From Helicobacter burdigaliensis (GTDB lineage Bacteria > Campylobacterota > Campylobacteria > Campylobacterales > Helicobacteraceae), in the NCBI RefSeq assembly GCF_003670295.1, contig NZ_QXJG01000002.1, forward strand, positions 62,001-126,000: a stretch of 64,000 bases of DNA, written 5' to 3'. A program made the translations under genes and the position numbers. The notes beneath the pieces were generated by a model that made no database searches, was not told the DNA's origin, and saw only the letters and a list, made by a program, of their open reading frames with translations. Every line of letters begins with the position of its first letter. The stretch's first letter is position 1. Below are positions 1 to 64,000 of this stretch, one piece after another.

Positions 1-108
1 ATATTTGCGTTGTAGAAATATTATTATTTTCCTTTTTAAAAGGAAATAAAATTTTATTTTGCAAGAAGAAAAAAGTTAAAAAGTATTGCTAAAATGGCAT
101 AAAATAAG

Positions 109-114
109 TATAAT
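109..114 (+). promoter_or_regulatory. -10 box for the S10 superoperon
   Basis: A perfect TATAAT lies 57 bases before the rpsJ start codon, with no clear -35 hexamer, which fits the Helicobacter/Campylobacter vegetative sigma factor. It would start the long ribosomal transcript near position 121. No terminator or other strong -10 is seen between it and rpsJ. Confidence 0.6.
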
Positions 115-170
115 TGCAACTTCCAAAAATATTTACATCAATTTTTGATGAGTTCTTTGAAGGAAAAAAA

Positions 171-482
171 ATGGAAAAAATTAGACTTAAGTTGAAAGCC
201 TATGATCATCGTGTTCTTGATAGATCAGTAGTATCTATTGTAGATGCTGTGAAAAGAACCGGTGCAGAGATTCGTGGTCCTATTCCACTCCCAACTAAAA
301 AGAGACGCTACACAGTTTTAAAATCTCCTCACATTAACAAAGATTCAAGAGAGCAATTTGAAATTCGTGTGCATACGCGTATTATTGATATTGTATCAGC
401 TACGCCTGAGACTGTGGATAGCTTGACAAAATTAGATATGGCACCTGAAGTGGATGTAGAAGTCCGCTCAATGGGTAAATAA
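171..482 (+). CDS. rpsJ: 30S ribosomal protein S10
   Basis: Small-subunit head protein that in other bacteria also acts as NusE in transcription antitermination. The 103-residue product starts [14 protein letters not shown] and has the usual S10 length and sequence throughout. An in-frame TTG further upstream (114) would add 19 residues that do not belong to the family. The ATG at 171 sits just behind a GAAGGA ribosome binding site, so I chose it. First gene of the S10 block; rplC follows after 9 bases. Confidence 0.97.
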
Positions 483-491
483 GGGGCATAA

Positions 492-1070
492 ATGGAATTT
501 TTAGTAGAAAAGATTGGAATGAGTAGGACAATCGGTAAGCCAAGTATTCCTGTAACTTTGCTAAAAGTGAAAGATGCTAAAGTTTGTGAAATGTTTGAAG
601 GTGGAAAAGCACTTGTTGCTTATCATCAAGGAAAAACATTGAATAAATCTATTGCAGGAGTGCAAAAAAAATATAATCTTGATAAAGAGTTTAATCGTTT
701 TGCAACTTTGGCAGTAAGTAATACAGAAGCAGGTGATTTAGATTTATCTCTTTTAGAGAGTGCAAAAAGAGTTAAAGTATCTTTTAATACAAAAGGTAGA
801 GGCTTTAGCGGTGTTATGAAAAGATGGAATTTCCAAGGTGGTCCAGCAGCTCATGGTAGTAGATTTCACAGAGCTCCGGGTTCTATTGGAAATCGTGAGT
901 GGCCAGGTCGTGTTCAGCCGGGTAAAAAAATGGCAGGACATTATGGAAATGAAAAAGTAACGGTTCAAAATGAAATTGTTTCTTTTGATAAAGAACATAA
1001 TGTTTTGGTATTAAAAGGTTCTGTTCCAGGTTTTAATGGAGCATTTGGAAAAATAAAGGTTGTAAAATGA
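492..1070 (+). CDS. rplC: 50S ribosomal protein L3
   Basis: Large-subunit assembly protein that binds 23S rRNA and extends a loop toward the peptidyl transferase centre. The 192-residue product carries the L3 signature [16 protein letters not shown] and the following loop rich in Gly, His and Arg. It is somewhat shorter than the E. coli protein, mostly in the middle. Its last four bases overlap the start of rplD (ATGA), so the two are translationally coupled. Confidence 0.97.
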
Positions 1071-1681
1071 GTAAAGCAATTATTTTGGATTCACAATTAA
1101 AAAAGAGCGGTGAAGCTGCGTTGCCAGAAAGTTATCAAAGCATCCATTCACACAATCTTTATTTGTATGTTAAATCTTTTTTGGCTTCATTGCGTGCAAA
1201 TAATGCAATGGCTAAAACTCGCGGTAAAGTGAGCGGTGGTGGTAAAAAGCCTTGGAGTCAAAAAGGTGGCGGTAGAGCAAGAGCAGGAAGTATCACTTCT
1301 CCAGTATTCGTAGGAGGGGGTGTAGCTCATGGTCCTAGCAACAATAGAAACTACAATCTTAAAGTAAATAAAAAGCAAAAAAGACTGGCTTTACAATATG
1401 CTTTACAAGAAAAAGCAAATAATGGTAGTTTGTTTGTTGTTGATAAAATTGATGTAGAAAGTGGTAAGACAAAAGATGCAGCAAATTTATTTAATGCATT
1501 GAACCAAAGAAGCACTTTATTTGTTTGTGAAGCATATAATGAGAAAACTTACCTTGCTTTTAGAAACTTAAAGCAGTGCTATTTGATTGATGGGGCAGAG
1601 TTAAATGCTTATTTAGTAGCCACATTCAGATCGGTAGTGATTGAAAAATCGCTTTTTGAAACTATCACTAAAGAGGGTTAA
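1067..1681 (+). CDS. rplD: 50S ribosomal protein L4
   Basis: L4 lines the peptide exit tunnel. The 204-residue product has the long basic Gly-rich loop ([19 protein letters not shown], about residues 53-71) that reaches into the tunnel. In E. coli L4 also represses its own S10 operon through the mRNA leader; whether that holds here cannot be told, because the rpsJ leader is short. It overlaps rplC by four bases and is followed two bases later by rplW. Confidence 0.97.
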
Positions 1682-1683
1682 AA

Positions 1684-1965
1684 ATGGCAGGTATTACAGA
1701 TATTAAATCCATTATGTATACAGAAAAGTCTCTTAAGCTTCAAGAGCAAGATGTGTTGGTAGTGCAAACTTCACCAAGTTTAAGCAAGACACAATTAAAA
1801 GAAGTATTTAAAGAGTATTTTGGAATCACTCCTTTGTCTATTAATTCTTTAAGACAAGAAGGTAAAGTAAAGAGATTCCGTGGTGTTATTGGTAAAAGAA
1901 ATAACTTTAAAAAATTCTATGTTAAGCTACCTGCGGGTGCGAAAATTGAATCACTAGCGGTATAA
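1684..1965 (+). CDS. rplW: 50S ribosomal protein L23
   Basis: L23 sits at the tunnel exit and is the docking site for trigger factor and SRP in bacteria. The product is 93 residues, the expected size, with the C-terminal RNA-binding part [20 protein letters not shown]. It is placed between rplD and rplB, as in nearly all bacteria. Confidence 0.96.
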
Positions 1966-1976
1966 GGGGTTAGAAA

Positions 1977-2804
1977 ATGGCAATTAAAACATATAAACCA
2001 TACACTCCTAGTAGAAGATTTATGAGCAATCTAAGCTCAGAGAATATTACTGCTAAGCCAAGTGTAAGAAAATTATTAGTGAAACTTCCCGTTCATGCAG
2101 GAAGAAATAATAACGGAAGAATTACAAGTCGCCACAAAGAAGGTGGGGCTAAAAAGCTTTATCGTATTATTGATTTTAAAAGAAATAAATTCAATATTGA
2201 AGGTAAAGTAAGTGCGATTGAATACGATCCATATAGAAATTGTAGAATCGCATTAATCACTTATAAAGATGGTGATAAAAGATATATTATCCAACCAAGT
2301 GGCTTAAAAGTAGGCGATATTGTGCTTTCAGCAGAGGGTGGATTAGATATCCGTTTGGGTTATGCTATGAAGTTGAAAAATATTCCTATTGGAACTGTTG
2401 TGCATAATATTGAAATGTATCCAGGGCGTGGCGGACAGCTTGCAAGAAGTGCAGGAGCAAGTGCGCAACTTATGGGTAGAGAAGGAAAATATTCTATTCT
2501 TAGAATGCCAAGTGGCGAGATGCGATATATTTTAGGTGAATGTATTGCTACAATTGGAACAGTTGGAAATGAGGATTTTGCAAATATTTCTATCGGTAAA
2601 GCAGGTAGAAATAGATACTTAGGTGTAAGACCTCAAACAAGAGGTTCAGCAATGAACCCAGTAGATCACCCACATGGTGGTGGTGAAGGTAAAACAGGTT
2701 CTAGTGGACATCCAGTTTCACCTTGGGGAATGCCAGCTAAAGGTTATAAGACTAGAAAGAAAAAAGCAAGTGATAAGCTTATTATTTCAAGAAGAAAAAA
2801 ATAA
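1977..2804 (+). CDS. rplB: 50S ribosomal protein L2
   Basis: L2 is needed for subunit joining and peptidyl transferase function. The 275-residue product is full length and ends with the family signature around [17 protein letters not shown], which includes the conserved histidine near the catalytic centre, followed by a basic C-terminus ([17 protein letters not shown]). A ribosome binding site (AAGGGG) precedes the ATG. Confidence 0.98.
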
Positions 2805-2813
2805 GGAAAACAA

Positions 2814-3095
2814 ATGGCTAGATCAATAAAAAAAGGTCCTTTTGTTGATGAACATTTAATGAAAAAAGTAACAAAAGCAAAAGAGACAAAAGACAATAAA
2901 CCGATTAAAACTTGGTCAAGAAGAAGCACGATTATTCCAGAAATGATTGGCTTAACTTTCAATGTTCATAATGGGAGAGCATTTGTTCCTGTGTATGTTA
3001 CAGAAAATCATGTGGGCTATAAGTTGGGTGAATTTGCACCTACTAGAACTTTTAAAGGACACAAAGGTAGTGTCCAAAAGAAAATCGGTAAGTAA
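2814..3095 (+). CDS. rpsS: 30S ribosomal protein S19
   Basis: Head protein of the small subunit that forms a complex with S13 near the A site. The 93-residue product begins [15 protein letters not shown] and ends with the conserved [10 protein letters not shown] stretch. It follows rplB by nine bases and precedes rplV, the standard S10-operon order. Confidence 0.97.
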
Positions 3096-3104
3096 GGGGA
3101 GAAG

Positions 3105-3434
3105 ATGAGTAAGGCATTATTAAGATATATTCGTTTATCACCTACTAAAGCTCGTTTGATTGCAAGAGAAGTGCAAGGAATGAATGCAGAGCTTGCGATT
3201 GCTTCTTTAGAGTTTATGCCAAATAAGGCTGCAAAAGTGATTTCTAAAGTAATTGCTTCAGCAGTAGCAAATGGTGGTTATGAGGCTGAAAATGTGATTG
3301 TTTCTTCTTGCAGAGTGGATGCAGGTCCAGTTTTAAGAAGATTTACTCCACGCGCTAGAGGAAGAGCAACTCCAATTAGAAAACCCACTTCACATATTTT
3401 AGTTGAAGTAGCACAAAAAAGTAAGGATAAATAA
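3105..3434 (+). CDS. rplV: 50S ribosomal protein L22
   Basis: L22 contacts all six domains of 23S rRNA, and its hairpin lines the exit tunnel. The 109-residue product has the typical core ([16 protein letters not shown]) and the tunnel hairpin sequence [20 protein letters not shown]. Its stop codon overlaps the rpsC start by one base (TAATG). Confidence 0.97.
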
Positions 3435-4138
3435 TGGGTCAGAAAGTAAATCCTATTGGTTTAAGACTTGGTATTAATAGAAATTGGGAATCAAGATGGT
3501 TTCCTGCATTTGCGAGTGCGCCACAAAATATTGCTGAAGATCATAAAATTAGAAAGTTTCTAAAAAAAGAGCTATATTATGCTGGTGTTAGTGACATTGT
3601 TGTTGAAAGAACTGCTAGAAAAATCCGTGTAACCGTTGTGGCAGCACGCCCAGGGATTATTATCGGTAAAAAAGGTGCAGATGTTGAAAAACTAAAAGAA
3701 TCTTTAAAGAAAATCGTAAATAAAGATGTGTTTATCAACATTAAAGAGGTTAAAAAACCGCAAAGTAATGCACAACTTGCAGCTGAAAGTGTAGCAACAC
3801 AGCTTGAGAGAAGAGTAGCTTTTAGAAGAGCTATGAAAAAAGTAATGCAAGGTGCTATGAAATCAGGTGCTAAAGGTATTAAAGTAAGAGTTTCAGGTCG
3901 TCTAGCAGGTGCAGAGATGGCAAGAACAGAGTGGTATATGGAAGGAAGAATCCCTCTTCATACTTTGAGAGCTAAAATTGATTATGGTTTTGCAGAAGCT
4001 TTAACGACTTATGGAAATATTGGTGTTAAAGTATGGATCTTTAAAGGAGAGGTTCTTCAAAAAGGGATTCAAGCTGAAAAACAACAAGAGAGTGGCGAAG
4101 AGAAAACTCGTCCAGCTAGAAAAAGAAAGGGGCAATAA
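3434..4138 (+). CDS. rpsC: 30S ribosomal protein S3
   Basis: Head protein at the mRNA entry channel with helicase-like activity. The 234-residue product has an N-terminal KH domain with the GxxG loop in [16 protein letters not shown] and the C-terminal S3 domain ([15 protein letters not shown]). It ends in a basic low-complexity tail of about 25 residues ([13 protein letters not shown]). Coupled to rplV by a one-base overlap. Confidence 0.97.
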
Positions 4139-4140
4139 TC

Positions 4141-4566
4141 ATGTTAATGCCAAAAAGAACGAAATATAGAAAGCAAATGAAAGGTAGAAATCGCGGTAAA
4201 GCATTTCGTGGAACTTCACTAGCTTTTGGTGAGTTTGGAATTAAGGCTTTAGAGCATGGAAGAATTGATTCGCGTCAAATTGAAGCAGCGCGTATTGCGA
4301 TGACTCGTGCTACAAAAAGAACAGGAATGGTTTGGATTAGAGTATTTCCAGATAAGCCACTCACTGCAAAGCCTCTTGAAACTCGTATGGGTAAAGGTAA
4401 AGGTGCAGTAGATAAGTGGGTTATGAATATTAAGCCAGGAAGAATTATTTATGAAATGGGTAGTGTTGATGAAGCTTTGGCAAGACATGCATTATCATTG
4501 GCACAAAGTAAGCTCCCTTTTAAAACAAAAATTGTAACTAGAGAGGGTGAAAATGAAATTTACTGA
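4141..4566 (+). CDS. rplP: 50S ribosomal protein L16
   Basis: L16 helps position A-site tRNA in the large subunit. The 141-residue product begins [19 protein letters not shown], the canonical N-terminus, so the ATG at 4141 is preferred over the one two codons later. It shows the family motifs [11 protein letters not shown] and [11 protein letters not shown]. Its 3' end overlaps the start of rpmC. Confidence 0.97.
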
Positions 4567-4747
4567 GATTAATACAAAAAGTCTTGAAGAATTAAAGACA
4601 CTTTTGAAAGAAAAAGAAACTTCATTGTTTGAGTTAAGAATCAAGCTTAGAACAATGCAATTAACAAATTCTAGTGAAATAAGAGCTACTAAAAAAGATA
4701 TTGCGAGAATTAAAACGGCTCTTAATGCACTACAAAGGAGGGCTTAA
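4553..4747 (+). CDS. rpmC: 50S ribosomal protein L29
   Basis: Small tunnel-exit protein of 64 residues, a helical hairpin with the signature [19 protein letters not shown] chose ATG at 4553, because the protein then starts MKFTEIN like other campylobacterial L29 proteins and sits a normal distance behind GAGAGGG. The in-frame GTG at 4547 would add two residues. The gene overlaps rplP by 14 bases, and its stop overlaps rpsQ by one base. Confidence 0.94.
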
Positions 4748-5013
4748 TGAGTGCAACACAACCGCATAAAAGAGTAGTGCAAGGTAAAGTTGTAACTAAA
4801 ACAGGCGATAAGAGTGTTACAATTTTGGTAGAAAGAAGAGTAACACATCCAAAATATAGAAAAATTGTTAAAAGATTTAAGCGTTATATTGTGCATGATG
4901 AGAATAATAGCGTAAAAGTAGGCGATGTGATTGAAGCGATTGAATGCAAACCTATTTCAAAAAGAAAGTCTTTTACACTCCATAAAGTTGTTTCAGTAGG
5001 GGTTGAGCTATGA
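4747..5013 (+). CDS. rpsQ: 30S ribosomal protein S17
   Basis: Primary 16S rRNA-binding protein of the 30S body. The 88-residue product has the OB-fold sequence [19 protein letters not shown] and the conserved [21 protein letters not shown] region. A strong AGGAGG precedes its ATG inside the end of rpmC. It overlaps rplN by four bases. Confidence 0.97.
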
Positions 5014-5378
5014 TACAAAGTTTTACAAGATTAAATGTAGCTGATAATAGTGGTGCAAAAGAAGTAATGTGTATTAAGGTTCTTGGTGGAAGTAAGAGAA
5101 GATATGCAACAGTAGGTGATGTGATTGTTGCTTCTGTAAAAAAAGCTCTACCAAGTGGTAAAGTTAAAAAAGGACAGGTTGTAAAAGCAGTTGTTGTAAG
5201 AACTAAAAAAGAGCTTCATAGAGAAGATGGTGCTTTAATTAGATTTGATGACAATGCAGCAGTTATTTTAGATAGCAAAAGAGAACCTATTGGAACTCGT
5301 ATTTTTGGACCTGTGGGAAGAGAAATTCGTTATGCTAATTTTATGAAAATCGTATCTTTAGCACCGGAGGTATTGTAA
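5010..5378 (+). CDS. rplN: 50S ribosomal protein L14
   Basis: L14 lies at the subunit interface and binds the silencing factor RsfS in other bacteria. The 122-residue length and the motifs [19 protein letters not shown] and [11 protein letters not shown] are typical. The first gene of the classical spc operon in E. coli, but here it overlaps rpsQ by four bases with no promoter or terminator between, so S10 and spc form one unit. Confidence 0.97.
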
Positions 5379-5608
5379 TGGCAAAGTTTAAAATTAAAAA
5401 GGGCGATATGGTAGAGATTATCGCAGGCGATGATAAAGGCAAGAAAGCTAAGATTTTACGCGTAATCCCTAAAAATTCTCAAGTGATTGTAGAGGGTTGC
5501 AAGGTAGCTAAAAAAGCAGTAAAGCCAAGTGAAAAAAATCCAAAAGGTGGCTTTATTGATAAAGAAATGCCTATCCATATTTCAAATGTTAAGAAAGCGG
5601 AGGATTAA
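5378..5608 (+). CDS. rplX: 50S ribosomal protein L24
   Basis: Assembly-initiator protein of the large subunit. The product is 76 residues, shorter than the roughly 104 of E. coli, as is usual in campylobacteria. It has the KOW motif near the start ([20 protein letters not shown]). One-base overlap with rplN and four bases before rplE. Confidence 0.95.
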
Positions 5609-5612
5609 GTAG

Positions 5613-6167
5613 ATGTTTCAATTAAAAGCCGCATATAAAAATGAGATGAGAGCAAAATTAGCAGAAGAGCTAGGAATTAAAAATCCTATGCTTTTACCTA
5701 AGCTAGAAAAGATTGTTATTAGTGTAGGTGCAGGAGAATATGCAAAAGACACTAAGATTATGCAAAATATTGCAGACACTATTTCACTGATTGCAGGTCA
5801 AAAAGCTGTAATTACAATCGCTAAAAAATCTGTTGCAGGATTTAAAATGCGCGAAGGTATGCCTATGGGTGTAAAAGTTACTTTAAGAGGGAATCAAATG
5901 TATAACTTCTTAGAAAAGTTAATCGTGATTGCTCTTCCAAGGGTAAAGGACTTTAGAGGTATTCCTAGAAATGGATTTGATGGTAGAGGGAATTATAACT
6001 TTGGTATCACAGAACAACTTATTTTCCCAGAGGTAGTGTATGATGATATTATGGTAAGTCATGGTATGAATATCACTTTTGTAACATCAGCTACAAATGA
6101 TAAAGATGCTTTTAAATTGCTAGAACTTTTTGGCTTACCTTTTGCAAAAGGAAGAACAAATGGCTAA
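5613..6167 (+). CDS. rplE: 50S ribosomal protein L5
   Basis: L5 binds 5S rRNA and contacts P-site tRNA. The 184-residue product carries the family sequences [27 protein letters not shown] and the conserved [20 protein letters not shown]-like block. Its end overlaps rpsN by eight bases. Confidence 0.97.
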
Positions 6168-6345
6168 AAAATCTATGATAGCAAAAGCTGCTAGAAAACC
6201 TAAATTTAAAGTAAGAGCATATACAAGATGCTCTATTTGTGGAAGACCACATTCAGTTTATAGAGATTTTGGTATTTGCCGTGTTTGCCTTCGTAAAATG
6301 GGTAATGAAGGGTTAATACCTGGACTTAGAAAAGCAAGTTGGTAA
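6160..6345 (+). CDS. rpsN: 30S ribosomal protein S14, zinc-binding form
   Basis: The 61-residue product is the short zinc-ribbon (C+) type of S14, with Cys24, Cys27, Cys40 and Cys43 in CSIC and CRVC pairs. I start it at ATG 6160 ([13 protein letters not shown]), behind AGGAAG inside the end of rplE. A longer in-frame reading from 6130 would prepend residues foreign to the family. No zinc-free paralogue is seen in this window. Confidence 0.96.
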
Positions 6346-6354
6346 GGGGAAAAT

Positions 6355-6750
6355 ATGGTAAATGATATTATTGCAGATTCACTAACAAGAATTAGAAATG
6401 CAAGTATGAGAAGATTGGATACTACAACTTTATATTATGCAAAGATTGTAGTGTCAATTTTAGAAGTTTTCCAAGCTAAAGGCTTTATTGAGGGCTATAA
6501 GGTTGTAGAAAAAGATAAAAAGCAATCTATTAATGTAGTATTAAAATATGATGAAAAAGGACGCTCTGTTATCAATGAAATCACTAGAATTTCAAAACCA
6601 GGTAGAAGAGTGTATAAGGCTAGAAGCGAGTTAAAACATTTTAAAAATGGTTATGGGACAATTGTAGTTAGCACATCTAAAGGTGTGATTGCTAATGATG
6701 AAGCTTATAAGGCAAATGTTGGCGGTGAAGCCCTTTGCAGTATTTGGTAG
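6355..6750 (+). CDS. rpsH: 30S ribosomal protein S8
   Basis: S8 binds the central domain of 16S rRNA and in E. coli represses the spc operon. The 131-residue product starts [20 protein letters not shown] and ends with the signature [22 protein letters not shown]. Ribosome binding site AAGGGG. Confidence 0.97.
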
Positions 6751-6759
6751 GAGAAATTT

Positions 6760-7296
6760 ATGTCAAGAGTTGGTAAAAAACCTATTAGCATTCCAAGTGC
6801 TATTTCAGTTAGTGTAGAAGGAAGCAAAATAGTTTTTAAGGGTGGTAAGCTTACTAAAGAATTAGAAACTTACGGACGTGTTGGAATTGCTTGTAAAGAA
6901 AATGAGCTTGTTTTCTCTTTGGTGGGAGAAGATGCACAATCAAGAGCTTATTGGGGAACTTATAGAGCTTTAGCAAATAATATTGTAATAGGTTTGAGTG
7001 AAGGTTTTACAAAGCAATTAGAAATTAATGGAGTAGGTTATAAAGCAGCAGTAAAAGGAAAAGTTTTAGAACTTGCTTTAGGGTTCTCACATCCTATTAA
7101 TTATGATATTCCTGAAGGCGTTGAAATTAGCGTAGATAAAAATATTATCGTAATTAAAGGTGCTGATAAACAACAAATCGGACAAATTGCAGCAGAAATT
7201 AGAGAGTTTAGACCACCAGAGCCTTACAAAGGTAAGGGAATTAAATACAGTGATGAGCGTATTATCCGCAAAGCTGGTAAAACTTCTAAAAAATAA
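6760..7296 (+). CDS. rplF: 50S ribosomal protein L6
   Basis: L6 lies near the factor-binding site of the large subunit. The 178-residue product consists of the expected two similar domains and ends with the conserved [20 protein letters not shown] motif and a basic tail. Standard position between rpsH and rplR. Confidence 0.97.
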
Positions 7297-7305
7297 GGGT
7301 AAGTC

Positions 7306-7662
7306 ATGACAAGTAAGATTATTAGAAGAAAAAGAACTCTAAGAGTTAAAAGAAAATTAAGAATTCGTTCCAAAATCTTTGGACATGCAACAACCCCAAG
7401 ATTGAGCATTTTTAGATCTAATAGATATTTTTATGCACAAGCTATTGATGATACAAAGGGTATTACTTTAGCAAGTGTTGATGGTAAAAAAATGGGCTTA
7501 AAATGCAACAAAGAAGATGTTAAGAAAATCGCTAAAGCTTTAGCTGATAATTTAAAAGCGAAAAACATTAGTGAAGTAATCTTTGATAGAAATGGTTATC
7601 TATACCATGGTGTTGTTGCTAGTTTTGCAGATTCTCTTCGTGAGAATGGAATAACTCTGTAG
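7306..7662 (+). CDS. rplR: 50S ribosomal protein L18
   Basis: 5S rRNA-binding protein of 118 residues. The basic N-terminus ([18 protein letters not shown]) is followed by the typical core with [11 protein letters not shown]-like sequence near the end. Nine bases from rplF and eight from rpsE. Confidence 0.97.
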
Positions 7663-7670
7663 GGGATAAT

Positions 7671-8111
7671 ATGGAAATTAATAGAGAAGACTTTAAAGAA
7701 GTTGTGGTAAATGTTGGTCGTGTAACTAAAGTTGTTAAAGGTGGTAGAAGATTTCGCTTTAATGCATTAGTTGTTGTTGGTAATAAAGATGGGCTAGTTG
7801 GTTTTGGTTTAGGAAAAGCTAAAGAAGTTCCAGATGCTATCAAAAAAGCCATTGATGATGCTTTTAAAAATATCGTTAAAGTAAATATTAAAGGCACTAC
7901 AATCGCACATGATGTTCAAGAGAAATATAATTCAAGTATCATCTTGCTAAAACCTGCAAGTGAGGGTACTGGTGTGATTGCGGGTGGATCTGTGCGTCCT
8001 GTATTAGAAATGGCAGGAATTAAGGATATTTTGACAAAATCTCTAGGCTCAAATAACCCTTATAATGTAGTGCGTGCTACTATTGAAGCACTTACTAAAG
8101 TAAAAGCTTAA
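7671..8111 (+). CDS. rpsE: 30S ribosomal protein S5
   Basis: S5 contributes to decoding accuracy and mRNA entry. The 146-residue product has the N-terminal double-stranded-RNA-binding-like domain ([21 protein letters not shown]) and the C-terminal domain ([19 protein letters not shown]). Only nine bases separate it from rplO, so the rpmD gene (L30) found here in many bacteria is absent. Confidence 0.97.
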
Positions 8112-8120
8112 GGAGAGTTT

Positions 8121-8522
8121 ATGGCATTAGAAAATCTAGCACCTGCTAAAGGTAGTGTAAAAAAAATCAAAAGAGTAGGACGCGGACAAGGTAGTGGTAT
8201 GGGTAAAACTTCCACAAGAGGTGGAAAGGGACAAACTGCTAGGACAGGTTCTAAGCAAAAAAGAGGTTTTGAGGGTGGTCAGCAACCCTTACAAAGAAGA
8301 TTGCCAAAAGTAGGTTTTACAAGTAGGGTTGTGAAGCCTTATGTAATTAATGTGCAAAAAATTGAAAAAGTAGCTGCTTTATCAGAAATTACTTTTGAAA
8401 GCATTAAAGAAGTGCATAGCTTCCCTTCTTATACTACAAGTATAAAGCTTATTGGAGCGAATGCAAAAGATTTAGCTTCTAAAATTAAAGATGAAAGAAT
8501 TAAAGTAAGTGGACAAAAATAA
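8121..8522 (+). CDS. rplO: 50S ribosomal protein L15
   Basis: Late-assembly protein of the large subunit, 133 residues. The glycine- and basic-rich N-terminal extension [20 protein letters not shown] that threads through rRNA is clearly seen. Its stop codon overlaps the secY start by one base. Confidence 0.97.
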
Positions 8523-9781
8523 TGAGTAAAACAATCGTTACTAAGATACTCATTACTTTAGGCTTTCTTTTAGCCTATCGTGTATTGGCTTATGTGCCAG
8601 TACCGGGTGTAGATACTGCAGCTATTAAAGCTTTTTTTGATAGCAATTCTTCTAATGCACTTGGATTGTTTAATATGTTTAGCGGTAACGCTGTGGAACG
8701 ATTAAGCATTATTTCTTTGGGGATTATGCCTTACATTACAGCTTCAATTATTATGGAATTATTGGCAGCCACTTTTCCTAATCTTGCTAAAATGAAAAAA
8801 GAACGCGATGGAATGCAAAAGTATATGCAAATTGTGCGTTATGTTACAGTTGTGATTACTTTGATGCAAGCTGTGGGTGTTTCTATTGGTTTAAAAAGTT
8901 TAGGAAATGGTCCTAATGGCGCTATTATGATTGATATGAATGTATTTATTGCTATTTCTGCATTTTCAATGTTGTGTGGAACCATGATGCTTATGTGGAT
9001 TGGAGAACAAATCACACAAAGAGGTATTGGAAATGGTATTAGTTTAATCATTTTTGCAGGAATTGTATCAGGGATACCTAGTGCAATAGCAGGAACTTTT
9101 GAACTTGTAAATACTAAGCAGTTAAGTTGGTTGGCACTTCTATTTATTTTGGCTATTATCATTATAACAGTAGTTTGTATTATCTTTGTGGAGCTTGGTG
9201 AGCGAAGAATACCTGTTTCTTATTCAAGAAAAGTGGTTATGCAAAATCAAGATAAAAGAATTATGAATTATATCCCTATTAAGCTAAATCTTAGTGGAGT
9301 GATTCCTCCTATTTTTGCTTCTGCTTTATTGATGTTTCCTAGCACACTTCTACAAGCTTCTTCTAATGAAGTGATTATGAAAATAGCAGACTATTTGAAT
9401 CCTAATGGATATATTTATAATGTATTGATGTTTTTGCTGGTTATCTTTTTTGCCTATTTTTATTCTTCTATTGTATTTAATGCAAAGGATATTTCAGAAA
9501 ATCTTAAAAGACAAGGCGGTTTTATCCCTGGAATTAGACCGGGTGAGGGAACTGCAGGATTTTTAAATAATGTTGCAAGTAACTTGACTTTTTGGGGTTC
9601 TTTATATCTAGCACTTATCTCTACACTTCCTTGGGTTTTAGTAAAAGCTTCAGGAGTTCCTTTTTATTTTGGAGGGACAGCAGTGTTGATTGTTGTGCAA
9701 GTTGCTGTGGATACAATGAGAAAAATAGAAGCTCAAATTTATATGAATAAATATAAAACACTTAGTGCAGTAGGTCTATAA
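8522..9781 (+). CDS. secY: Protein translocase subunit SecY
   Basis: Core channel of the Sec translocase in the inner membrane; works with SecE/SecG and SecA. The 419-residue product has about ten hydrophobic segments, the conserved GIMPYITASIIM region after the plug, and the cytosolic loop GERRIPVSYSRKVV that contacts SecA and the ribosome. Full length. Embedded between rplO and map with one-base overlaps on both sides. Confidence 0.97.
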   Translation: MSKTIVTKILITLGFLLAYRVLAYVPVPGVDTAAIKAFFDSNSSNALGLFNMFSGNAVERLSIISLGIMPYITASIIMELLAATFPNLAKMKKERDGMQKYMQIVRYVTVVITLMQAVGVSIGLKSLGNGPNGAIMIDMNVFIAISAFSMLCGTMMLMWIGEQITQRGIGNGISLIIFAGIVSGIPSAIAGTFELVNTKQLSWLALLFILAIIIITVVCIIFVELGERRIPVSYSRKVVMQNQDKRIMNYIPIKLNLSGVIPPIFASALLMFPSTLLQASSNEVIMKIADYLNPNGYIYNVLMFLLVIFFAYFYSSIVFNAKDISENLKRQGGFIPGIRPGEGTAGFLNNVASNLTFWGSLYLALISTLPWVLVKASGVPFYFGGTAVLIVVQVAVDTMRKIEAQIYMNKYKTLSAVGL

Positions 9782-10539
9782 TGGCAATTTCTATTAGAAA
9801 ACCTAATGAAATAGAGCAATTGCGAAAAGCAAGTAGAATTGTAGCTAAAACGCTTAATCATCTAAAAGCACATATTAAGCCTGGTATGACTTTAAAAGAG
9901 ATTGACAAAATGGGGGAGGATTTTATCCTCTCTTGTGGTGCTATACCTTCTTTTAAAGGATTGTATGGGTTTAGTGGTTCTGTTTGCACTTCTGTAAATG
10001 AAGTGATTATCCATGGTATCCCTAATGATTATCAACTAAAAGAGGGTGATATTATAGGGCTTGATATTGGGACAAACTTAAATGGTTGGTATGGAGATGC
10101 TGCAATTACTTGTGGTGTTGGTAATATTTCTAAAGAAGATACAAGGTTAATTGCTTGCTCAAAGGATGCACTTTATTATGCAATTAGTCAGATTAAAGTA
10201 GGAATGCATTTTAAAGAGCTTAGCGCTTTGATTGAGCAATTCATCTTGGATTATGGATATGTGCCCTTGTTTGGATTTTGTGGGCATGGGATTGGTAGAA
10301 AACCCCATGAAGCACCAGAGATTCCAAATTATCTTGAAGGTAAAAAGGCAAAACAGGGTGATAAAATAAAAGAAGGAATGGTTTTTTGTATTGAACCTAT
10401 GATTTGTCAAAAAGAGGGGAATCCTAAAATCTTAGAAGATGAATGGAGTGTGGTTTCAACAGATGGTTTAAAAGGAAGCCATTATGAACACACAGTTGCT
10501 ATTATCAATGGCAAAGCTGAAATTTTATCAAAGGAATAA
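9781..10539 (+). CDS. map: Methionine aminopeptidase, type I
   Basis: Cytosolic dinuclear metalloprotease that removes the N-terminal methionine of new proteins. The 252-residue product has the pita-bread fold ligands Asp95, Asp106, His169, Glu205 and Glu236, with the substrate-binding His78 in IIHGIPND and His176 in GRKPHEAP. It lacks an N-terminal extension, so it is type Ia. Overlaps secY by one base, and infA follows after three bases. Confidence 0.96.
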   Translation: MAISIRKPNEIEQLRKASRIVAKTLNHLKAHIKPGMTLKEIDKMGEDFILSCGAIPSFKGLYGFSGSVCTSVNEVIIHGIPNDYQLKEGDIIGLDIGTNLNGWYGDAAITCGVGNISKEDTRLIACSKDALYYAISQIKVGMHFKELSALIEQFILDYGYVPLFGFCGHGIGRKPHEAPEIPNYLEGKKAKQGDKIKEGMVFCIEPMICQKEGNPKILEDEWSVVSTDGLKGSHYEHTVAIINGKAEILSKE

Positions 10540-10542
10540 CAC

Positions 10543-10761
10543 TTGGCAAAAGATGATGTTATAGAAGTAGATGGGATTGTTAAAGAGGCATTACCCAATG
10601 CGACTTTTCGTGTAGAGCTAGAGAATGGGCATGTTATTTTATGCCATATTGCAGGAAGAATGCGCATGCATTATATTAAGATTTTACAGGGAGATAAAGT
10701 AAAGATTGAATTAACTCCTTATAGTTTAGATAAAGGTAGAATCACTTTTAGGTATAAGTAG
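10543..10761 (+). CDS. infA: Translation initiation factor IF-1
   Basis: Small OB-fold factor that binds the 30S A site during initiation. The 72-residue product reads [20 protein letters not shown] and ends in GRITFRYK, full length and typical. The start is TTG, placed behind AAAGGAAT. Alternative starts would cut into the conserved N-terminus. It is the last gene before the 212-base leader of the alpha block. Confidence 0.95.
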
Positions 10762-10780
10762 TTTTTAATAAGCTTTTAAG

Positions 10781-10786
10781 TATAAT
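10781..10786 (+). promoter_or_regulatory. Internal -10 box ahead of rpmJ (alpha block)
   Basis: A perfect TATAAT lies 20 bases after the infA stop, in the largest gap of the ribosomal cluster. Transcription from it would start near 10793 and give a leader of about 180 bases before rpmJ, so the alpha block (rpmJ to rplQ) could be expressed separately from S10-spc. Confidence 0.5.
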
Positions 10787-10797
10787 TACCACTTTTC

Positions 10798-10922
10798 ATA
10801 GTCGTTTAGGTGATGAATAAGCCTTTGGAGGACTATAAACTCAATGCTTAAATTTATTTTTAAGAAGCGATAAATTTTAAATTTAGAGCAATTCAGTAAT
10901 GTTTTTGGTTTTTTACCAAAAA
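10798..10922 (+). promoter_or_regulatory. Structured leader of the rpmJ-rplQ mRNA
   Basis: Two inverted repeats are visible. ATAGTC (10798-10803) pairs with GACTAT (10831-10836), enclosing a weak inner pairing of AGGT with GCCT. TTTTTGGT (10902-10909) pairs perfectly with ACCAAAAA (10915-10922) across a T5 loop. Two tiny ORFs lie between (starts 10813 and 10842; 12 and 9 codons). In E. coli S4 represses the alpha operon through a leader pseudoknot; a similar role here is an inference from position only. Confidence 0.4.
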
Positions 10923-10973
10923 GCTTGGGGTTTTAGTAAATAAAACTTTAAGAATTAAAAGTTAGGAGAACTT

Positions 10974-11087
10974 ATGAAAGTTAGACCTTCTGTTAAAAAG
11001 ATGTGTGATAAATGTAAAGTTATCAAGAGAAAAGGCGTGATTCGAGTAATTTGCGAGAATCCAAAACATAAACAAAGACAAGGTTAA
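10974..11087 (+). CDS. rpmJ: 50S ribosomal protein L36
   Basis: A 37-residue zinc-ribbon protein of the large subunit with ligands Cys11, Cys14, Cys27 and His32 (MCDKC and [12 protein letters not shown]). It is the zinc-binding form. The ATG follows AGGAGA at a good distance. It opens the alpha block; rpsM begins 11 bases later. Confidence 0.95.
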
Positions 11088-11098
11088 AAGGAAAAAGA

Positions 11099-11467
11099 AT
11101 GGCGAGAATTGCTGGTGTTGATTTACCCAAGAAAAAGAGAATTGAATATGCTTTAACCTATATTTATGGTATTGGTTTAAAGACTTCAAGAGATATTTTA
11201 AAAGCAGTGAATATTTCTTATGATAAGAGGGTGCAAGACCTTGGTGAAGATGAAGTTTCTTCTATTGCAAAAGAAATTCAAGCTCACCACATCGTAGAGG
11301 GTGATTTACGCAAAAAAGTTACAATGGATATTAAATCTCTTATGGATTTAGGTAACTATCGTGGTTTAAGACATAGAAAAGGACTTCCGGTTCGTGGTCA
11401 AACAACTAAAAATAATGCAAGAACACGAAAAGGTAAGAGAAAAACTGTTGGTAGTGCATCTAAATAA
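11099..11467 (+). CDS. rpsM: 30S ribosomal protein S13
   Basis: Head protein that bridges to the 50S subunit. The 122-residue product starts [20 protein letters not shown] and has the helix-hairpin region and the basic end [20 protein letters not shown]. First gene of the classical alpha operon after rpmJ; rpsK follows after nine bases. Confidence 0.97.
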
Positions 11468-11476
11468 GGGGTAAAA

Positions 11477-11869
11477 ATGGCTAAAAGAAATGTAACTAAA
11501 AAAAGAATTGTAAGAAAAAATATAGCAAGAGGTATTATTCATATTTCTGCTGCTTTTAATAATACAAGCGTAACAATTACTGATGAAATGGGAAATGTTA
11601 TTTGCTGGAGCACAGCAGGTGCATTAGGTTTTAAAGGAAGTAAAAAATCTACTCCTTATGCAGCACAACAAGCTGTTGAAGATGCAGTAGCAAAAGCTAA
11701 AGAGCATGGTATTAAAGAATTAGGTGTTAAGATTCAAGGTCCAGGTAGCGGTAGAGAAACTGCTGTAAAAAGCCTAGGTAGCATTGAGGGCATTAAAGTA
11801 TTATGGTTTAAAGATGTTACACCATTGCCTCACAATGGTTGTCGCCCACCAAAAAGAAGAAGAGTGTAA
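11477..11869 (+). CDS. rpsK: 30S ribosomal protein S11
   Basis: Platform protein near the E site, 130 residues. It carries the signatures [18 protein letters not shown] and [17 protein letters not shown] at the C-terminus. Ordinary length and position. Confidence 0.97.
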
Positions 11870-11880
11870 GGAGTTAGAAT

Positions 11881-12507
11881 ATGGCAAGATACAGAGGTCC
11901 TGTAGAAAAAATTGAAAGAAGATTTGGTGTTTCTCTTGCTTTAAAAGGTGAAAGAAGATTAGCAGGTAAGAGCGCACTAGATAAGCGTCCATATGCTCCC
12001 GGACAACACGGACAAAGACGCGGTAAAATTTCAGAGTATGGTATTCAATTAAGAGAAAAGCAAAAAGCTAGAATGATGTATGGCGTTTCTGAAAAGCAAT
12101 TTAGAGCAATGTTTGTAGAAGCAAACAGATTAGAAGGAAACACAGGAGAAAATCTAGTAAAGCTTATTGAAAGAAGATTGGATAATGTAGTATATAGAAT
12201 GGGATTTGCTACTACTAGAAGATTTGCAAGACAACTTGTAACACATGGACATATTCTAGTAGATGGTAAAAAACTAGATATTCCTTCAGCTCTTGTAAAT
12301 GTTGGGCAAAAAATTGAAATTTGTGAAAAAACAAAAAAGAATCCTCAAATCCAAAGAGCTATCGAGCTTACAAAACAAACAGGTATTGTTCCATGGGTAG
12401 ATGTGGATCAAGAGAAAGTTTTTGGTATTTTCACAAGAATGCCAGAGAGAGAAGAAGTTGTTATCCCTATTGAAGAAAGGCTCATTGTTGAGTTGTATTC
12501 TAAATAA
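11881..12507 (+). CDS. rpsD: 30S ribosomal protein S4
   Basis: Primary 16S rRNA-binding protein; represses the alpha operon in E. coli. The 208-residue product starts [17 protein letters not shown], lacks the N-terminal cysteine cluster (zinc-free form), and has the S4 RNA-binding domain around [20 protein letters not shown]. If the rpmJ leader is a control element, this protein is the first candidate ligand. Confidence 0.97.
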
Positions 12508-12526
12508 GGCTTAAAGGAGAATAAAT

Positions 12527-13513
12527 ATGAAAAGTATTAAAACTTCTCCTCATGTTCCCAACAAAATAGAGGTACGTGAGGTTGGCAAAAATAGAATACA
12601 AATCACAGCTTATCCTTTTGAGTTTGGATATGCGATTACTCTAGCACATCCTTTGCGTCGTTTATTGTTAGGAAGTTCTGTGGGATATGCTCCAACAGCA
12701 CTTCATATCGCAGGTGCTACACATGAATTTGATTCAGTTCGCGGTGTGGTAGAAGATGTATCGCATTTTATTGTGAATCTTAAAACTATCCGTTTTAGAA
12801 TTAAAGATGAGAGTGAAGTTGTAAGCATTGATTATAAATTTAATGGTCCTAAAGTAATTAAGGGTTCGGATTTGGCAAATGATTTAGTAGATATTGTAAC
12901 TCCAGATATTCATTTAGCTACGATTAATGAAGATGCAGTATTGAATTTTTCAATTGTGGTTAAAAAAGGTATTGGTTATGTGCCAAGCGAGGAAACAAGA
13001 AAAGAAGTTCCAGAGGGCTATATGCCACTTGATGCTTATTTTACTCCTGTTAGCAATGTTACTTATTCTATTGAAAATGTGCTTTTAGAAGATGATCCAA
13101 ACTTTGAGAAAGTAATTTTTGATATTCAAACAGATGGTCAAATCGAGCCTTTGGCAGCGTTTAAAAATGCATTAAGTGTTATGCATAAGCAAATGGCAAT
13201 TTTTAATTCTGAATTGGATATTGAAGTGCCAGAGGTTGAAAATGGAGAGGAAAATCCAGAACTTAAAAAAATGCTCCAAACTATTGATAGTCTAAATTTG
13301 AGCGCAAGGAGCTTTAATTGTCTTGATAGATCAGGTATTAAGTATCTAGGAGAATTGGTATTACTTAGTGAAGATCAAATCAAAGAAATTAAAAATTTAG
13401 GTAAGAAATCTTTGGATGAAGTTACAGCTAAATTAGAGGAATTGGGTTATCCAGTAAGCAAGGAAATACCTGAAGATTTAGCAGCGATACTAAAGAAAAA
13501 ATTTGGAAAATAA
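12527..13513 (+). CDS. rpoA: RNA polymerase alpha subunit
   Basis: Assembly platform of RNA polymerase. The 328-residue product has an N-terminal dimerisation domain with the family sequence GYAITLAHPLRRLLLGSSVG and a complete C-terminal domain with two helix-hairpin-helix elements (LNLSARSFNCLDRSGI, and IKNLGKKSLDEVTAKLEELG). Located between rpsD and rplQ, as usual. Confidence 0.98.
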   Translation: MKSIKTSPHVPNKIEVREVGKNRIQITAYPFEFGYAITLAHPLRRLLLGSSVGYAPTALHIAGATHEFDSVRGVVEDVSHFIVNLKTIRFRIKDESEVVSIDYKFNGPKVIKGSDLANDLVDIVTPDIHLATINEDAVLNFSIVVKKGIGYVPSEETRKEVPEGYMPLDAYFTPVSNVTYSIENVLLEDDPNFEKVIFDIQTDGQIEPLAAFKNALSVMHKQMAIFNSELDIEVPEVENGEENPELKKMLQTIDSLNLSARSFNCLDRSGIKYLGELVLLSEDQIKEIKNLGKKSLDEVTAKLEELGYPVSKEIPEDLAAILKKKFGK

Positions 13514-13525
13514 TAAGGAATAATC

Positions 13526-13876
13526 ATGAGACATGGACATGGATATAGAAAGCTTGGAAGAACATCATCTCATAGAAAAGCACTACTTAAAAATCTAACA
13601 ATTGCGTTGATTAAAAGTGAGAAGATTGAGACTACTCTTCAAAAAGCTAAAGAATTGCAAAGCTATATTGAGAAATTAATCACAAGAGCTAGAAATAATG
13701 ATAATATGGCTCATCAAGTTGTCTTTTCGCATCTACAACATAAAGGAAGTGTGAAGAAGCTAGTAAAAGAGATTGCACCTAAATATGTAGATCGCAAAGG
13801 TGGTTATACAAGAATTATCAAAACAAGAACAAGAAGAGGTGATGCTGCAGAAATGGCTTTTATCGAGCTTGTTTAA
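13526..13876 (+). CDS. rplQ: 50S ribosomal protein L17
   Basis: Tunnel-exit protein of 116 residues, starting [20 protein letters not shown]. The end [24 protein letters not shown] is conserved. It is the last gene of the ribosomal cluster; its stop codon touches the first base pairs of a strong terminator stem. Confidence 0.97.
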
Positions 13877-13899
13877 TAAAGCAGATTCCCTGCTTTATT
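13875..13899 (+). terminator. Terminator of the ribosomal superoperon
   Basis: AATAAAGCAG (13875-13884) pairs perfectly with CTGCTTTATT (13890-13899) around the loop ATTCC, followed by a T-rich stretch. It starts within the rplQ stop codon, and no other strong terminator is seen inside the cluster. Confidence 0.8.
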
Positions 13900-14021
13900 C
13901 TTCTTTATTTTTATAATTTTCTACTCTTACAATTTTTTATATTCTTTTTACTAAAAAGGAACAAACTTTTTATTTTATTCCCCTAAATTTAAGCAAATCT
14001 TCCATTTTTATAAGTTTTCTA

Positions 14022-14030
14022 TGCTAGAAT
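14022..14030 (+). promoter_or_regulatory. Extended -10 box for the bc1 operon
   Basis: TGCTAGAAT reads as an extended -10 (TGN plus TAGAAT), 45 bases before the petA start and after the ribosomal terminator. No clear -35 box, as usual in this group. Confidence 0.5.
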
Positions 14031-14075
14031 TATGTGTTTAAAATATAAATTTTATTTCTTATTAGGAGGGAATAA

Positions 14076-14579
14076 ATGGCAGATAATGTCAATCGTAGAG
14101 ACTTCCTTGGAATGACTTTAGGTGGTATTGCAGCTGTTGGTGTTGGTGCATCATTGGTTGCTATGAAAGCTACTTGGGATCCATTGCCAAGCGTTGTTGC
14201 TTCAGGATTTGTTACTGTGGATCTTAGCTCAATGAAAGAAGGTGAGTATAGACAAGTAGAATATAGAGGAACGCCTGTATATATCATTAAAAAAACTACA
14301 GAAATGAAAAAATGCGAAGATAGAGATGTGGTAGTGGGCAATGCAGATTATAGTTTAGGAATACAAGTATGCACACATCTTGGATGTATTCCATCATATG
14401 ATACAGGAAAAAGTGAATTTCATTGTGCCTGTCATGGAGGAAGATTTGATGCCTGTGGTAGAAATATTTTTGGACCGCCTCCTATTCCTATGAAGATACC
14501 TCCCTTTAAGATTGATGGGGAAAAATTGGTTCTTGGAGAAGAGGGTCCAGAATATAAAAAGTTAGTAGGAAATGCATAA
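14076..14579 (+). CDS. petA: Ubiquinol/menaquinol-cytochrome c reductase, Rieske Fe-S subunit
   Basis: Carries the [2Fe-2S] centre that takes the first electron from quinol in the bc1 complex. The 167-residue product has a twin-arginine signal anchor (NRRDFLGMT, residues 6-14, then a hydrophobic helix). Ligands are Cys99 and His101 in CTHLGC and Cys117 and His120 in CACHGG; Cys104 and Cys119 can form the stabilising disulfide. It opens a three-gene operon with cytochromes b and c1 and is preceded by AGGAGGG. Confidence 0.96.
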   Translation: MADNVNRRDFLGMTLGGIAAVGVGASLVAMKATWDPLPSVVASGFVTVDLSSMKEGEYRQVEYRGTPVYIIKKTTEMKKCEDRDVVVGNADYSLGIQVCTHLGCIPSYDTGKSEFHCACHGGRFDACGRNIFGPPPIPMKIPPFKIDGEKLVLGEEGPEYKKLVGNA

Positions 14580-14588
14580 GGAGTTTTA

Positions 14589-15818
14589 ATGGCACAAATA
14601 CAAAAGGCGAATGGTATTGTTGATTGGCTAGACCAAAGAATAGCATTGAAACCTCTTATGAAGGTTTTAATGACAGAATATTGGATACCAAAAAATATTA
14701 GTTTTCTTTGGGCTATGGGTATAGTTTTGGTGGTGTTATTTACACTTTTAGTGGTTTCAGGATTATTCTTGCTTATGTATTACAAACCCGATGCAAAATT
14801 GGCATTTGATAGTGTGAATTATACAATTATGCAAGAAGTAAAATATGGTTGGCTGTGGAGACATCTGCACGCTGTGAGTGCTTCTGTTTGTTTTTTAATT
14901 ATCTATATTCATATGTTTGTAGCAATTTATTATGGTTCTTATAAACGCGGAAGAGAGATGATTTGGCTCACAGGTATGATTTTATTTGGATTATTTTCCG
15001 CAGAAGCCTTTAGCGGATATATGTTGCCTTGGGGACAAATGAGTTATTGGGCTGCAGCTGTTATTACAAATCTTTTTAGTGGTATTCCTTTAGTAGGACC
15101 AGATTTAACAGAGTGGATTAGAGGTAACTTTATTGTTGCAGATTCAACATTGACAAGATTCTTTATGCTTCATGTTGTGCTTTTGCCAGTGGTGATTATT
15201 ATGGTGATTGCAGTGCATTTTTATACTTTGCGTGTTCCGCATGTTAATAATATGTATGGTGAAGAAATTGATTTTGAAGCAGAAGCAGAAAAGTTTAAAG
15301 CAGGAAATAAAAAAGATTCTAAAGTTATTCCTTTTTGGCCCATGTTCTTATCAAAAGACTTTTTTGTGGCAAGTTTCTTTTTAGCAATTTTATTCTATCT
15401 AGTTTGCTACCATTATAGCTTTGCATTAGACCCTATTAACTTTGATCCAGCAGATCATTTAAAGACACCTCCACACATCTATCCAGAGTGGTATTTCTTA
15501 TGGAGTTATGAGATTCTAAGAGGATTCTTCTTTAGTGCGGATTTAGGGTTGATCGCATTTGGTATTGCAAATGTTATCTTTATGCTTTTGCCATGGCTTG
15601 ATAGAAGCAATGTAGTAGCTCCTGCACATAAACGCCCCGCATTTGCTGTATGGTTTTGGGTTTTAATTGCGGATATGATTGTTTTAACCATTTATGGTAA
15701 ATTACCTCCAACAGGGGTAAATGCTTATATTGGTTTTGCAGCTACAATTCTTTTCTTGGCTTTATTCTTTGTAATTTTACCTATTATTACAAAGCTTGAA
15801 AACAATAAGAAAGCATAA
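14589..15818 (+). CDS. petB: Cytochrome b of the bc1 complex
   Basis: Membrane subunit with two b haems and both quinone sites. The 409-residue product has at least eight hydrophobic segments. The haem-ligand histidines lie in WLWRHLHAVSAS and the HMF helix, and again in FFMLHVVLL and IAVHFY. The quinol-oxidation motif appears as PEWYFLWSYE, the P-E-W-Y form of the Qo site. Nine bases after petA. Confidence 0.96.
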   Translation: MAQIQKANGIVDWLDQRIALKPLMKVLMTEYWIPKNISFLWAMGIVLVVLFTLLVVSGLFLLMYYKPDAKLAFDSVNYTIMQEVKYGWLWRHLHAVSASVCFLIIYIHMFVAIYYGSYKRGREMIWLTGMILFGLFSAEAFSGYMLPWGQMSYWAAAVITNLFSGIPLVGPDLTEWIRGNFIVADSTLTRFFMLHVVLLPVVIIMVIAVHFYTLRVPHVNNMYGEEIDFEAEAEKFKAGNKKDSKVIPFWPMFLSKDFFVASFFLAILFYLVCYHYSFALDPINFDPADHLKTPPHIYPEWYFLWSYEILRGFFFSADLGLIAFGIANVIFMLLPWLDRSNVVAPAHKRPAFAVWFWVLIADMIVLTIYGKLPPTGVNAYIGFAATILFLALFFVILPIITKLENNKKA

Positions 15819-15829
15819 GGAGTAGAGCA

Positions 15830-16678
15830 ATGAAAGAATTTTTAGCATTAGTTATTGTGGTTGTGATTACAGGTGTTATTTATTGGGGAGTGGAGCCTTT
15901 TGCACACTCTCAAATGAATCCAGAAGTGGCTCCAGCAGACTATAAGTTTTCAGATTTGCCTGCTTTAAATGCAGAGGGTGAAGCAAATATAGAAAATGGT
16001 AAAAAGCTTGTTATGGAAAATTGTGTAGCTTGCCACTCTATTAAAAAAGAGAGTGTTGCTTCTCCGTTTTCTCCTAGTGATGCAATAGCAGCTTATGGAG
16101 TAAATCCACCTGATTTAAGCACAGCAGGTTTTATTTATGATAAGCATTTTTTAGCAAATCTTTTAAAAGATCCAGCAGTCGCTACAAAGCAAACACATAA
16201 ATTTACAGAGATGCCTCATCCTATGCCAGCTTATAATTGGATGAGCGATAGAGATATTTTAGATATGGTTGCCTATTTAGAGTCTATCGCTCCAAAAGAG
16301 CTTAGCGATAAAGAAGTTTTTATGGACGCTTGTAGTAGATGCCATGGTATGAAATATGATAAAGTAAGTGCAGAGGGTGGATTAACTACTTATATGGGGA
16401 CAAAAGTTCCAGATCTTTCTATGATGATTAGAAGTAGAAGTTTAGATTATTTACATACTTTCATTAACGATCCACAAAAAAGACTTGCAGGAACTGCAAT
16501 GCCAAGAGTTGGTTTAAGCGAGCAGAGTGAAAAGCAAGTGATTGCCTATATGGAAAGCGTTGGTGATAGTAAAAAAGCTGAGCGCGAATCTCTAGGCTAT
16601 AAACTTATAATCTTTATGGTGGTTATGGGTGTTGTTGCATACCTTTGGAAAAGAAAAATTTGGAAGGATGCTCATTAA
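15830..16678 (+). CDS. petC: Di-haem cytochrome c1 of the bc1 complex
   Basis: Periplasmic electron acceptor of the bc1 complex. The 282-residue product has an N-terminal membrane anchor and two c-type haem sites, CVACH (65-69) and CSRCH (168-172), each in its own cytochrome c domain. A C-terminal hydrophobic helix (LIIFMVVMGVVAYLW) follows. Two haems are typical of Campylobacterota, unlike the mono-haem protein of mitochondria and alphaproteobacteria. Last gene of the operon. Confidence 0.95.
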   Translation: MKEFLALVIVVVITGVIYWGVEPFAHSQMNPEVAPADYKFSDLPALNAEGEANIENGKKLVMENCVACHSIKKESVASPFSPSDAIAAYGVNPPDLSTAGFIYDKHFLANLLKDPAVATKQTHKFTEMPHPMPAYNWMSDRDILDMVAYLESIAPKELSDKEVFMDACSRCHGMKYDKVSAEGGLTTYMGTKVPDLSMMIRSRSLDYLHTFINDPQKRLAGTAMPRVGLSEQSEKQVIAYMESVGDSKKAERESLGYKLIIFMVVMGVVAYLWKRKIWKDAH

Positions 16679-16684
16679 AATTAG

Positions 16685-16705
16685 CTAGCCTTTAGGGCTA
16701 GTTTT
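16685..16705 (+). terminator. Terminator of the bc1 operon
   Basis: CTAGCC (16685-16690) pairs with GGCTAG (16696-16701) around TTTAG, followed directly by TTTT. It lies seven bases after the petC stop. Confidence 0.75.
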
Positions 16706-16739
16706 CTACACTTTCTTATTTAAAGCTTTCTTTTATGGG

Positions 16740-16755
16740 TATAATTTGCTATAAT
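16740..16755 (+). promoter_or_regulatory. Two -10 boxes before the fliN operon
   Basis: Two perfect TATAAT hexamers lie ten bases apart (16740-16745 and 16750-16755), 27 bases or more before the TTG start of the first gene. No sigma-54 or sigma-28 motif is evident, so the operon looks vegetatively transcribed. Confidence 0.55.
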
Positions 16756-16781
16756 CTTCTTAAAATAAAAAGGTGTGAGAG

Positions 16782-17198
16782 TTGTTAGAAATATTACAAG
16801 AAGCTTTTAGACAAGTGATACTTGATACAATGCAAATGACTTTAGAATATGGATCAAAGGATTTAAAAGCAGGATATTTATCTAGTATTGAAATGATTTT
16901 TGACAATCAAAGTCGTTTGAAGACAACTTTTGTCTGTTCTAAAGAGTTTCTAACTTTAATGGCATTGCAAATGTTAGGAGAAGATAATCCTGATGAGCTA
17001 ACTTTACAAGATCTTTCTCAAGAAATTGCTAATCTTACCATTGGTTTAGGTAAAGTGTTGGCAATCAAAGAAGGGATTAATTTTAACATAAGCACTCCTA
17101 ATATTTTTGGAGAGGGTGAATTTGATATAAAAGATTGTCAGAGTCTTAATTTTGTAGTTTCTAATACATATTGTTCATTTTATTTGCATAGTTTTTAA
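16782..17198 (+). CDS. CheX/CheC-like chemotaxis or flagellar switch-associated protein
   Basis: The 138-residue protein has the E-x-x-N pattern of the CheC/CheX phosphatase family in DLSQEIANLTIGLGKVLA (about residues 77-94), in a compact alpha/beta context. No membrane segment or signal is seen. It lies 12 bases before fliN, which fits a role at the flagellar switch or in CheY dephosphorylation. Only one E-x-x-N copy is visible. The start codon is TTG behind AAGGTGTGAGAG. Family assignment is moderately sure, function is inferred. Confidence 0.65.
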   Translation: MLEILQEAFRQVILDTMQMTLEYGSKDLKAGYLSSIEMIFDNQSRLKTTFVCSKEFLTLMALQMLGEDNPDELTLQDLSQEIANLTIGLGKVLAIKEGINFNISTPNIFGEGEFDIKDCQSLNFVVSNTYCSFYLHSF

Positions 17199-17210
17199 AG
17201 GAGTAGAAGT

Positions 17211-17570
17211 ATGCCAGCAGATGAATTTACGCTTGCCAAAATTCAAGCCCCTAAACAAGAAGATTTAGCGCGTTATTTAGAAGGAATTATTAATAATTAT
17301 GGCGGACTTTTGGATATGGGCGTAGTGTTTTGTGCAGAGCTTGGTGTTACAAAAATTCCCCTATTGGATATTTTGCGTTTTGAAAAAGGCTCTATAATTG
17401 ATTTACAAAAACCAGCAGGAGAGAGCGTAGAGATTTTTATTAATGGTAGAATTGTGGGTAAAGGTGAAGTTATGGTGTATGAAAAAAATCTCGCTATTCG
17501 CGTGAATGAGATTTTAGATTCTAATGCTATCATTTATTATCTTACGCGTGAAAGTATTGGTTCTGTATGA
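17211..17570 (+). CDS. fliN: Flagellar motor switch protein FliN
   Basis: C-ring protein that sets rotation direction and docks export cargo. The 119-residue product has the SpoA/FliN domain: LDMGVVFCAELGVTKIPLLDILRFEKGSIIDL followed by INGRIVGKGEVMVYEKNLAIRVNEIL. It has no N-terminal CheC-like half, so it is FliN and not FliY. It overlaps the next gene by four bases. Confidence 0.92.
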   Translation: MPADEFTLAKIQAPKQEDLARYLEGIINNYGGLLDMGVVFCAELGVTKIPLLDILRFEKGSIIDLQKPAGESVEIFINGRIVGKGEVMVYEKNLAIRVNEILDSNAIIYYLTRESIGSV

Positions 17571-18028
17571 AAATTTTATTTGTTGCGGTATTTTGTTGTC
17601 TTTTTGTGTTTGCGGAAACTAATCTCACAAAAGAAGAGATGGCTATTAAACAGTTACAATCACAAACACATTTAGACTATCAGGCAAAAATGCAAAAAGA
17701 AAGCAATCTCACTTTTCCTTTTGCTATGGCACAATCCCCTTTAGAATCTGTGAATAAATTTCAATATTTAGGCGTTATTTTTGTTCTTGCTTCGCTTCTT
17801 ATTTTTCTTTGGTATTTTAAAAAAAGAGCTAAGGGGAGGGGATTTGTGATGGGAAATAAAGCAGGTATTAAAATACTTTATGAAGCAAATCTTAACTTAA
17901 ATACCAAAATTGTCATTGTTCAAATACGTAAAATGTGTTATGTTTTAGCGATTAACTCTAATAATGTTGTTTTGCTTGATAAATATCAAGATTTTGAAGA
18001 ATGTTTAAAGCAAGAGAGTGAAAGATAA
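17567..18028 (+). CDS. FliO-like flagellar export component
   Basis: The 153-residue protein has a signal peptide (about residues 1-16), a periplasmic stretch, a single membrane helix (about 67-84), and a cytosolic basic domain after KKRAKG. That layout and the place directly after fliN match the short FliO proteins of Campylobacter and Helicobacter, which help assemble the FliPQR export gate. Sequence motifs alone are weak, so the call depends on layout and neighbours. Confidence 0.7.
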   Translation: MKILFVAVFCCLFVFAETNLTKEEMAIKQLQSQTHLDYQAKMQKESNLTFPFAMAQSPLESVNKFQYLGVIFVLASLLIFLWYFKKRAKGRGFVMGNKAGIKILYEANLNLNTKIVIVQIRKMCYVLAINSNNVVLLDKYQDFEECLKQESER

Positions 18029-18034
18029 AAATTT

Positions 18035-18850
18035 ATGCAAAGAAGAGCACTTTTTGCACTTTTTCTTTCTATTTTCTTACACATCTTAGTAATTTTTTTA
18101 ATTCTATTTGAATTTCCAAAAAAGGAATTTAATCAGCCAAAGCATGGAAACAATGAGGGTAAGCGTATTAATATTAAAGATTTTAAATTTTCTAAAGGAG
18201 CACAGCCACAAAATACAATAACTCCTAGTAATCCACAAAATCACACCCCACAAACCAACAAAACTCCAAGGATAGAAGAGGCTAGTAAAAAGCAAACTCC
18301 ACAAAAAGAACCCATTAAAAAAGAGGTAAAACAACCCAAAAAAGATCCCAAAAAACCTCTTAAAGAAAATGCAAAAGAGACACAGCAAGAGCTTATTAAA
18401 AATCTAAAAAACCCTACACAGCAACCTAAAAAATTAAGTTCTCCAAGTGCTTATGATATTAAGCCTAAAAATTCTAGTCCTTCTTTATATGAATATTCTA
18501 ATGATATGGCTTCTCAAGAGATTGAAGAGCTTTATGGAGAGGAACTTTACTCACTTTCTTTGGAAGAGAGAAAGTTTATTGAAGACAATCTAAGCAATAT
18601 AGGAAGAATCACGCAAAAGTATTTAAAATATCCTGAAGTAGCGGGTAAATTAGGACAACACGGGGATAATGTTGTGGAGTTTTATCTGCATCCAAATGGA
18701 GATATTACAGATTTAAGGCTTTTAACCCCAAGTGGTTACCGACTTTTAGATGATAATAGTGTTAAAACCATAGAAATAGCCTATAAAGACTACCCCTATC
18801 CAAGCGTAAAAACAAAAATTAGAATACGCGTGATGTATCGTATCTATTAA
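18035..18850 (+). CDS. TonB-like energy transducer
   Basis: The 271-residue protein has an N-terminal membrane anchor (about residues 5-25), a long Pro/Lys-rich linker (about 40-150) and a C-terminal TonB domain with VVEFYLHPNGDITDLRLLTPSGY and an end rich in beta-strand residues. It would transmit proton-motive force to outer-membrane receptors with ExbB/ExbD, which are not in this window. It is six bases behind the FliO-like gene and appears cotranscribed with motor genes. A TonB-dependent receptor lies at 48 kb. Confidence 0.85.
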   Translation: MQRRALFALFLSIFLHILVIFLILFEFPKKEFNQPKHGNNEGKRINIKDFKFSKGAQPQNTITPSNPQNHTPQTNKTPRIEEASKKQTPQKEPIKKEVKQPKKDPKKPLKENAKETQQELIKNLKNPTQQPKKLSSPSAYDIKPKNSSPSLYEYSNDMASQEIEELYGEELYSLSLEERKFIEDNLSNIGRITQKYLKYPEVAGKLGQHGDNVVEFYLHPNGDITDLRLLTPSGYRLLDDNSVKTIEIAYKDYPYPSVKTKIRIRVMYRIY

Positions 18851-18853
18851 AAG

Positions 18854-18927
18854 CTTTCGGCTTTCGGCTTTCGGCTTTCGGCTTTCGGCTTTCGGCTTTC
18901 GGCTTTCGGCTTTCGGCTTTCGGCTTT
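18854..18927. repeat. 7-bp tandem repeat, CTTTCGG x 10 plus CTTT
   Basis: Ten perfect copies of CTTTCGG (18854-18923) plus a partial copy sit exactly between the stop codons of the convergent tonB-like and mqnD genes. The last bases reach into the mqnD stop codon (18926-18928). The absence of mismatches suggests recent or ongoing slippage. Being outside both coding regions, length change would affect only the 3' ends of the two mRNAs. Confidence 0.97.
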
Positions 18928-19789
18928 AACTATTTCTTAAAGAACTATAATCTTTTGGGATAAGACAATCTTGTGTATGAATAAGTTGTGGATATATGCC
19001 TTTTTCATAACCAATTTTAAAAAGATTATCCAAAGCTTTGATTTGTAAAGGGCTTAGAGTTTTAGAATCTTCATTAGCATAAAGGTTTAAATAGTGTTCT
19101 AGCATTTTATCGCTCACTCGCACTAGATTGCGTTCTTGCAGCATTTTAGAAAGTAAAGGCTTGTGTTTGAGTGCTGTTGCAACAGCTTTGGTAAGAATGT
19201 CTTCTAGTTGAATGGCTAAACTTAGAGGGATAGAGCGTAAAATACACATTCCTCCAAGGGGGAGTGGCAACTCCTCTTTGTTTAGCTCACACCAAATATC
19301 CCAAATTTCCCTCTCTACTTCTAAGCTTTCATCAAAATTTAAAATGGATTCATGGATTAAAACCCCTGCATCTACTTCATCTTTTAGGATAGCTTGTTCT
19401 ATTTCTAGAAAATTTTTATAAACAATCCTTGCTTCTGGATAGGCAATTTTGAAAAGTAAAGCATTTGTGGTATGTTCCCCACTTAGAGCAACTTTGAAAT
19501 TCTTTTTAAGATTTTTAGAGCGTTTTTTTACAAGTTTTGGCCCATAGCCATTACCAAAACTAACCCCCGTTCGTAGCAGTGCTTGTTCTTTAAAAAGTAG
19601 CGGATATACACCAAAAGAAATAGCAGAAATATCCAAAAGATTTTCTAATGCCATTTTATTAAGCGTTTGAATATCTAATGCTTGATTTTTAAAGCTAATT
19701 CCCTCGCCAACCCAACCAAAAGCGATTGCATAATACATAAAAATATCATCTGCATCAGGTGAATGTCCTAAATTGATTATTTTTTTCAT
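18926..19789 (-). CDS. mqnD: 1,4-dihydroxy-6-naphthoate synthase (menaquinone, futalosine route)
   Basis: MqnD converts cyclic dehypoxanthinyl futalosine to dihydroxynaphthoate in the futalosine pathway of menaquinone synthesis, the route used by Helicobacter and Campylobacter. The 287-residue product starts MKKIINLGHSPDADDIFMYY; HSPDADD is the form of the MqnD N-terminal motif usual in this phylum. The two-lobed periplasmic-binding-protein-like fold fits the sequence. It is the last gene of the recA-led minus-strand run, 35 bases after the heptosyltransferase gene. Confidence 0.85.
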   Translation of the reverse strand: MKKIINLGHSPDADDIFMYYAIAFGWVGEGISFKNQALDIQTLNKMALENLLDISAISFGVYPLLFKEQALLRTGVSFGNGYGPKLVKKRSKNLKKNFKVALSGEHTTNALLFKIAYPEARIVYKNFLEIEQAILKDEVDAGVLIHESILNFDESLEVEREIWDIWCELNKEELPLPLGGMCILRSIPLSLAIQLEDILTKAVATALKHKPLLSKMLQERNLVRVSDKMLEHYLNLYANEDSKTLSPLQIKALDNLFKIGYEKGIYPQLIHTQDCLIPKDYSSLRNS

Positions 19790-19824
19790 AAATATCTCTT
19801 TGTAGTATTTTTAAAAGATTGTAG

Positions 19825-20838
19825 TTAAAAGTCGCTTATAAGGGATTGAATTTTAGAAATTACAAATTTTGGTTCTAAAGAGAGCATACATTGATGATAG
19901 GATTTATCATTTTTAGAAAGAGGGCAAGCGCGTTTTTTACAAGGCATACAAGCTAGAGGCTTTCCTAAGGTTTTTAAGGAGATGATATGGGCGTTTTTGG
20001 AACCAAAAGGAGAAGTTTCACTATCATTTGTAGGGCCAAAGATAGCAATCATAGGAATATTAAACGCAGCACCTATATGCATAGGACCACTATCATTAGT
20101 GATTAAGAGATTTAGTTTTGAAAAATAAGCTAAGAGGCTTTGAATATCTGTTTTACCACAAAGATTTAAAACTTCTTCTTTAAAATCCAAGAAAGAAAGA
20201 ATTTTTTGTGCAATTTCCTTTTCATTTTCTCCACCAAAAAGCAAGATTTTATATCCTTTTTGATGTAAAAATTCTGCTACTTTAGCAAAATTCTCTTCAC
20301 TCCAGCGTTTAGCACTTCCAAAGGCAGCCCCAGGATTAATCCCAGCAATCTTGTTTGTATTGTCTAAAAGAGGTAAAGGAATATTTGGCTTTTGTAGATA
20401 AAGTTTTGGTGTTAAATCTATATTTGCAAAAGGCTTTACCAGCTTAGCAAAAACCAAAACTTCATGTAAGGCTTTTTCTTTTTTAAAGCTATGAGTTAGC
20501 AAAAAAGAACGCATTTCATTTTTGTAGCCCACACGCACTTTTGCTTGATTGAAGTATAAAAAAAGAGCCGAAAGAAAATTGTTTTGAAAGCTAAAAGATA
20601 AATCACAAGGCGGGAGGGATTTAGCGAGTTTAAAAAGAGAGTAGATTCTACATTTTGCTTGCTTGCTTTTATCTTGTAAGGTTAGGGTGTTTTTGTGGTT
20701 ACTATAAAGCTCACAAGCCACTTTTGAACCTACAAGATAAAATCTAGCATTAGGATAGCTTTGGTAAAGTAGTTCTAATGCATAACTTGCCATGATGGCA
20801 TCTCCTAGCCAGTTAGGAAGACGGACTAAAATATTCAT
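19825..20838 (-). CDS. waaF: Lipopolysaccharide heptosyltransferase II
   Basis: Glycosyltransferase family 9 enzyme that adds heptose to the LPS inner core from ADP-heptose at the cytosolic face of the inner membrane. The 337-residue product has the N-terminal motif RLPNWLGDAIMASYALELL, the INPGAAFGSAKRW donor-binding motif, and NDSGPMHIGAAFNIPMIAIFG. The Cys-rich end (ACMPCKKRACPL) is typical of WaaF. It overlaps aroK by four bases. Confidence 0.88.
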   Translation of the reverse strand: MNILVRLPNWLGDAIMASYALELLYQSYPNARFYLVGSKVACELYSNHKNTLTLQDKSKQAKCRIYSLFKLAKSLPPCDLSFSFQNNFLSALFLYFNQAKVRVGYKNEMRSFLLTHSFKKEKALHEVLVFAKLVKPFANIDLTPKLYLQKPNIPLPLLDNTNKIAGINPGAAFGSAKRWSEENFAKVAEFLHQKGYKILLFGGENEKEIAQKILSFLDFKEEVLNLCGKTDIQSLLAYFSKLNLLITNDSGPMHIGAAFNIPMIAIFGPTNDSETSPFGSKNAHIISLKTLGKPLACMPCKKRACPLSKNDKSYHQCMLSLEPKFVISKIQSLISDF

Positions 20839-21326
20839 AAGGAATTTAAAACTGCTTTGCTTAGATTTTCTAAAGAATCTGTGCCATCTAAAGTGATTTC
20901 AGCACTTTTTTTATAAATCTTTTTGCGTTCTAAATAAAGTTTGTAGGCTTTATCTATATTGCTAAAAAGAGGGCGTTTTTCTATTTCTTTTTGATTCAAT
21001 CTTTTTAGGATTTCTTCAAATTCTAAATCAAGATAAAAAACTTTCCCCATTGTTTTTACATCGCATACAATAGGCATTCCTCCCCCTGTGGCGATGATAC
21101 AATTTTGTATATTTTGAGAGCAAAATTTACAAAATTCTTTTTCTAATTCTCTAAAATATTGTTCGCCTTTTGTGACAAAAATCTCATTAATATTTAGATT
21201 TTCATTATTTTGAATAATCTTATCGCTATCTAGAATCAAGCGTTTGCTTTGCTTGTAGAGGATTTTAGAAAGTGTGCTTTTGCCACTCCCCATAAAGCCT
21301 ATTAGGACGATATTAGTTGAGTTCAA
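20835..21326 (-). CDS. aroK: Shikimate kinase
   Basis: Phosphorylates shikimate in the chorismate pathway, which feeds the pheA product and folate. The 163-residue product has the P-loop GFMGSGKST (10-18), the substrate-binding IATGGGMP motif and the lid arginines in KEIEKRPLF. It overlaps the AMIN-domain gene by 14 bases and waaF by four. Confidence 0.92.
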   Translation of the reverse strand: MNSTNIVLIGFMGSGKSTLSKILYKQSKRLILDSDKIIQNNENLNINEIFVTKGEQYFRELEKEFCKFCSQNIQNCIIATGGGMPIVCDVKTMGKVFYLDLEFEEILKRLNQKEIEKRPLFSNIDKAYKLYLERKKIYKKSAEITLDGTDSLENLSKAVLNSL

Positions 21327-22071
21327 TTTCTAATCCCTCTTTTGTGGTTTTGAGGTTGTAGCTATATTGTCCATCTAGCATTAAGCTAATACGATAAAAG
21401 TCTAAATGGTTTTGCAAAGTCCCTTTTGTAACAATAGGGAGTTTTGTGGTAAATTTACTTTTTTGGGGTAAGCCATTTTTATTTTTAAAATCAAGAATTA
21501 AACGCATAGGAGAAGCTAGAGTAAAATCCCTAAGGAGCTTATATTTTGTTTTGATTTTAATTGTATTTTTATTAATATGCACGGAAAAGTCCTTCCCTAA
21601 AGTAAAATCAACTTTTGGGGGGGTTTGGACTTTGGGTTGCACTTCTTGAGATAAAATCAAAGGAAAATGCCAATCAATATCACCGCTTAATTCTTGTTCA
21701 ATATTTGAAAGAGAACCATCAAGATTTTGATAAGTTAGAGTAATTTTTGTAATCTTTCTTGCAGTGCTTGGAAGTTGTATTTGTGTTTTAGTAAAGAGGC
21801 TAAGTTCGGGTTGGTTGGAGATTAAACCACTTTCTTTTGGGGTGATTAAAGGAGTGAAAGGATTCCTTTCTTTAGAAGCGGTTTCTTGTGAGGCTTCTTT
21901 GGAAGAAGTTGTATTTTGTGTAGAAATTTCAATGGGTGCCATATTTTCAGTAGCAGTTTGCTTTTTGGTTGTATTGTTTTCTAAAACAATGGGTGGAACT
22001 TCAGGTAAAACCTTAGGTTCTACTGCAAATGCTAAAGTAAATAAACTAGTTAAAAGGATACTTTTTTTCAT
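21313..22071 (-). CDS. AMIN-domain periplasmic protein
   Basis: The 252-residue protein has a signal peptide (about residues 1-16), a low-complexity Thr/Glu/Pro linker to about residue 95, and a C-terminal beta-rich domain that resembles AMIN domains (TLASPMRLILDFKNKNGL; TKEGLEIELN). AMIN domains bind peptidoglycan or localise proteins at the septum in other bacteria. It overlaps the FtsB-like gene by four bases, which supports an envelope or division role. No catalytic domain is seen. Confidence 0.65.
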   Translation of the reverse strand: MKKSILLTSLFTLAFAVEPKVLPEVPPIVLENNTTKKQTATENMAPIEISTQNTTSSKEASQETASKERNPFTPLITPKESGLISNQPELSLFTKTQIQLPSTARKITKITLTYQNLDGSLSNIEQELSGDIDWHFPLILSQEVQPKVQTPPKVDFTLGKDFSVHINKNTIKIKTKYKLLRDFTLASPMRLILDFKNKNGLPQKSKFTTKLPIVTKGTLQNHLDFYRISLMLDGQYSYNLKTTKEGLEIELN

Positions 22072-22313
22072 TTTGGCTCCAATCCTTTGAGTTCAAAAAG
22101 TTCTTTTTGCAATCTTGCATTTTCATTCATGAGGCGATTAACTTCTGTTCTTATGGCTTCTTCTTTATTTTTGAGTTTGTAAAGCACACTCAAAGAATTT
22201 TCACCAAACAAAAGATTGCCAAAATAAAGCGCAAGAATGCACACTAATAAAATCAATGTTAAAAAAGGGAGCATTTTATAAAATCCCCCTTTGTTTTGAT
22301 AAATCTTATCCAA
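22068..22313 (-). CDS. FtsB/DivIC-like septum formation initiator
   Basis: Small bitopic protein of 81 residues: a short cytosolic N-terminus, one membrane helix (about 14-35) and a coiled coil (about 45-75, [25 protein letters not shown]). This is the layout of FtsB/DivIC proteins that link FtsQ and FtsL in the divisome. Overlaps eno by eight bases. Family proteins diverge strongly, so the name rests on layout and position. Confidence 0.65.
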
Positions 22314-23577
22314 AAAGTTTTTTTCCTAGATAGATGGGGTGTGCTAGCTCTTTTTCAATCGCTAAAAGTCTATTGTATTTTGCCATTCTCTCGCTTCTTG
22401 CAGTAGAACCGGTTTTAATTTCTCCTGTATTTAGCGCAACTGCAAAATCAGCGATGAAGCTATCTTCACTCTCTCCACTTCTATGGCTCATAATGCATTT
22501 ATAGTTATTTCTTTGAGCTAGGCGGATAGTTTGCATAGTTTGTGAGATTGTGCCGATTTGGTTAGGTTTAATCAAAACCGCATTTGCAATATTTTTGCTA
22601 ATCCCTTCTTCTAAAATTTTTGCATTCGTTACAAAGAGATCATCGCCTACTAATTGAATCTTGTTCCCAAGTTTTTTTGTGAGCTTAGCCCAGCCTTCCC
22701 AATCATCTTCACTTAGTCCATCTTCGATGGATACAATAGGATATTTGTTGATTAAGTTTTCATAATATTCTATCAACTCTTCACTATTTAGCTTTTTATT
22801 TTCTCCCTTTAGGTGATAGATTCCATTTTCATCTACAAACTCGCTACTAGCGACATCTAAGGCAATTGCAATTTGTTCTCCCTCTTTATATCCTGCTCTT
22901 TTTACTGCTTCTAAGATTACAGCGATAGGTTCTTCGTTATTTTTTAGATTAGGGGCAAATCCACCCTCATCGCCAATGCTTGTAATATGCTTATTTTCAT
23001 TAAGTAGCTTTTTTAGGTGTTGGTATATCTCAGCACTTGCTCTCATAGCCTCACTGAAGCAGTCAAATCCCACAGGCATAATCATATATTCTTGAAAATC
23101 CACGGTATTATCTGCATGGCTTCCACCATTGATGATATTTAACATAGGAGTGGGTAGAGTTAGAGCATTTGCACCACCTAAATAGCGATAAAGCGGGATG
23201 TTTAAGCTTTTGGCTGCCACTCTAGCTAGAGCCATAGAGACGCCTAAAGTCGCATTTGCACCAAGTTTTGAGAAGTTATCTGTCCCATCAAGCTCTATTA
23301 AAAGATTATCAATAGCACTTTGATCATAAGGGCTTAGTCCGATGAGCTCTTCAGCGATTGTGGTATTGACATTTTCCACAGCTTTTAAAACGCCTTTTCC
23401 AAGGTAGCGACTATCTCCATCGCGTAACTCTAAAGCCTCTCTTTTACCAGTGCTTGCACCACTAGGGACAATCGCACTAGCAGAGCTTCCATCGCTTAAT
23501 AAAATAGTTGTTCTGATAGTAGGATTCCCTCTGCTATCTAGGACTTCTTGTGCTTGTATATCATCTATATAATTCAT
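22306..23577 (-). CDS. eno: Enolase
   Basis: Glycolytic and gluconeogenic enzyme interconverting 2-phosphoglycerate and phosphoenolpyruvate. The 423-residue product is full length, with the substrate-binding SHRSGESED, metal-binding [11 protein letters not shown] and GDDLFVTN motifs, and the N-terminal [11 protein letters not shown]. It follows recA after 18 bases, an order also known from Helicobacter pylori. Confidence 0.97.
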
Positions 23578-23595
23578 TCTTTCTCCTTTGAAATT

Positions 23596-24636
23596 TTATG
23601 CTTCTTGTTCTTCTTCATCTCCACCATTAGATAAATCATCTGTGATAGAGATAGAAGCTTTGATTTTATCTTCAATTTCTTTTGCAATTTCTTTGTTTTC
23701 TTTTAGATAGGCTTTTGCATTTTCTTTGCCTTGTCCGAGCTTTTTATCTCCATAGCTAAGCCATGCACCACTTTTATCTACAATATCTAGCTTCACGCCA
23801 TAGTCAATTAGCTCACCTTCTTTGCTAATCCCTTCGCCAAACATAATATCAAACTCTGCTCCTCTAAAGGGTGGAGCAACTTTATTTTTAACCACTTTAG
23901 CTTTTACGCGGTTACCGATATTTTGTTCGCCCTGTTTTAGGGTGGCTACGCGTCTTACATCAATTCTTACACTTGCATAGAATTTTAGTGCATTACCACC
24001 TGTGGTAGTTTCAGGGCTTCCATATCCCATTACACCTATTTTCATACGGATTTGGTTGATGAAAATTACTGTTGTATTCATTTTGTGAATCACGCCGGTA
24101 ACTTTACGCAAAGCTTGGCTCATAAGTCTTGCTTGAAGCCCTACATGCTGATCGCCCATATCTCCTTCAATCTCGCTTTTTGGAGTGAGTGCTGCAACAG
24201 AGTCAATTACGATTAAATCCACCCCACCACTTCTTGTAAGTGTTTCTAGAATCTCTAAGGCTTGTTCTCCAAAGTCAGGTTGAGAAACAAGTAAATTTTC
24301 TACATCTACCCCAAGTCTTTTAGCGTAGGTTACATCTAGTGCGTGTTCTGCGTCAATAAAAGCACAAATGCCACCATTTTTTTGGCATTCTGCTACAATT
24401 TGTAAGGCTAAAGTTGTCTTACCAGAGCTTTCAGGACCATAAACTTCTATAATTCTCCCTTTTGGGATACCGCCAATCCCTAATGCAATATCTAAGCCCA
24501 AAGAGCCTGTGCTAATCGCATCAATTTTTTCTACGGGCTTATCGCCAAGTCTTATGAGAGCACCTTTACCAAAGGCTTTATCAATTTGTTTGATAGCAAG
24601 CTCAATCGCTTTTTGCTTATTTTCATCTAGTGCCAT
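23596..24636 (-). CDS. recA: Recombinase RecA
   Basis: DNA strand-exchange and SOS coprotease protein. The 346-residue product has Walker A GPESSGKT (67-74), Walker B LIVIDS, and the conserved loop [19 protein letters not shown]. The C-terminus is acidic (GGDEEEQEA), as usual. No LexA box is recognised upstream. First gene of the run recA-eno-FtsB-like-AMIN-aroK-waaF-mqnD. Confidence 0.98.
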
Positions 24637-24711
24637 CTATTCTCCATATTTTGTGGGTTGTTATTGCAAGATTTGATGAAGCAAATCAAGGCAAACTAAA
24701 ATAAAAGCTTT

Positions 24712-24717
24712 ATTCTA
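24712..24717 (-). promoter_or_regulatory. -10 box for recA
   Basis: On the minus strand TAGAAT lies 75 bases before the recA start. No matching -35 or SOS operator was seen. Confidence 0.4.
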
Positions 24718-24826
24718 ACAAAAAAACAATAAAATTAGCGTAATTTTTTAGATTTTGGCTTTCAAAATAATTTTTTAAAAATTTATAAATAAAAAATAAT
24801 AAATTAAAATTTAAAAAATTTCATAA

Positions 24827-24832
24827 TATAAT
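24827..24832 (+). promoter_or_regulatory. Upstream -10 box of the G-tract ORF
   Basis: A perfect TATAAT, 88 bases before the ATG at 24921. A second TATAAT lies at 24868-24873, inside an inverted repeat. If this upstream one is used, the inverted repeat is transcribed as a leader hairpin. Confidence 0.4.
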
Positions 24833-24855
24833 TCCAAAATCAAAATTAAGTATCC

Positions 24856-24884
24856 TTTATGTAAATTTATAATATTTACATAAA
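24856..24884 (+). promoter_or_regulatory. 11-bp dyad enclosing a -10 box
   Basis: TTTATGTAAAT (24856-24866) and ATTTACATAAA (24874-24884) are perfect inverted repeats separated by seven bases. The second TATAAT (24868-24873) lies in the spacer. A dimeric repressor bound here would block the promoter. Alternatively it is an mRNA hairpin made from the upstream -10 at 24827. Confidence 0.5.
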
Positions 24885-24920
24885 TTTTTAAATTAGATTT
24901 CATTTTATTAAGGAGGTTTT

Positions 24921-25283
24921 ATGTATTTTTTAAATCTTAATACCTCTTCTCCTAAAATACTGCGGGGGGGGGGGCATTCTAGCTCTTTATTAACCCCTTC
25001 TTCTACTTTTTATCCCTATACACATACAAATCTTACAAATAAACTTTTATTTAAAACTAAAACAAACGCTATAAATAAATACAAACTCCTTGTCTTATTT
25101 TTGTTGTTGCAAGGAGTTAAGCAGAAGCATACAAGAGAAGCATTATCCACAAGCAAAGTGAAGTACAAATCTATTCTTTTGTTTTGCAGGGTTATTTCTA
25201 TCATTGCGAGCAAATATACAATATTTGCGTGGCATACAAGCAAGGCAGAGTGCAAATCTGAAAAGAATAACCAAAAATTTTAA
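24921..25283 (+). pseudogene. Truncated ORF with G11 tract; probable remnant of a phase-variable surface protein
   Basis: A very strong ribosome binding site (AAGGAGG, 24910-24916) precedes ATG 24921. The ORF runs 120 codons with a G11 tract (24964-24974) at codons 15-18. One G more or one less gives a stop within a few codons, so 11 is the open setting. Around residues 53-65 the protein has a basic-then-hydrophobic segment (NKYKLLVLFLLLQG) that looks like a signal peptide behind an N-terminal extension, a layout I associate with large autotransporter-type proteins. After it the frame runs into repeat-like sequence with no recognisable domain. I read it as the 5' end of a lost gene; a short real gene is the alternative. 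Confidence 0.5.
24964..24974 (+). repeat. Homopolymeric G11 tract
   Basis: Eleven consecutive Gs, 43 bases inside an ORF, in an AT-rich region where the next longest G run in the window is about six. Tracts of this length slip readily in Campylobacter and Helicobacter and act as on/off switches. Confidence 0.95.
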
Positions 25284-25450
25284 ACTATCTCCAAAGAAAC
25301 AATCTACAATTTTTATTTGTGGCGGTGTGATTCCATTAGTGTGTAAGCAATCTTTCAAAAGGCTACTCCTAAATCGCTTTTTATATAAAGTTTTTTCGCT
25401 CTCTGTCATTGCAAGCAGTGCTTGCACTGTGTTTTGCTTCTTGTAGTAAT

Positions 25451-25470
25451 AAGTGAGTATCTCACTTTTT
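25451..25470 (+). terminator. Possible terminator after the G-tract ORF
   Basis: AAGTGAG (25451-25457) pairs with CTCACTT (25461-25467) around TAT, and the T run continues to 25470. It lies 168 bases after the current stop of the truncated ORF. Confidence 0.45.
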
Positions 25471-25607
25471 AAAAAAATCATAATTAATATTTTAAACTTT
25501 GTTTTGTTAAGTAGTCGCTATATTTTCATCGTTTTAAGCTTGTTTTATTGTCTTTTAAAGATACAAAAAGGAATTAATAATAATTTTTGTAATTTCACTA
25601 AAAGCTC

Positions 25608-25664
25608 TTGTTTTAGTTTCAAAGAGAAACTAAAACAAACACATAATATAAATTTAATGTGTTT
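25608..25664. repeat. 13-bp hairpin followed by an 8-bp inverted repeat
   Basis: TTGTTTTAGTTTC (25608-25620) and GAAACTAAAACAA (25626-25638) are perfect inverted repeats with the loop AAAGA. Immediately after, AAACACAT (25637-25644) pairs with ATGTGTTT (25657-25664). There is no T run after either, so a plain terminator is unlikely. Confidence 0.6.
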
Positions 25665-26052
25665 CTAGTTAAACCCCATTTAACTTAGACTTAAAGCAGT
25701 ATTTTATTGAGAATACACAAAAATTCTTTAAAAGGTCTTTTATTTTGCCTTTTGAGGATAATCAAATTTATTTTCTATTAACTAAAAATCAAAATTCTTT
25801 TGTAAAATTTTAGATTGCTACGATTTGTTTTCATAAATCTTGCAATGATTAGGTAGAGGGCATTTGATTGCTCTTTTTAGATTTGTGCTGTACTTTGCTT
25901 GTAAGGCAATGCTTTGTTTGCGGTGAAGCTTTACTGCTTTTTGTAAAAAACTTTCAAGAGCTTTCAGGTTCTATTGCCACTACCAAAATTTAATTTTTTG
26001 CTTTTTGGGATTTTGCAGTCTTGAAATCATACAGCTATTTAAATAGGTTAAT

Positions 26053-26071
26053 TTAAGGCTTGAAGCCTTAA
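26053..26071 (-). terminator. Hairpin at the end of the oxidoreductase gene
   Basis: TTAAGGCT and AGCCTTAA form a perfect 8-bp stem with a 3-base loop. On the minus strand the stop codon of the oxidoreductase gene (26068-26070) lies in the first arm. The T run after the stem is weak (TTAAATTAACC), so termination efficiency is unsure. Confidence 0.45.
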
Positions 26072-27027
26072 GAAAGTTTAGAGTTTATCTCTTGGACAAT
26101 GTGGAATCCATGATTTAATGCAGCAGCAATCGAGCCTCCATTTTTATATAAAATATCTCCAGCGATATAAATTTTTTCTACAGAGCTTTGGTGGTTTTCA
26201 TCAATCTTTGGCACACCATTTTCATCAAGTTCTAAGCCACATTTTTTAAGAAAATCTATGGGCGCCATTCCGCCAATTGCGTAAATAATTCTATCAAAGA
26301 CGCTTGAGCTACCATCAGTAAAATTAACCTTAGGTTTGCCATTTTCATCTTCTAAGCTTTCAATATCTATGCCCAGTTTTGGAGTAATTTTGCCAGAATT
26401 GATACAATTTTGTAGGTTTTCTTTGTTGATTTGATTGATTCTTGAAAACTCATTGCGGCGGTAGTTTAGTGTAAGAGGATTGCTTTCGCTTAAAACACAA
26501 GCATATTCCACAGCAGAGTTTCCGCCCCCTACGACTAAAATGTGTTCATTAGGTAAAACACTATTAGGATTAAAATTAACTAAAGAGCGGATAGAAGAGG
26601 GGATGGGGTAGGAAGGTTTATTAGGTTGTCCCATTTTGCCAATAGAAATAATAATAAATCTTGCTTTAATTTCCGTATTGTTTGTCGTGTGGATTACAAA
26701 GAGATCTCCTTCTTTTTGTATAGATTCTACTTCTGTTTGGAATTTCGCTTCAAAATAATTTTTTTGAATAATCTCATCAAAAAGATCTAAAGTGCTTTCT
26801 TTTGTGCCATCGCAAAAATAGATATTGCCATTTAGCTCTATTTTTTGCCCTTTGTAGTCTTTATCTACGCGTTTGTTGTCTTTGTAGAATTTTCTAATTG
26901 TGGTGGAATGTCCCTCACCTTTTTCAAATAAAATCACATCTTTAATGCCTAAAATAACAGATTCTACCGCAGAAGCAATGCCTCCAGGTCCTCCTCCAAT
27001 GATTGCGATATTATAAATTTTACTCAT
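26068..27027 (-). CDS. FAD-dependent pyridine nucleotide oxidoreductase, YpdA-like
   Basis: The 319-residue protein has an N-terminal FAD-binding motif (IIGGGPGGIASA), a second Rossmann motif for NAD(P)H (VVGGGNSAVEYA) and a C-terminal FAD motif (IYIAGDILYKNGGSIAAAL). The CxxC redox pair of thioredoxin reductase is missing, as in the YpdA-type enzymes. The substrate in this group is not known to me. Overlaps ccoS by four bases, which links it to respiration or redox maintenance. Confidence 0.75.
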   Translation of the reverse strand: MSKIYNIAIIGGGPGGIASAVESVILGIKDVILFEKGEGHSTTIRKFYKDNKRVDKDYKGQKIELNGNIYFCDGTKESTLDLFDEIIQKNYFEAKFQTEVESIQKEGDLFVIHTTNNTEIKARFIIISIGKMGQPNKPSYPIPSSIRSLVNFNPNSVLPNEHILVVGGGNSAVEYACVLSESNPLTLNYRRNEFSRINQINKENLQNCINSGKITPKLGIDIESLEDENGKPKVNFTDGSSSVFDRIIYAIGGMAPIDFLKKCGLELDENGVPKIDENHQSSVEKIYIAGDILYKNGGSIAAALNHGFHIVQEINSKLS

Positions 27028-27221
27028 TTTGTATCCTTTTTATTAGGTTTTGTATTTGCAGCATGTTGTAAATCTTCAGGAGAGTCAAATAAAACACCTT
27101 GCATCATCTTTTTTTCATCATCAAATTGACCATTTTTTAGTCCCCATACAAATGCAATAAGTCCTAAAAGTCCGATAATGATAGAGGTGGCAAGCATAAT
27201 AGCTACCATAGTGGTATTCAT
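27024..27221 (-). CDS. ccoS: cbb3-type cytochrome oxidase assembly protein CcoS
   Basis: A 65-residue inner-membrane protein with one helix (about residues 5-27) followed by FVWGLKNGQFDDEKKMMQGVLFD, the CcoS signature (W-x-x-x-x-G-Q-F-D-D). CcoS is needed for cofactor insertion into cbb3 oxidase. The cbb3 structural genes are not in this window. Nine bases after maf. Confidence 0.9.
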   Translation of the reverse strand: MNTTMVAIMLATSIIIGLLGLIAFVWGLKNGQFDDEKKMMQGVLFDSPEDLQHAANTKPNKKDTK

Positions 27222-27230
27222 TTTTACTCC

Positions 27231-27773
27231 TTAAAGAAAAGTTTTTAGAACTTCAATGTTCAAACCTAAAGCATTAGTGCTTGAGCCTATCTGCTTTTTA
27301 ACATAGCGAGAATGGAAGCCCTCACACATAATGCAACCTGCTTTATTTTGCCAAAGATTGCTTGAAAGATAATCTTCTAAATCTTTGTCTTGAAATTTTT
27401 CAAATTCATAGTAAGTTGCACTAATGTCAATAAAAAATTTACTTTGCGAGTGATAAATCATACAAGTTAGAATACTAAGGCAGTTGCCACTTTGGGCGTT
27501 TAAAAACTCTCTTGCCTCGCTTAGATTTTTTGCTTTTCTTTGTAGGTTTCCCTCCATCATTACCACGCTATCTGCTATTAAAAGAGGTAAAGAAAGTCCA
27601 TAGACTTCTTTAGCGTTTTGGTGTTTTCCTAAGGTTGCATAATAAACAAAATCTTTGGGATTATCCGTTTTTATGCTTTCTTCATCAAAAGAATTATCGC
27701 ATTGGATAAAAGGTATATTATGTGCCCTTAAAAGAGAACTTCTTATTTTAGAAGCAGAACATAATCTAAGCAT
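27231..27773 (-). CDS. Maf-family nucleotide pyrophosphatase
   Basis: Maf proteins hydrolyse non-canonical or modified nucleoside triphosphates. The 180-residue product starts MLRLCSASKIRSSLLRAHNIPF, matching the family L-x-S-x-S-x-x-R motif, and has LLIADSVVMMEGN (usual core D-T-V-V) and IGSSTNALGLNIE near the end. The first gene of the three-gene minus-strand run maf-ccoS-oxidoreductase. Confidence 0.85.
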   Translation of the reverse strand: MLRLCSASKIRSSLLRAHNIPFIQCDNSFDEESIKTDNPKDFVYYATLGKHQNAKEVYGLSLPLLIADSVVMMEGNLQRKAKNLSEAREFLNAQSGNCLSILTCMIYHSQSKFFIDISATYYEFEKFQDKDLEDYLSSNLWQNKAGCIMCEGFHSRYVKKQIGSSTNALGLNIEVLKTFL

Positions 27774-28027
27774 TTTCCTAACTTTTGTATAAAATAAAAC
27801 TTCTCATTATACTATTTTTTTGCTAACAAATCTTAAAACTTAAATATTTAAAAGTAAATTTTTATAGCTTCGTGTTTAAAGATAAAAATTTTAAAAATCT
27901 AAATTCAACTTGTATTTATAAAAATAATGCTAATATACTCTTTTAATTTAAGCTATATTTAATATTTTGTTGCGATTAATATTGAATTTATAGAAAATTT
28001 ATTTAAAAAATAAAATAGAGGATTTAA

Positions 28028-28948
28028 ATGAATAAGATAGAAAATTTTATACAAAGATTAAGGAGTGAAAAAAAGTGCTTCACTTATGAGTTTTCTGTTC
28101 CTATGAGTTTTAGTTTAGAAGAGAATTTTAAGCTTTTAGAAAAGAGTAAAATTTTAGATAAAATTGATGCTTTTGTTTGCACGGATTCTCCTTTGGCAAA
28201 ATTAAAGCATAATTCGCTTCTTGCAAGTTTAAAATTGCAAAGTTATTTTAATATCCCCTCTATTACTACAATGACAATGAGAGATAAAAATACTCTTGCT
28301 TTGCAAAGTGAGCTAATTGGTATGAATAGTCTTGATTTACGCCTTATTTTGGCTTTAACGGGTGATCCTCTAAGGCATGGGAATCAAATTCAAGCAAGAC
28401 CTGTTTTTGAGGGAAATAGTCAGTTGCTTTTAAAGATTATTGCACAATTAAACTCTAAAAAAGATATTAACGATAATGATATTTTAGGGGAAAATAAACC
28501 TATTTACGCTTTTAGTGTTTTGAATGCTTATGCAAACAATAAAGACAATCTTTATAAAAAAATGTATGATAAGGTTAAAAATGGGGCTAATGCAATCTTT
28601 ACACAACCTGTTTATGATTTGCAAAATGCTAAAGAATTGCTAGGTTTTATGGATTCTATCAATAAAGAATTGCAAAAAAAATGTATTTTGGTATTGGGGT
28701 TTTTCCCTATTACAACTTACAAAACAGCACTTTTTTTGCACAATAAGCTTCCGGGTGTTTTTGTGCCAAAAGATTGGCTTTTGGAGCTAAAAGAAGTGCA
28801 AGGTTTAGAAGATGAAAAGAAAGTTGGCTTACAAAAAAGCAAAAAACTTTTTGAAGATTTGGTAAAGATTCATCCAAAAATTCACATTATGAGTGCAAAT
28901 AAACTAGAAGTGATTGAAAAAATCTTAGAGGAATTATGCTACAATTAG
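28028..28948 (+). CDS. metF: Methylenetetrahydrofolate reductase
   Basis: Flavoenzyme that makes 5-methyltetrahydrofolate for methionine synthesis. The 306-residue product has the family features FTYEFSVPMSFSLEENF near the start, LALTGDPLRHG, and NGANAIFTQPVYD. The start follows AGAGGATTTAA. The three-base gap to the FtsW-like gene suggests cotranscription. Confidence 0.88.
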   Translation: MNKIENFIQRLRSEKKCFTYEFSVPMSFSLEENFKLLEKSKILDKIDAFVCTDSPLAKLKHNSLLASLKLQSYFNIPSITTMTMRDKNTLALQSELIGMNSLDLRLILALTGDPLRHGNQIQARPVFEGNSQLLLKIIAQLNSKKDINDNDILGENKPIYAFSVLNAYANNKDNLYKKMYDKVKNGANAIFTQPVYDLQNAKELLGFMDSINKELQKKCILVLGFFPITTYKTALFLHNKLPGVFVPKDWLLELKEVQGLEDEKKVGLQKSKKLFEDLVKIHPKIHIMSANKLEVIEKILEELCYN

Positions 28949-28951
28949 CAA

Positions 28952-30109
28952 ATGGTTGATCGTTCTTTATTTTTGGCAACTACTTGCCTTATAACTATTA
29001 GCATTATTTTTTCTTATTCGCTTTCAAGTTTTGCTGTGCTGTATTATGGTTATAATTCCTTTCATTTTTTTCTAAGGCAACTTATTGCGGGGATTTTAGG
29101 CATTTTTCTTATGGGTTGGATTTCAAGGAGGAATCCTGATGCTTATGTTGTGAAATTTGGCTTTTTTTTATTTTTTGGTGGAATTTTTTTGATGTTTATT
29201 ATGCATTTTTTACCAGAAAGCCTTGCAACAAGCGCAGGAGGTGCGAAGCGTTGGATTAGGCTACCTTTTTTTTCTTTGGCGCCTGTGGAGTTTTTTAAAA
29301 TAGGTTTTGTATTATTTTTAGCATGGAGTTTTTCAAGGAAATTTTCACTTTTAGAACAAAAAACTATTAAAGAAGAATTTTTAACCTTTTTGCCTTATGT
29401 TGGAATCTTTTTAATTGCGGTTTATTTAATTGCAATTTTGCAAAACGATCTTGGGCAAATCGTGCTTTTAGGAATGACTTTAGCACTTATGATGATTTTT
29501 GCTGGGAGTAGTTTTCGCTTTTTTCTTATGCTTTTAGTGGGGGCTTTTAGTCTTTTTTTTATAGTGATTATTACAAGCACACATAGGATTATGCGTATTA
29601 AAGCTTGGTGGGCGGGGACACAAGATTTTATTTTATCTTTATTGCCAGCTTTTGTGCAAAATTCTCTAAGGGTAGAAAATCTCCCTGAACCTTATCAGAT
29701 TCAATATTCTTTAAGTGCGATTGAAAATGGGGGATTTTTAGGTAAAGGGCTTGGAAATGGGCTTGTAAAGCTTGGTTTTTTAAGTGAGGTGCATACGGAT
29801 ATTATTTTAGCGGGAATCACTGAAGAGATTGGATTTTTGGGGTTATTTTTTGTAGTTTGTATTTTTGTATTTATGTTGTTTAGGATTTTTAGGATTGCTA
29901 TTCGCTCTCAAAATACTATTTATTATCTTTTTTGTTCGGGAATCGGGCTTATTTTGGGCTTTTCTTTTTTAATCAATGCTTTTGGAATTGCAGGTATTAT
30001 TCCTATTAAGGGGATTGCTGTGCCATTTTTAAGCTATGGAGGAAGCTCGCTTCTTGCAAGTTGTATTATGATTGGTATGGTGTTATCCATCAGCAAAAAA
30101 ACCAAATAA
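28952..30109 (+). CDS. ftsW: FtsW/RodA-family lipid II polymerase, probably FtsW
   Basis: SEDS-family peptidoglycan glycosyltransferase of the inner membrane. The 385-residue product has about ten hydrophobic segments, the AGGAKRWIRLPFFSLAPVEFFKIGF block, LQNDLGQIVLL with the catalytic aspartate, and GIAVPFLSYGGSSLLA near the end. FtsW and RodA are hard to separate; the division form is favoured because no pbp2/mre gene is adjacent. Confidence 0.8.
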   Translation: MVDRSLFLATTCLITISIIFSYSLSSFAVLYYGYNSFHFFLRQLIAGILGIFLMGWISRRNPDAYVVKFGFFLFFGGIFLMFIMHFLPESLATSAGGAKRWIRLPFFSLAPVEFFKIGFVLFLAWSFSRKFSLLEQKTIKEEFLTFLPYVGIFLIAVYLIAILQNDLGQIVLLGMTLALMMIFAGSSFRFFLMLLVGAFSLFFIVIITSTHRIMRIKAWWAGTQDFILSLLPAFVQNSLRVENLPEPYQIQYSLSAIENGGFLGKGLGNGLVKLGFLSEVHTDIILAGITEEIGFLGLFFVVCIFVFMLFRIFRIAIRSQNTIYYLFCSGIGLILGFSFLINAFGIAGIIPIKGIAVPFLSYGGSSLLASCIMIGMVLSISKKTK

Positions 30110-30125
30110 CTTTAAGGCTTTTTGC

Positions 30126-30133
30126 TATACAAT
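30126..30133 (+). promoter_or_regulatory. -10 box for lysA-pheA
   Basis: TATACAAT preceded by TGC, 36 bases before the lysA ATG, in the 60-base gap after ftsW. No -35 is evident. Confidence 0.45.
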
Positions 30134-30169
30134 ATACACCTTTTGTAAAAATTATTTTTTAGGAAGATT

Positions 30170-31426
30170 ATGGAACGAATTATTTTAAGCAATGAACCCA
30201 CATTAAGCGGTAATTTTACCAAAGAAAATTTAAATAAAGTTGCTAAAAACTATGGAACTCCTCTTTATGTTTATGATTTTGATAAGATAGAAGAGTATTA
30301 TAAACAATTAAAAGCGGCATTTTTAGGGAGAAAAGCACTTATTTGCTATGCTTTAAAAGCAAATTCTAATCTTAGTTTAGTGCAAAAATTAGCAACTTTG
30401 GAAAGTGGTGCAGATTGTGTATCCATAGGGGAAGTTAAAAGGGCTTTGATTGCTGGGATTCCAAAGTATAAAATTATTTTTAGTGGTGTAGGAAAAAAAG
30501 ATAGTGAGATTAAAGAAGCTTTAGAACTTGATATTTTGTTTTTAAATCTTGAAAGTAAAGAAGAACTTTTTAGGGTAGAAAAAATTGCTAAAGAGCTAGG
30601 AAAGAGTGCAAGAATTTCTGTGCGTGTGAATCCTAATATAGATCCACAAACTCACCCTTATATTTCCACAGGATTGCAAGAAAATAAATTTGGCGTTAGC
30701 ATTGAAGTGGCAAAAGAAATGTATGTGTATGCAAAAAATTCTCCCTATTTAGAGCCCATTGCCATTCATTTTCATATAGGTTCGCAACTCACACAATTAG
30801 AACCTATAAGAGAATCGGCTAAAAAAATAGCCTCTTTAGCCCATAGTCTTATTGCCTTAAAAATTGATTTGAAGTTTTTTGATATAGGAGGGGGGCTAGG
30901 CATCACTTATAAAGATGAAAAGATTATTCAACCCTATGATTATGCACAAAGTATTTTAGAAGCATTAAAAGGGCTTGATTTGACGATTATTTGCGAACCC
31001 GGACGCTTTTTGGTTGGAAATTGTGGAGTGTTTTTAAGCAGTGTTTTATATGAGAAAAAAACCGATAAAAAACGCTTTGTAATTATTGATGGGGCGATGA
31101 ATGATCTAATCCGTCCTAGTCTTTATAATGCTTATCATAAAATTGTTGCCTTAAAAGAAGGGGAACAAACAAAAGCAGATGTAGTGGGGCCTGTGTGCGA
31201 GAGTGGAGATTTTTTGGGTAAAGATATTTCTTTACCTTCTTTGGAGCATAATGATATTTTATGTGTGATGAGTGCAGGTGCGTATTGTGCGAGTATGAGT
31301 AGTAACTATAATACACGCTTAAAATGTGCTGAAGTTGCTTTTGAAAAAGGGCGAGAAAGGCTTATAAAAAGAAGAGAGAGTTTTGAAGAGATTGTTCAAA
31401 ATGAAAAAGAATTGATGCAAAAATAA
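30170..31426 (+). CDS. lysA: Diaminopimelate decarboxylase
   Basis: PLP enzyme for the last step of lysine synthesis. The 418-residue product has the PLP lysine Lys63 in YALKANSN, the HFHIGSQ and GGGLGITY motifs, EPGRFLVG, and the active-site CESGDFLGK. Full length. Ribosome binding site AGGAAG. Nine bases before pheA. Confidence 0.96.
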   Translation: MERIILSNEPTLSGNFTKENLNKVAKNYGTPLYVYDFDKIEEYYKQLKAAFLGRKALICYALKANSNLSLVQKLATLESGADCVSIGEVKRALIAGIPKYKIIFSGVGKKDSEIKEALELDILFLNLESKEELFRVEKIAKELGKSARISVRVNPNIDPQTHPYISTGLQENKFGVSIEVAKEMYVYAKNSPYLEPIAIHFHIGSQLTQLEPIRESAKKIASLAHSLIALKIDLKFFDIGGGLGITYKDEKIIQPYDYAQSILEALKGLDLTIICEPGRFLVGNCGVFLSSVLYEKKTDKKRFVIIDGAMNDLIRPSLYNAYHKIVALKEGEQTKADVVGPVCESGDFLGKDISLPSLEHNDILCVMSAGAYCASMSSNYNTRLKCAEVAFEKGRERLIKRRESFEEIVQNEKELMQK

Positions 31427-31435
31427 GGGGTTAAA

Positions 31436-32503
31436 ATGGATTTAAGAGCATTTAGAGAAGAAATTGATGGGATTGATAACACGCTTGTAGAGCTTTTAGA
31501 GAAGCGTATGGAGATTGTAAAAAAGATAGGCAAAGCAAAGCTAAAAAGCAAAGCCCCTATTTATCGTCCTGATAGAGAAAAAGAAATTCTTGATAGACTA
31601 GGAGCTAAACCTCTTTCTCTTCTTAATAAAAATGCAATCGAATCTATTTTTTTAGAAATTTTTGCAGTAAGTAGAAATTTAGAATTGCCAGAGCGTGTTT
31701 CTTATCTTGGTCCTCTTGGAAGCTATACGCATCAAGCAGCTGAAAGTCGCTTTGGTGCGATGTGTGAGTATTTGCCTTGCAACACTATTGCATCAACCCT
31801 AAAAAGTGTAGAGGATGGGCGTGCAAATTATGCTGTAATCCCCATAGAAAACAACCAAAATGGTGCAGTAGGAGAAACGCTAGATTTATTAAAAAATACA
31901 GAATTAAAGATTGTTGCTGAAATTTATATGCCAATCCATCATTGTTTTGCTAGTCTTTCCTCTAATATTAAAGAAATTAAAGTGCTTTATTCTAAGGATA
32001 TTGCTTTTGGACAATGTTCGCAATTTTTAAGTGAACACAGCTTAGATCATATTGAAAAAATCCCTGTTGATTCCACAGCACGTGCTGCCCAACTTGCTTC
32101 AAGCGATGCAAAATGTGCTGCTATTTGTTCGCATATTGCTGCAAAATTGTATAATACACCTATTTTGTTTAATAATATTGAAAATAATTCTACCAATAAG
32201 ACCCGTTTTATTATTGTAAGTAATTTCAAAAACCAAAAAAGCACACAAGATAAAACTTCTATTTTTGCAAATCTATCGCATACAAATAAACCAGGTGCAC
32301 TTTATAATTTGCTTTATGATTTAAAGGATTTAAATATCAATATGACTTCTATTCAATCACGCCCTAATATGCAAAATGATGGAGAATTTAGCTATTGCTT
32401 TTTTATAGATATTGATGGGCATATAGAGGATGAAAATATAAAAGAGCTTTTTTTGCGTTATGGGGATAAGCTAAAATGGCTTGGAAGTTATTTGAAAAAT
32501 TAA
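31436..32503 (+). CDS. pheA: Bifunctional chorismate mutase/prephenate dehydratase
   Basis: Two-step enzyme toward phenylalanine. The 355-residue product has an N-terminal AroQ chorismate mutase domain (about 1-85; LRAFREEIDGIDNTLVELLEKR), a prephenate dehydratase domain (about 90-265; YLGPLGSYTHQAAESRFG and NKTRFIIV) and a C-terminal ACT domain (NKPGALYNLLYDL and ESRP-like IQSRP) for feedback by phenylalanine. Cotranscribed with lysA. Confidence 0.95.
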   Translation: MDLRAFREEIDGIDNTLVELLEKRMEIVKKIGKAKLKSKAPIYRPDREKEILDRLGAKPLSLLNKNAIESIFLEIFAVSRNLELPERVSYLGPLGSYTHQAAESRFGAMCEYLPCNTIASTLKSVEDGRANYAVIPIENNQNGAVGETLDLLKNTELKIVAEIYMPIHHCFASLSSNIKEIKVLYSKDIAFGQCSQFLSEHSLDHIEKIPVDSTARAAQLASSDAKCAAICSHIAAKLYNTPILFNNIENNSTNKTRFIIVSNFKNQKSTQDKTSIFANLSHTNKPGALYNLLYDLKDLNINMTSIQSRPNMQNDGEFSYCFFIDIDGHIEDENIKELFLRYGDKLKWLGSYLKN

Positions 32504-32536
32504 ACCCAATAAGTAAAGGGATAATCACCAAAATTT

Positions 32537-32545
32537 TGCTATAAT
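32537..32545 (+). promoter_or_regulatory. Extended -10 box for fliL-acpS
   Basis: TGCTATAAT is an ideal extended -10, 27 bases before the fliL ATG. No sigma-28 or sigma-54 site is recognised, so fliL appears vegetatively transcribed. Confidence 0.6.
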
Positions 32546-32572
32546 ATAAAAATTTTTTTAATAAGGGAAATT

Positions 32573-33103
32573 ATGGCTGAAGTTGAAGAAGAGAAAAAAG
32601 AATCCAAACTAGCAGGTTTAAAACAAAATAAAATGATACTTTTTATTATCATTGGAGTTGTTGCATTACTTTTAGTTGTTTTGATTGTTGTGGCTATTTT
32701 GATTTTTAGTGGGGGTGATGAGAAACCAGAAGCCCAGCAACAGCCTCAAGTAGCACAGCAAGCAGGTGGTGTACAAGGAGGAGGTAATCTTCTTAGCGTG
32801 GGGCAAATGTATCCTGTGGATCAGTTTATAGTGAATCTTATGACTTCAGGGGGAGGCAAGCGTTATCTAAAGACTTCTATATCTTTAGAACTTAGTGCTC
32901 CTACTTTGCAAACAGAGCTAGATACAAAAAGAGATATTATTCGTGATACTATTATTACTATTTTAAGTTCTAAGACTTTAGAAGAGATTCAAACCACTAA
33001 AGGCAAACAAAAATTAAGAGCTGAAATACAAGAACGTATTAATGAGTTTTTGGTAGATGGTAGAGTGGTAAATATTTTCTTTACAGAGTTTGTGGTTCAA
33101 TAA
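32573..33103 (+). CDS. fliL: Flagellar basal body-associated protein FliL
   Basis: Inner-membrane protein around the stator ring that supports motor torque. The 176-residue product has a short charged cytosolic N-terminus, one membrane helix (about 21-46), a Gln/Gly-rich linker and a periplasmic domain with VDQFIVNLMTSGGGKRYLKTSISLE and the usual NIFFTEFVVQ end. The neighbour is acpS, three bases on. Confidence 0.9.
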   Translation: MAEVEEEKKESKLAGLKQNKMILFIIIGVVALLLVVLIVVAILIFSGGDEKPEAQQQPQVAQQAGGVQGGGNLLSVGQMYPVDQFIVNLMTSGGGKRYLKTSISLELSAPTLQTELDTKRDIIRDTIITILSSKTLEEIQTTKGKQKLRAEIQERINEFLVDGRVVNIFFTEFVVQ

Positions 33104-33106
33104 AAT

Positions 33107-33466
33107 TTGATAGATGTAGGCGTGGATATTGTAGCAATTAATAGGATTGCTACCTATGTTGAAAAATTTGGAGAAAAAGGGCTTTTAAAGTTTCTTTTGC
33201 CTAGTGAGATTAGTATTGCTAAAAAAATAGAAAGTATTGCAGGTTTTTGGGCAGCAAAAGAAGCATGTGCAAAAGCTCTAAAGTGTGGTATAGGAAAAGA
33301 ATTAAGCTTTCAAGATATATATATTAGTAAAGATAGCAAAAATGCACCCTTTTTGACGCTTAGCGATGAAAAGCTAAAGTATTTTAATATTTCTTCCTTT
33401 AGCCTTTCTATTTCTCATGATGGTGGGTTTGCCATTGCAGTAGTGGTGGCTTGTAAGAAGTTTTAA
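33107..33466 (+). CDS. acpS: Holo-[acyl-carrier-protein] synthase
   Basis: Transfers 4'-phosphopantetheine from CoA to acyl carrier protein. The 119-residue product has DVGVDIVAINRI at the start, the metal and catalytic motif GFWAAKEACAKAL, and SISHDGGFAIAVVV at the end. The start codon is TTG, three bases after the fliL stop, and translational coupling to fliL is likely. Confidence 0.92.
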   Translation: MIDVGVDIVAINRIATYVEKFGEKGLLKFLLPSEISIAKKIESIAGFWAAKEACAKALKCGIGKELSFQDIYISKDSKNAPFLTLSDEKLKYFNISSFSLSISHDGGFAIAVVVACKKF

Positions 33467-33469
33467 AAA

Positions 33470-34234
33470 TTAAAAAAACTCATCATAGATAAGTTTAGCT
33501 ACCATAATAAAAGAAATACTAACAATTAGAGGTTTAATGATTTTAATTCCATATCTAATTGCAAGGCGTGAGCCAAGATTTGCCCCCAAAAATTGTCCTA
33601 CAGCCATAAGTAAGCCAATACCCCATAAAATATTCCCACCCAGTGCAAAAAAGATTAAAGAAGCTAGATTTGTAGAAAAATTATAAAGTTTAGCGTTTCC
33701 AAGAGCCTGTGTAAGTCCAAAACCTCCAAGTGTGATGAGTGCTATCATTAAAAACGAGCCTGTTCCAGGTCCAAAAAATCCATCATAAAATCCAATAGCA
33801 CTTAAGGCAAATATTAAAAAGCCTTTGTGAATGTTTGTAGCTCTATCTTCTTCGGTAATTTTAGGAGAAAAAAGAAAGTAGATTCCAAAAGCACAGATTA
33901 ACAAAGGAAGAAACTTTTTTAGAAAGCTTGTATCTACAAATTGCACACTTATTGTCCCAATTCCAGAAGCTATGAAGACTAGGAGGGCAAAAGGTAGGCA
34001 GGATTTTAGATTGATATAGCCTTTTTTATAAAAATGTAGCGTAGCAGAAAAACTTCCAAAAGAGGATTGGAGTTTGTTTGTAGCAAGTGCTTGCAAGGGC
34101 GGAATACCCGCTAAAAGTAGGGTAGGAATAGTAATCATTCCTCCACCTCCAGCTATGGAATCTACAAATCCAGCCACAAAAGCAGCAAAAAACAATAAAA
34201 GTCCGATACTAAGAGAGATGTCAAATTCTCCCAT
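33470..34234 (-). CDS. TauE/SafE-family membrane transporter
   Basis: The 254-residue product has about seven to eight hydrophobic segments and the family signature FVDSIAGGGGMITIPTLLLAG followed by LATNKLQSSFGS, with the internal repeat YDGFFGPGTGSF. Members export or import sulfite, sulfoacetate or related organosulfur anions; the substrate cannot be told here. Convergent with acpS with a four-base gap, and directly behind the PhnA-like gene. Confidence 0.85.
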   Translation of the reverse strand: MGEFDISLSIGLLLFFAAFVAGFVDSIAGGGGMITIPTLLLAGIPPLQALATNKLQSSFGSFSATLHFYKKGYINLKSCLPFALLVFIASGIGTISVQFVDTSFLKKFLPLLICAFGIYFLFSPKITEEDRATNIHKGFLIFALSAIGFYDGFFGPGTGSFLMIALITLGGFGLTQALGNAKLYNFSTNLASLIFFALGGNILWGIGLLMAVGQFLGANLGSRLAIRYGIKIIKPLIVSISFIMVAKLIYDEFF

Positions 34235-34444
34235 TTAGATTTTCTTTAAAAAGCAAGTTTTTAGCACGATAGTGCCTAGTTTATCTACTTTTGCTTCAAT
34301 TTCGCTTTCATTGTTTGTAAGCTTAATATTTTTAATTGTAGTTCCGCGTTTTAGGTTAGAGCTAGCACCTTTTACTTTCAAATCTTTAATAAGACTTACG
34401 CTATCTCCTGTGTTTAATTCTACTCCATTGGAATCTTTTGGCAT
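34235..34444 (-). CDS. Short PhnA/YjdM-like protein
   Basis: A 69-residue protein that matches the C-terminal SH3-like half of PhnA/YjdM (DSNGVELNTGDSVSLIKDLKVKGASSNLKRGTTIKNIKL). The N-terminal zinc ribbon of full-length PhnA is missing. Despite the old name the family has no proven phosphonate role. Stop and start of this gene and the TauE gene abut, so they are cotranscribed. Confidence 0.75.
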   Translation of the reverse strand: MPKDSNGVELNTGDSVSLIKDLKVKGASSNLKRGTTIKNIKLTNNESEIEAKVDKLGTIVLKTCFLKKI

Positions 34445-34529
34445 TTTATTTCCTTGTTTTTAAAAATTTTAAGGGATTATATAAAAAAATGTTTTAAAAT
34501 AAGCAAACTAAGAATGTAAAGGGTAAATT

Positions 34530-35789
34530 ATGGAGCTTTTAGTAGATTTTTTAAAAATTCAACAAGCCAAAGAGATTTTAGGGCAACTCTCTTCTTCTAA
34601 AAGAAGGGAATTTTTGCTAGATTGTGCGGATAATTTGTTAATTTTAAAAGAAGAAATTTTAAATGCAAATGCAAAAGATTTAAAAAAGGCTCAAGAAAAT
34701 AATCTAAGTGCCTCCATGCAAGCAAGGCTCAAATTGGATTCTAAAAAGATAGAAGCTATGGCGGATTCTTTAAGGGAAATTGCAAATTATAAAGATCCAC
34801 TAAATCGTGTGATAGATGGGTTTAGCAATCATTGTGGTTTGAAAATAGAAAAGGTAAGTGTGCCTCTAGGCGTGGTGGCTATTATTTATGAATCGCGTCC
34901 TAATGTTACAAGCGATACTGCAGGACTTTGCTTTAAGAGTGGGAATGTTGCGATTTTAAAAGGGGGCAAGGAAGCACAAAATTCTAATGAAGCGATTATA
35001 GAAGCATTTTTTAGGGCATTAGAGAAGCATTCTTTGCCTAAAGAGTGTATTATTTTGTTAAAAAGTATGCAAAATAGGGAAGATTTAAAGGAGATTTTGG
35101 AGCTAGAGGGTGTAATCGATCTTGTAATACCGCGTGGGGGAGAGGGGCTTATTAAGTTTGTTAGCACTTATGCAAAAATGCCTGTAATCAAGCAAGATAA
35201 GGGAGTGTGCCATATATATGCCCATAAAAGTTGCAATCAAGAAAATGCTTTAAAAATCATTGTAAATGCTAAAACTTCTTATCCTAGTGCTTGTAATGCT
35301 TGTGAAACTTTATTGATAGATAGAGAAATTGTAAAGGAATTTTTACCTAAATGTGCCTTAAGTTTAAGCCAAGAAGGCACACAGCTTAAAGGCACAAAAG
35401 AATGTTGTAAAATCTTAAAAGAAAATGGCATTTTGTGTGAAGAAGTAGGAGAAAGTGCTTTTTATAATGAATATGGGGAAAAGATTATTAATCTAAAAAT
35501 TATAGAGGATTTAAGTGAGGCATTGGCACATATTTCTACCTTTGGGAGCGGACATAGTGAAGCAATATTGTGTGAGGATTATACTCTAGCAGAAGAATTT
35601 TTAAACAAAGTAGATAGTGCTTGTGTGTATGTGAATGCCTCTACGCGTTTTAGCGATGGAGGGGAGTTTGGCTATGGAGCAGAGGTTGGAATCTCTACTT
35701 CAAAATTGCATGCTAGAGGGCCTATGGGAGTAGAAGCACTCACTAGCTATAAGTATAAAATAAGAGGGGAAGGGCAGATTAGGAAATAA
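34530..35789 (+). CDS. proA: Gamma-glutamyl phosphate reductase
   Basis: Second enzyme of proline synthesis, reducing gamma-glutamyl phosphate to the semialdehyde. The 419-residue product is an aldehyde-dehydrogenase relative with IYESRPNVTSD, VIPRGGEGLIKF and the catalytic Cys255 in YPSACNACET. The partner kinase gene proB is not adjacent. It is monocistronic, followed by a good terminator. Confidence 0.95.
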   Translation: MELLVDFLKIQQAKEILGQLSSSKRREFLLDCADNLLILKEEILNANAKDLKKAQENNLSASMQARLKLDSKKIEAMADSLREIANYKDPLNRVIDGFSNHCGLKIEKVSVPLGVVAIIYESRPNVTSDTAGLCFKSGNVAILKGGKEAQNSNEAIIEAFFRALEKHSLPKECIILLKSMQNREDLKEILELEGVIDLVIPRGGEGLIKFVSTYAKMPVIKQDKGVCHIYAHKSCNQENALKIIVNAKTSYPSACNACETLLIDREIVKEFLPKCALSLSQEGTQLKGTKECCKILKENGILCEEVGESAFYNEYGEKIINLKIIEDLSEALAHISTFGSGHSEAILCEDYTLAEEFLNKVDSACVYVNASTRFSDGGEFGYGAEVGISTSKLHARGPMGVEALTSYKYKIRGEGQIRK

Positions 35790-35790
35790 G

Positions 35791-35824
35791 CTTAAATGCA
35801 CTAGAAAATTAGCATTTAAGTTTT
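35791..35824 (+). terminator. Terminator of proA
   Basis: CTTAAATGC (35791-35799) pairs perfectly with GCATTTAAG (35812-35820) around a 12-base loop, then TTTT. It starts two bases after the proA stop. Confidence 0.7.
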
Positions 35825-36117
35825 AAATAAAGCTTTTGAAGTTTTATAAAACACAAAGGACATTAAAAATTACCACCTATCTAAATACATGCAGTTATTA
35901 AATATTTTTAAAATAAGGTCAAATTATATTTTCTCCTATATTTTTTGCCATTGCTAAATTGCTTCGTTTGCTATCACATACAAACAGAAAAAAAGGAGTA
36001 AGATAACATAAAAACCATAAAACAGATAATGCGTTTTGTTTTTAGTAAAAAATAAAGCGATAAATATAAAAATGGTATAAAATATGCATTAAAATCTTTG
36101 TTTTCAAAGGGGAAGAT
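35825..36117. other. AT-rich gap between convergent proA and acnB
   Basis: I see no ORF with a ribosome binding site, no RNA gene and no clear repeat in this gap between two 3' ends. Confidence 0.5.
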
Positions 36118-36137
36118 TAATCCCAAAAAAGGGATTA
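36118..36137 (-). terminator. Hairpin at the end of acnB
   Basis: TAATCCC (36118-36124) and GGGATTA (36131-36137) form a 7-bp stem around six As (Ts on the minus strand). The acnB stop codon (36135-36137) lies in the first arm as read on the minus strand. No long T run follows. Confidence 0.4.
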
Positions 36138-38681
36138 GAAAGAGAAGTTTTTCACTAGATTAAAGTTTAAATAGCGATAAATTTGATCTTTTTTGTCTTT
36201 AATCTTTTTAGGGATAAGGTTTAGATATTCCTCTTTTGTAGGGATTTTACCTAAAAGCGCACAAAGTGCTGCAAGTTCCGCACTTCCTAGATATACTTGC
36301 GCACCTTTACCCATTCTATTATCAAAGTTTCTTGTTGAAGTAGAGAATACCACAGCATTGTCTCTAACTCTTGCTTGATTACCCATACATAAGCTACATC
36401 CAGGAAGCTCGATTCTGGCACCTGCTGCACCAAAAAGAGAGTAATAGCCTTCTTTTGTGAGTTGTTGTGCGTCCATTTTAGTAGGAGGGGCTACCCATAA
36501 AGTCGTAGGCACCATACCCTCATCTCTTAGCACTTCTCCTAATGCTCTATAATGTCCGATATTTGTCATACAGCTTCCCACAAACACTTCATCAATTTTT
36601 TTAGGACGTTTAGGATCAGCTAAAATCTCGCTAAGTGTCGCTACATCATCAGGATCGTTTGGACAAGCTAAAATAGGCTCTGTAATCTCTGCTAAATCAA
36701 TTTCAATAATGGCTGCATATTCTGCATCTTTATCAGCCTTTAGCAGTGTTGGATTATCAATCCATTCTTGCATTCTTTGTGCGCGTCGTTTCAGTGTTAT
36801 AGCATTTTCATAACCATCTTTAATCATTGCTTCAATCAAAGTAATATTAGATTTTAGGTATTCAATGATAGGCTCTTTGTTTAAAGCCACGGTGCATGCT
36901 GCTGCACTTCTTTCTGCGCTTGCATCACTTAGCTCAAAAGCTTGTTCTACTTTTAAATCTTCTAAACCTTCAATTTCTAGGATTTTTCCGCTAAAGATAT
37001 TCTTTTTGCCTTTCTTTTCAATGGTTAAAAGTCCTTGTTTAATCGCATAATAAGGGATTGCATTGACTAAATCTCTTAGAGTAATCCCCTCATTCATCTT
37101 GCCTTTAAATCTTACCAAAACAGATTCTGGCATATCAAGAGGCATAGAGCCAGTAACTGCAGCAAATGCTACAAGTCCGCTTCCTGCAGGGAAGCTAATC
37201 CCAATGGGGAATCTTGTATGAGAATCCCCACCTGTGCCGATGGTATCGGGTAAAACCATACGATTAAGCCAAGAGTGGATTACTCCATCTCCAGGACGCA
37301 ATGCCACACCTCCACGACTACTCATAAAATTAGGTAAAGTTGCATGAAGCTTTACATCAGCAGGTTTTGGATAGGCAGCTGTGTGGCAGAAGCTTTGCAA
37401 TACAAAATCAGCACTAAAACCTAAAGATGCAAGTTCTTTTACTTCATCTCTTGTCATAGCACCCGTAGTATCTTGGCTACCCACTGTGGTTACAAGGGGC
37501 TCACAATAAGTTCCTGGTAGTATTCCATCTACTCCACAAGCTCTTCCTACCATTTTTTGTGCTAAACTAAAGCCTTTTGCGCTAGATTTAGAACCAAGAG
37601 GTTTTGCAAAAATCTCTTCTTTTTCCATTCCTAGTGCTTCTCTAGCCTTAGTGGTTAGTCCTCTTCCGATGATTAGGTTAATCCTTCCACCCGCTCTTAT
37701 CTCATCTGCCATTGTGTTTGGGTTTAGATTAAAAGTAGAAACTACTTTTCCATTTTTATGAATCTCTCCTTTAAAAGGATAAATATCAATCACATCGCCT
37801 TCATTTAGCTCTAAAACAGGAGCGATGATTGGCAAACAGCCACTATCTTCACAAGTGTTAAAGAAAATAGGTGCGATCACCCCACCAATCACAAGTCCGC
37901 CGGATTTTTTGTTGGGAATGTAGGGAATCTCCTCTCCCATATGCCAAACAAGGGAATTACAAGCGGATTTTCTTGAGCTTCCTGTCCCTACGACATCGCC
38001 TACATAAACAAGAGGATAACCCTTTTTCTTGAGTTCTTCAATTCTGCTAAAGGCATTTTGGGTTCTATTTTTTAACATAGCTTGTGCGTGGAGTGGAATA
38101 TCACTTCTTGTAAAAGCATCACTTGCTGGACTTAAATCATCAGTATTTGTTTCGCCATCAATTTTAAAAACCACTGCTGTAATTTTTTCGCTTAATGGTT
38201 TTCTGTTTAAAAACCATTCTGCATTTGCCCAAGATTGCAACACTTCTTTTGCATATTTGTTGCTTTTGCTTAAAGTTACAATATCATTAAAAGCATCATA
38301 AACTAAAAGTGTGTGTTTAAGTGCGTTTGCAGCTGCTTGTGCGATTGTTTCATCTTTTGCACTTAGGGCGTTAATAAGAGGAGAGATGTTGTAGCCTCCT
38401 AACATTGTGCCAAGAAGTTTAATGGCAAACTCTTTTGAAATTCCATTTACTTTAACTTTGTCTAAAATAATTTCTTCTAAAAACTCTGCTTTAACCTTGG
38501 CAGCTTCATCAACTCCCGGTGAAACGCGATTTGAAAGTAAGTCAATAAGATAATCTGTTTGTTCCCCTTTTTTAAGAAGTTCTATTACTTCTTTTACCTG
38601 CTCTTTATTTAAAGGAAGAGGGGGGATATTTTGTTTTGCTCTTTGCTCTATTTGCTCTTTATAATCTTCAAAAAAATTCAT
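36135..38681 (-). CDS. acnB: Aconitate hydratase B
   Basis: TCA-cycle enzyme interconverting citrate and isocitrate via a [4Fe-4S] cluster; apo-AcnB can bind mRNA in other bacteria. The 848-residue product has the AcnB layout: an N-terminal HEAT-like domain (to about 160), the swivel domain ([20 protein letters not shown]), then the catalytic domains with [11 protein letters not shown]. The cluster cysteines lie in [11 protein letters not shown] and [10 protein letters not shown]. Monocistronic. Confidence 0.97.
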
Positions 38682-38891
38682 TGCTATCTCCTTATGCTAA
38701 ATTAAACTAGCTTTGTTAATCATACAAGCTTTATATGTAAAGTCTAGTTAAATGTAAAAAGTTTTTTAATCTTTTTTAGTTTTTTATATCATATCAAAAT
38801 AGTAGTATATATTTAGATATTGTATAGATATATCCTTATGTTTAGATAATTAACACCCTAAATAAAATCATAGCAATATACTATTATATAC
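38682..38891. other. AT-rich divergent region acnB/cysK
   Basis: Gap between divergent genes; expected to hold the acnB promoter on the minus strand, which I could not fix. Around 38801-38890 it contains imperfect inverted runs of TAGTATAT and ATATACTA that could bind a regulator. No gene seen. Confidence 0.4.
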
Positions 38892-38920
38892 TTGACAATA
38901 TTTATTTTATAAATTACAAT
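38892..38920 (+). promoter_or_regulatory. Consensus promoter for cysK
   Basis: TTGACA (38892-38897) is separated by exactly 17 bases from TACAAT (38915-38920). It is the only near-perfect two-part promoter I found in the window, 41 bases before the cysK ATG. Confidence 0.7.
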
Positions 38921-38961
38921 GTTACTAAATTACTCCTAAAATTATATAAGAAGGATTTATA

Positions 38962-39885
38962 ATGGCAGCAAGACTTATCCATTCAATAACAGAAGTTATA
39001 GGCAATACCCCCCTTTTAAAATTAGAAACTCTTTCAAGAAACTATAGGGCAAATATTTATGTAAAATGTGAGTTTTTAAACCCAAGTGGCTCTATAAAAG
39101 ATAGAATTGCAAAAGGTATGATAGAAGAAGCATTGCAAAGCAAAAAAATAGACAAAGAAACTACACTCATTGAGCCAACAAGTGGAAACACAGGAATCGG
39201 ACTTGCTTCTATATGTGCTTCAAAAGGCATTAAGTTAATTTTAACGATGCCAAGTTCTATGAGTATTGAGCGAAGAAAACTCTTAAGTGCATTGGGAGCA
39301 AAGCTAGAGCTAACACCGCCAGAATTAGGTATGAGGGGTGCTATTAATAAAGCATTTGAATTAGAAAAGCAAATTCCTAATGCCAAAATTTTAGGACAAT
39401 TTGTAAATCCTGCAAATCCACTCACACACACTAAAACAACCGCTTTAGAAATTTTAGAAAGCTTAGAGGGTAAAGTGGATATTTTTATCTCTGCAGTTGG
39501 CACAGGTGGGACATTAAGTGGTGTGGGTAAGGTGCTAAAAGAACACAATAAACAAATCAAAATAGTAGCATTAGAACCTGCAAATTCTGCTGTGCTTAGC
39601 GGAGAGAGTGCAGGAGCGCATAAGATTCAAGGGATTGGTGCGGGGTTTGTCCCAGAGATTTTAGATAGAAGTCTAATAGATGAGATTTTAAAAGTGGAAG
39701 AAGAAGATGCAAGGGAACAAGCTAGAAATATCGCAAAACAAGAAGGGGTTTTGGTGGGGATTTCTTCGGGTGCAAATTTATGGGGAGCAATAGAGTGTGC
39801 TAAGAAAAATCCGGGTAAAAATATTGTAACTTTGCTTTGTGATACAGGCGAACGCTATCTTAGCACAGATTTATTTGAAGAATAA
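38962..39885 (+). CDS. cysK: Cysteine synthase (O-acetylserine sulfhydrylase)
   Basis: PLP enzyme that makes cysteine from O-acetylserine and sulfide. The 307-residue product has the PLP lysine Lys46 in NPSGSIKDR, the substrate loop PTSGNTGIG and the phosphate-binding GTGGTLSG. CysK and CysM types are not separable from motifs alone. Ribosome binding site AAGGAT. Confidence 0.92.
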   Translation: MAARLIHSITEVIGNTPLLKLETLSRNYRANIYVKCEFLNPSGSIKDRIAKGMIEEALQSKKIDKETTLIEPTSGNTGIGLASICASKGIKLILTMPSSMSIERRKLLSALGAKLELTPPELGMRGAINKAFELEKQIPNAKILGQFVNPANPLTHTKTTALEILESLEGKVDIFISAVGTGGTLSGVGKVLKEHNKQIKIVALEPANSAVLSGESAGAHKIQGIGAGFVPEILDRSLIDEILKVEEEDAREQARNIAKQEGVLVGISSGANLWGAIECAKKNPGKNIVTLLCDTGERYLSTDLFEE

Positions 39886-39906
39886 AATTTTTTTATTTCT
39901 AGATTT

Positions 39907-39930
39907 AGGGAGTGCAAAATAAAACTCCCT
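39907..39930 (+). terminator. Possible terminator of cysK
   Basis: AGGGAGT (39907-39913) pairs with ACTCCCT (39924-39930) across a 10-base loop. No T run follows, so the call is weak. An in-frame GTG at 39912 lies within this stem, which argues against that GTG as a start of the next gene. Confidence 0.4.
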
Positions 39931-39971
39931 TGAAATTCCTCCTAACAAAATATATAATTTGCCTTTTAAAA

Positions 39972-39977
39972 TATAAT
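39972..39977 (+). promoter_or_regulatory. -10 box very close to the symporter start
   Basis: A perfect TATAAT ends 12 bases before the ATG at 39990, so the mRNA would have a leader of about six bases. Confidence 0.45.
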
Positions 39978-39989
39978 TGGAATTTAAAG

Positions 39990-41306
39990 ATGTATGATTT
40001 ATTTTTAAGTATCAATGAGTTTTTTGTAACTTATATTTTAGTAGGTGCTCTGCTTTTAGTTGGAATCCTCTACACTTTTGTCTTTAAATTTGCGCAAATT
40101 TTTAAATTTAAATACAGCATTACCTATTTTTTTAAAAACAATCAAAAAGACAAACTCTCTTCTTTGAAGTCTTTGGCTCTTAGTATTTGCGCACAAGTTG
40201 GCGTTGGGAGTGTTGTGGGTGTGGCTACTGCGATTAAAGCAGGGGGTGCTGGTGCAGTGTTTTGGATGTGGGTGGGTGCATTTTTGGGTATGGCTAGTAT
40301 TATGGCAGAGGTTCTTTTAGCACAAAAATTTAGAATTTTTAAAAATGGGCAATACTTAGGCGGACCTGCTTTTTATATCCGTGAGGGTTTAAAGGGGATT
40401 TTAGGGGAAAGAATTTCTAAAATTATATCCTACATTTTTGCTTTATCTTTGATTGTGGCTTTGGGCTTTATAGGGCAAATGACACAAAGCAATGCCATAG
40501 CCATATCTTTTAAAGATGCTTTAGGTTTTTCTGAAATTCTAAGCGGTTTTTTTGTGGCTTTGTTATGTGCTTTTGTGATTTTTGGTGGAGTGAAACGCAT
40601 CGTTTTGGTTGCGGAGTTTTTAGCGCCCTTTATGGCAGTGCTTTATTTATTGTGTGCTATTTATATTTTGTTTTTATTTTATGATAGAATCTTATTTTGC
40701 TTAGAATGGATTATAATATCTGCAATCAATCCAGAAGCTATAATGGGGGGTTTGCTTGGGATTAGTGTAAAAGAGGCTTTGCATTATGGCATATCAAGGG
40801 GACTTATTGCTAATGAAGCAGGAATGGGTTCTATTCCCCATGCTTATATTAACTCTAAAGATAGCAATGTGCTAAATCTAGCTTTTAGTGCTATGCTTTC
40901 AGTTTTTATTACTACAATGTTAATTTGCACCGCAACAGCTTTGATTATCTTGCTTACAAATACACAAAATTTAGAAATAGAAGTGATGATGCAAAGTGCA
41001 TTTAATATCGCTTTTGGAAGTTTTGGGGGCATTATTTTGGCTCTTTGTGTATTTTTCTTTGCATTTACGACAATCATAGCTTGGTATTATTTTGCAAGAG
41101 TAAATGTTTTGTATTTATTTGATAAAAAGATTTTAGCTATTTTTAAGATTTTAGTGTTGTTTTTTATTGTTTTGGGAGCAATTTTACAAATAGAATTGGT
41201 TTGGGAATTGTCAGACTTTTTTAATACTCTTATGGTAATTTCTAATGTTTTGGCTTTAATTTTACTTTTACCGCTTGTGAGGAAAATTTATGTTTCTTTG
41301 TTGTAA
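39990..41306 (+). CDS. Alanine/glycine:cation symporter (AGCS family)
   Basis: Sodium- or proton-coupled uptake of alanine or glycine at the inner membrane. The 438-residue product has about ten or eleven hydrophobic segments and AGCS sequences such as CAQVGVGSVVGVATAIKAGGAGAVFWMWVGAFLGMA and NEAGMGSIPHAY. I place the start at MYDLFLSINEFF (39990). A longer reading from GTG 39912 adds 26 residues, crosses the promoter and overlaps a hairpin. The 5' signals at 39990 are weak (GGAA). Confidence 0.88.
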   Translation: MYDLFLSINEFFVTYILVGALLLVGILYTFVFKFAQIFKFKYSITYFFKNNQKDKLSSLKSLALSICAQVGVGSVVGVATAIKAGGAGAVFWMWVGAFLGMASIMAEVLLAQKFRIFKNGQYLGGPAFYIREGLKGILGERISKIISYIFALSLIVALGFIGQMTQSNAIAISFKDALGFSEILSGFFVALLCAFVIFGGVKRIVLVAEFLAPFMAVLYLLCAIYILFLFYDRILFCLEWIIISAINPEAIMGGLLGISVKEALHYGISRGLIANEAGMGSIPHAYINSKDSNVLNLAFSAMLSVFITTMLICTATALIILLTNTQNLEIEVMMQSAFNIAFGSFGGIILALCVFFFAFTTIIAWYYFARVNVLYLFDKKILAIFKILVLFFIVLGAILQIELVWELSDFFNTLMVISNVLALILLLPLVRKIYVSLL

Positions 41307-41372
41307 TATTTGAAAATTTATAAAATAAATAGTATCATTTCAAAAAATTAGAAATATTTAAGGTTTTAAATT

Positions 41373-42041
41373 GTGTTAGAATGGAATGAAGAATTTGGCA
41401 TAAAAAATCAACATCTTGATGGACAACATAAACAATTACTCTCCTATGTAGAGGAATCTTATGTTCTATTAAACAAGCCAACTGCTGAAAAGCCTCTTCT
41501 TTTAAAGAAACTTGCAAGCAACCTTATAATGTATGCAAAAAAGCATTTTCAAGATGAGGAAACTTATATGAAACATATTAATTATATCCATCTTGAAGAA
41601 CATAAAGCAATCCATAAAGAAATCATACAAGGGATTAAGGAAACTATCCAAAATATGAATAATGTGGAAGAAAGTGCAAAAAAACTTCATATTTTTTTAA
41701 AAGAAAGTCTTTTAAGACATATTTTAGAAGAAGATAAAAAAATAGAAACTTATCGCAATCGCATTAGAGAAATTAATGAAATGCCTTATAGTTTAGAAGT
41801 GCAAACAAAGATATTCCAAGAAGTCTATGGTATAAAAGATAGTGAATATCATACTTATGTATGTCTTTGTTATCTTAAAGAAAATCAAGTATGTGAGGCG
41901 TTGCATAAACTTATGCAAGAAAAACAAAGCTTTATTCGTTGTAAGATTTGCAAGCAACCTTTAGTTGCATTAAAGCAAGATATACAAGAAAATGAAGAGG
42001 CTTTTGAAAAATTGGCAAAAGATTATTTTAAGCAGTTTTAG
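41373..42041 (+). CDS. Bacteriohemerythrin with a cysteine-rich C-terminal extension
   Basis: The first about 130 of 222 residues form a hemerythrin domain with all seven ligands of a di-iron oxygen-binding site: His19, His58, Glu62, His77, His81, His116 and Asp121. A 90-residue tail follows, with Cys pairs (YVCLCYL and RCKICKQPL) that could hold a metal or be redox active. It has no signal peptide. The start is GTG. The stop abuts the FapA start, so the pair is cotranscribed. An oxygen-storage or sensing role is inferred. Confidence 0.85.
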   Translation: MLEWNEEFGIKNQHLDGQHKQLLSYVEESYVLLNKPTAEKPLLLKKLASNLIMYAKKHFQDEETYMKHINYIHLEEHKAIHKEIIQGIKETIQNMNNVEESAKKLHIFLKESLLRHILEEDKKIETYRNRIREINEMPYSLEVQTKIFQEVYGIKDSEYHTYVCLCYLKENQVCEALHKLMQEKQSFIRCKICKQPLVALKQDIQENEEAFEKLAKDYFKQF

Positions 42042-43757
42042 ATGGCTTTAAAGTTTGTTCCACAAGGGTTTAAGCAATGTAAAGGTATTTTAAATATTCC
42101 TTTGTTTATACAGGAGCAATCTAAGAGGTTAAATATAGAGCTTGATTATAATCTTTTAGAAGCAAAAACATTTTTCATTAAACAAAATGAAGAAACTCCA
42201 AGAATAATTTTAGATATTAATGTATTTAATAAAGATAGTAATTTTTGTGCTAAGGTAAAAATAAAGCAAGTCTATGATATAGAGGTATATAGAAAGCAAG
42301 AGCGTCCAAAGCGTCCTTTTCATTTTGAATTAAAACTAGAAGAAAATCAAGTTTTAAAAGCAATTTTATGTGTGGATTCTCCTCTTACTTTTAGTGAAAA
42401 ATTAAAAGAAGAAATTTATCAAGAACTTTATAAGCAATTAATTAGCGAGAGTTATTTGGTAGGAGTTAGAGAATATCAGCAATTAAGCGAACAAATTGAT
42501 GATTTTTTACGACAAGTGATTAATAATTCTTATTCTGATACAAATATATTTGATGTAGCTTGCGGAGTTGCTCCTGTGCCTAGAAGTGAGGGTAGGCTAG
42601 TTTATAAAGTTAATGTGGAGCTTTTTAAAGAAACTAAAGGAGAGCGTTGTCTTTTAAGCCCTGTAAAAAATGGGGATTTACTTTTTGTATATATTAAGCC
42701 TACCCTTGGGAAAATAGGGCGTGATTTAAAAGGAAATCTTTTAGTTCCTAATAATCCTATTTCTTCTTTTAATTTAAAGGTTTTGCAAGGAATTAAGATT
42801 AAAGAAAATGAAGAGAAAATTGCTTACTTTGCTGGAGTTGATGGTTTTTTAAAAGAAGTGGATAAAGATACTTATACTATTAATCAGAACATAGAGTGCA
42901 ATGGAGGAGAAAAGCAAGTTTTAAATATAGAAGGAGCGACAGATAAAAAAAGCACCATACAATCAGAAATTGCTTTTATCACAACACACAGAGGGAATAT
43001 TAAAGCTAATATTGTTGTGATTGATACATTAGAAAAAGGGGTAGTAGAAGCAAAAGTCGCATTTATTAATAATGCTTTAGGTGGAGTGGTTAGGGCAGAT
43101 TATATATATATTACAGAGATGCGCTCCTATAATGAAATTTATGCGCGTTATTCTTTGGTGATAGATACTATCAATGGAGATCATAATAGCTTAGAGATTA
43201 ATCCAGAAAAATTTGCTTTTATGAGGCGTGATAGATTAGAATATGTAATGCTTTCAGATCAAATTAAAATAAAAATTAGGCATTTAAAACAAACTATGGA
43301 TGAGCTTTATGCCTATTTGCTTCCAGCACAAAATAAAGTGCAACTTATTAAAAAAGAATATGAAGAAAAAAGTGAGCCAGTTCCTCAAAAATTTAAAGGA
43401 ATTATTGAGCAATATGATAAGGCACTTTCGCGTTATCAAGATTGTTTAAAAGAATATAAAGATATTGCAAATCTTTATTTTGTCAATGAAAAGAGGCTAA
43501 AATCTATTAATGAAGCTGCACTTAATGCAAAAATCATCATTAGAAAAGGTAGTGTGAGTGCAGAAACTTTTATAAAATTTAGAGTTTATAGCAATGGACA
43601 TGAAGAGCTTTTAAAATTGCTTTTGCCTAAAACTTCTCCTGCAAAATGTTTTAAAGTAGTGCAAGAAGATGATTTTTATCGTTTAAGGCATAGTGGAGAG
43701 TTGGATGAAAAAGATTTTGAATGGATAGAACGCTTAAAACCTAAAGCAAATGAATAG
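42042..43757 (+). CDS. FapA (DUF342) family protein
   Basis: The 571-residue protein matches the FapA/DUF342 family: a unique N-terminal part, then a right-handed beta-helix-like core with repeated strands (TIQSEIAFITTHRGNIKANIVVIDTLEKGVVEAKVAFINN), followed by a coiled coil (about residues 410-480). Family members polymerise or act in flagellar assembly and polar localisation in Vibrio. The exact role here is unknown. It starts on the base after the hemerythrin stop; the FAH hydrolase follows after nine bases. Confidence 0.75.
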   Translation: MALKFVPQGFKQCKGILNIPLFIQEQSKRLNIELDYNLLEAKTFFIKQNEETPRIILDINVFNKDSNFCAKVKIKQVYDIEVYRKQERPKRPFHFELKLEENQVLKAILCVDSPLTFSEKLKEEIYQELYKQLISESYLVGVREYQQLSEQIDDFLRQVINNSYSDTNIFDVACGVAPVPRSEGRLVYKVNVELFKETKGERCLLSPVKNGDLLFVYIKPTLGKIGRDLKGNLLVPNNPISSFNLKVLQGIKIKENEEKIAYFAGVDGFLKEVDKDTYTINQNIECNGGEKQVLNIEGATDKKSTIQSEIAFITTHRGNIKANIVVIDTLEKGVVEAKVAFINNALGGVVRADYIYITEMRSYNEIYARYSLVIDTINGDHNSLEINPEKFAFMRRDRLEYVMLSDQIKIKIRHLKQTMDELYAYLLPAQNKVQLIKKEYEEKSEPVPQKFKGIIEQYDKALSRYQDCLKEYKDIANLYFVNEKRLKSINEAALNAKIIIRKGSVSAETFIKFRVYSNGHEELLKLLLPKTSPAKCFKVVQEDDFYRLRHSGELDEKDFEWIERLKPKANE

Positions 43758-43766
43758 GAGTTTATA

Positions 43767-44609
43767 ATGTGTAAGATAATACGAATTTTAAAAGATAAAG
43801 AAGAAAAGTTTGGAATCTTAGAAGAAGAAAAAATAAAAGTTTTAGAGGGCATTCAAAAAATAGATATGCTTTTTGATAAAAATTTAAAAGAGATTCAAAA
43901 ATTAGCAACCTATGAGATTTTAAAAGAAGGAGTAGAGATACTAGCCCCCATAGATTCTCCTAGTCAAGATGTGATTTGTCTAGGAGTGAATTATTTAGAA
44001 CATGCAAAGGAATCCTATAAATTTAAGGGTGAAGCATTTGATGGGAAACGAGAAGAAGCGGTGTATTTTTCTAAGCGTGTTAATGTTTGTGCTAAACCTT
44101 ATGGAGAGTTTGCTTTAAGGGGAATGAGTGAAGCATTAGATTATGAAGTGGAGCTTGCTTTTATTGTAGGAAAGGACTGCCAAAATATTAGCAAAGAAGA
44201 GGCAATGGATTATGTTTTTGGTTTTAGTGTGGCAAATGACTTTTCAGCTAGAGATTTACAAAAAAAACATAAGCAATGGTATGCAGGAAAGAGCCTAGAG
44301 GGTGCTTTTGTTATGGGGCCTTGTGTGGTTTTAAAAGAAAGCTTAAACCCTTTTAATCTAAAAATTCAAAGTTATGTGAATGGAGAGCTAAGGCAAGATA
44401 GTAATACAAAAGAAATGATTTTTACTATTCCACACATTTTAAGTGAGCTTTCTCATTATTTTTTGATTAAAGCAGGGAGTGTTATTATAACAGGAACTCC
44501 AAGCGGTGCAGGTATGGGGTTTAATCCACCAAAATTTTTAAAAGTAGGCGATGAGGTAAGGTGCGTTATAGAGGGGATTGGAGAGATTGTTACCAAGATT
44601 ATTGAATAA
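43767..44609 (+). CDS. Fumarylacetoacetate hydrolase family protein
   Basis: The 280-residue protein has the FAH-fold metal site in LDYEVELAFIVGKD, FSVANDFSARDLQ, and the end TGTPSGAGMGFNPPKFLKVGD. Family members cleave or decarboxylate beta-keto acids such as oxaloacetate or acylpyruvates; substrate unknown here. No aromatic degradation genes are near, so oxaloacetate decarboxylase or acylpyruvase activity is more likely than tyrosine breakdown. Confidence 0.82.
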   Translation: MCKIIRILKDKEEKFGILEEEKIKVLEGIQKIDMLFDKNLKEIQKLATYEILKEGVEILAPIDSPSQDVICLGVNYLEHAKESYKFKGEAFDGKREEAVYFSKRVNVCAKPYGEFALRGMSEALDYEVELAFIVGKDCQNISKEEAMDYVFGFSVANDFSARDLQKKHKQWYAGKSLEGAFVMGPCVVLKESLNPFNLKIQSYVNGELRQDSNTKEMIFTIPHILSELSHYFLIKAGSVIITGTPSGAGMGFNPPKFLKVGDEVRCVIEGIGEIVTKIIE

Positions 44610-44722
44610 CTTAGTTTTATTTCAAAATTTTCTAAGCTTTTTTTGGCTAAAAGCTAAATACATTTTTGTATGTAAAATTTATTAATGATAAAAAATAAAT
44701 GATTTTATTGAAAGGAATTTAA

Positions 44723-45895
<1,173 letters not shown>

Positions 45896-45906
45896 AAGGA
45901 AAAAAT

Positions 45907-46887
45907 ATGGCAAAAAATGAATTACTTGGTGGAGCGTTATGGGACGCATATTCTAAAAAAGTTAGTGAGAGAATGGATAATCCAACACATCTTGGAGTGA
46001 TTACACAAGAAGAAGCGGACAAAAGAGGCTTAAAACTAATCGTAGCAGATTATGGCGCAGAGGCTTGTGGCGATGCAGTAAGGCTTTATTGGCTTGTAGA
46101 TTCTAATGATGTGATTGTAGATGCGAAATTTAAGAGTTTTGGTTGTGGAACTGCTATTGCAAGTTCGGATATGATGGTTGAGTTATGTCTTGGTAAAAAA
46201 GTGCAAGAAGCAGTAAAAATCACAAACATAGATGTGGAAAAAGCATTAAGAGATGATCCAGATACTCCAGCAGTTCCTGGACAAAAAATGCACTGCTCTG
46301 TAATGGCATATGATGTGATTAAAAAAGCAGCAGGATTGTATTTAGGCAAGAATCCAGAAGATTTTGAAGATGAGATTATCGTGTGCGAGTGTGCTAGAGT
46401 AAGTCTTGGAACACTAAAAGAAGTAATTAAGCTAAATGATTTAAAAAGCGTAGAAGAAATCACAGAATACACAAAAGCAGGTGCATTTTGTAAAAGTTGT
46501 ATCAAGCCGGGCGGACATGAAGAGAGAGAATATTATTTAGTGGATATTTTACGCGATGTAAGAGCAGAAATGGAAGAAGAAGCTTTGAAAAATAAAGCTG
46601 ATTCAAGTGCTAAGGGAGATTTAGCATTTAATGATATGACAATGGTGCAAAAGATTAAAGCGATTGAAGCAGAAATTGATGAAAAAATCCGTCCAATGCT
46701 TATGATGGATGGTGGAAATATGGAGATTATTGATTTAAAAGCAACAAGTGATGGCTATAATGATGTGTATATCCGCTATCTTGGTGCTTGTAGTGGTTGT
46801 GCAAGCGGATCAACAGGCACACTCTTTGCTATTGAATCTGTATTGCAAGAGAATTTAGATAAGAGCATTAGAGTATTTCCTGTGTGA
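45907..46887 (+). CDS. nifU: Three-domain Fe-S scaffold NifU
   Basis: Scaffold that receives sulfur from NifS. The 326-residue product has an IscU-like domain with Cys54, Cys80 and Cys130, a ferredoxin-like [2Fe-2S] domain with Cys160, Cys162, Cys195 and Cys198, and a C-terminal Nfu domain with Cys295 and Cys298 (CSGC). All expected cluster ligands are present. Ends at a strong hairpin. Confidence 0.95.
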   Translation: MAKNELLGGALWDAYSKKVSERMDNPTHLGVITQEEADKRGLKLIVADYGAEACGDAVRLYWLVDSNDVIVDAKFKSFGCGTAIASSDMMVELCLGKKVQEAVKITNIDVEKALRDDPDTPAVPGQKMHCSVMAYDVIKKAAGLYLGKNPEDFEDEIIVCECARVSLGTLKEVIKLNDLKSVEEITEYTKAGAFCKSCIKPGGHEEREYYLVDILRDVRAEMEEEALKNKADSSAKGDLAFNDMTMVQKIKAIEAEIDEKIRPMLMMDGGNMEIIDLKATSDGYNDVYIRYLGACSGCASGSTGTLFAIESVLQENLDKSIRVFPV

Positions 46888-46912
46888 TATAAAGGAGATT
46901 TTCTCCTTTATA
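46888..46912 (+). terminator. Hairpin after nifU
   Basis: TATAAAGGAGA (46888-46898) and TCTCCTTTATA (46902-46912) form a perfect 11-bp stem with a TTT loop, starting on the base after the stop codon. No T run follows, so it may act as an mRNA 3' stabiliser as well as a terminator. Confidence 0.6.
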
Positions 46913-46997
46913 AAAGCATTAAGAGATTATTGGCAAATTCTATAAAATTTAGAACTTTGAAATTAGAAAATCTTCATAAAATATTTTGGGATAAAAA

Positions 46998-47735
46998 ATG
47001 TTAGATACAATTAACTTAGAAGATATAAGGCAAATAGCGCAAAGTGCAGCTAAAGCAACTTTAGAAATTTATAATAGAGATTTTGATGTAGAATATAAAG
47101 AGGATCATTCACCTCTAACAGAGGCAGATAAGGTTGCAAATTCTATTATTTGTGAAGCATTGAAAAAATATAATTTGCCTATAATGTCAGAAGAAAATAA
47201 AATGATTGCATACAAAGAGCGAAAGAAATGGGAGTGGTTTTGGTGTGTGGATCCTATTGATGGAACAAAAGAGTTTATTAAAAAAAATGGAGAATGGACA
47301 ATCAATATTGCTTTGATTTATAAAGACACTCCTGTTTTGGGTGTGGTGTATGCACCTGCAACAGACATAATGTATAGTGCTAAAAGAGGGGAAGGGGCTT
47401 ATAAAAATGGAGAAAGTTTGCCCTTAAAGAGAAAGGATAAAATTTATAAGATTGTCGCAAGTAAATCTCATATGAATGAAGAAACTCAAAAATTTATTGA
47501 TAACATAGAAGGGGAAAAAGAGCTTGTATCTATTGGGAGTTCTCTTAAGCTTTGTATGGTGGCAAGCAATGAAGCAGATTGCTATCCTAGATTTGCCCCT
47601 ACAAAAGAATGGGATACAGCAGCAGCAGATGCCATTGTAAGAGAAGCAGGAAAAATGACTTATCAAGCATTCAATGAAAAACCTCTAGTTTATAATAAAC
47701 AAGATTTATTAAATCCTTATTTTATTGTGAAATAA
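46998..47735 (+). CDS. cysQ: 3'(2'),5'-bisphosphate nucleotidase
   Basis: Removes phosphate from pAp or PAPS, or acts on inositol phosphates. The 245-residue product has the metal motifs LTEADK, DPIDGTKEFIKKNGEW and WDTAAADAIVREAG of the family. Separate transcription unit after nifU. The substrate class is inferred from similarity to CysQ. Confidence 0.88.
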   Translation: MLDTINLEDIRQIAQSAAKATLEIYNRDFDVEYKEDHSPLTEADKVANSIICEALKKYNLPIMSEENKMIAYKERKKWEWFWCVDPIDGTKEFIKKNGEWTINIALIYKDTPVLGVVYAPATDIMYSAKRGEGAYKNGESLPLKRKDKIYKIVASKSHMNEETQKFIDNIEGEKELVSIGSSLKLCMVASNEADCYPRFAPTKEWDTAAADAIVREAGKMTYQAFNEKPLVYNKQDLLNPYFIVK

Positions 47736-47987
47736 TTAAATTTTTAAAATAAAAACCGCTTTATTTTTTTGATGAATAAAGTTTTAGTTTTTATCTTTTA
47801 AAAGATTTGTTGTAATTTGTTTATAAAATACCATAAATTTTATAGCTTAAGCATTTATAAGAAACATTAACATGCAAGTGTTTAGAAAGAAAAATCAAAA
47901 TATCTTTTATAAAAAATACAAGTTTTTCTTTATAGAGATATAAAAATGCCACTAATCCAATCTTAAAATATAAAAATTTTATATTTT
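47736..47987 (+). other. Non-coding stretch after cysQ
   Basis: AT-rich. AAAATAAA (47746-47753) and TTTATTTT (47760-47767) form an AT-only 8-bp stem around AACCGC, followed by TTT, a plausible weak terminator for cysQ. The rest up to the Fur-box region shows no gene or repeat. Confidence 0.45.
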
Positions 47988-48044
47988 GATAATGGTTTTT
48001 ATTTTTTATTAAGTTCTAATAAATTATATTAATAATCATTTTTA
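47988..48044 (+). promoter_or_regulatory. Fur-box region before the TonB-dependent receptor
   Basis: At 48030-48044 TAATAATCATTTTTA matches the Helicobacter 7-1-7 Fur motif TAATAATnATTATTA at all but one defined base. A second, weaker site begins with GATAATG at 47988. The main box ends 17 bases before the receptor ATG, where it would block transcription or clearance when iron is plentiful. Confidence 0.6.
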
Positions 48045-48061
48045 TTTTTATAAGGAACTAT

Positions 48062-50143
48062 ATGCGTAAAATTTTAAAAGGTTTATGTGTTTTTATGGCT
48101 ACAACAGGAGGGAGTTCTCTTGTGGCAAATGAGGTTTATACATTAGGCACTTCTGTTGTGAGTGCTTCAGGGTTTTCTCAAGATATTAAAGAAGCACCCG
48201 CTAGTATTTCTATTATCAAAAAAGAAGATTTACAATCTAAACCTTATAGGGATGTTGCAGAAGCGATTGCGGATATTCCGGGGGTTGATTTATTTGCTAG
48301 TAAGGGTAAAACAGGTGCTTATAATATTACTATGCGTGGAATTGAGGGCTATACTCTAATATTAATTGATGGAAAAAGGCAGAGTGTTGGGGGCGAAGTA
48401 GGTCCTAATGGATTTAGTGCTTTTCAAAATTCTTTTTTGCCACCTATTTCTGCTATTGAAAGGATAGAAGTTATCAAAGGTCCTATGTCTACTTTATATG
48501 GTTCAGAAGCTTTGGGGGGTGTGGTAAATATTATTACTAAAAAAGTAGGAGAGAAATGGGGGACAAGCATACAAACAGAAAGTATGTTTCAAACAAATTC
48601 TAAATGGGGTAATACCTATGGAGTTAGCATTTATAGTAGCGGACCACTTATTAAGGATAAACTTGGTTTAACACTTAGGGCAAGGGAGTTTTATAGAGAG
48701 GGTTCAGATATAAGATACAACACTCCAGATGGAATCTCGCATCAAGCAAGCTATGGAGTAGGCCCTACAAGAGCCAATAATCATAATTTTGGTGCTAGAT
48801 TAACCTATCTTATAGATGATTCTAATACTTTGATTTATGATTTTGACTATTCGCAAGGCATTTACAATAATAAAAATGGTCAAATAGGAACTCTTACAAC
48901 TCCTAGTAAGGGAGGTGGATTAAGTGGGGGTTATACAGATACGATGAAAACAGATAAGTTGATTACTTATTTAGCACATCAAGGAACTTATCAAAATTTT
49001 GTTTTGGATTCTAGTATTCAATACAATCGCGTTACAAATGATGGAAGAGAAGTTGTTGGAGTGGCTACACAGCCTCATCTTGGGGAAAATAGAGATATAA
49101 AAGCAGAAGATTTTATACTAGATTCAAGAGCAGTAATGCCACTTGGAGAAAAAAATATGTTGAGTTTTGGTGGGGAGTATCGCTTAGAAAAAATGAGAGA
49201 TAAAATCGCAAATCCTACAAAATTTGATCAATATATTTTAGGACTTTATGCAGAAGATGAAATTACTTTATTGGAAAATTTAAATTTAACACTGGGTGCA
49301 AGATATAACTATCATGAAACTTTTGGGGATAATCTCTCTCCTAGGGCTTATTTAGTCTATAATCCAACAGATACTCTAACGCTAAAAGGAGGTGTTTCTA
49401 CAGGCTTTAAAGCTCCTTATGCAAATTTATTGATCCCAGGTGCCTATAACTATGGTAAGCAAGGCAAAATGCCTCTTTATGGGAATCCAAACTTAAAAGA
49501 AGAAACATCAATTAATTATGAGCTTTCAGCCATTCATAATGCAGATATGTATTATGTGAGTGTTACGGGATTTTTGACAGATTTTAAAGATAAAATTTCA
49601 TCAAGAAGTTTTAATCAAAATGATAATGTTCCAGGAGTTGGGATTTGTGATTCTGCTTTTGGTTGTTCTCAAAGTGTAAATCATGGAGAAGTGCGTTATA
49701 TGGGTGTAGAGTTTGCTGCAGGAATTACTCCTTATAAAAATTTAAATTTAGATTTTTCTTATACTTATCTTGATAGTGAGATTAAAAAAAGTGATACACA
49801 AAGTTTAATAGGTAAGCCTGAAGAAGATTCCTTAAAACATAATGTTATTTTTAAAACTTCTTATAAAATTAGTGATTTTACTCCTTTTGTAAAAGCGCAA
49901 TGGCAAGGGAAAAGATATAGGGGGGAAAGCTATCAAGAATACTATAAGGATGTTTTTTTGATGAGTGTTGGGAGTAGTTATGCGATTAATAAAGATTGGC
50001 AGCTTAATTTTGTTGTGAATAATTTATTGGATAAAGATTTTACAAAAGATTATGTGATTAATAGCAATGGAGAATATGAAAGTCGCTTCAATAGAATAGA
50101 GGAGGGAAGAAGCGTTTGGATTTCTTTGGTGGGTAATTTTTAA
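48062..50143 (+). CDS. TonB-dependent outer-membrane receptor, catecholate siderophore type
   Basis: The 693-residue protein has a signal peptide (about 1-22), an N-terminal plug (about 30-155; SIIKKEDLQSKPYRDVAEAI and IEVIKGPMSTLYGSEALGGV) and a 22-strand type barrel ending in the usual aromatic residue (VGNF). The overall sequence resembles the FepA/CfrA/IrgA ferric enterobactin receptors. Substrate is inferred. A Fur box lies upstream, and an MFS transporter gene follows on the same strand. Confidence 0.9.
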   Translation: MRKILKGLCVFMATTGGSSLVANEVYTLGTSVVSASGFSQDIKEAPASISIIKKEDLQSKPYRDVAEAIADIPGVDLFASKGKTGAYNITMRGIEGYTLILIDGKRQSVGGEVGPNGFSAFQNSFLPPISAIERIEVIKGPMSTLYGSEALGGVVNIITKKVGEKWGTSIQTESMFQTNSKWGNTYGVSIYSSGPLIKDKLGLTLRAREFYREGSDIRYNTPDGISHQASYGVGPTRANNHNFGARLTYLIDDSNTLIYDFDYSQGIYNNKNGQIGTLTTPSKGGGLSGGYTDTMKTDKLITYLAHQGTYQNFVLDSSIQYNRVTNDGREVVGVATQPHLGENRDIKAEDFILDSRAVMPLGEKNMLSFGGEYRLEKMRDKIANPTKFDQYILGLYAEDEITLLENLNLTLGARYNYHETFGDNLSPRAYLVYNPTDTLTLKGGVSTGFKAPYANLLIPGAYNYGKQGKMPLYGNPNLKEETSINYELSAIHNADMYYVSVTGFLTDFKDKISSRSFNQNDNVPGVGICDSAFGCSQSVNHGEVRYMGVEFAAGITPYKNLNLDFSYTYLDSEIKKSDTQSLIGKPEEDSLKHNVIFKTSYKISDFTPFVKAQWQGKRYRGESYQEYYKDVFLMSVGSSYAINKDWQLNFVVNNLLDKDFTKDYVINSNGEYESRFNRIEEGRSVWISLVGNF

Positions 50144-50249
50144 ACTAAAAAAGAGAGGGGGTTAAAAATACAATAAAATTTTTACTTTTAAAAGATTATT
50201 CACCTTAAAAATATTACAATGCAAAGAAAAAATAAAAACTAGGTGAGAA

Positions 50250-51392
50250 ATGAAGCGTTATACTCTGTGGATTGTTATGTTAAGCTCTATGCTAACAATT
50301 TCTAGTCTTTATATCACACAACCTGCACAACCTCTTTTTGTCAAAGAATTTGGAATTTCAGTAACAGAAGTTACTTTATTTACTTCAGTGGTATTATTTT
50401 TTTTAGCAATTGCTCCTATTTTTTATGGATATTGGTTAGAAAAATTTGAAGTAAGAAAGATTTTATTTATTTCTTTAGGGATTGTTGGTATTTTGCAATG
50501 CTTGATTGCTTTTACACAAAGTTTTGAGAGTTTTTTGTTTGTGCGTTTTTTAGAAGCTTTGGTGATACCCGCAGCACTTACTTCTACACTCACTACATTA
50601 ACAAGAGAAGGGGGAGGTAAAAAATATGTGAATATCTATGTGGCTTCAACGGTTTTTGGAGGAGTTTTTTCAAGGGTTGTGGGAGGATTTTTGATTACTT
50701 TAACCTCATGGCAAATCACTTTCTTTTTACTTGGAGTTAGCACACTTTTAGTGGCATTTGGAGCTTATAAAATGCCAAAAAGCGATGCCAAAATGCAAGC
50801 AAACAAAATTAAACCCAAAGATATTTTAGAACTTTTTGCTAAACCGCATTATCGCTTGTTGTTTTTTGGAGCTTTTGTTGTGCTTTTTTGTTTTCATGGA
50901 GTTTTGAATTTTTTACCTTTTGAGATTAAAAAAATAGTGCAAAATACAACCACAGCCGAGATTGGCTTTCTATACTTAGGGTATATGATAGGTATTGTAG
51001 CTGCTTTGCTTTCTCCTAAAATTTCTAAGTTTTTTGGAGGAGATGTAAAGGCGATTATTTTTGGATTCTTAGTTTTTGCTTCTGCGCCTCTTTTGATGCT
51101 TGTCCCTTCTTTTTGGTGGACGTTTTTTTCTGTGTTTGTAATTTGTGTAGGAATGTTTATTTGTCATTCTCTTTTATCTACACTTGTTAATTCTTTCTCG
51201 CAAGAGAAAAAGGGAATCACAAATGGCTTATATCTTGCTTTTTATTACACAGGCGGGACGATAGGAGCAACCATGCCAAGCTCCCTTTATGCTTTGGGGT
51301 GGGAAGTGCTTTGTATCTTTATGAGTGGAGTGCTTTTATTGAGTGCTTTTTTATTTTGGTATTTTAGAAAATTTTTAGTAAAGTTGGGGTGA
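50250..51392 (+). CDS. Major facilitator superfamily transporter, probably an exporter
   Basis: The 380-residue protein has 12 expected membrane segments and the MFS loop motif as GYWLEKFEVRKILF between helices 2 and 3. It resembles the YnfM/AraJ-type drug or metabolite exporters, including SSLYITQPAQPLFVKEFGIS in helix 1. It lies 106 bases after the iron receptor and overlaps the first dynamin gene region, so siderophore-linked export or an unrelated role are both open. Confidence 0.8.
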   Translation: MKRYTLWIVMLSSMLTISSLYITQPAQPLFVKEFGISVTEVTLFTSVVLFFLAIAPIFYGYWLEKFEVRKILFISLGIVGILQCLIAFTQSFESFLFVRFLEALVIPAALTSTLTTLTREGGGKKYVNIYVASTVFGGVFSRVVGGFLITLTSWQITFFLLGVSTLLVAFGAYKMPKSDAKMQANKIKPKDILELFAKPHYRLLFFGAFVVLFCFHGVLNFLPFEIKKIVQNTTTAEIGFLYLGYMIGIVAALLSPKISKFFGGDVKAIIFGFLVFASAPLLMLVPSFWWTFFSVFVICVGMFICHSLLSTLVNSFSQEKKGITNGLYLAFYYTGGTIGATMPSSLYALGWEVLCIFMSGVLLLSAFLFWYFRKFLVKLG

Positions 51393-51394
51393 AT

Positions 51395-53572
51395 ATGCAA
51401 ATAAATAGTGATATTTTAGCATTGCTTTTAAGCGTGCAATCTTCAAATTTTTCTATAAGTGGAAAGACAGAGATTTTAAAAGAGGTTTGTAAAGAACTTG
51501 GTATTTTATTAAGTTTTGATGTGATTTTACAAACAAGCAAACAAATTTTAGAAAGCTTTAAAGAAGATTTAGAAAAAGGCAATCAAGAGGGTAAAAAAAC
51601 TCTTAATGAAACAATAGAAAAGCTTTATAAACTGCAACAAGCGGATATTTTAAAAGAAGAAGAATTTTTAACCCTAAAGAAACAAATAGAAGAGATTTTA
51701 AGCACAAAAGTAAAAATTGGCAAAAGAGAAATGTCCTATTTTAACGATGCGTTTTTAGCGAATTTTTTTAGTAATTCTTTGGAAGTTTTAAGCAAAGAAG
51801 CAAATAATTTAGTGGCTTTAGAGAATAATCAAGAAGAAAGCCAAGAATTAAAATCTTGTTTGCAAAAGATTTTAAACAATGCTAGGGAGCAAAAATTTTC
51901 CATAGGAGTAAGTGGAGTTTTAAGTGCGGGGAAAAGCACATTTTTAAATGCATTATTTAAAAGGGAAGTTTTAGGGAGTTCTAGTATTCCAGAAACTGCG
52001 AGTTTGACGATTTTAAAATATGGGGAAGAAAGAGCAAGAGTGCATTTTTGGAATATGCAAGAATGGGAGATTATGCAAAGCTTTTTAGAAGAGGAGATTA
52101 TAGAAAAATTAGAAAAAGAAAGTAAAGACAAAATCACAAAAGAAGGAAGAAGCTTAGAAATATTGCTAAGTGATTTAAGAAGCTACACTTCTGCAAATGC
52201 AGATTCTAAGCTTGCAACTTTAGCAAAATATAATGAGATTTTTTTGCCTGTAGAATTTTTGAAAAACGATGTGGAGATTGTGGATACTCCAGGGCTTGAT
52301 GATCCTATGCTTCAAAGAGAACAAATCACAAAGCAATATTTAGAGCGTTGTGATTTGTTAATCCATGTGATGAATGTTTCTCAAAGTGCTACGCAAGTGG
52401 ATATGGATTTTTTATTAGAAGCATTAGAATATGGGAATCTTGCTAGAATTTTGGTGGTTTTAACACATATAGATTTGGTTAAAGAAGAGGAATTTCAGGA
52501 GGTTTTAGAATATACCAAAAGCACTCTAAGGAGTAAAATAGCCAAAAATAAGGAAGAGTTATTAAAACGCATTGCGTTTGTAGGGGTGGCGAGTTATCCT
52601 GCATTGCTTTATGCGACAAATCCAAATAAAGCAAAGGAATTAGGGCTAAAAGAAGCAAATATGAAAGAGGTGGAGCAATATTTAGAGGATATTTTATTTG
52701 GGGAAAATTCTCTAAAGTCTAAAGATATTATTTATCTCTCAAGCAATGCTATGTTAAAAGTTGCAAAGCAAATAGAAAGCGGATTGGAATTGCAAGAAAA
52801 AATGCTTTTTAGTAGCGAGGAGAAGATTTTGGAGTTTATTCAAAAATTGCAAAATAAAAAGGCAGATTTGCAAAAGGAGCTTCAAGATTATAAGATACAA
52901 ATTGAAAATGCAAAAATAGAATTAGAAAATTATCTTTTAACACAAGAAAAATTTTTAGAATTAAAATTATTAGAAGCACAAGAGATTCTTGTTAAAAGAG
53001 TTTGTGATGAGATTGTTTATCATAAGGGTAAAACAATCAATAAGGAATTTTTAAAAGAAAAGATTTTGCAAGGTTTAAAGGATTTTTTAATAGATATTTT
53101 AAGAGAATTTTACCAAAAACTAGAGCAGAAAATTTTACAAATTAGTAGTCCTTTGGAGAAATTAAAGCTAAAAACAAGAGCTTATCATTTTGCAAACAAT
53201 TTGGAGGCTATTTATAGCGTTTATAGCAAGATAAGCAAAGAAGTTTTAAAGCAAATTGGAGCAAAAGAATTGCAAAAGGCTATTATGCAAAGTTTTAGTG
53301 AGGGTATGCAGACTTTTAAAGAAGAACTTTTTGTAAAAAGTGAAGCGATTAAAAAAGAGCTTATAAAGAATTTTACAGAAGCAAAAGAAGAATTGTTTAA
53401 AGAGCTAGAAGCACAAATTATGCAAGAAGAAAAAATTTTAAATCAAGCATTAAAAGAACAAAGCAAGCAAGAAAAATATAAAAAACAAGAAGAGCTTTTG
53501 GGTAAGCTAGAGAGCGTTCAAAAGAGTATGGATATTTTAGAAGAATTAAAAATGCTTGGGGGCTGTGTATGA
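51395..53572 (+). CDS. Bacterial dynamin-like GTPase, first of a pair
   Basis: The 725-residue protein has a GTPase domain with P-loop GVLSAGKST (about 174-182), switch-1 region SSSIPETASLTIL, G3 VDTPGLDD and G4 LTHIDLV, then a long helical region typical of dynamin assembly arms. I start at ATG 51395 behind GGGGTGA; GTG 51389 would add two residues. It matches the first member of the Campylobacter jejuni tandem dynamin pair (Cj0411/Cj0412), which forms a hetero-tetramer that tethers membranes. Overlaps the second by four bases. Confidence 0.88.
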   Translation: MQINSDILALLLSVQSSNFSISGKTEILKEVCKELGILLSFDVILQTSKQILESFKEDLEKGNQEGKKTLNETIEKLYKLQQADILKEEEFLTLKKQIEEILSTKVKIGKREMSYFNDAFLANFFSNSLEVLSKEANNLVALENNQEESQELKSCLQKILNNAREQKFSIGVSGVLSAGKSTFLNALFKREVLGSSSIPETASLTILKYGEERARVHFWNMQEWEIMQSFLEEEIIEKLEKESKDKITKEGRSLEILLSDLRSYTSANADSKLATLAKYNEIFLPVEFLKNDVEIVDTPGLDDPMLQREQITKQYLERCDLLIHVMNVSQSATQVDMDFLLEALEYGNLARILVVLTHIDLVKEEEFQEVLEYTKSTLRSKIAKNKEELLKRIAFVGVASYPALLYATNPNKAKELGLKEANMKEVEQYLEDILFGENSLKSKDIIYLSSNAMLKVAKQIESGLELQEKMLFSSEEKILEFIQKLQNKKADLQKELQDYKIQIENAKIELENYLLTQEKFLELKLLEAQEILVKRVCDEIVYHKGKTINKEFLKEKILQGLKDFLIDILREFYQKLEQKILQISSPLEKLKLKTRAYHFANNLEAIYSVYSKISKEVLKQIGAKELQKAIMQSFSEGMQTFKEELFVKSEAIKKELIKNFTEAKEELFKELEAQIMQEEKILNQALKEQSKQEKYKKQEELLGKLESVQKSMDILEELKMLGGCV

Positions 53573-55323
53573 TTTTTAGATATATTCAAGAATATAATGC
53601 GATTTTAGAAGAGAATAAAAAGAAAAGTAAATTAGAACAATTTTTAATAGAAAGTGAAAATTCCTTGCCGCTTTGTAGTGCTTTAAATGAATTTTTTAAT
53701 AAACTTATTAAAGAGATTGATACACCTTTGGAAATTGCAATTGTTGGGCAATTTTCTAGTGGAAAAAGTAGCTTTTTAAATGCGATTTTAAAAGAAGAAC
53801 TTTTACCTACTGGAATTACTCCTATAACTTCTAAAGTGTGTAAAATTCTCTATGGAAAAGAGAGAGTTTTAGAGATTTGTTATAAAGACAATACAAGAGT
53901 TTTAAGAGATGTGGAGTATCTACAAAAGCTAAATAGAGAAGCTACAAAGCAAATTAGTCATTTTTGTTTGTATTTAAATAATCCGCTTTTAAAGGAAATT
54001 ACCTTTATGGATACTCCCGGATTTAATTCACAAAATCAAGAGGATACGGAGGTTACGACAAATATTTTACAAAAAGTGGATGGTATTATTTGGCTAACTT
54101 TGATTGACAATGCTGGAAAGAAAAGTGAAAAAGAATTGCTAGAAAAATATATGCAAAATTATGCACATAAAAGCTTGTGTGTTTTAAATCAAAAAGATCG
54201 CTTAGAAGAAAAAGAGGTGCTTTTAAGCTTAGAATATGCTAAAAAGGCATTTAATGGAATCTTTGCTACAATTTTGCCTGTTTCTGCTAAAAATGCCCTA
54301 AAAGGTTTTAAAGAATCTAATAAAGAACTTTTAGAAGAATCAAATTTTTTAAAAGTGCATGATTTTTTAAAAGAAGTCATTAGTCCCCAAGCTAAGGTTG
54401 CTAAAGAATATAGAATCTTGCGAAATTTGCGTTTTAAGCTTTTATCTATGGAGTGTGAAATCCACACAAAAAACAAAAAAACTCTTCAATTAAAGAGAAG
54501 AATTTTAGAGTTTTTAGAAGAAAATAAGAATGAGTTGAAAGTATTTTATTTGCACCAGCAAAAGGAGTTCAATGCTTTTTATGGGGAGTTAGATTCTCTT
54601 TTAGAAGAAATTTCACAAAAGATTTTTTCTAAACTAGTAAGGCAAAAAATAGAAATTTCGCAAGATAAATGGGGAGGGCTTTTAAAACAAAAACAAGAAA
54701 AGGAAGTTTGGATTTTACAAAAAGAAACTTTAAGCATTGAATTTTTTGGAGAAAATAGCTCTTATTTAAAAAGAATAAGAAGTCTTAGTGCTAAAATGAG
54801 GCAATTTGTGGAGAATTTCACTCTTTTAGAGGATAGAGCAATAAAATTTTATGCAATGCTTAGTGGTTTTGCTTCAACTGAGGAGATTTGCAAAATGCAA
54901 CAAAAAGAGCTAGAAGGACTATGTTCTTTTAAAAAAGAATTAAATGGAATTGCAATTTTGCTACAATTATCCTACAAACAAGCCATAACAGGAAGCATAG
55001 AAAAGCTAGATTTGAAGATTAAAGAAGCTATTAAAAAGCACAAAAGCAATCCTTTAGAGTTTCCAACCTTTACTCCTACTTTAGAAAACATTAGAGATTA
55101 TTTAAATGAGGGTATAAATTATGAGCAAATTTCTCCTATGCTTTTTGGCCCTATGAATCTCTTAAAAAAAGCACATTTAAAGTATTTTGAGATTTTTGGG
55201 CAAAATATAGATTTGATAAGTGAGAAAATTTTTGCTAATATACAAAAATCTAAAGAAGAACGCGATACAATAAGCAAAATATTTAAAAGAGCTAAAAACA
55301 AGAGTGGAACTCTAATTGCTTAA
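53569..55323 (+). CDS. Bacterial dynamin-like GTPase, second of a pair
   Basis: The 584-residue protein has the P-loop GQFSSGKSS (60-68), LPTGITPITSK (switch 1 with the conserved Thr), G3 MDTPGFNS and G4 LNQKDRL, then helical stretches with hydrophobic patches. It is the partner of the preceding gene, to which it is coupled by an ATGA overlap; the equal stoichiometry of such pairs in C. jejuni fits this. The cellular task in Helicobacter is not known. Confidence 0.87.
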   Translation: MIFRYIQEYNAILEENKKKSKLEQFLIESENSLPLCSALNEFFNKLIKEIDTPLEIAIVGQFSSGKSSFLNAILKEELLPTGITPITSKVCKILYGKERVLEICYKDNTRVLRDVEYLQKLNREATKQISHFCLYLNNPLLKEITFMDTPGFNSQNQEDTEVTTNILQKVDGIIWLTLIDNAGKKSEKELLEKYMQNYAHKSLCVLNQKDRLEEKEVLLSLEYAKKAFNGIFATILPVSAKNALKGFKESNKELLEESNFLKVHDFLKEVISPQAKVAKEYRILRNLRFKLLSMECEIHTKNKKTLQLKRRILEFLEENKNELKVFYLHQQKEFNAFYGELDSLLEEISQKIFSKLVRQKIEISQDKWGGLLKQKQEKEVWILQKETLSIEFFGENSSYLKRIRSLSAKMRQFVENFTLLEDRAIKFYAMLSGFASTEEICKMQQKELEGLCSFKKELNGIAILLQLSYKQAITGSIEKLDLKIKEAIKKHKSNPLEFPTFTPTLENIRDYLNEGINYEQISPMLFGPMNLLKKAHLKYFEIFGQNIDLISEKIFANIQKSKEERDTISKIFKRAKNKSGTLIA

Positions 55324-55366
55324 GAAACTAAAGTTGTCATAAAGTTTAAAGGAAGGAACCTAAATA

Positions 55367-56176
55367 ATGAAAGTAGAGCTCTTAGAGCCTTATATTCAAA
55401 TAAGCATTGAAAAAGAATCACAATTTTTAAAGCGTGCTATTAATTTTGCATATAAGCATTTTTCAAAAGCTTATAGACTTTCAAGTTCTGTTTTGATTTT
55501 AGATGATGGGGAGCGTTATAAAAAGGACTATTTTTTAAATTGGGCTTATCATGTAGCTATGCAAGAGAGTGATAAGAATAAAAGCGATGATTTTAATACA
55601 ATTATTGATAATAGTTATCTTCCTATTCGTATTAAAATGGTAGAAAATCAAGCAATTTTAGAATTTGTAGAAATTTCTTTGCAAATGGTGCATACTTCTT
55701 TTGAGCATGCACAGGTTTGCTTAAAGCTTGATCGCCCCAATCGTCTTGCTAGGCGTTATCTTACTTCTAAATTTAGAGAGTTTGTTCTCTCTTATACAAA
55801 GCAGGAAGTTTTTTTAGATTCAAGTAAGCCTATTTTTTGGGAAAAACTTATTGAAGCACTTTCACAAAAAATAGTGCATAATGTGGTTTTGGATTTTGAT
55901 TATGAAACCTTTAAAACCTACAACACATTTGAATGCTTTGAAAATTATTTAACCAAAGAGGAGAAAGCTCTTAAAAAAAGCTATAAAATTTTGGGTTGTG
56001 GGTATAATGATGATTTTGAGCAGGTAAAAAGTCGCTATATTGAACTGGCTAAAATCTATCATCCTGATAATGTTTATGGGCAAGATAAAAAGATTATAGA
56101 GGGTTATGCAGAGAAATTTAGGATTATCAAAGAAGCCTATGAGAATATTAAAACCAACTTTAAAAGAGTGGCTTAA
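55367..56176 (+). CDS. J-domain protein associated with the dynamin pair
   Basis: The 269-residue soluble protein has no signal or membrane segment. Its last about 65 residues form a J domain (YKILGCGYNDDFEQVKSRYIELAKIY) with the HPD motif at residues 232-234. The first 200 residues match nothing I recognise. It should recruit DnaK; by position, 43 bases after the second dynamin gene, the client may be the dynamin complex. The equivalent place in C. jejuni (Cj0413) has a related gene to my knowledge. Confidence 0.72.
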   Translation: MKVELLEPYIQISIEKESQFLKRAINFAYKHFSKAYRLSSSVLILDDGERYKKDYFLNWAYHVAMQESDKNKSDDFNTIIDNSYLPIRIKMVENQAILEFVEISLQMVHTSFEHAQVCLKLDRPNRLARRYLTSKFREFVLSYTKQEVFLDSSKPIFWEKLIEALSQKIVHNVVLDFDYETFKTYNTFECFENYLTKEEKALKKSYKILGCGYNDDFEQVKSRYIELAKIYHPDNVYGQDKKIIEGYAEKFRIIKEAYENIKTNFKRVA

Positions 56177-56197
56177 ATTTTAAAAAAGGAGAAGAGA

Positions 56198-56902
56198 ATG
56201 GCACAAGAAGAAATTGAAGTATCTTTTGAAAAAGAACCCAAAAAGAATTTTGGTGTAATTTTGCTAGTTTTGGTAGTAATTATTTTGGCTGTGTTTGGGC
56301 TAGTGTATTATGTGCTAAGCCAACCTTATGGCAAAAATATGCTAGAGAATTTGCAAAATGCTTTTGGAGTGCAACAAAGCACAACCGCTACATCTTCTTT
56401 AAGTATGGAAGCTAAAGATGAGGAAATTAAGAGATTGCAAGTTGCATTAAGACAAAAAGAGCAAGATCTTTTAAAGCTTTCTTCTTCTGTTAAAGGTTTA
56501 GGAGAATCGGTAGAGCAGATGAAAAAAGATCAAAATGCTCTTGCAAACAATTTACGCTATTCTATCAAACCTAAAAAACAAATTATTGTAGAATGCTATT
56601 CTATGGAAGTTGGTAAATGGGATATTCCAAAGGGTTGTTTGCTCTCTATCGCTACAAAAGTAGGCAATGAGCTAGAAAGTGATAATCGTGTAGTGGCTTT
56701 TGAAGTGCAAGGTTTTGTGGATACTAAGCCTTATGCTGGAAGTTCGCCTGAACTAAAACAAGAGGGTTTAGCGAGTTTTAGAGCAAGAGAAGCTATAAGA
56801 GAGATTAACAAAAAGCTTCCCAATGCGACTGTATTTGAGGGTCCTAGTATCCAAGTGGAAGATAAACGCGGTTATAGCATTAAGGCATATTTTGTCAATT
56901 AA
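56198..56902 (+). CDS. Single-pass membrane protein with a degenerate OmpA-like end
   Basis: The 234-residue protein has a short acidic N-terminus, one membrane helix (about 18-40), a coiled coil (about 75-115, KDEEIKRLQVALRQKEQDLL) and a periplasmic end. The end holds VQGFVDTKPYAGSS and LASFRAREAIREINKKLP, which resemble the core of OmpA/MotB peptidoglycan-binding domains, but key Asp and Arg residues of those domains are not all present. MotB-like or GumC-like layouts are possible. Lies between the J-domain gene and nadK. Confidence 0.5.
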   Translation: MAQEEIEVSFEKEPKKNFGVILLVLVVIILAVFGLVYYVLSQPYGKNMLENLQNAFGVQQSTTATSSLSMEAKDEEIKRLQVALRQKEQDLLKLSSSVKGLGESVEQMKKDQNALANNLRYSIKPKKQIIVECYSMEVGKWDIPKGCLLSIATKVGNELESDNRVVAFEVQGFVDTKPYAGSSPELKQEGLASFRAREAIREINKKLPNATVFEGPSIQVEDKRGYSIKAYFVN

Positions 56903-56905
56903 AAA

Positions 56906-57769
56906 ATGAAAGAAAATCGTATTTTAGGAGTGTGTCTTCGCCCATCTACTCCAGAGCTTAAAGGGTATTTTTTAGAATTTCAAAGCTTGGCTAAAAAGTT
57001 TGGTTTTGAAGTGGTTTTGGATTCTTTAAGTGCAGGCATGATAGGTATGCATGGAGTGAATTTTAAAGAAATGTCAAAAGAATGTGATATTTTAGTTTCT
57101 ATCGGGGGAGATGGCACACTTATATCTACTGCTAGACGCTCTTTTTCTTTTGGGAAGCCAATTTTGGGGATTAATATGGGGAATCTTGGCTTTTTAACGG
57201 ATTTGCAAAAACATGAAGTAGAGGCTTTTTTGCCTCATTTAAGAAAAGGAGAATATCATATTGCTAACCATATGATGTTAGAAGGTAAAATTATAGGCAA
57301 AAATGGAGAATACACCAAAAGCTTTTTTGCACTCAATGATATTTTAGTGAGCCGTTTGTCCAACTCTTCTATGATACATATTAAAGCTTATATAGATGAA
57401 GAATATTTTAATTCTTATTATGGAGATGGTTTGATTATTGCTACTCCTACGGGTTCAACAGCTTATAATATTAGTGCAGGGGGAGCAGTGGTGTATCCTT
57501 TTTCTTATAACTTGCTTTTAACCCCTATTTGTGCGCATTCTTTGACACAGCGTCCTTTAATATTGCCAGGAGAATTTAGCGTGCAAGCAACTTTGGGCGA
57601 AGAGGGGAATTGTAATATTATTATTGATGGACAGGAGAATAAAACTTTACATTTTGGAGAAAAGTTGCAAATCCGTGCTTTAAAAGATGGTGTAAAATTA
57701 ATACATAATTTAGAGTGGAATTATTTTAAGATTTTAAAAGAAAAATTTCATTGGGGAGATTATGAGTAA
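56906..57769 (+). CDS. nadK: NAD kinase
   Basis: Makes NADP from NAD with ATP or polyphosphate. The 287-residue product has the GGDGT motif (67-71), NMGNLGFLTD, and TPTGSTAYNISAGG. Three bases after the OmpA-like gene and one base overlap with recN; the order nadK-recN-NFACT is shared with H. pylori. Confidence 0.95.
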   Translation: MKENRILGVCLRPSTPELKGYFLEFQSLAKKFGFEVVLDSLSAGMIGMHGVNFKEMSKECDILVSIGGDGTLISTARRSFSFGKPILGINMGNLGFLTDLQKHEVEAFLPHLRKGEYHIANHMMLEGKIIGKNGEYTKSFFALNDILVSRLSNSSMIHIKAYIDEEYFNSYYGDGLIIATPTGSTAYNISAGGAVVYPFSYNLLLTPICAHSLTQRPLILPGEFSVQATLGEEGNCNIIIDGQENKTLHFGEKLQIRALKDGVKLIHNLEWNYFKILKEKFHWGDYE

Positions 57770-59307
57770 TGCAAGAGCTTATCATCCATAAGATTTTAAT
57801 CAAAAACTCTCTTAGCTTTAAAGAAGAATGCTTTGAGCCAAGCAAACATTTTAATGTAATTAGTGGTGCAAGTGGGGCTGGGAAATCTGTGCTTATGCAA
57901 AGTATTTTAGCGCTTTTTGGACTAAAAGAGGCTAATGCTGAACTTATAGAGGCGACTTTGAGTATTAAAGGGATTGGCGAAGATTTTATAGGATTAGTGG
58001 ATGAGGGAGAGCTTATCTTAACGCTTAGTAAAAAAGATAAGGTGCGTTATTTTTTAGGGGGGCAAAATATCCCCAAAAAACGCATTCAAGAGCTTTTTGA
58101 GCCTTTTTTAAAGCATTTGGGAGCTAAAGGAGATTTAGAAAGTGAAGATATTTTAAGAGCTTTAGATGGAATGATTTTGGGCTATGAGAAAGGCTTTTTA
58201 AAACAGATTAAAAAATATGAAGAAAGTTTTTTAAAATATCAAGCAAGTAAAGCACAGCTAAAAGAGCTTCAAGAAAAAAGCTTAAAAGTAAATGAGCTAA
58301 AGGAATTTGTGGCTTTTGAGATTAAAAAACTAGAAGAGTTATCTCCAAAAAAGGGGGAATATGAAGAGCTTTTAGAGCTTAAAAAGCAAATTTCAAAAAA
58401 AGAAAAGATAGCCCAAAGTTTAAATGAAGTGATGCAAATACTCTCCCAAAGTCATAAAATTGCTAGTTTTTTAACACTTATCAACAAAGAAAACGAAAGT
58501 ATTTTGAATGCTTTTAATGAGCTTGAAAGTCTTTGTGAGCAAGAAGGAAATTATTTAGAAGAATTAGAAGAAAGCAATATTGAAGAGATATTAAACAGAA
58601 TCGAAGCTTTAAGTGCATTAAAGCATAGATATGGAGGGGTGGAAGAGGCGCTAGAATATCTGGATAAGAAGAAAAAAGAATTGCAAGAGTATGAGAATCT
58701 TGATAATCTCTTAAAAGAAGCGCAAAATTGTTTTAAAAAAAATCAAGAAGAGTTAGACAAAGAAGCAAAAGAGCTAAGTTCTATGCGTTTAAAATATTTA
58801 GAGAAATTTTCTAAAATTCTCAATCAAACCTTAGAGCTTTTAAAAATGCCAAATGCTTGTGTGGATTTACAAGAAGTTGATTTTATGCAAAGTGGAAAGG
58901 ATATGTGTAATCTTAGCTTTCACAATAAAACTTCTATTAAAAATTTAAGTTCAGGAGAGTTTAATCGTTTGCGTCTAGCCCTGCTTCTCACTAAAGGAAA
59001 AGAAGCCAAAAATGAAGCCATTATACTTTTAGATGAGGTGGATGCAAATTTAAGCGGTGAAGAATCAAGTGGTGTAGCAGAGATTTTAAAAAGGCTCTCT
59101 AACAATTATCAAATCTTTGCAATTTCACATCAACCCCATATGCCAAGTTTAGCAGACAAGCACTATTTAGTGCAAAAACAAAAAGAGGGTTCTAAGATTA
59201 TAGAGCTTGATAAAAAGGGAAGAATAGAAGAAATTGCGCGTATGATTAGCGGTAAAGAAATCACTAAAGAAGCCTTAGAGTTTGCCACAAAAGCTTTGAA
59301 AGTTTAG
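57769..59307 (+). CDS. recN: DNA repair protein RecN
   Basis: SMC-like ATPase for double-strand break repair. The 512-residue product has Walker A SGASGAGKS (32-40), a coiled-coil middle (about 150-350), and the C-terminal signature and Walker B LSSGEFNRLRLALLL and IILLDEVDANLSG. Shorter than the E. coli protein in the coiled coil. Cotranscribed with nadK and the NFACT gene. Confidence 0.93.
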   Translation: MQELIIHKILIKNSLSFKEECFEPSKHFNVISGASGAGKSVLMQSILALFGLKEANAELIEATLSIKGIGEDFIGLVDEGELILTLSKKDKVRYFLGGQNIPKKRIQELFEPFLKHLGAKGDLESEDILRALDGMILGYEKGFLKQIKKYEESFLKYQASKAQLKELQEKSLKVNELKEFVAFEIKKLEELSPKKGEYEELLELKKQISKKEKIAQSLNEVMQILSQSHKIASFLTLINKENESILNAFNELESLCEQEGNYLEELEESNIEEILNRIEALSALKHRYGGVEEALEYLDKKKKELQEYENLDNLLKEAQNCFKKNQEELDKEAKELSSMRLKYLEKFSKILNQTLELLKMPNACVDLQEVDFMQSGKDMCNLSFHNKTSIKNLSSGEFNRLRLALLLTKGKEAKNEAIILLDEVDANLSGEESSGVAEILKRLSNNYQIFAISHQPHMPSLADKHYLVQKQKEGSKIIELDKKGRIEEIARMISGKEITKEALEFATKALKV

Positions 59308-59308
59308 T

Positions 59309-60640
59309 ATGAATCTAGCTCATTTAAAGAAGTTTGCGGAGTTTTTAAACAAAAATCTTCCTTTAAAACTTAGAAGCATTAGGAGAGTAGGGGATAATCT
59401 TTTTAAGCTAGAGATGGAGAAATTTCTTTTTTATTTGGATTTAAATAGAGCCAAAAGTACAATTTTCACAACAAAAGAAAATCTAAGCTCTCCTAAGCAA
59501 TATAATGCTCCTTTTGATAATAGTTTGCAAAAATATTGTTTTAATGCAAAACTTATAGAAGCAAGTGTAGATGGAGATAATCGGATTTTAAGATTAAGAT
59601 TGCAAGGTGCTAATGCTTATAAAAAAATAGAAGTAATTTTACAAGCAGAATTTACAGGAAAAAATACGAATCTAATTTTACTCAATCCACAAAAAATAGT
59701 CTTAGATGCACTAAGACATATCGCCCCTTATCAATCTTTTAGAGAGGTAAAAATAGGTAAGATTCTCTTAGAGCTTCCACAACCTAAAAATGCACCCAAG
59801 ATTATAGAAGAAGGGCGCGGGATTTTAGAAATTTTAGAAGAGAATTTTAAAGAATTGCAAAATCAGAATTTAGAGCAAAAAATCTCCCAAGTCCTTCAAA
59901 AAATTTCTAAAAAAATGCAGACTTTAGAAGAGATTCTACAAGGCTTAGAAGATAAAGAAGAGTTAGAGAAAAACGCTAAAATACAACTAGAATATGGAAA
60001 GAAAATTTTAGAAAATATTTATAAATTTGAAGATTTTAGAGGAGAGAGCATTAGGCTTGATGGAATGCTAATACAATTACCTAAAAAGGCAAAAAATCTT
60101 TCAAACGCAGCACAGATATTTTTTGAAAATTCAAAAAAACTTAGCAAAAAAGCACAAAATATTTATATTCAAAAAGAAAATTTGCAAGATAAAATTTACT
60201 TTTTTACACAATTATCGCAAATGGTTCAAAAAGTGAAGAATTTAGGCGATTTGCAGATACTTGCTTCTAACTTGCAAAAAGATAAAGAGAATTATAAAAA
60301 AGAAGAAACAAAAGCTTATGAAAGCTTTTTTATAGAGGGATTTAAGGTATCCATTGGCAAAAATCAAAAAGAAAATATTTTGCTTTTAAAAGAGGCTAGG
60401 GCGGAGGATATTTGGGGGCATATTAGAGATGTTCCAAGCTCACATTTGATTATCCATAGCGGAAAAAGTAAGATTCCTGCTATAATATTACAAAAAGCTA
60501 CTAAGATTTTGGTGGATTTTGTAAAAAGCGGAAGCGGGGTTTATGAGGTGGATTATACAAAAAGAAAATTTGTAAAAATCACACAAGGTGCAAAAGTCGT
60601 ATATGCAAATTATCAGACTTTAAGGGTTTTAAAGGAATAA
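59309..60640 (+). CDS. NFACT-family protein (RqcH/fibronectin-binding-like)
   Basis: The 443-residue protein has the NFACT-N domain (RSIRRVGDNLFKLEM and LRLQGANAYKKIEVILQAEFTGKNTNLILL), a coiled coil (about 195-330) and the C-terminal NFACT-R region (ARAEDIWGHIRDVPSSHLIIH). In bacteria RqcH binds split 50S subunits and adds alanine tails to stalled chains, although older names call it fibronectin-binding. One base after recN. Confidence 0.85.
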   Translation: MNLAHLKKFAEFLNKNLPLKLRSIRRVGDNLFKLEMEKFLFYLDLNRAKSTIFTTKENLSSPKQYNAPFDNSLQKYCFNAKLIEASVDGDNRILRLRLQGANAYKKIEVILQAEFTGKNTNLILLNPQKIVLDALRHIAPYQSFREVKIGKILLELPQPKNAPKIIEEGRGILEILEENFKELQNQNLEQKISQVLQKISKKMQTLEEILQGLEDKEELEKNAKIQLEYGKKILENIYKFEDFRGESIRLDGMLIQLPKKAKNLSNAAQIFFENSKKLSKKAQNIYIQKENLQDKIYFFTQLSQMVQKVKNLGDLQILASNLQKDKENYKKEETKAYESFFIEGFKVSIGKNQKENILLLKEARAEDIWGHIRDVPSSHLIIHSGKSKIPAIILQKATKILVDFVKSGSGVYEVDYTKRKFVKITQGAKVVYANYQTLRVLKE

Positions 60641-60641
60641 A

Positions 60642-60956
60642 ATGGCGATGACACCTGTTGGGAATGTTACTTACATCAATCAAAATGCCCAAGTGGGTTC
60701 TACACAACATGCTAATACGCAAGTGAAGCTTGATTTTGCTGCAATGGTAAATTTAGAAGCTATGCAAGAACAGCAAGATGGAATACAAGAAGTGCGTCCC
60801 ACAGAGGAAACTCTTAAAACCGATGAAGATGCTAAGGGCTCTAAAGGGGAACAAGAAGAGCAAGAACATAAAAAACAAGAAGAATCACAAGAAGAAAAAG
60901 ATGAAATACAAACAAGAGAAGATGGCACTATCGCGCATTTGAATATTTCTATTTAA
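60642..60956 (+). CDS. Small acidic protein of unknown function
   Basis: The 104-residue protein has a conserved-looking N-terminus (MAMTPVGNVTYINQNAQVGS) and a highly charged Glu/Lys/Gln-rich middle (about 55-90) predicted disordered or coiled. No signal peptide. It is one base after the NFACT gene, last in the run. The position equals HP1391 of H. pylori, to my knowledge also unassigned. Similar N-termini occur in short campylobacterial proteins near flagellar genes; function is not known. Confidence 0.6.
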   Translation: MAMTPVGNVTYINQNAQVGSTQHANTQVKLDFAAMVNLEAMQEQQDGIQEVRPTEETLKTDEDAKGSKGEQEEQEHKKQEESQEEKDEIQTREDGTIAHLNISI

Positions 60957-61416
60957 AAATTTATAAAATTTTATAATATATTTTTAACTGCATTAGCATT
61001 TTTCAAAAAGACAAATGAACTATGGAGAAATTTTATTGAAACAATAATTTAGTTTCTAAAGTATTTTTAAAAGAAGTAAATTATAGGTTTAATAGGCTTA
61101 ATAGCTAGATATGGCTTTATTTTGGGGAATAAACCATAATTGGGTATGTGGGAGGAAACTAACTATCAAGTCGCTATTTATGGATATTAGCAGACTACTA
61201 AACCTACCGCTAGCCTAAACTTAGCGAATTGCTATTATAGCTTTTAAAATATAAAATAGATATTAAATCTTTTTAAAATTTGAATAATTTTTGTAAGTTT
61301 TCTTTAATATGTGAATTAATGAGAACTTTTAAGAAAATGGATTTTATTGTTTTTAGTGTTTCGTGTATTTTGAAAAAATATATTATAATTTCAAAAATAA
61401 TTTTTAAGGATAGTTT
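60957..61416. other. 460-base non-coding gap with a structured stretch
   Basis: The gap between the acidic protein gene and the 31-codon ORF is AT-rich at both ends and less so in its centre. No gene is seen. The middle (61110-61241) holds three or four hairpins, described separately. Confidence 0.5.
61110..61241 (+). ncRNA. Candidate structured RNA of unknown class
   Basis: Three hairpins follow each other. TATGG-C-TTTATT (61110-61121) pairs with AATAAACCATA (61128-61138) with one bulge. GTCGCTA (61170-61176) pairs with TAGC-A-GAC (61188-61195). CGCTA (61208-61212) pairs with TAGCG (61222-61226). GCTATTATAGC followed by TTTT ends at 61245. It matches no RNA family I know (not tmRNA, SRP, 6S or RNase P). 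Strand is a guess from the T run. Confidence 0.35.
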
Positions 61417-61512
61417 TTGAGTTTTTGGGAAAAAGTGATTATTGCTTGTGTTAGCCTAGCTTATCTTATCTTTTTAATCTATCAAAACAAAGACTATTTT
61501 AAAAAATCTTAA
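61417..61512 (+). CDS. 31-residue single-helix membrane peptide
   Basis: A small ORF with start TTG behind AAGGAT reads MSFWEKVIIACVSLAYLIFL and continues to a charged end (QNKDYFKKS). It is one membrane helix with a short cytosolic tail. The stop is 12 bases before the HD-domain gene start, so the two may be cotranscribed. The amphipathic pattern and spacing favour a real gene over chance. Confidence 0.5.
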   Translation: MSFWEKVIIACVSLAYLIFLIYQNKDYFKKS

Positions 61513-61524
61513 AGTAGAGAAAAT

Positions 61525-62721
61525 ATGAAAAAACCGCGACTTAGCCATTCACTTTTGCAAAAAATCTTCACAGCAGCGAGTATTAGAAGATGGAACGATC
61601 AAGCTACTCCTGTGGAGTTTGTAGAGCTTGATAAACAAGCCCATAAGATTTTTATTGCTTATCTTTTAGCACATTTTGAAGCAATAGAGCATAAAAGGGA
61701 AGTAGATTTTGAACGCCTTATTTTGCAGTTTTGTTATGAATTTTTTGAACGCATAATCTTAACTGATATTAAGCCTCCTGTGTTTCATCAGCTTGTGAAA
61801 AATCACAATGAAGCTTTAGTGGATTTTGTTTGTTGTGAGCTAAAAAGTGATTTGGAGAGTTTTCCTTTTTATGAGGATATGAGAAAATATCTTTATGGTG
61901 GGGTGAATAATTTAGAAAAAGAGATATTGCGTGCAGCACACTATTATGCTTCAAAATGGGAGTTTGATATTATTTATCATTTTAATCCTAAAATGTATGA
62001 TGTGCAAAATATCAAAGACATCATTGATAAGCAAGTAGAAGAGCATTATCATCTTGCGGGAATTAGGAAAATTAAGCTTTATAAAGATTTAAAAGAGCTT
62101 GTGAGTATGTTTGGGCAGCTAAGATTCCAAAAGCGTTGGAGTCAAACTCCAAGAATCCCAGAAACTTCAGTGCTAGGGCATACGCTTGTAGTGGGGCTTA
62201 GTGCATTTTTGTTGGGATATGATTTAGGGGCAGGGCGTAAAATGCAGATCAATCACTTTTTGTGTGGGCTTTTTCATGATTTGCCAGAGATTTTGACGCG
62301 TGATATTATCTCTCCTATTAAGCGAAGTGTGGAGGGGCTAGATAGCTTTATAAAAAAGATAGAAGAAGAAGCAGTAAGGGAGAAGATTTTTTCTAAAGTG
62401 CCAAAAGAAATTGAAGAGGATATTTACTTTTATATCCAAGATGAGTTTTCAAACCGCTATAAAGATGAGAATGGAGAAGTATGTTATGTGTCTAAAGGAG
62501 AGGAGTTTTTAAAAGATAATAGTGAGAAGGATGCTATTTATGGAGAGTTTTTGAAGTATTGCGATCATTTAAGTGCATTTTTAGAGGCTAGAATCTCCAT
62601 AAGGCATGGGATTTCAAGCAAAGAGCTAGAAGATGGAGCGAAAAATTTAGAATATATGTATAACGATAAAGAGATTAATGGGGTGGATTTGGGGTATCTT
62701 TATAGGGAGTTTAGGGGTTAG
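61525..62721 (+). CDS. HD-domain hydrolase-like protein
   Basis: The 398-residue protein has an HD phosphohydrolase core in its second half: GHTLVVGLSAFLLG (His), FLCGLFHDLPEILTRDIISP (HD pair) and YCDHLSAFLEARISI (Asp). This resembles the YfbR-like deoxynucleotidase group. The N-terminal half (to about residue 190) is helical and unassigned. A nucleotide phosphohydrolase role is inferred. Its stop codon abuts the YicG-like gene. Confidence 0.75.
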   Translation: MKKPRLSHSLLQKIFTAASIRRWNDQATPVEFVELDKQAHKIFIAYLLAHFEAIEHKREVDFERLILQFCYEFFERIILTDIKPPVFHQLVKNHNEALVDFVCCELKSDLESFPFYEDMRKYLYGGVNNLEKEILRAAHYYASKWEFDIIYHFNPKMYDVQNIKDIIDKQVEEHYHLAGIRKIKLYKDLKELVSMFGQLRFQKRWSQTPRIPETSVLGHTLVVGLSAFLLGYDLGAGRKMQINHFLCGLFHDLPEILTRDIISPIKRSVEGLDSFIKKIEEEAVREKIFSKVPKEIEEDIYFYIQDEFSNRYKDENGEVCYVSKGEEFLKDNSEKDAIYGEFLKYCDHLSAFLEARISIRHGISSKELEDGAKNLEYMYNDKEINGVDLGYLYREFRG

Positions 62722-63354
62722 ATGCTACTTACAAGTCTTTATATTTTGGGGATTACAGCAGAGGGAATGAGCGGTGCACTTGCAGCAGGGCGACATAATA
62801 TGGATTGGTTTGGGGTGATTTTTATTGCTTGTGTTACGGCTATTGGTGGGGGTTCTATTAGGGATATTTTGTTTGGGCATTATCCACTTACTTGGGTAGC
62901 ACATCCAGAATATTTAGCAATCGTATGTGCCGCAGCACTTCTAACAACTAGAATCCCTTTTTTGGTAGAGAGATTTGAAAAAGCATTTTTGATTTTAGAT
63001 GCACTAGGATTAGCGGTGTTTAGCATTATAGGTGCTAGGATTGGTTTGGAGTTTCACCCAAGCGGTGCGATGGCAGTAGCGGGAGCTGTGATTACTGGGG
63101 TGTTTGGGGGGATTTTGAGAGATATTTTTTGTGCGAGGATTCCGCTTGTTTTCCAAAAAGAACTTTATGCAAGCATTTCTTTGATGATTGGAAGCTTGTA
63201 TGTTGTTTTAGAATTTATTAGTAAAAATTATTTTCCTCTGAATGAAGATTTGATTATTATAGGATCTTTGCTTGTGGGGTTTGTAACTAGGCTTATTGCA
63301 ATTAGGTATCATTTAGGTTTGCCAAGATTTGAATATACGCCCAAAAATCAATAG
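62722..63354 (+). CDS. YicG/UPF0126-family membrane protein (TRIC-like)
   Basis: The 210-residue protein has six or seven hydrophobic segments in two similar halves, each with a G-G-x-x-R-D motif (GGGSIRDILFG and FGGILRDIFC). Related proteins are TRIC-type trimeric cation channels, and YicG of E. coli transports glycine. It starts on the base after the HD gene stop. Confidence 0.82.
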   Translation: MLLTSLYILGITAEGMSGALAAGRHNMDWFGVIFIACVTAIGGGSIRDILFGHYPLTWVAHPEYLAIVCAAALLTTRIPFLVERFEKAFLILDALGLAVFSIIGARIGLEFHPSGAMAVAGAVITGVFGGILRDIFCARIPLVFQKELYASISLMIGSLYVVLEFISKNYFPLNEDLIIIGSLLVGFVTRLIAIRYHLGLPRFEYTPKNQ

Positions 63355-63370
63355 TTTTAGTTGTTATTTT

Positions 63371-63411
63371 TGTCATTGTGAGGAGCGAAGCGAGAAAGCA
63401 ATCTAAAAAGA
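63371..63411. repeat. REP-like repeat, copy 1
   Basis: A 41-base unit with TGTCATTGTGAGGAGCGAAG at its start and AGCAATCTAAAAAGA at its end. It matches copy 2 (63687-63727) at 40 of 41 bases. ATTG and CAAT at its ends form a short stem. Similar ATTGCGAGGAGCGAAGCGA intergenic repeats occur in many bacterial genomes, from memory. Confidence 0.9.
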
Positions 63412-63463
63412 GCAACCAAAAACCAAATGCAACTTTGGCTTTATGCAAGACCTTAGCAACCCT

Positions 63464-63549
63464 CTCGCCCTGCTTTGTGGTGTAAAATGGTGGAGGAAAG
63501 GTGGCAGAAGTGCCACCGCCACCATTTTGCTAAAAGCAGAAAAGGCGAG
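63464..63549. repeat. GC-rich nested palindrome
   Basis: Four pairs of arms are nested: CTCGCC (63464-63469) with GGCGAG (63544-63549); CTGCTTT (63470-63476) with AAAGCAG (63533-63539); AAAATGGTGG (63484-63493) with CCACCATTTT (63519-63528); GGTGGCA (63500-63506) with TGCCACC (63511-63517), loop GAAG. All arms are perfect. The stretch is far richer in G+C than the surroundings. Confidence 0.85.
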
Positions 63550-63550
63550 G

Positions 63551-63610
63551 CTCTCCCCCAATAGCCAAAAAGGGAGCTTTTTGTGCGCGGGGGAGTGAGG
63601 AGGGGGAGAG
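63551..63610. repeat. Second GC-rich inverted repeat beside the palindrome
   Basis: CTCTCCCCC (63551-63559) is a perfect inverted match of GGGGGAGAG (63602-63610), with 42 bases between. Another GGGGGAG (63589-63595) could pair with the same left arm, so alternative folds are possible. It starts two bases after the nested palindrome ends. Confidence 0.8.
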
Positions 63611-63686
63611 GTGTTTTTGTGAAGAGAAAGAAAAGGATTTAGAAAAGAATGAAGATTGATTTTGTGTTGTTGTGAAGCCTCCTACT

Positions 63687-63727
63687 TGTCATTGCGAGGA
63701 GCGAAGCGAGAAAGCAATCTAAAAAGA
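63687..63727. repeat. REP-like repeat, copy 2
   Basis: Same 41-base unit as copy 1 in the same orientation, starting 316 bases later, with one difference (TGCG for TGTG). The two copies flank the GC-rich palindromic module. Confidence 0.9.
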
Positions 63728-63752
63728 TAATTATAAAGGCAAATTCCTTAGA

Positions 63753-63790
63753 CTACTACGAGGTTTGATAGCCTCTTGCAATGATAGTAG
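63753..63790. repeat. Third palindromic element after repeat copy 2
   Basis: CTACTA (63753-63758) pairs with TAGTAG (63785-63790), enclosing GAGG (63760-63763) and CCTC (63772-63775). The inner sequence TTGCAATGA resembles the REP-like unit. From here to 64000 no clear gene is seen; a 65-codon minus-strand ORF (63731-63928) shows no recognisable domain. Confidence 0.55.
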
Positions 63791-64000
63791 TGTATCTTTG
63801 GTTAATCTATAAGACTGCTCGTAGTGTTTTGCTGTTTGGATAGAGGCAAGGGTAACTTTAGGTTGTCGCATAGGACAACTATTTCCTAGCAAGAAAGTAA
63901 ATAAGTTACAAACAAAACTATTTGCCAATCATTTACTTTTTGACTTAAATCAAGGAAATTATTTTTTAAAAATCATACAATCACACTATTGAATCTTAAA

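Follow-up and report, generated by a model that had tools for sequence, protein, structure and literature searches.

A poly-G head without a tpsA body at a rearrangement junction of Helicobacter burdigaliensis, probably an orphaned 5' module of a phase-variable gene family

The locus between recA and the oxidoreductase gene

The stretch of DNA considered here (64 kb, hereafter the window) belongs to the 1.8-Mb assembly of Helicobacter burdigaliensis, which consists of 62 contigs; between recA and the gene of an NAD(P)/FAD-dependent oxidoreductase it carries a short module composed of promoter-like hexamers, a dyad, a ribosome binding site and a leader ORF with a poly-G tract in its 5' part (Table 1). 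The dyad, the AAGGAGG, the ATG, the G11 tract and the ORF of 120 aa are all found where the initial annotation had placed them. The tract, which begins 43 nt past the first base of the ATG, is the only run of G or C of at least 8 in the 64-kb window, and a single phase of it opens the long frame; indeed, the ORF extends over 120 codons with 11 G and stops after 19–24 codons with 9, 10, 12 or 13 G, so that the tract is, as had been claimed, kept in its only open setting. Past the tract the frame remains open for 102 codons, a length reached by 0/1000 dinucleotide shuffles (mean 13.9). The fading of the coding sequence into repeat debris could also be recognized, in the form of remnants of the repeat E0 and of the palindromic element IR1, the latter being dispersed across the genome.

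Table 1. Position of the features of the locus within the window
Feature	Position	Strand	Basis or remark
recA (flank)	23596..24636	-	protein 99% identical in H. valdiviensis
Segment between conserved flanks, synteny breakpoint with respect to H. valdiviensis	24748..26046		blastn of the H. valdiviensis recA and oxidoreductase regions stops at 24747 and resumes at 26047
Shared left part of module, promoter-like hexamers TTAAAA-17-TATAAT	24786..24855 (hexamers 24804-24832)	+	consensus scan 10/12
Exact match to C3a	24842-24900		59 nt
Dyad TTTATGTAAAT-TTATAAT-ATTTACATAAA	24856..24884	+	11-bp arms; operator or 5'-UTR stem-loop
Exact match to C60	24909-24959		51 nt
Ribosome binding site AAGGAGG	24910..24916	+	sequence
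Leader ORF, 120 aa with the tract as assembled (G11)	24921..25283 (ATG 24921, stop 25281-25283)	+	
Exact match to C61	24961-25002		42 nt
G11 contingency tract	24964..24974	+	
Conserved post-tract core HSSSLLTPSSTFYPYTHTNLTNKLLFK	24975..25057	+	both other frames shut within ~5 codons; 73-nt exact match to C10 leader
Exact match to C10	24983-25055		73 nt
E0 repeat remnant (CATTGCGAG-type)	25249..25289	+	stop due to a single base that differs from paralogue C3a
Remnants of palindromic element IR1	25311..25396		
NAD(P)/FAD-dependent oxidoreductase (flank)	26068..27027	-	found in 19/19 genomes of the genus

Two of the features had been interpreted further. The dyad, described as operator-like, is present and is conserved in copies of Helicobacter valdiviensis (nearly identical in C77/C72), and within the H. 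burdigaliensis genome it is identical in the copies C3a and C23; a 5'-UTR stem-loop is, however, an equally likely interpretation, and other paralogues (C60, C62b and C61) have different dyads at the same position. The supposed signal-peptide-like segment does not stand: the hydrophobic run corresponds to residues 53–67, derives from the repeats, lies too far from the N-terminus and is not hydrophobic in the paralogues. An N-terminal signal peptide in the window ORF was accordingly rejected, the true one, of type KRTLSISIVASILLSNQLVLA, belonging to the tpsA that follows the head at intact loci; neither a signal peptide nor the TPS domain (PF05860/TIGR01901) is present in the window ORF or segment. 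In the window segment no known RNA family came near its gathering score, and no plasmid relatives of the leader were found.

Copies of the head and the tpsA genes behind them

A search of the same genome with the window head returned matches on C3 (E 1e-97), C10, C60, C23, C62, C19, C22, C61 and C2. Dispersed copies of the 5' module carrying a tract of the same family number 12, the window copy included; the others are C3a (C3:207), C10, C60, C23, C62b (C62:61.8k), C19, C22b (C22:29.8k), C61, C3b (C3:16.4k), C62a, located at the start of C62 and running off the contig, and C2, whose contig begins within the tract. Three further contigs (C12, C1 and C27) terminate within the promoter part or the 5' UTR; the left part of the module (24786..24855 in the window) is found ahead of these three, of C3a, C10, C60 and C62b, and at several places in H. 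valdiviensis. The tract measures G11–G13 among the paralogues, and wherever the 5' part of a copy can be read one phase only gives a long frame (that of C62a runs off the contig in the phase analysis). An end point conserved at 120 residues is absent, the leader ORF being 52 aa long in C23 and 102 to ~210 aa elsewhere. Long poly-G tracts occur elsewhere too, at L050 (C2) 931–941 and 1627–1639 and in L058 (C3), in settings that seem unrelated, and the genome holds many candidate contingency loci; contigs C2 and C9 (starts of L078 and L049) begin with ~70 C, probably an artefact of assembly or of sequencing at a poly-G tract.

In seven heads (C10, C19, C61, C62b, C23, C2 and C3b) a tpsA gene, of the two-partner-secretion, filamentous-haemagglutinin type, lies 0.3–0.9 kb 3' of the module on the same contig, and the linked genes start with a signal peptide of the type mentioned above. 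The body is complete for two of them, with 1074 aa in C2 and 1051 aa in C3b; for the remaining five the contig ends 42–76 codons into the gene, as expected of repeated bodies. Both complete products carry TIGR01901, the filamentous-haemagglutinin N-terminal domain, which is present also in the product of the C51 gene, and that of C2 carries in addition the TPS domain PF05860; they are therefore TpsA exoproteins, and the genome also encodes TpsB-type transporters (PF03865). An identity as autotransporter or barrel protein, suggested at the outset, is excluded by the TPS/FHA N-terminal domain of the linked genes. As a separate observation, at L085 (H. valdiviensis C51) 3–2060 a head is found directly 3' of a gene with an autotransporter-barrel-like C-terminus, and heads may sit between surface-protein genes.

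The relationship between tract and gene differs among the genomes compared, which included H. valdiviensis WBE14, H. pullorum NCTC 12824 and the sisters G002, G003 and G004. A leader ORF distinct from the structural gene, and 5' of it, holds the repeat tract at C10 and C19, where the leader ends 13 nt before the tpsA ATG, at C3b, and on contig 3 of H. valdiviensis, where the leader is 262 aa long and ends 21 nt before the ATG; the window copy has no structural gene. H. valdiviensis has five heads, all pointing towards contig ends, with tpsA following a head on at least one contig. A tract inside the tpsA frame, 31 nt past its ATG, is instead what H. pullorum, G002, G003 and G004 have, and one phase alone opens 537–672 codons. 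The tract of G002 is G14, the same arrangement as proposed for HCAN_0344 of Helicobacter canadensis, a poly-G gene with a filamentous-haemagglutinin domain and G14 at its 5' end, considered by the authors a strong candidate for phase variation provided that translation begins at the start codon preceding the tract (PMC2823697). Common to the window family and HCAN_0344 is a G tract where a TPS-type gene begins; in HCAN_0344, however, the tract belongs to the tpsA frame or coincides with its start, whereas the head of the window family is a separate ORF, multicopy, and bodiless at the window (PMC2823697). The tpsA with in-frame poly-G of H. pullorum and the other sisters is a classic contingency gene, and the separate leader ORF is a trait of H. 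burdigaliensis and H. valdiviensis; the position, the tract and the shared tpsA family suggest that the leader arose by splitting of the fused type. As for a homologue sharing the first 65 residues, none was found as a single ORF, but a homologous head precedes tpsA as a separate one.

The breakpoint and the origin of the orphan head

Colinearity with H. valdiviensis is distributed over two contigs, C130 matching the window from 14000 to 24747 and C75 from 26050 to 33455, each on one side only, so that the joint between them falls exactly on the head locus; the flanks of the orphan heads C60 and C22b are likewise found on different H. valdiviensis contigs. A recA within 1.5 kb after the oxidoreductase gene was not found in 17 readable sisters, and with TpsA proteins as queries no TpsA fragment was detected in the window or at the other orphan loci. 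In H. valdiviensis the oxidoreductase gene is followed by trpB, and in H. burdigaliensis trpB precedes the tpsA-linked head C61, an arrangement which points, without proof, to exchange between tpsA loci.

The reading that we favour, with a probability of roughly 0.7, is that the window locus is an orphaned, recombined 5' module of the phase-variable tpsA family, left at a rearrangement junction. The window head is multicopy, is linked to tpsA elsewhere, has no body here, lies at the breakpoint and is a patchwork of its paralogues; the idea, as first proposed, that a phase-variable surface protein has left its 5' end here without the body finds support in the tpsA genes behind seven other heads, in the H. 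valdiviensis contig, in the in-frame poly-G of the sisters, in the lack of a TpsA fragment and in the breakpoint. The ancestral arrangement would be that of the sister species, with the poly-G in an N-terminal extension of tpsA and slippage switching the adhesin directly; in H. burdigaliensis and H. valdiviensis repeat-rich filler would have parted the poly-G start from tpsA, turning it into a leader ORF that ends before a new ribosome binding site and ATG. At the window site, recombination at the junction of a chromosome rearrangement may then have fused the head, on the recA side, to unrelated DNA on the oxidoreductase side, with the tpsA body and its upstream stem-loop (see below) missing as the outcome. 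We infer that the body was lost rather than never there; since no empty site for a head insertion was found in the relatives, where the flanks are arranged differently, body loss and spread of heads alone are not separable. The window copy probably has no present function. Against an orphan remnant it counts that dyad, ribosome binding site and start are preserved, together with an unbroken G11 in its open phase, features which a long-dead remnant would tend to lose. It also counts that three other heads without tpsA keep long post-tract frames (98–176 codons), and that a complete body is known for two linked heads only.

A rival proposal is that orphan heads are kept as a recombination reservoir, as gene-conversion partners supplying promoter, start and tract segments to the tpsA-linked heads. 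Consecutive segments of the window head match four different paralogues exactly (Table 1), and the segment identities show promoter, start and post-tract types re-assorted between copies, a patchwork which supports past recombination between heads; the recombining end suggested by the initial annotation is to this extent upheld on circumstantial grounds. Past exchange does not, however, demonstrate a maintained role, and the identities are short (at most 73 nt, a single assembly being compared), so that a reservoir kept as such appears improbable. Truncated units of a comparable kind are known from Neisseria meningitidis, in which tpsC cassettes related to tpsA are able to recombine with it (PMC3848433); those cassettes, however, are truncated at the N-terminus and lie downstream of tpsA in one island, whereas the Helicobacter orphans are 5' heads scattered round the genome (PMC3848433).

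Slightly less probable still is a mobile module, a small non-autonomous element carrying promoter and switch from site to site: a left edge (~24784) is indeed common to several copies that lie at unrelated loci in two species, but an unsystematic look revealed neither a shared right edge nor terminal inverted repeats nor target duplications, and insertion at an empty site is not demonstrable, the tested flanks of the orphans not being adjacent in relatives and lying on different H. valdiviensis contigs.

That the leader ORF encodes a functional phase-variable small protein, independent of tpsA, is very unlikely, despite post-tract frames open over 79–227 codons in 12/13 copies, orphans included, against shuffle means of ~8–19. 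These long frames are due in part to the palindromic elements IR1 and IR2, which make up much of the leader ORF, occur also between genes and are open by themselves; for this reason, openness beyond shuffles is no proof of selection. The two elements are seen at L002 610–910 and at many other loci of the genome, in either orientation and open in the leader frame both ways; none was found in H. valdiviensis. Palindromic repeats inside reading frames are also known from the Rickettsia palindromic elements; the likeness drawn here is one of description, and the Helicobacter repeats differ in filling a leader ORF and in being intergenic as well. No constraint on the leader protein could be detected: dN/dS ranges from 0.49 to 0.95 with little bias at third codon positions, gap lengths in DNA alignments are not clearly multiples of three, and the absence of stops in leader pairs, for which 0.9–3.2 stop-creating changes are expected per pair, is not surprising (P 0.04–0.41, marginal in one pair only). 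Moreover, length and C-terminus vary widely, and no Pfam or NCBIfam match to the leader exceeds the cut-off.

An assembly artefact joining the recA and oxidoreductase contigs via the repeated head, which the many heads at contig ends would suggest, is very unlikely, because no other copy is identical to the window head over more than 73 nt at a stretch; besides, copy-specific sequence lies on both sides of every shared patch in the contig, and 25480–26046 contains no match to the palindromic elements.

The stem-loop ahead of tpsA and the possible control of the gene

All seven tpsA-linked heads, and two loci of H. valdiviensis, have a stem of 20–22 bp with an invariant TCCCCATTT loop 5' of tpsA. 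The same loop occurs on stems of other sequence at C51 and C79, both tps loci. Covariation is observed in that both members of stem pairs differ when V1 (contig 1 of H. valdiviensis) is compared with the other copies. Searched for at the window and the other orphan loci, the stem-loop is absent, and a terminator or attenuator of the tpsA-locus type is thereby rejected for the window. The open-phase leader frame includes the stem-loop in C10, C19, C3b and V64, and ends 155–406 nt short of it in C62b, C23, C2 and C61. A run of six T does not follow the stem, C10, C19 and C61 having TATTTTAATC and the others ATTAAA or AAAAAC; because of this, and of its presence also ahead of a tpsA without poly-G head (C51), the stem-loop may serve another role. 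Stem-loops with the invariant loop YTCCCCATTT and covarying stems are found near tps genes at L214 (C51) 7861–7922 and L217 6634–6695, both on the minus strand, L003 2104–2165 and L102 1388–1443. At C51 and C79 the RNA directly after the stem (AATGGGGAAAG and ATGGGGAAGAG, respectively) could form a pseudoknot with the loop; in principle, the C-rich loop could also meet poly-G runs.

A precedent for such an arrangement is pil1 of Streptococcus gallolyticus, where phase variation in a leader peptide is combined with attenuation, the frame setting how far ribosomes travel (PMC3894217). The likeness consists in a simple-repeat tract within a leader ORF of its own, which precedes the gene for a surface protein and is separated from it by a stem-loop; pil1 differs in its GCAGA repeats, in serving Gram-positive pili and in having an intrinsic terminator that is supported by experiment and possesses a T run (PMC3894217), whereas the stem-loop of the intact Helicobacter loci lacks a clear T run, is putative in its effect and is missing from the window copy. 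On the pil1 model (PMC3894217), the phase of the tract in intact loci would set whether translation of the leader carries ribosomes across the repeat-rich RNA and the stem-loop as far as the tpsA start, a translated leader leading to coupling or to blocked termination. Control of tpsA by leader translation in the intact loci, via coupling or via a hairpin-containing RNA kept open, is put forward tentatively, as a possibility on the unlikely side; such a mechanism cannot fit all copies as assembled, because in C62b, C23, C2 and C61 the frame stops before the stem-loop. A little more speculative is the wider proposal that the two Helicobacter species turned a directly phase-variable tpsA into a multicopy two-part switch, in which poly-G leader and C-loop stem-loop would control the translation or transcription of TpsA, with orphan heads spread by recombination as interchangeable switch parts.

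In the usual picture of contingency genes, the repeat lies within the gene or its promoter. The detached poly-G leader with stem-loop and tpsA is a variant of the known contingency genes; in the window family the head of such a gene is detached from its body, in about a dozen copies, and sits at rearrangement joints where this was tested. Annotation pipelines would probably label the heads hypothetical proteins and so miss a possible switching of the downstream adhesin. The intact loci offer a testable Gram-negative counterpart of leader-ORF phase variation, for which the literature searched gave one worked-out case, that of the S. gallolyticus pili.
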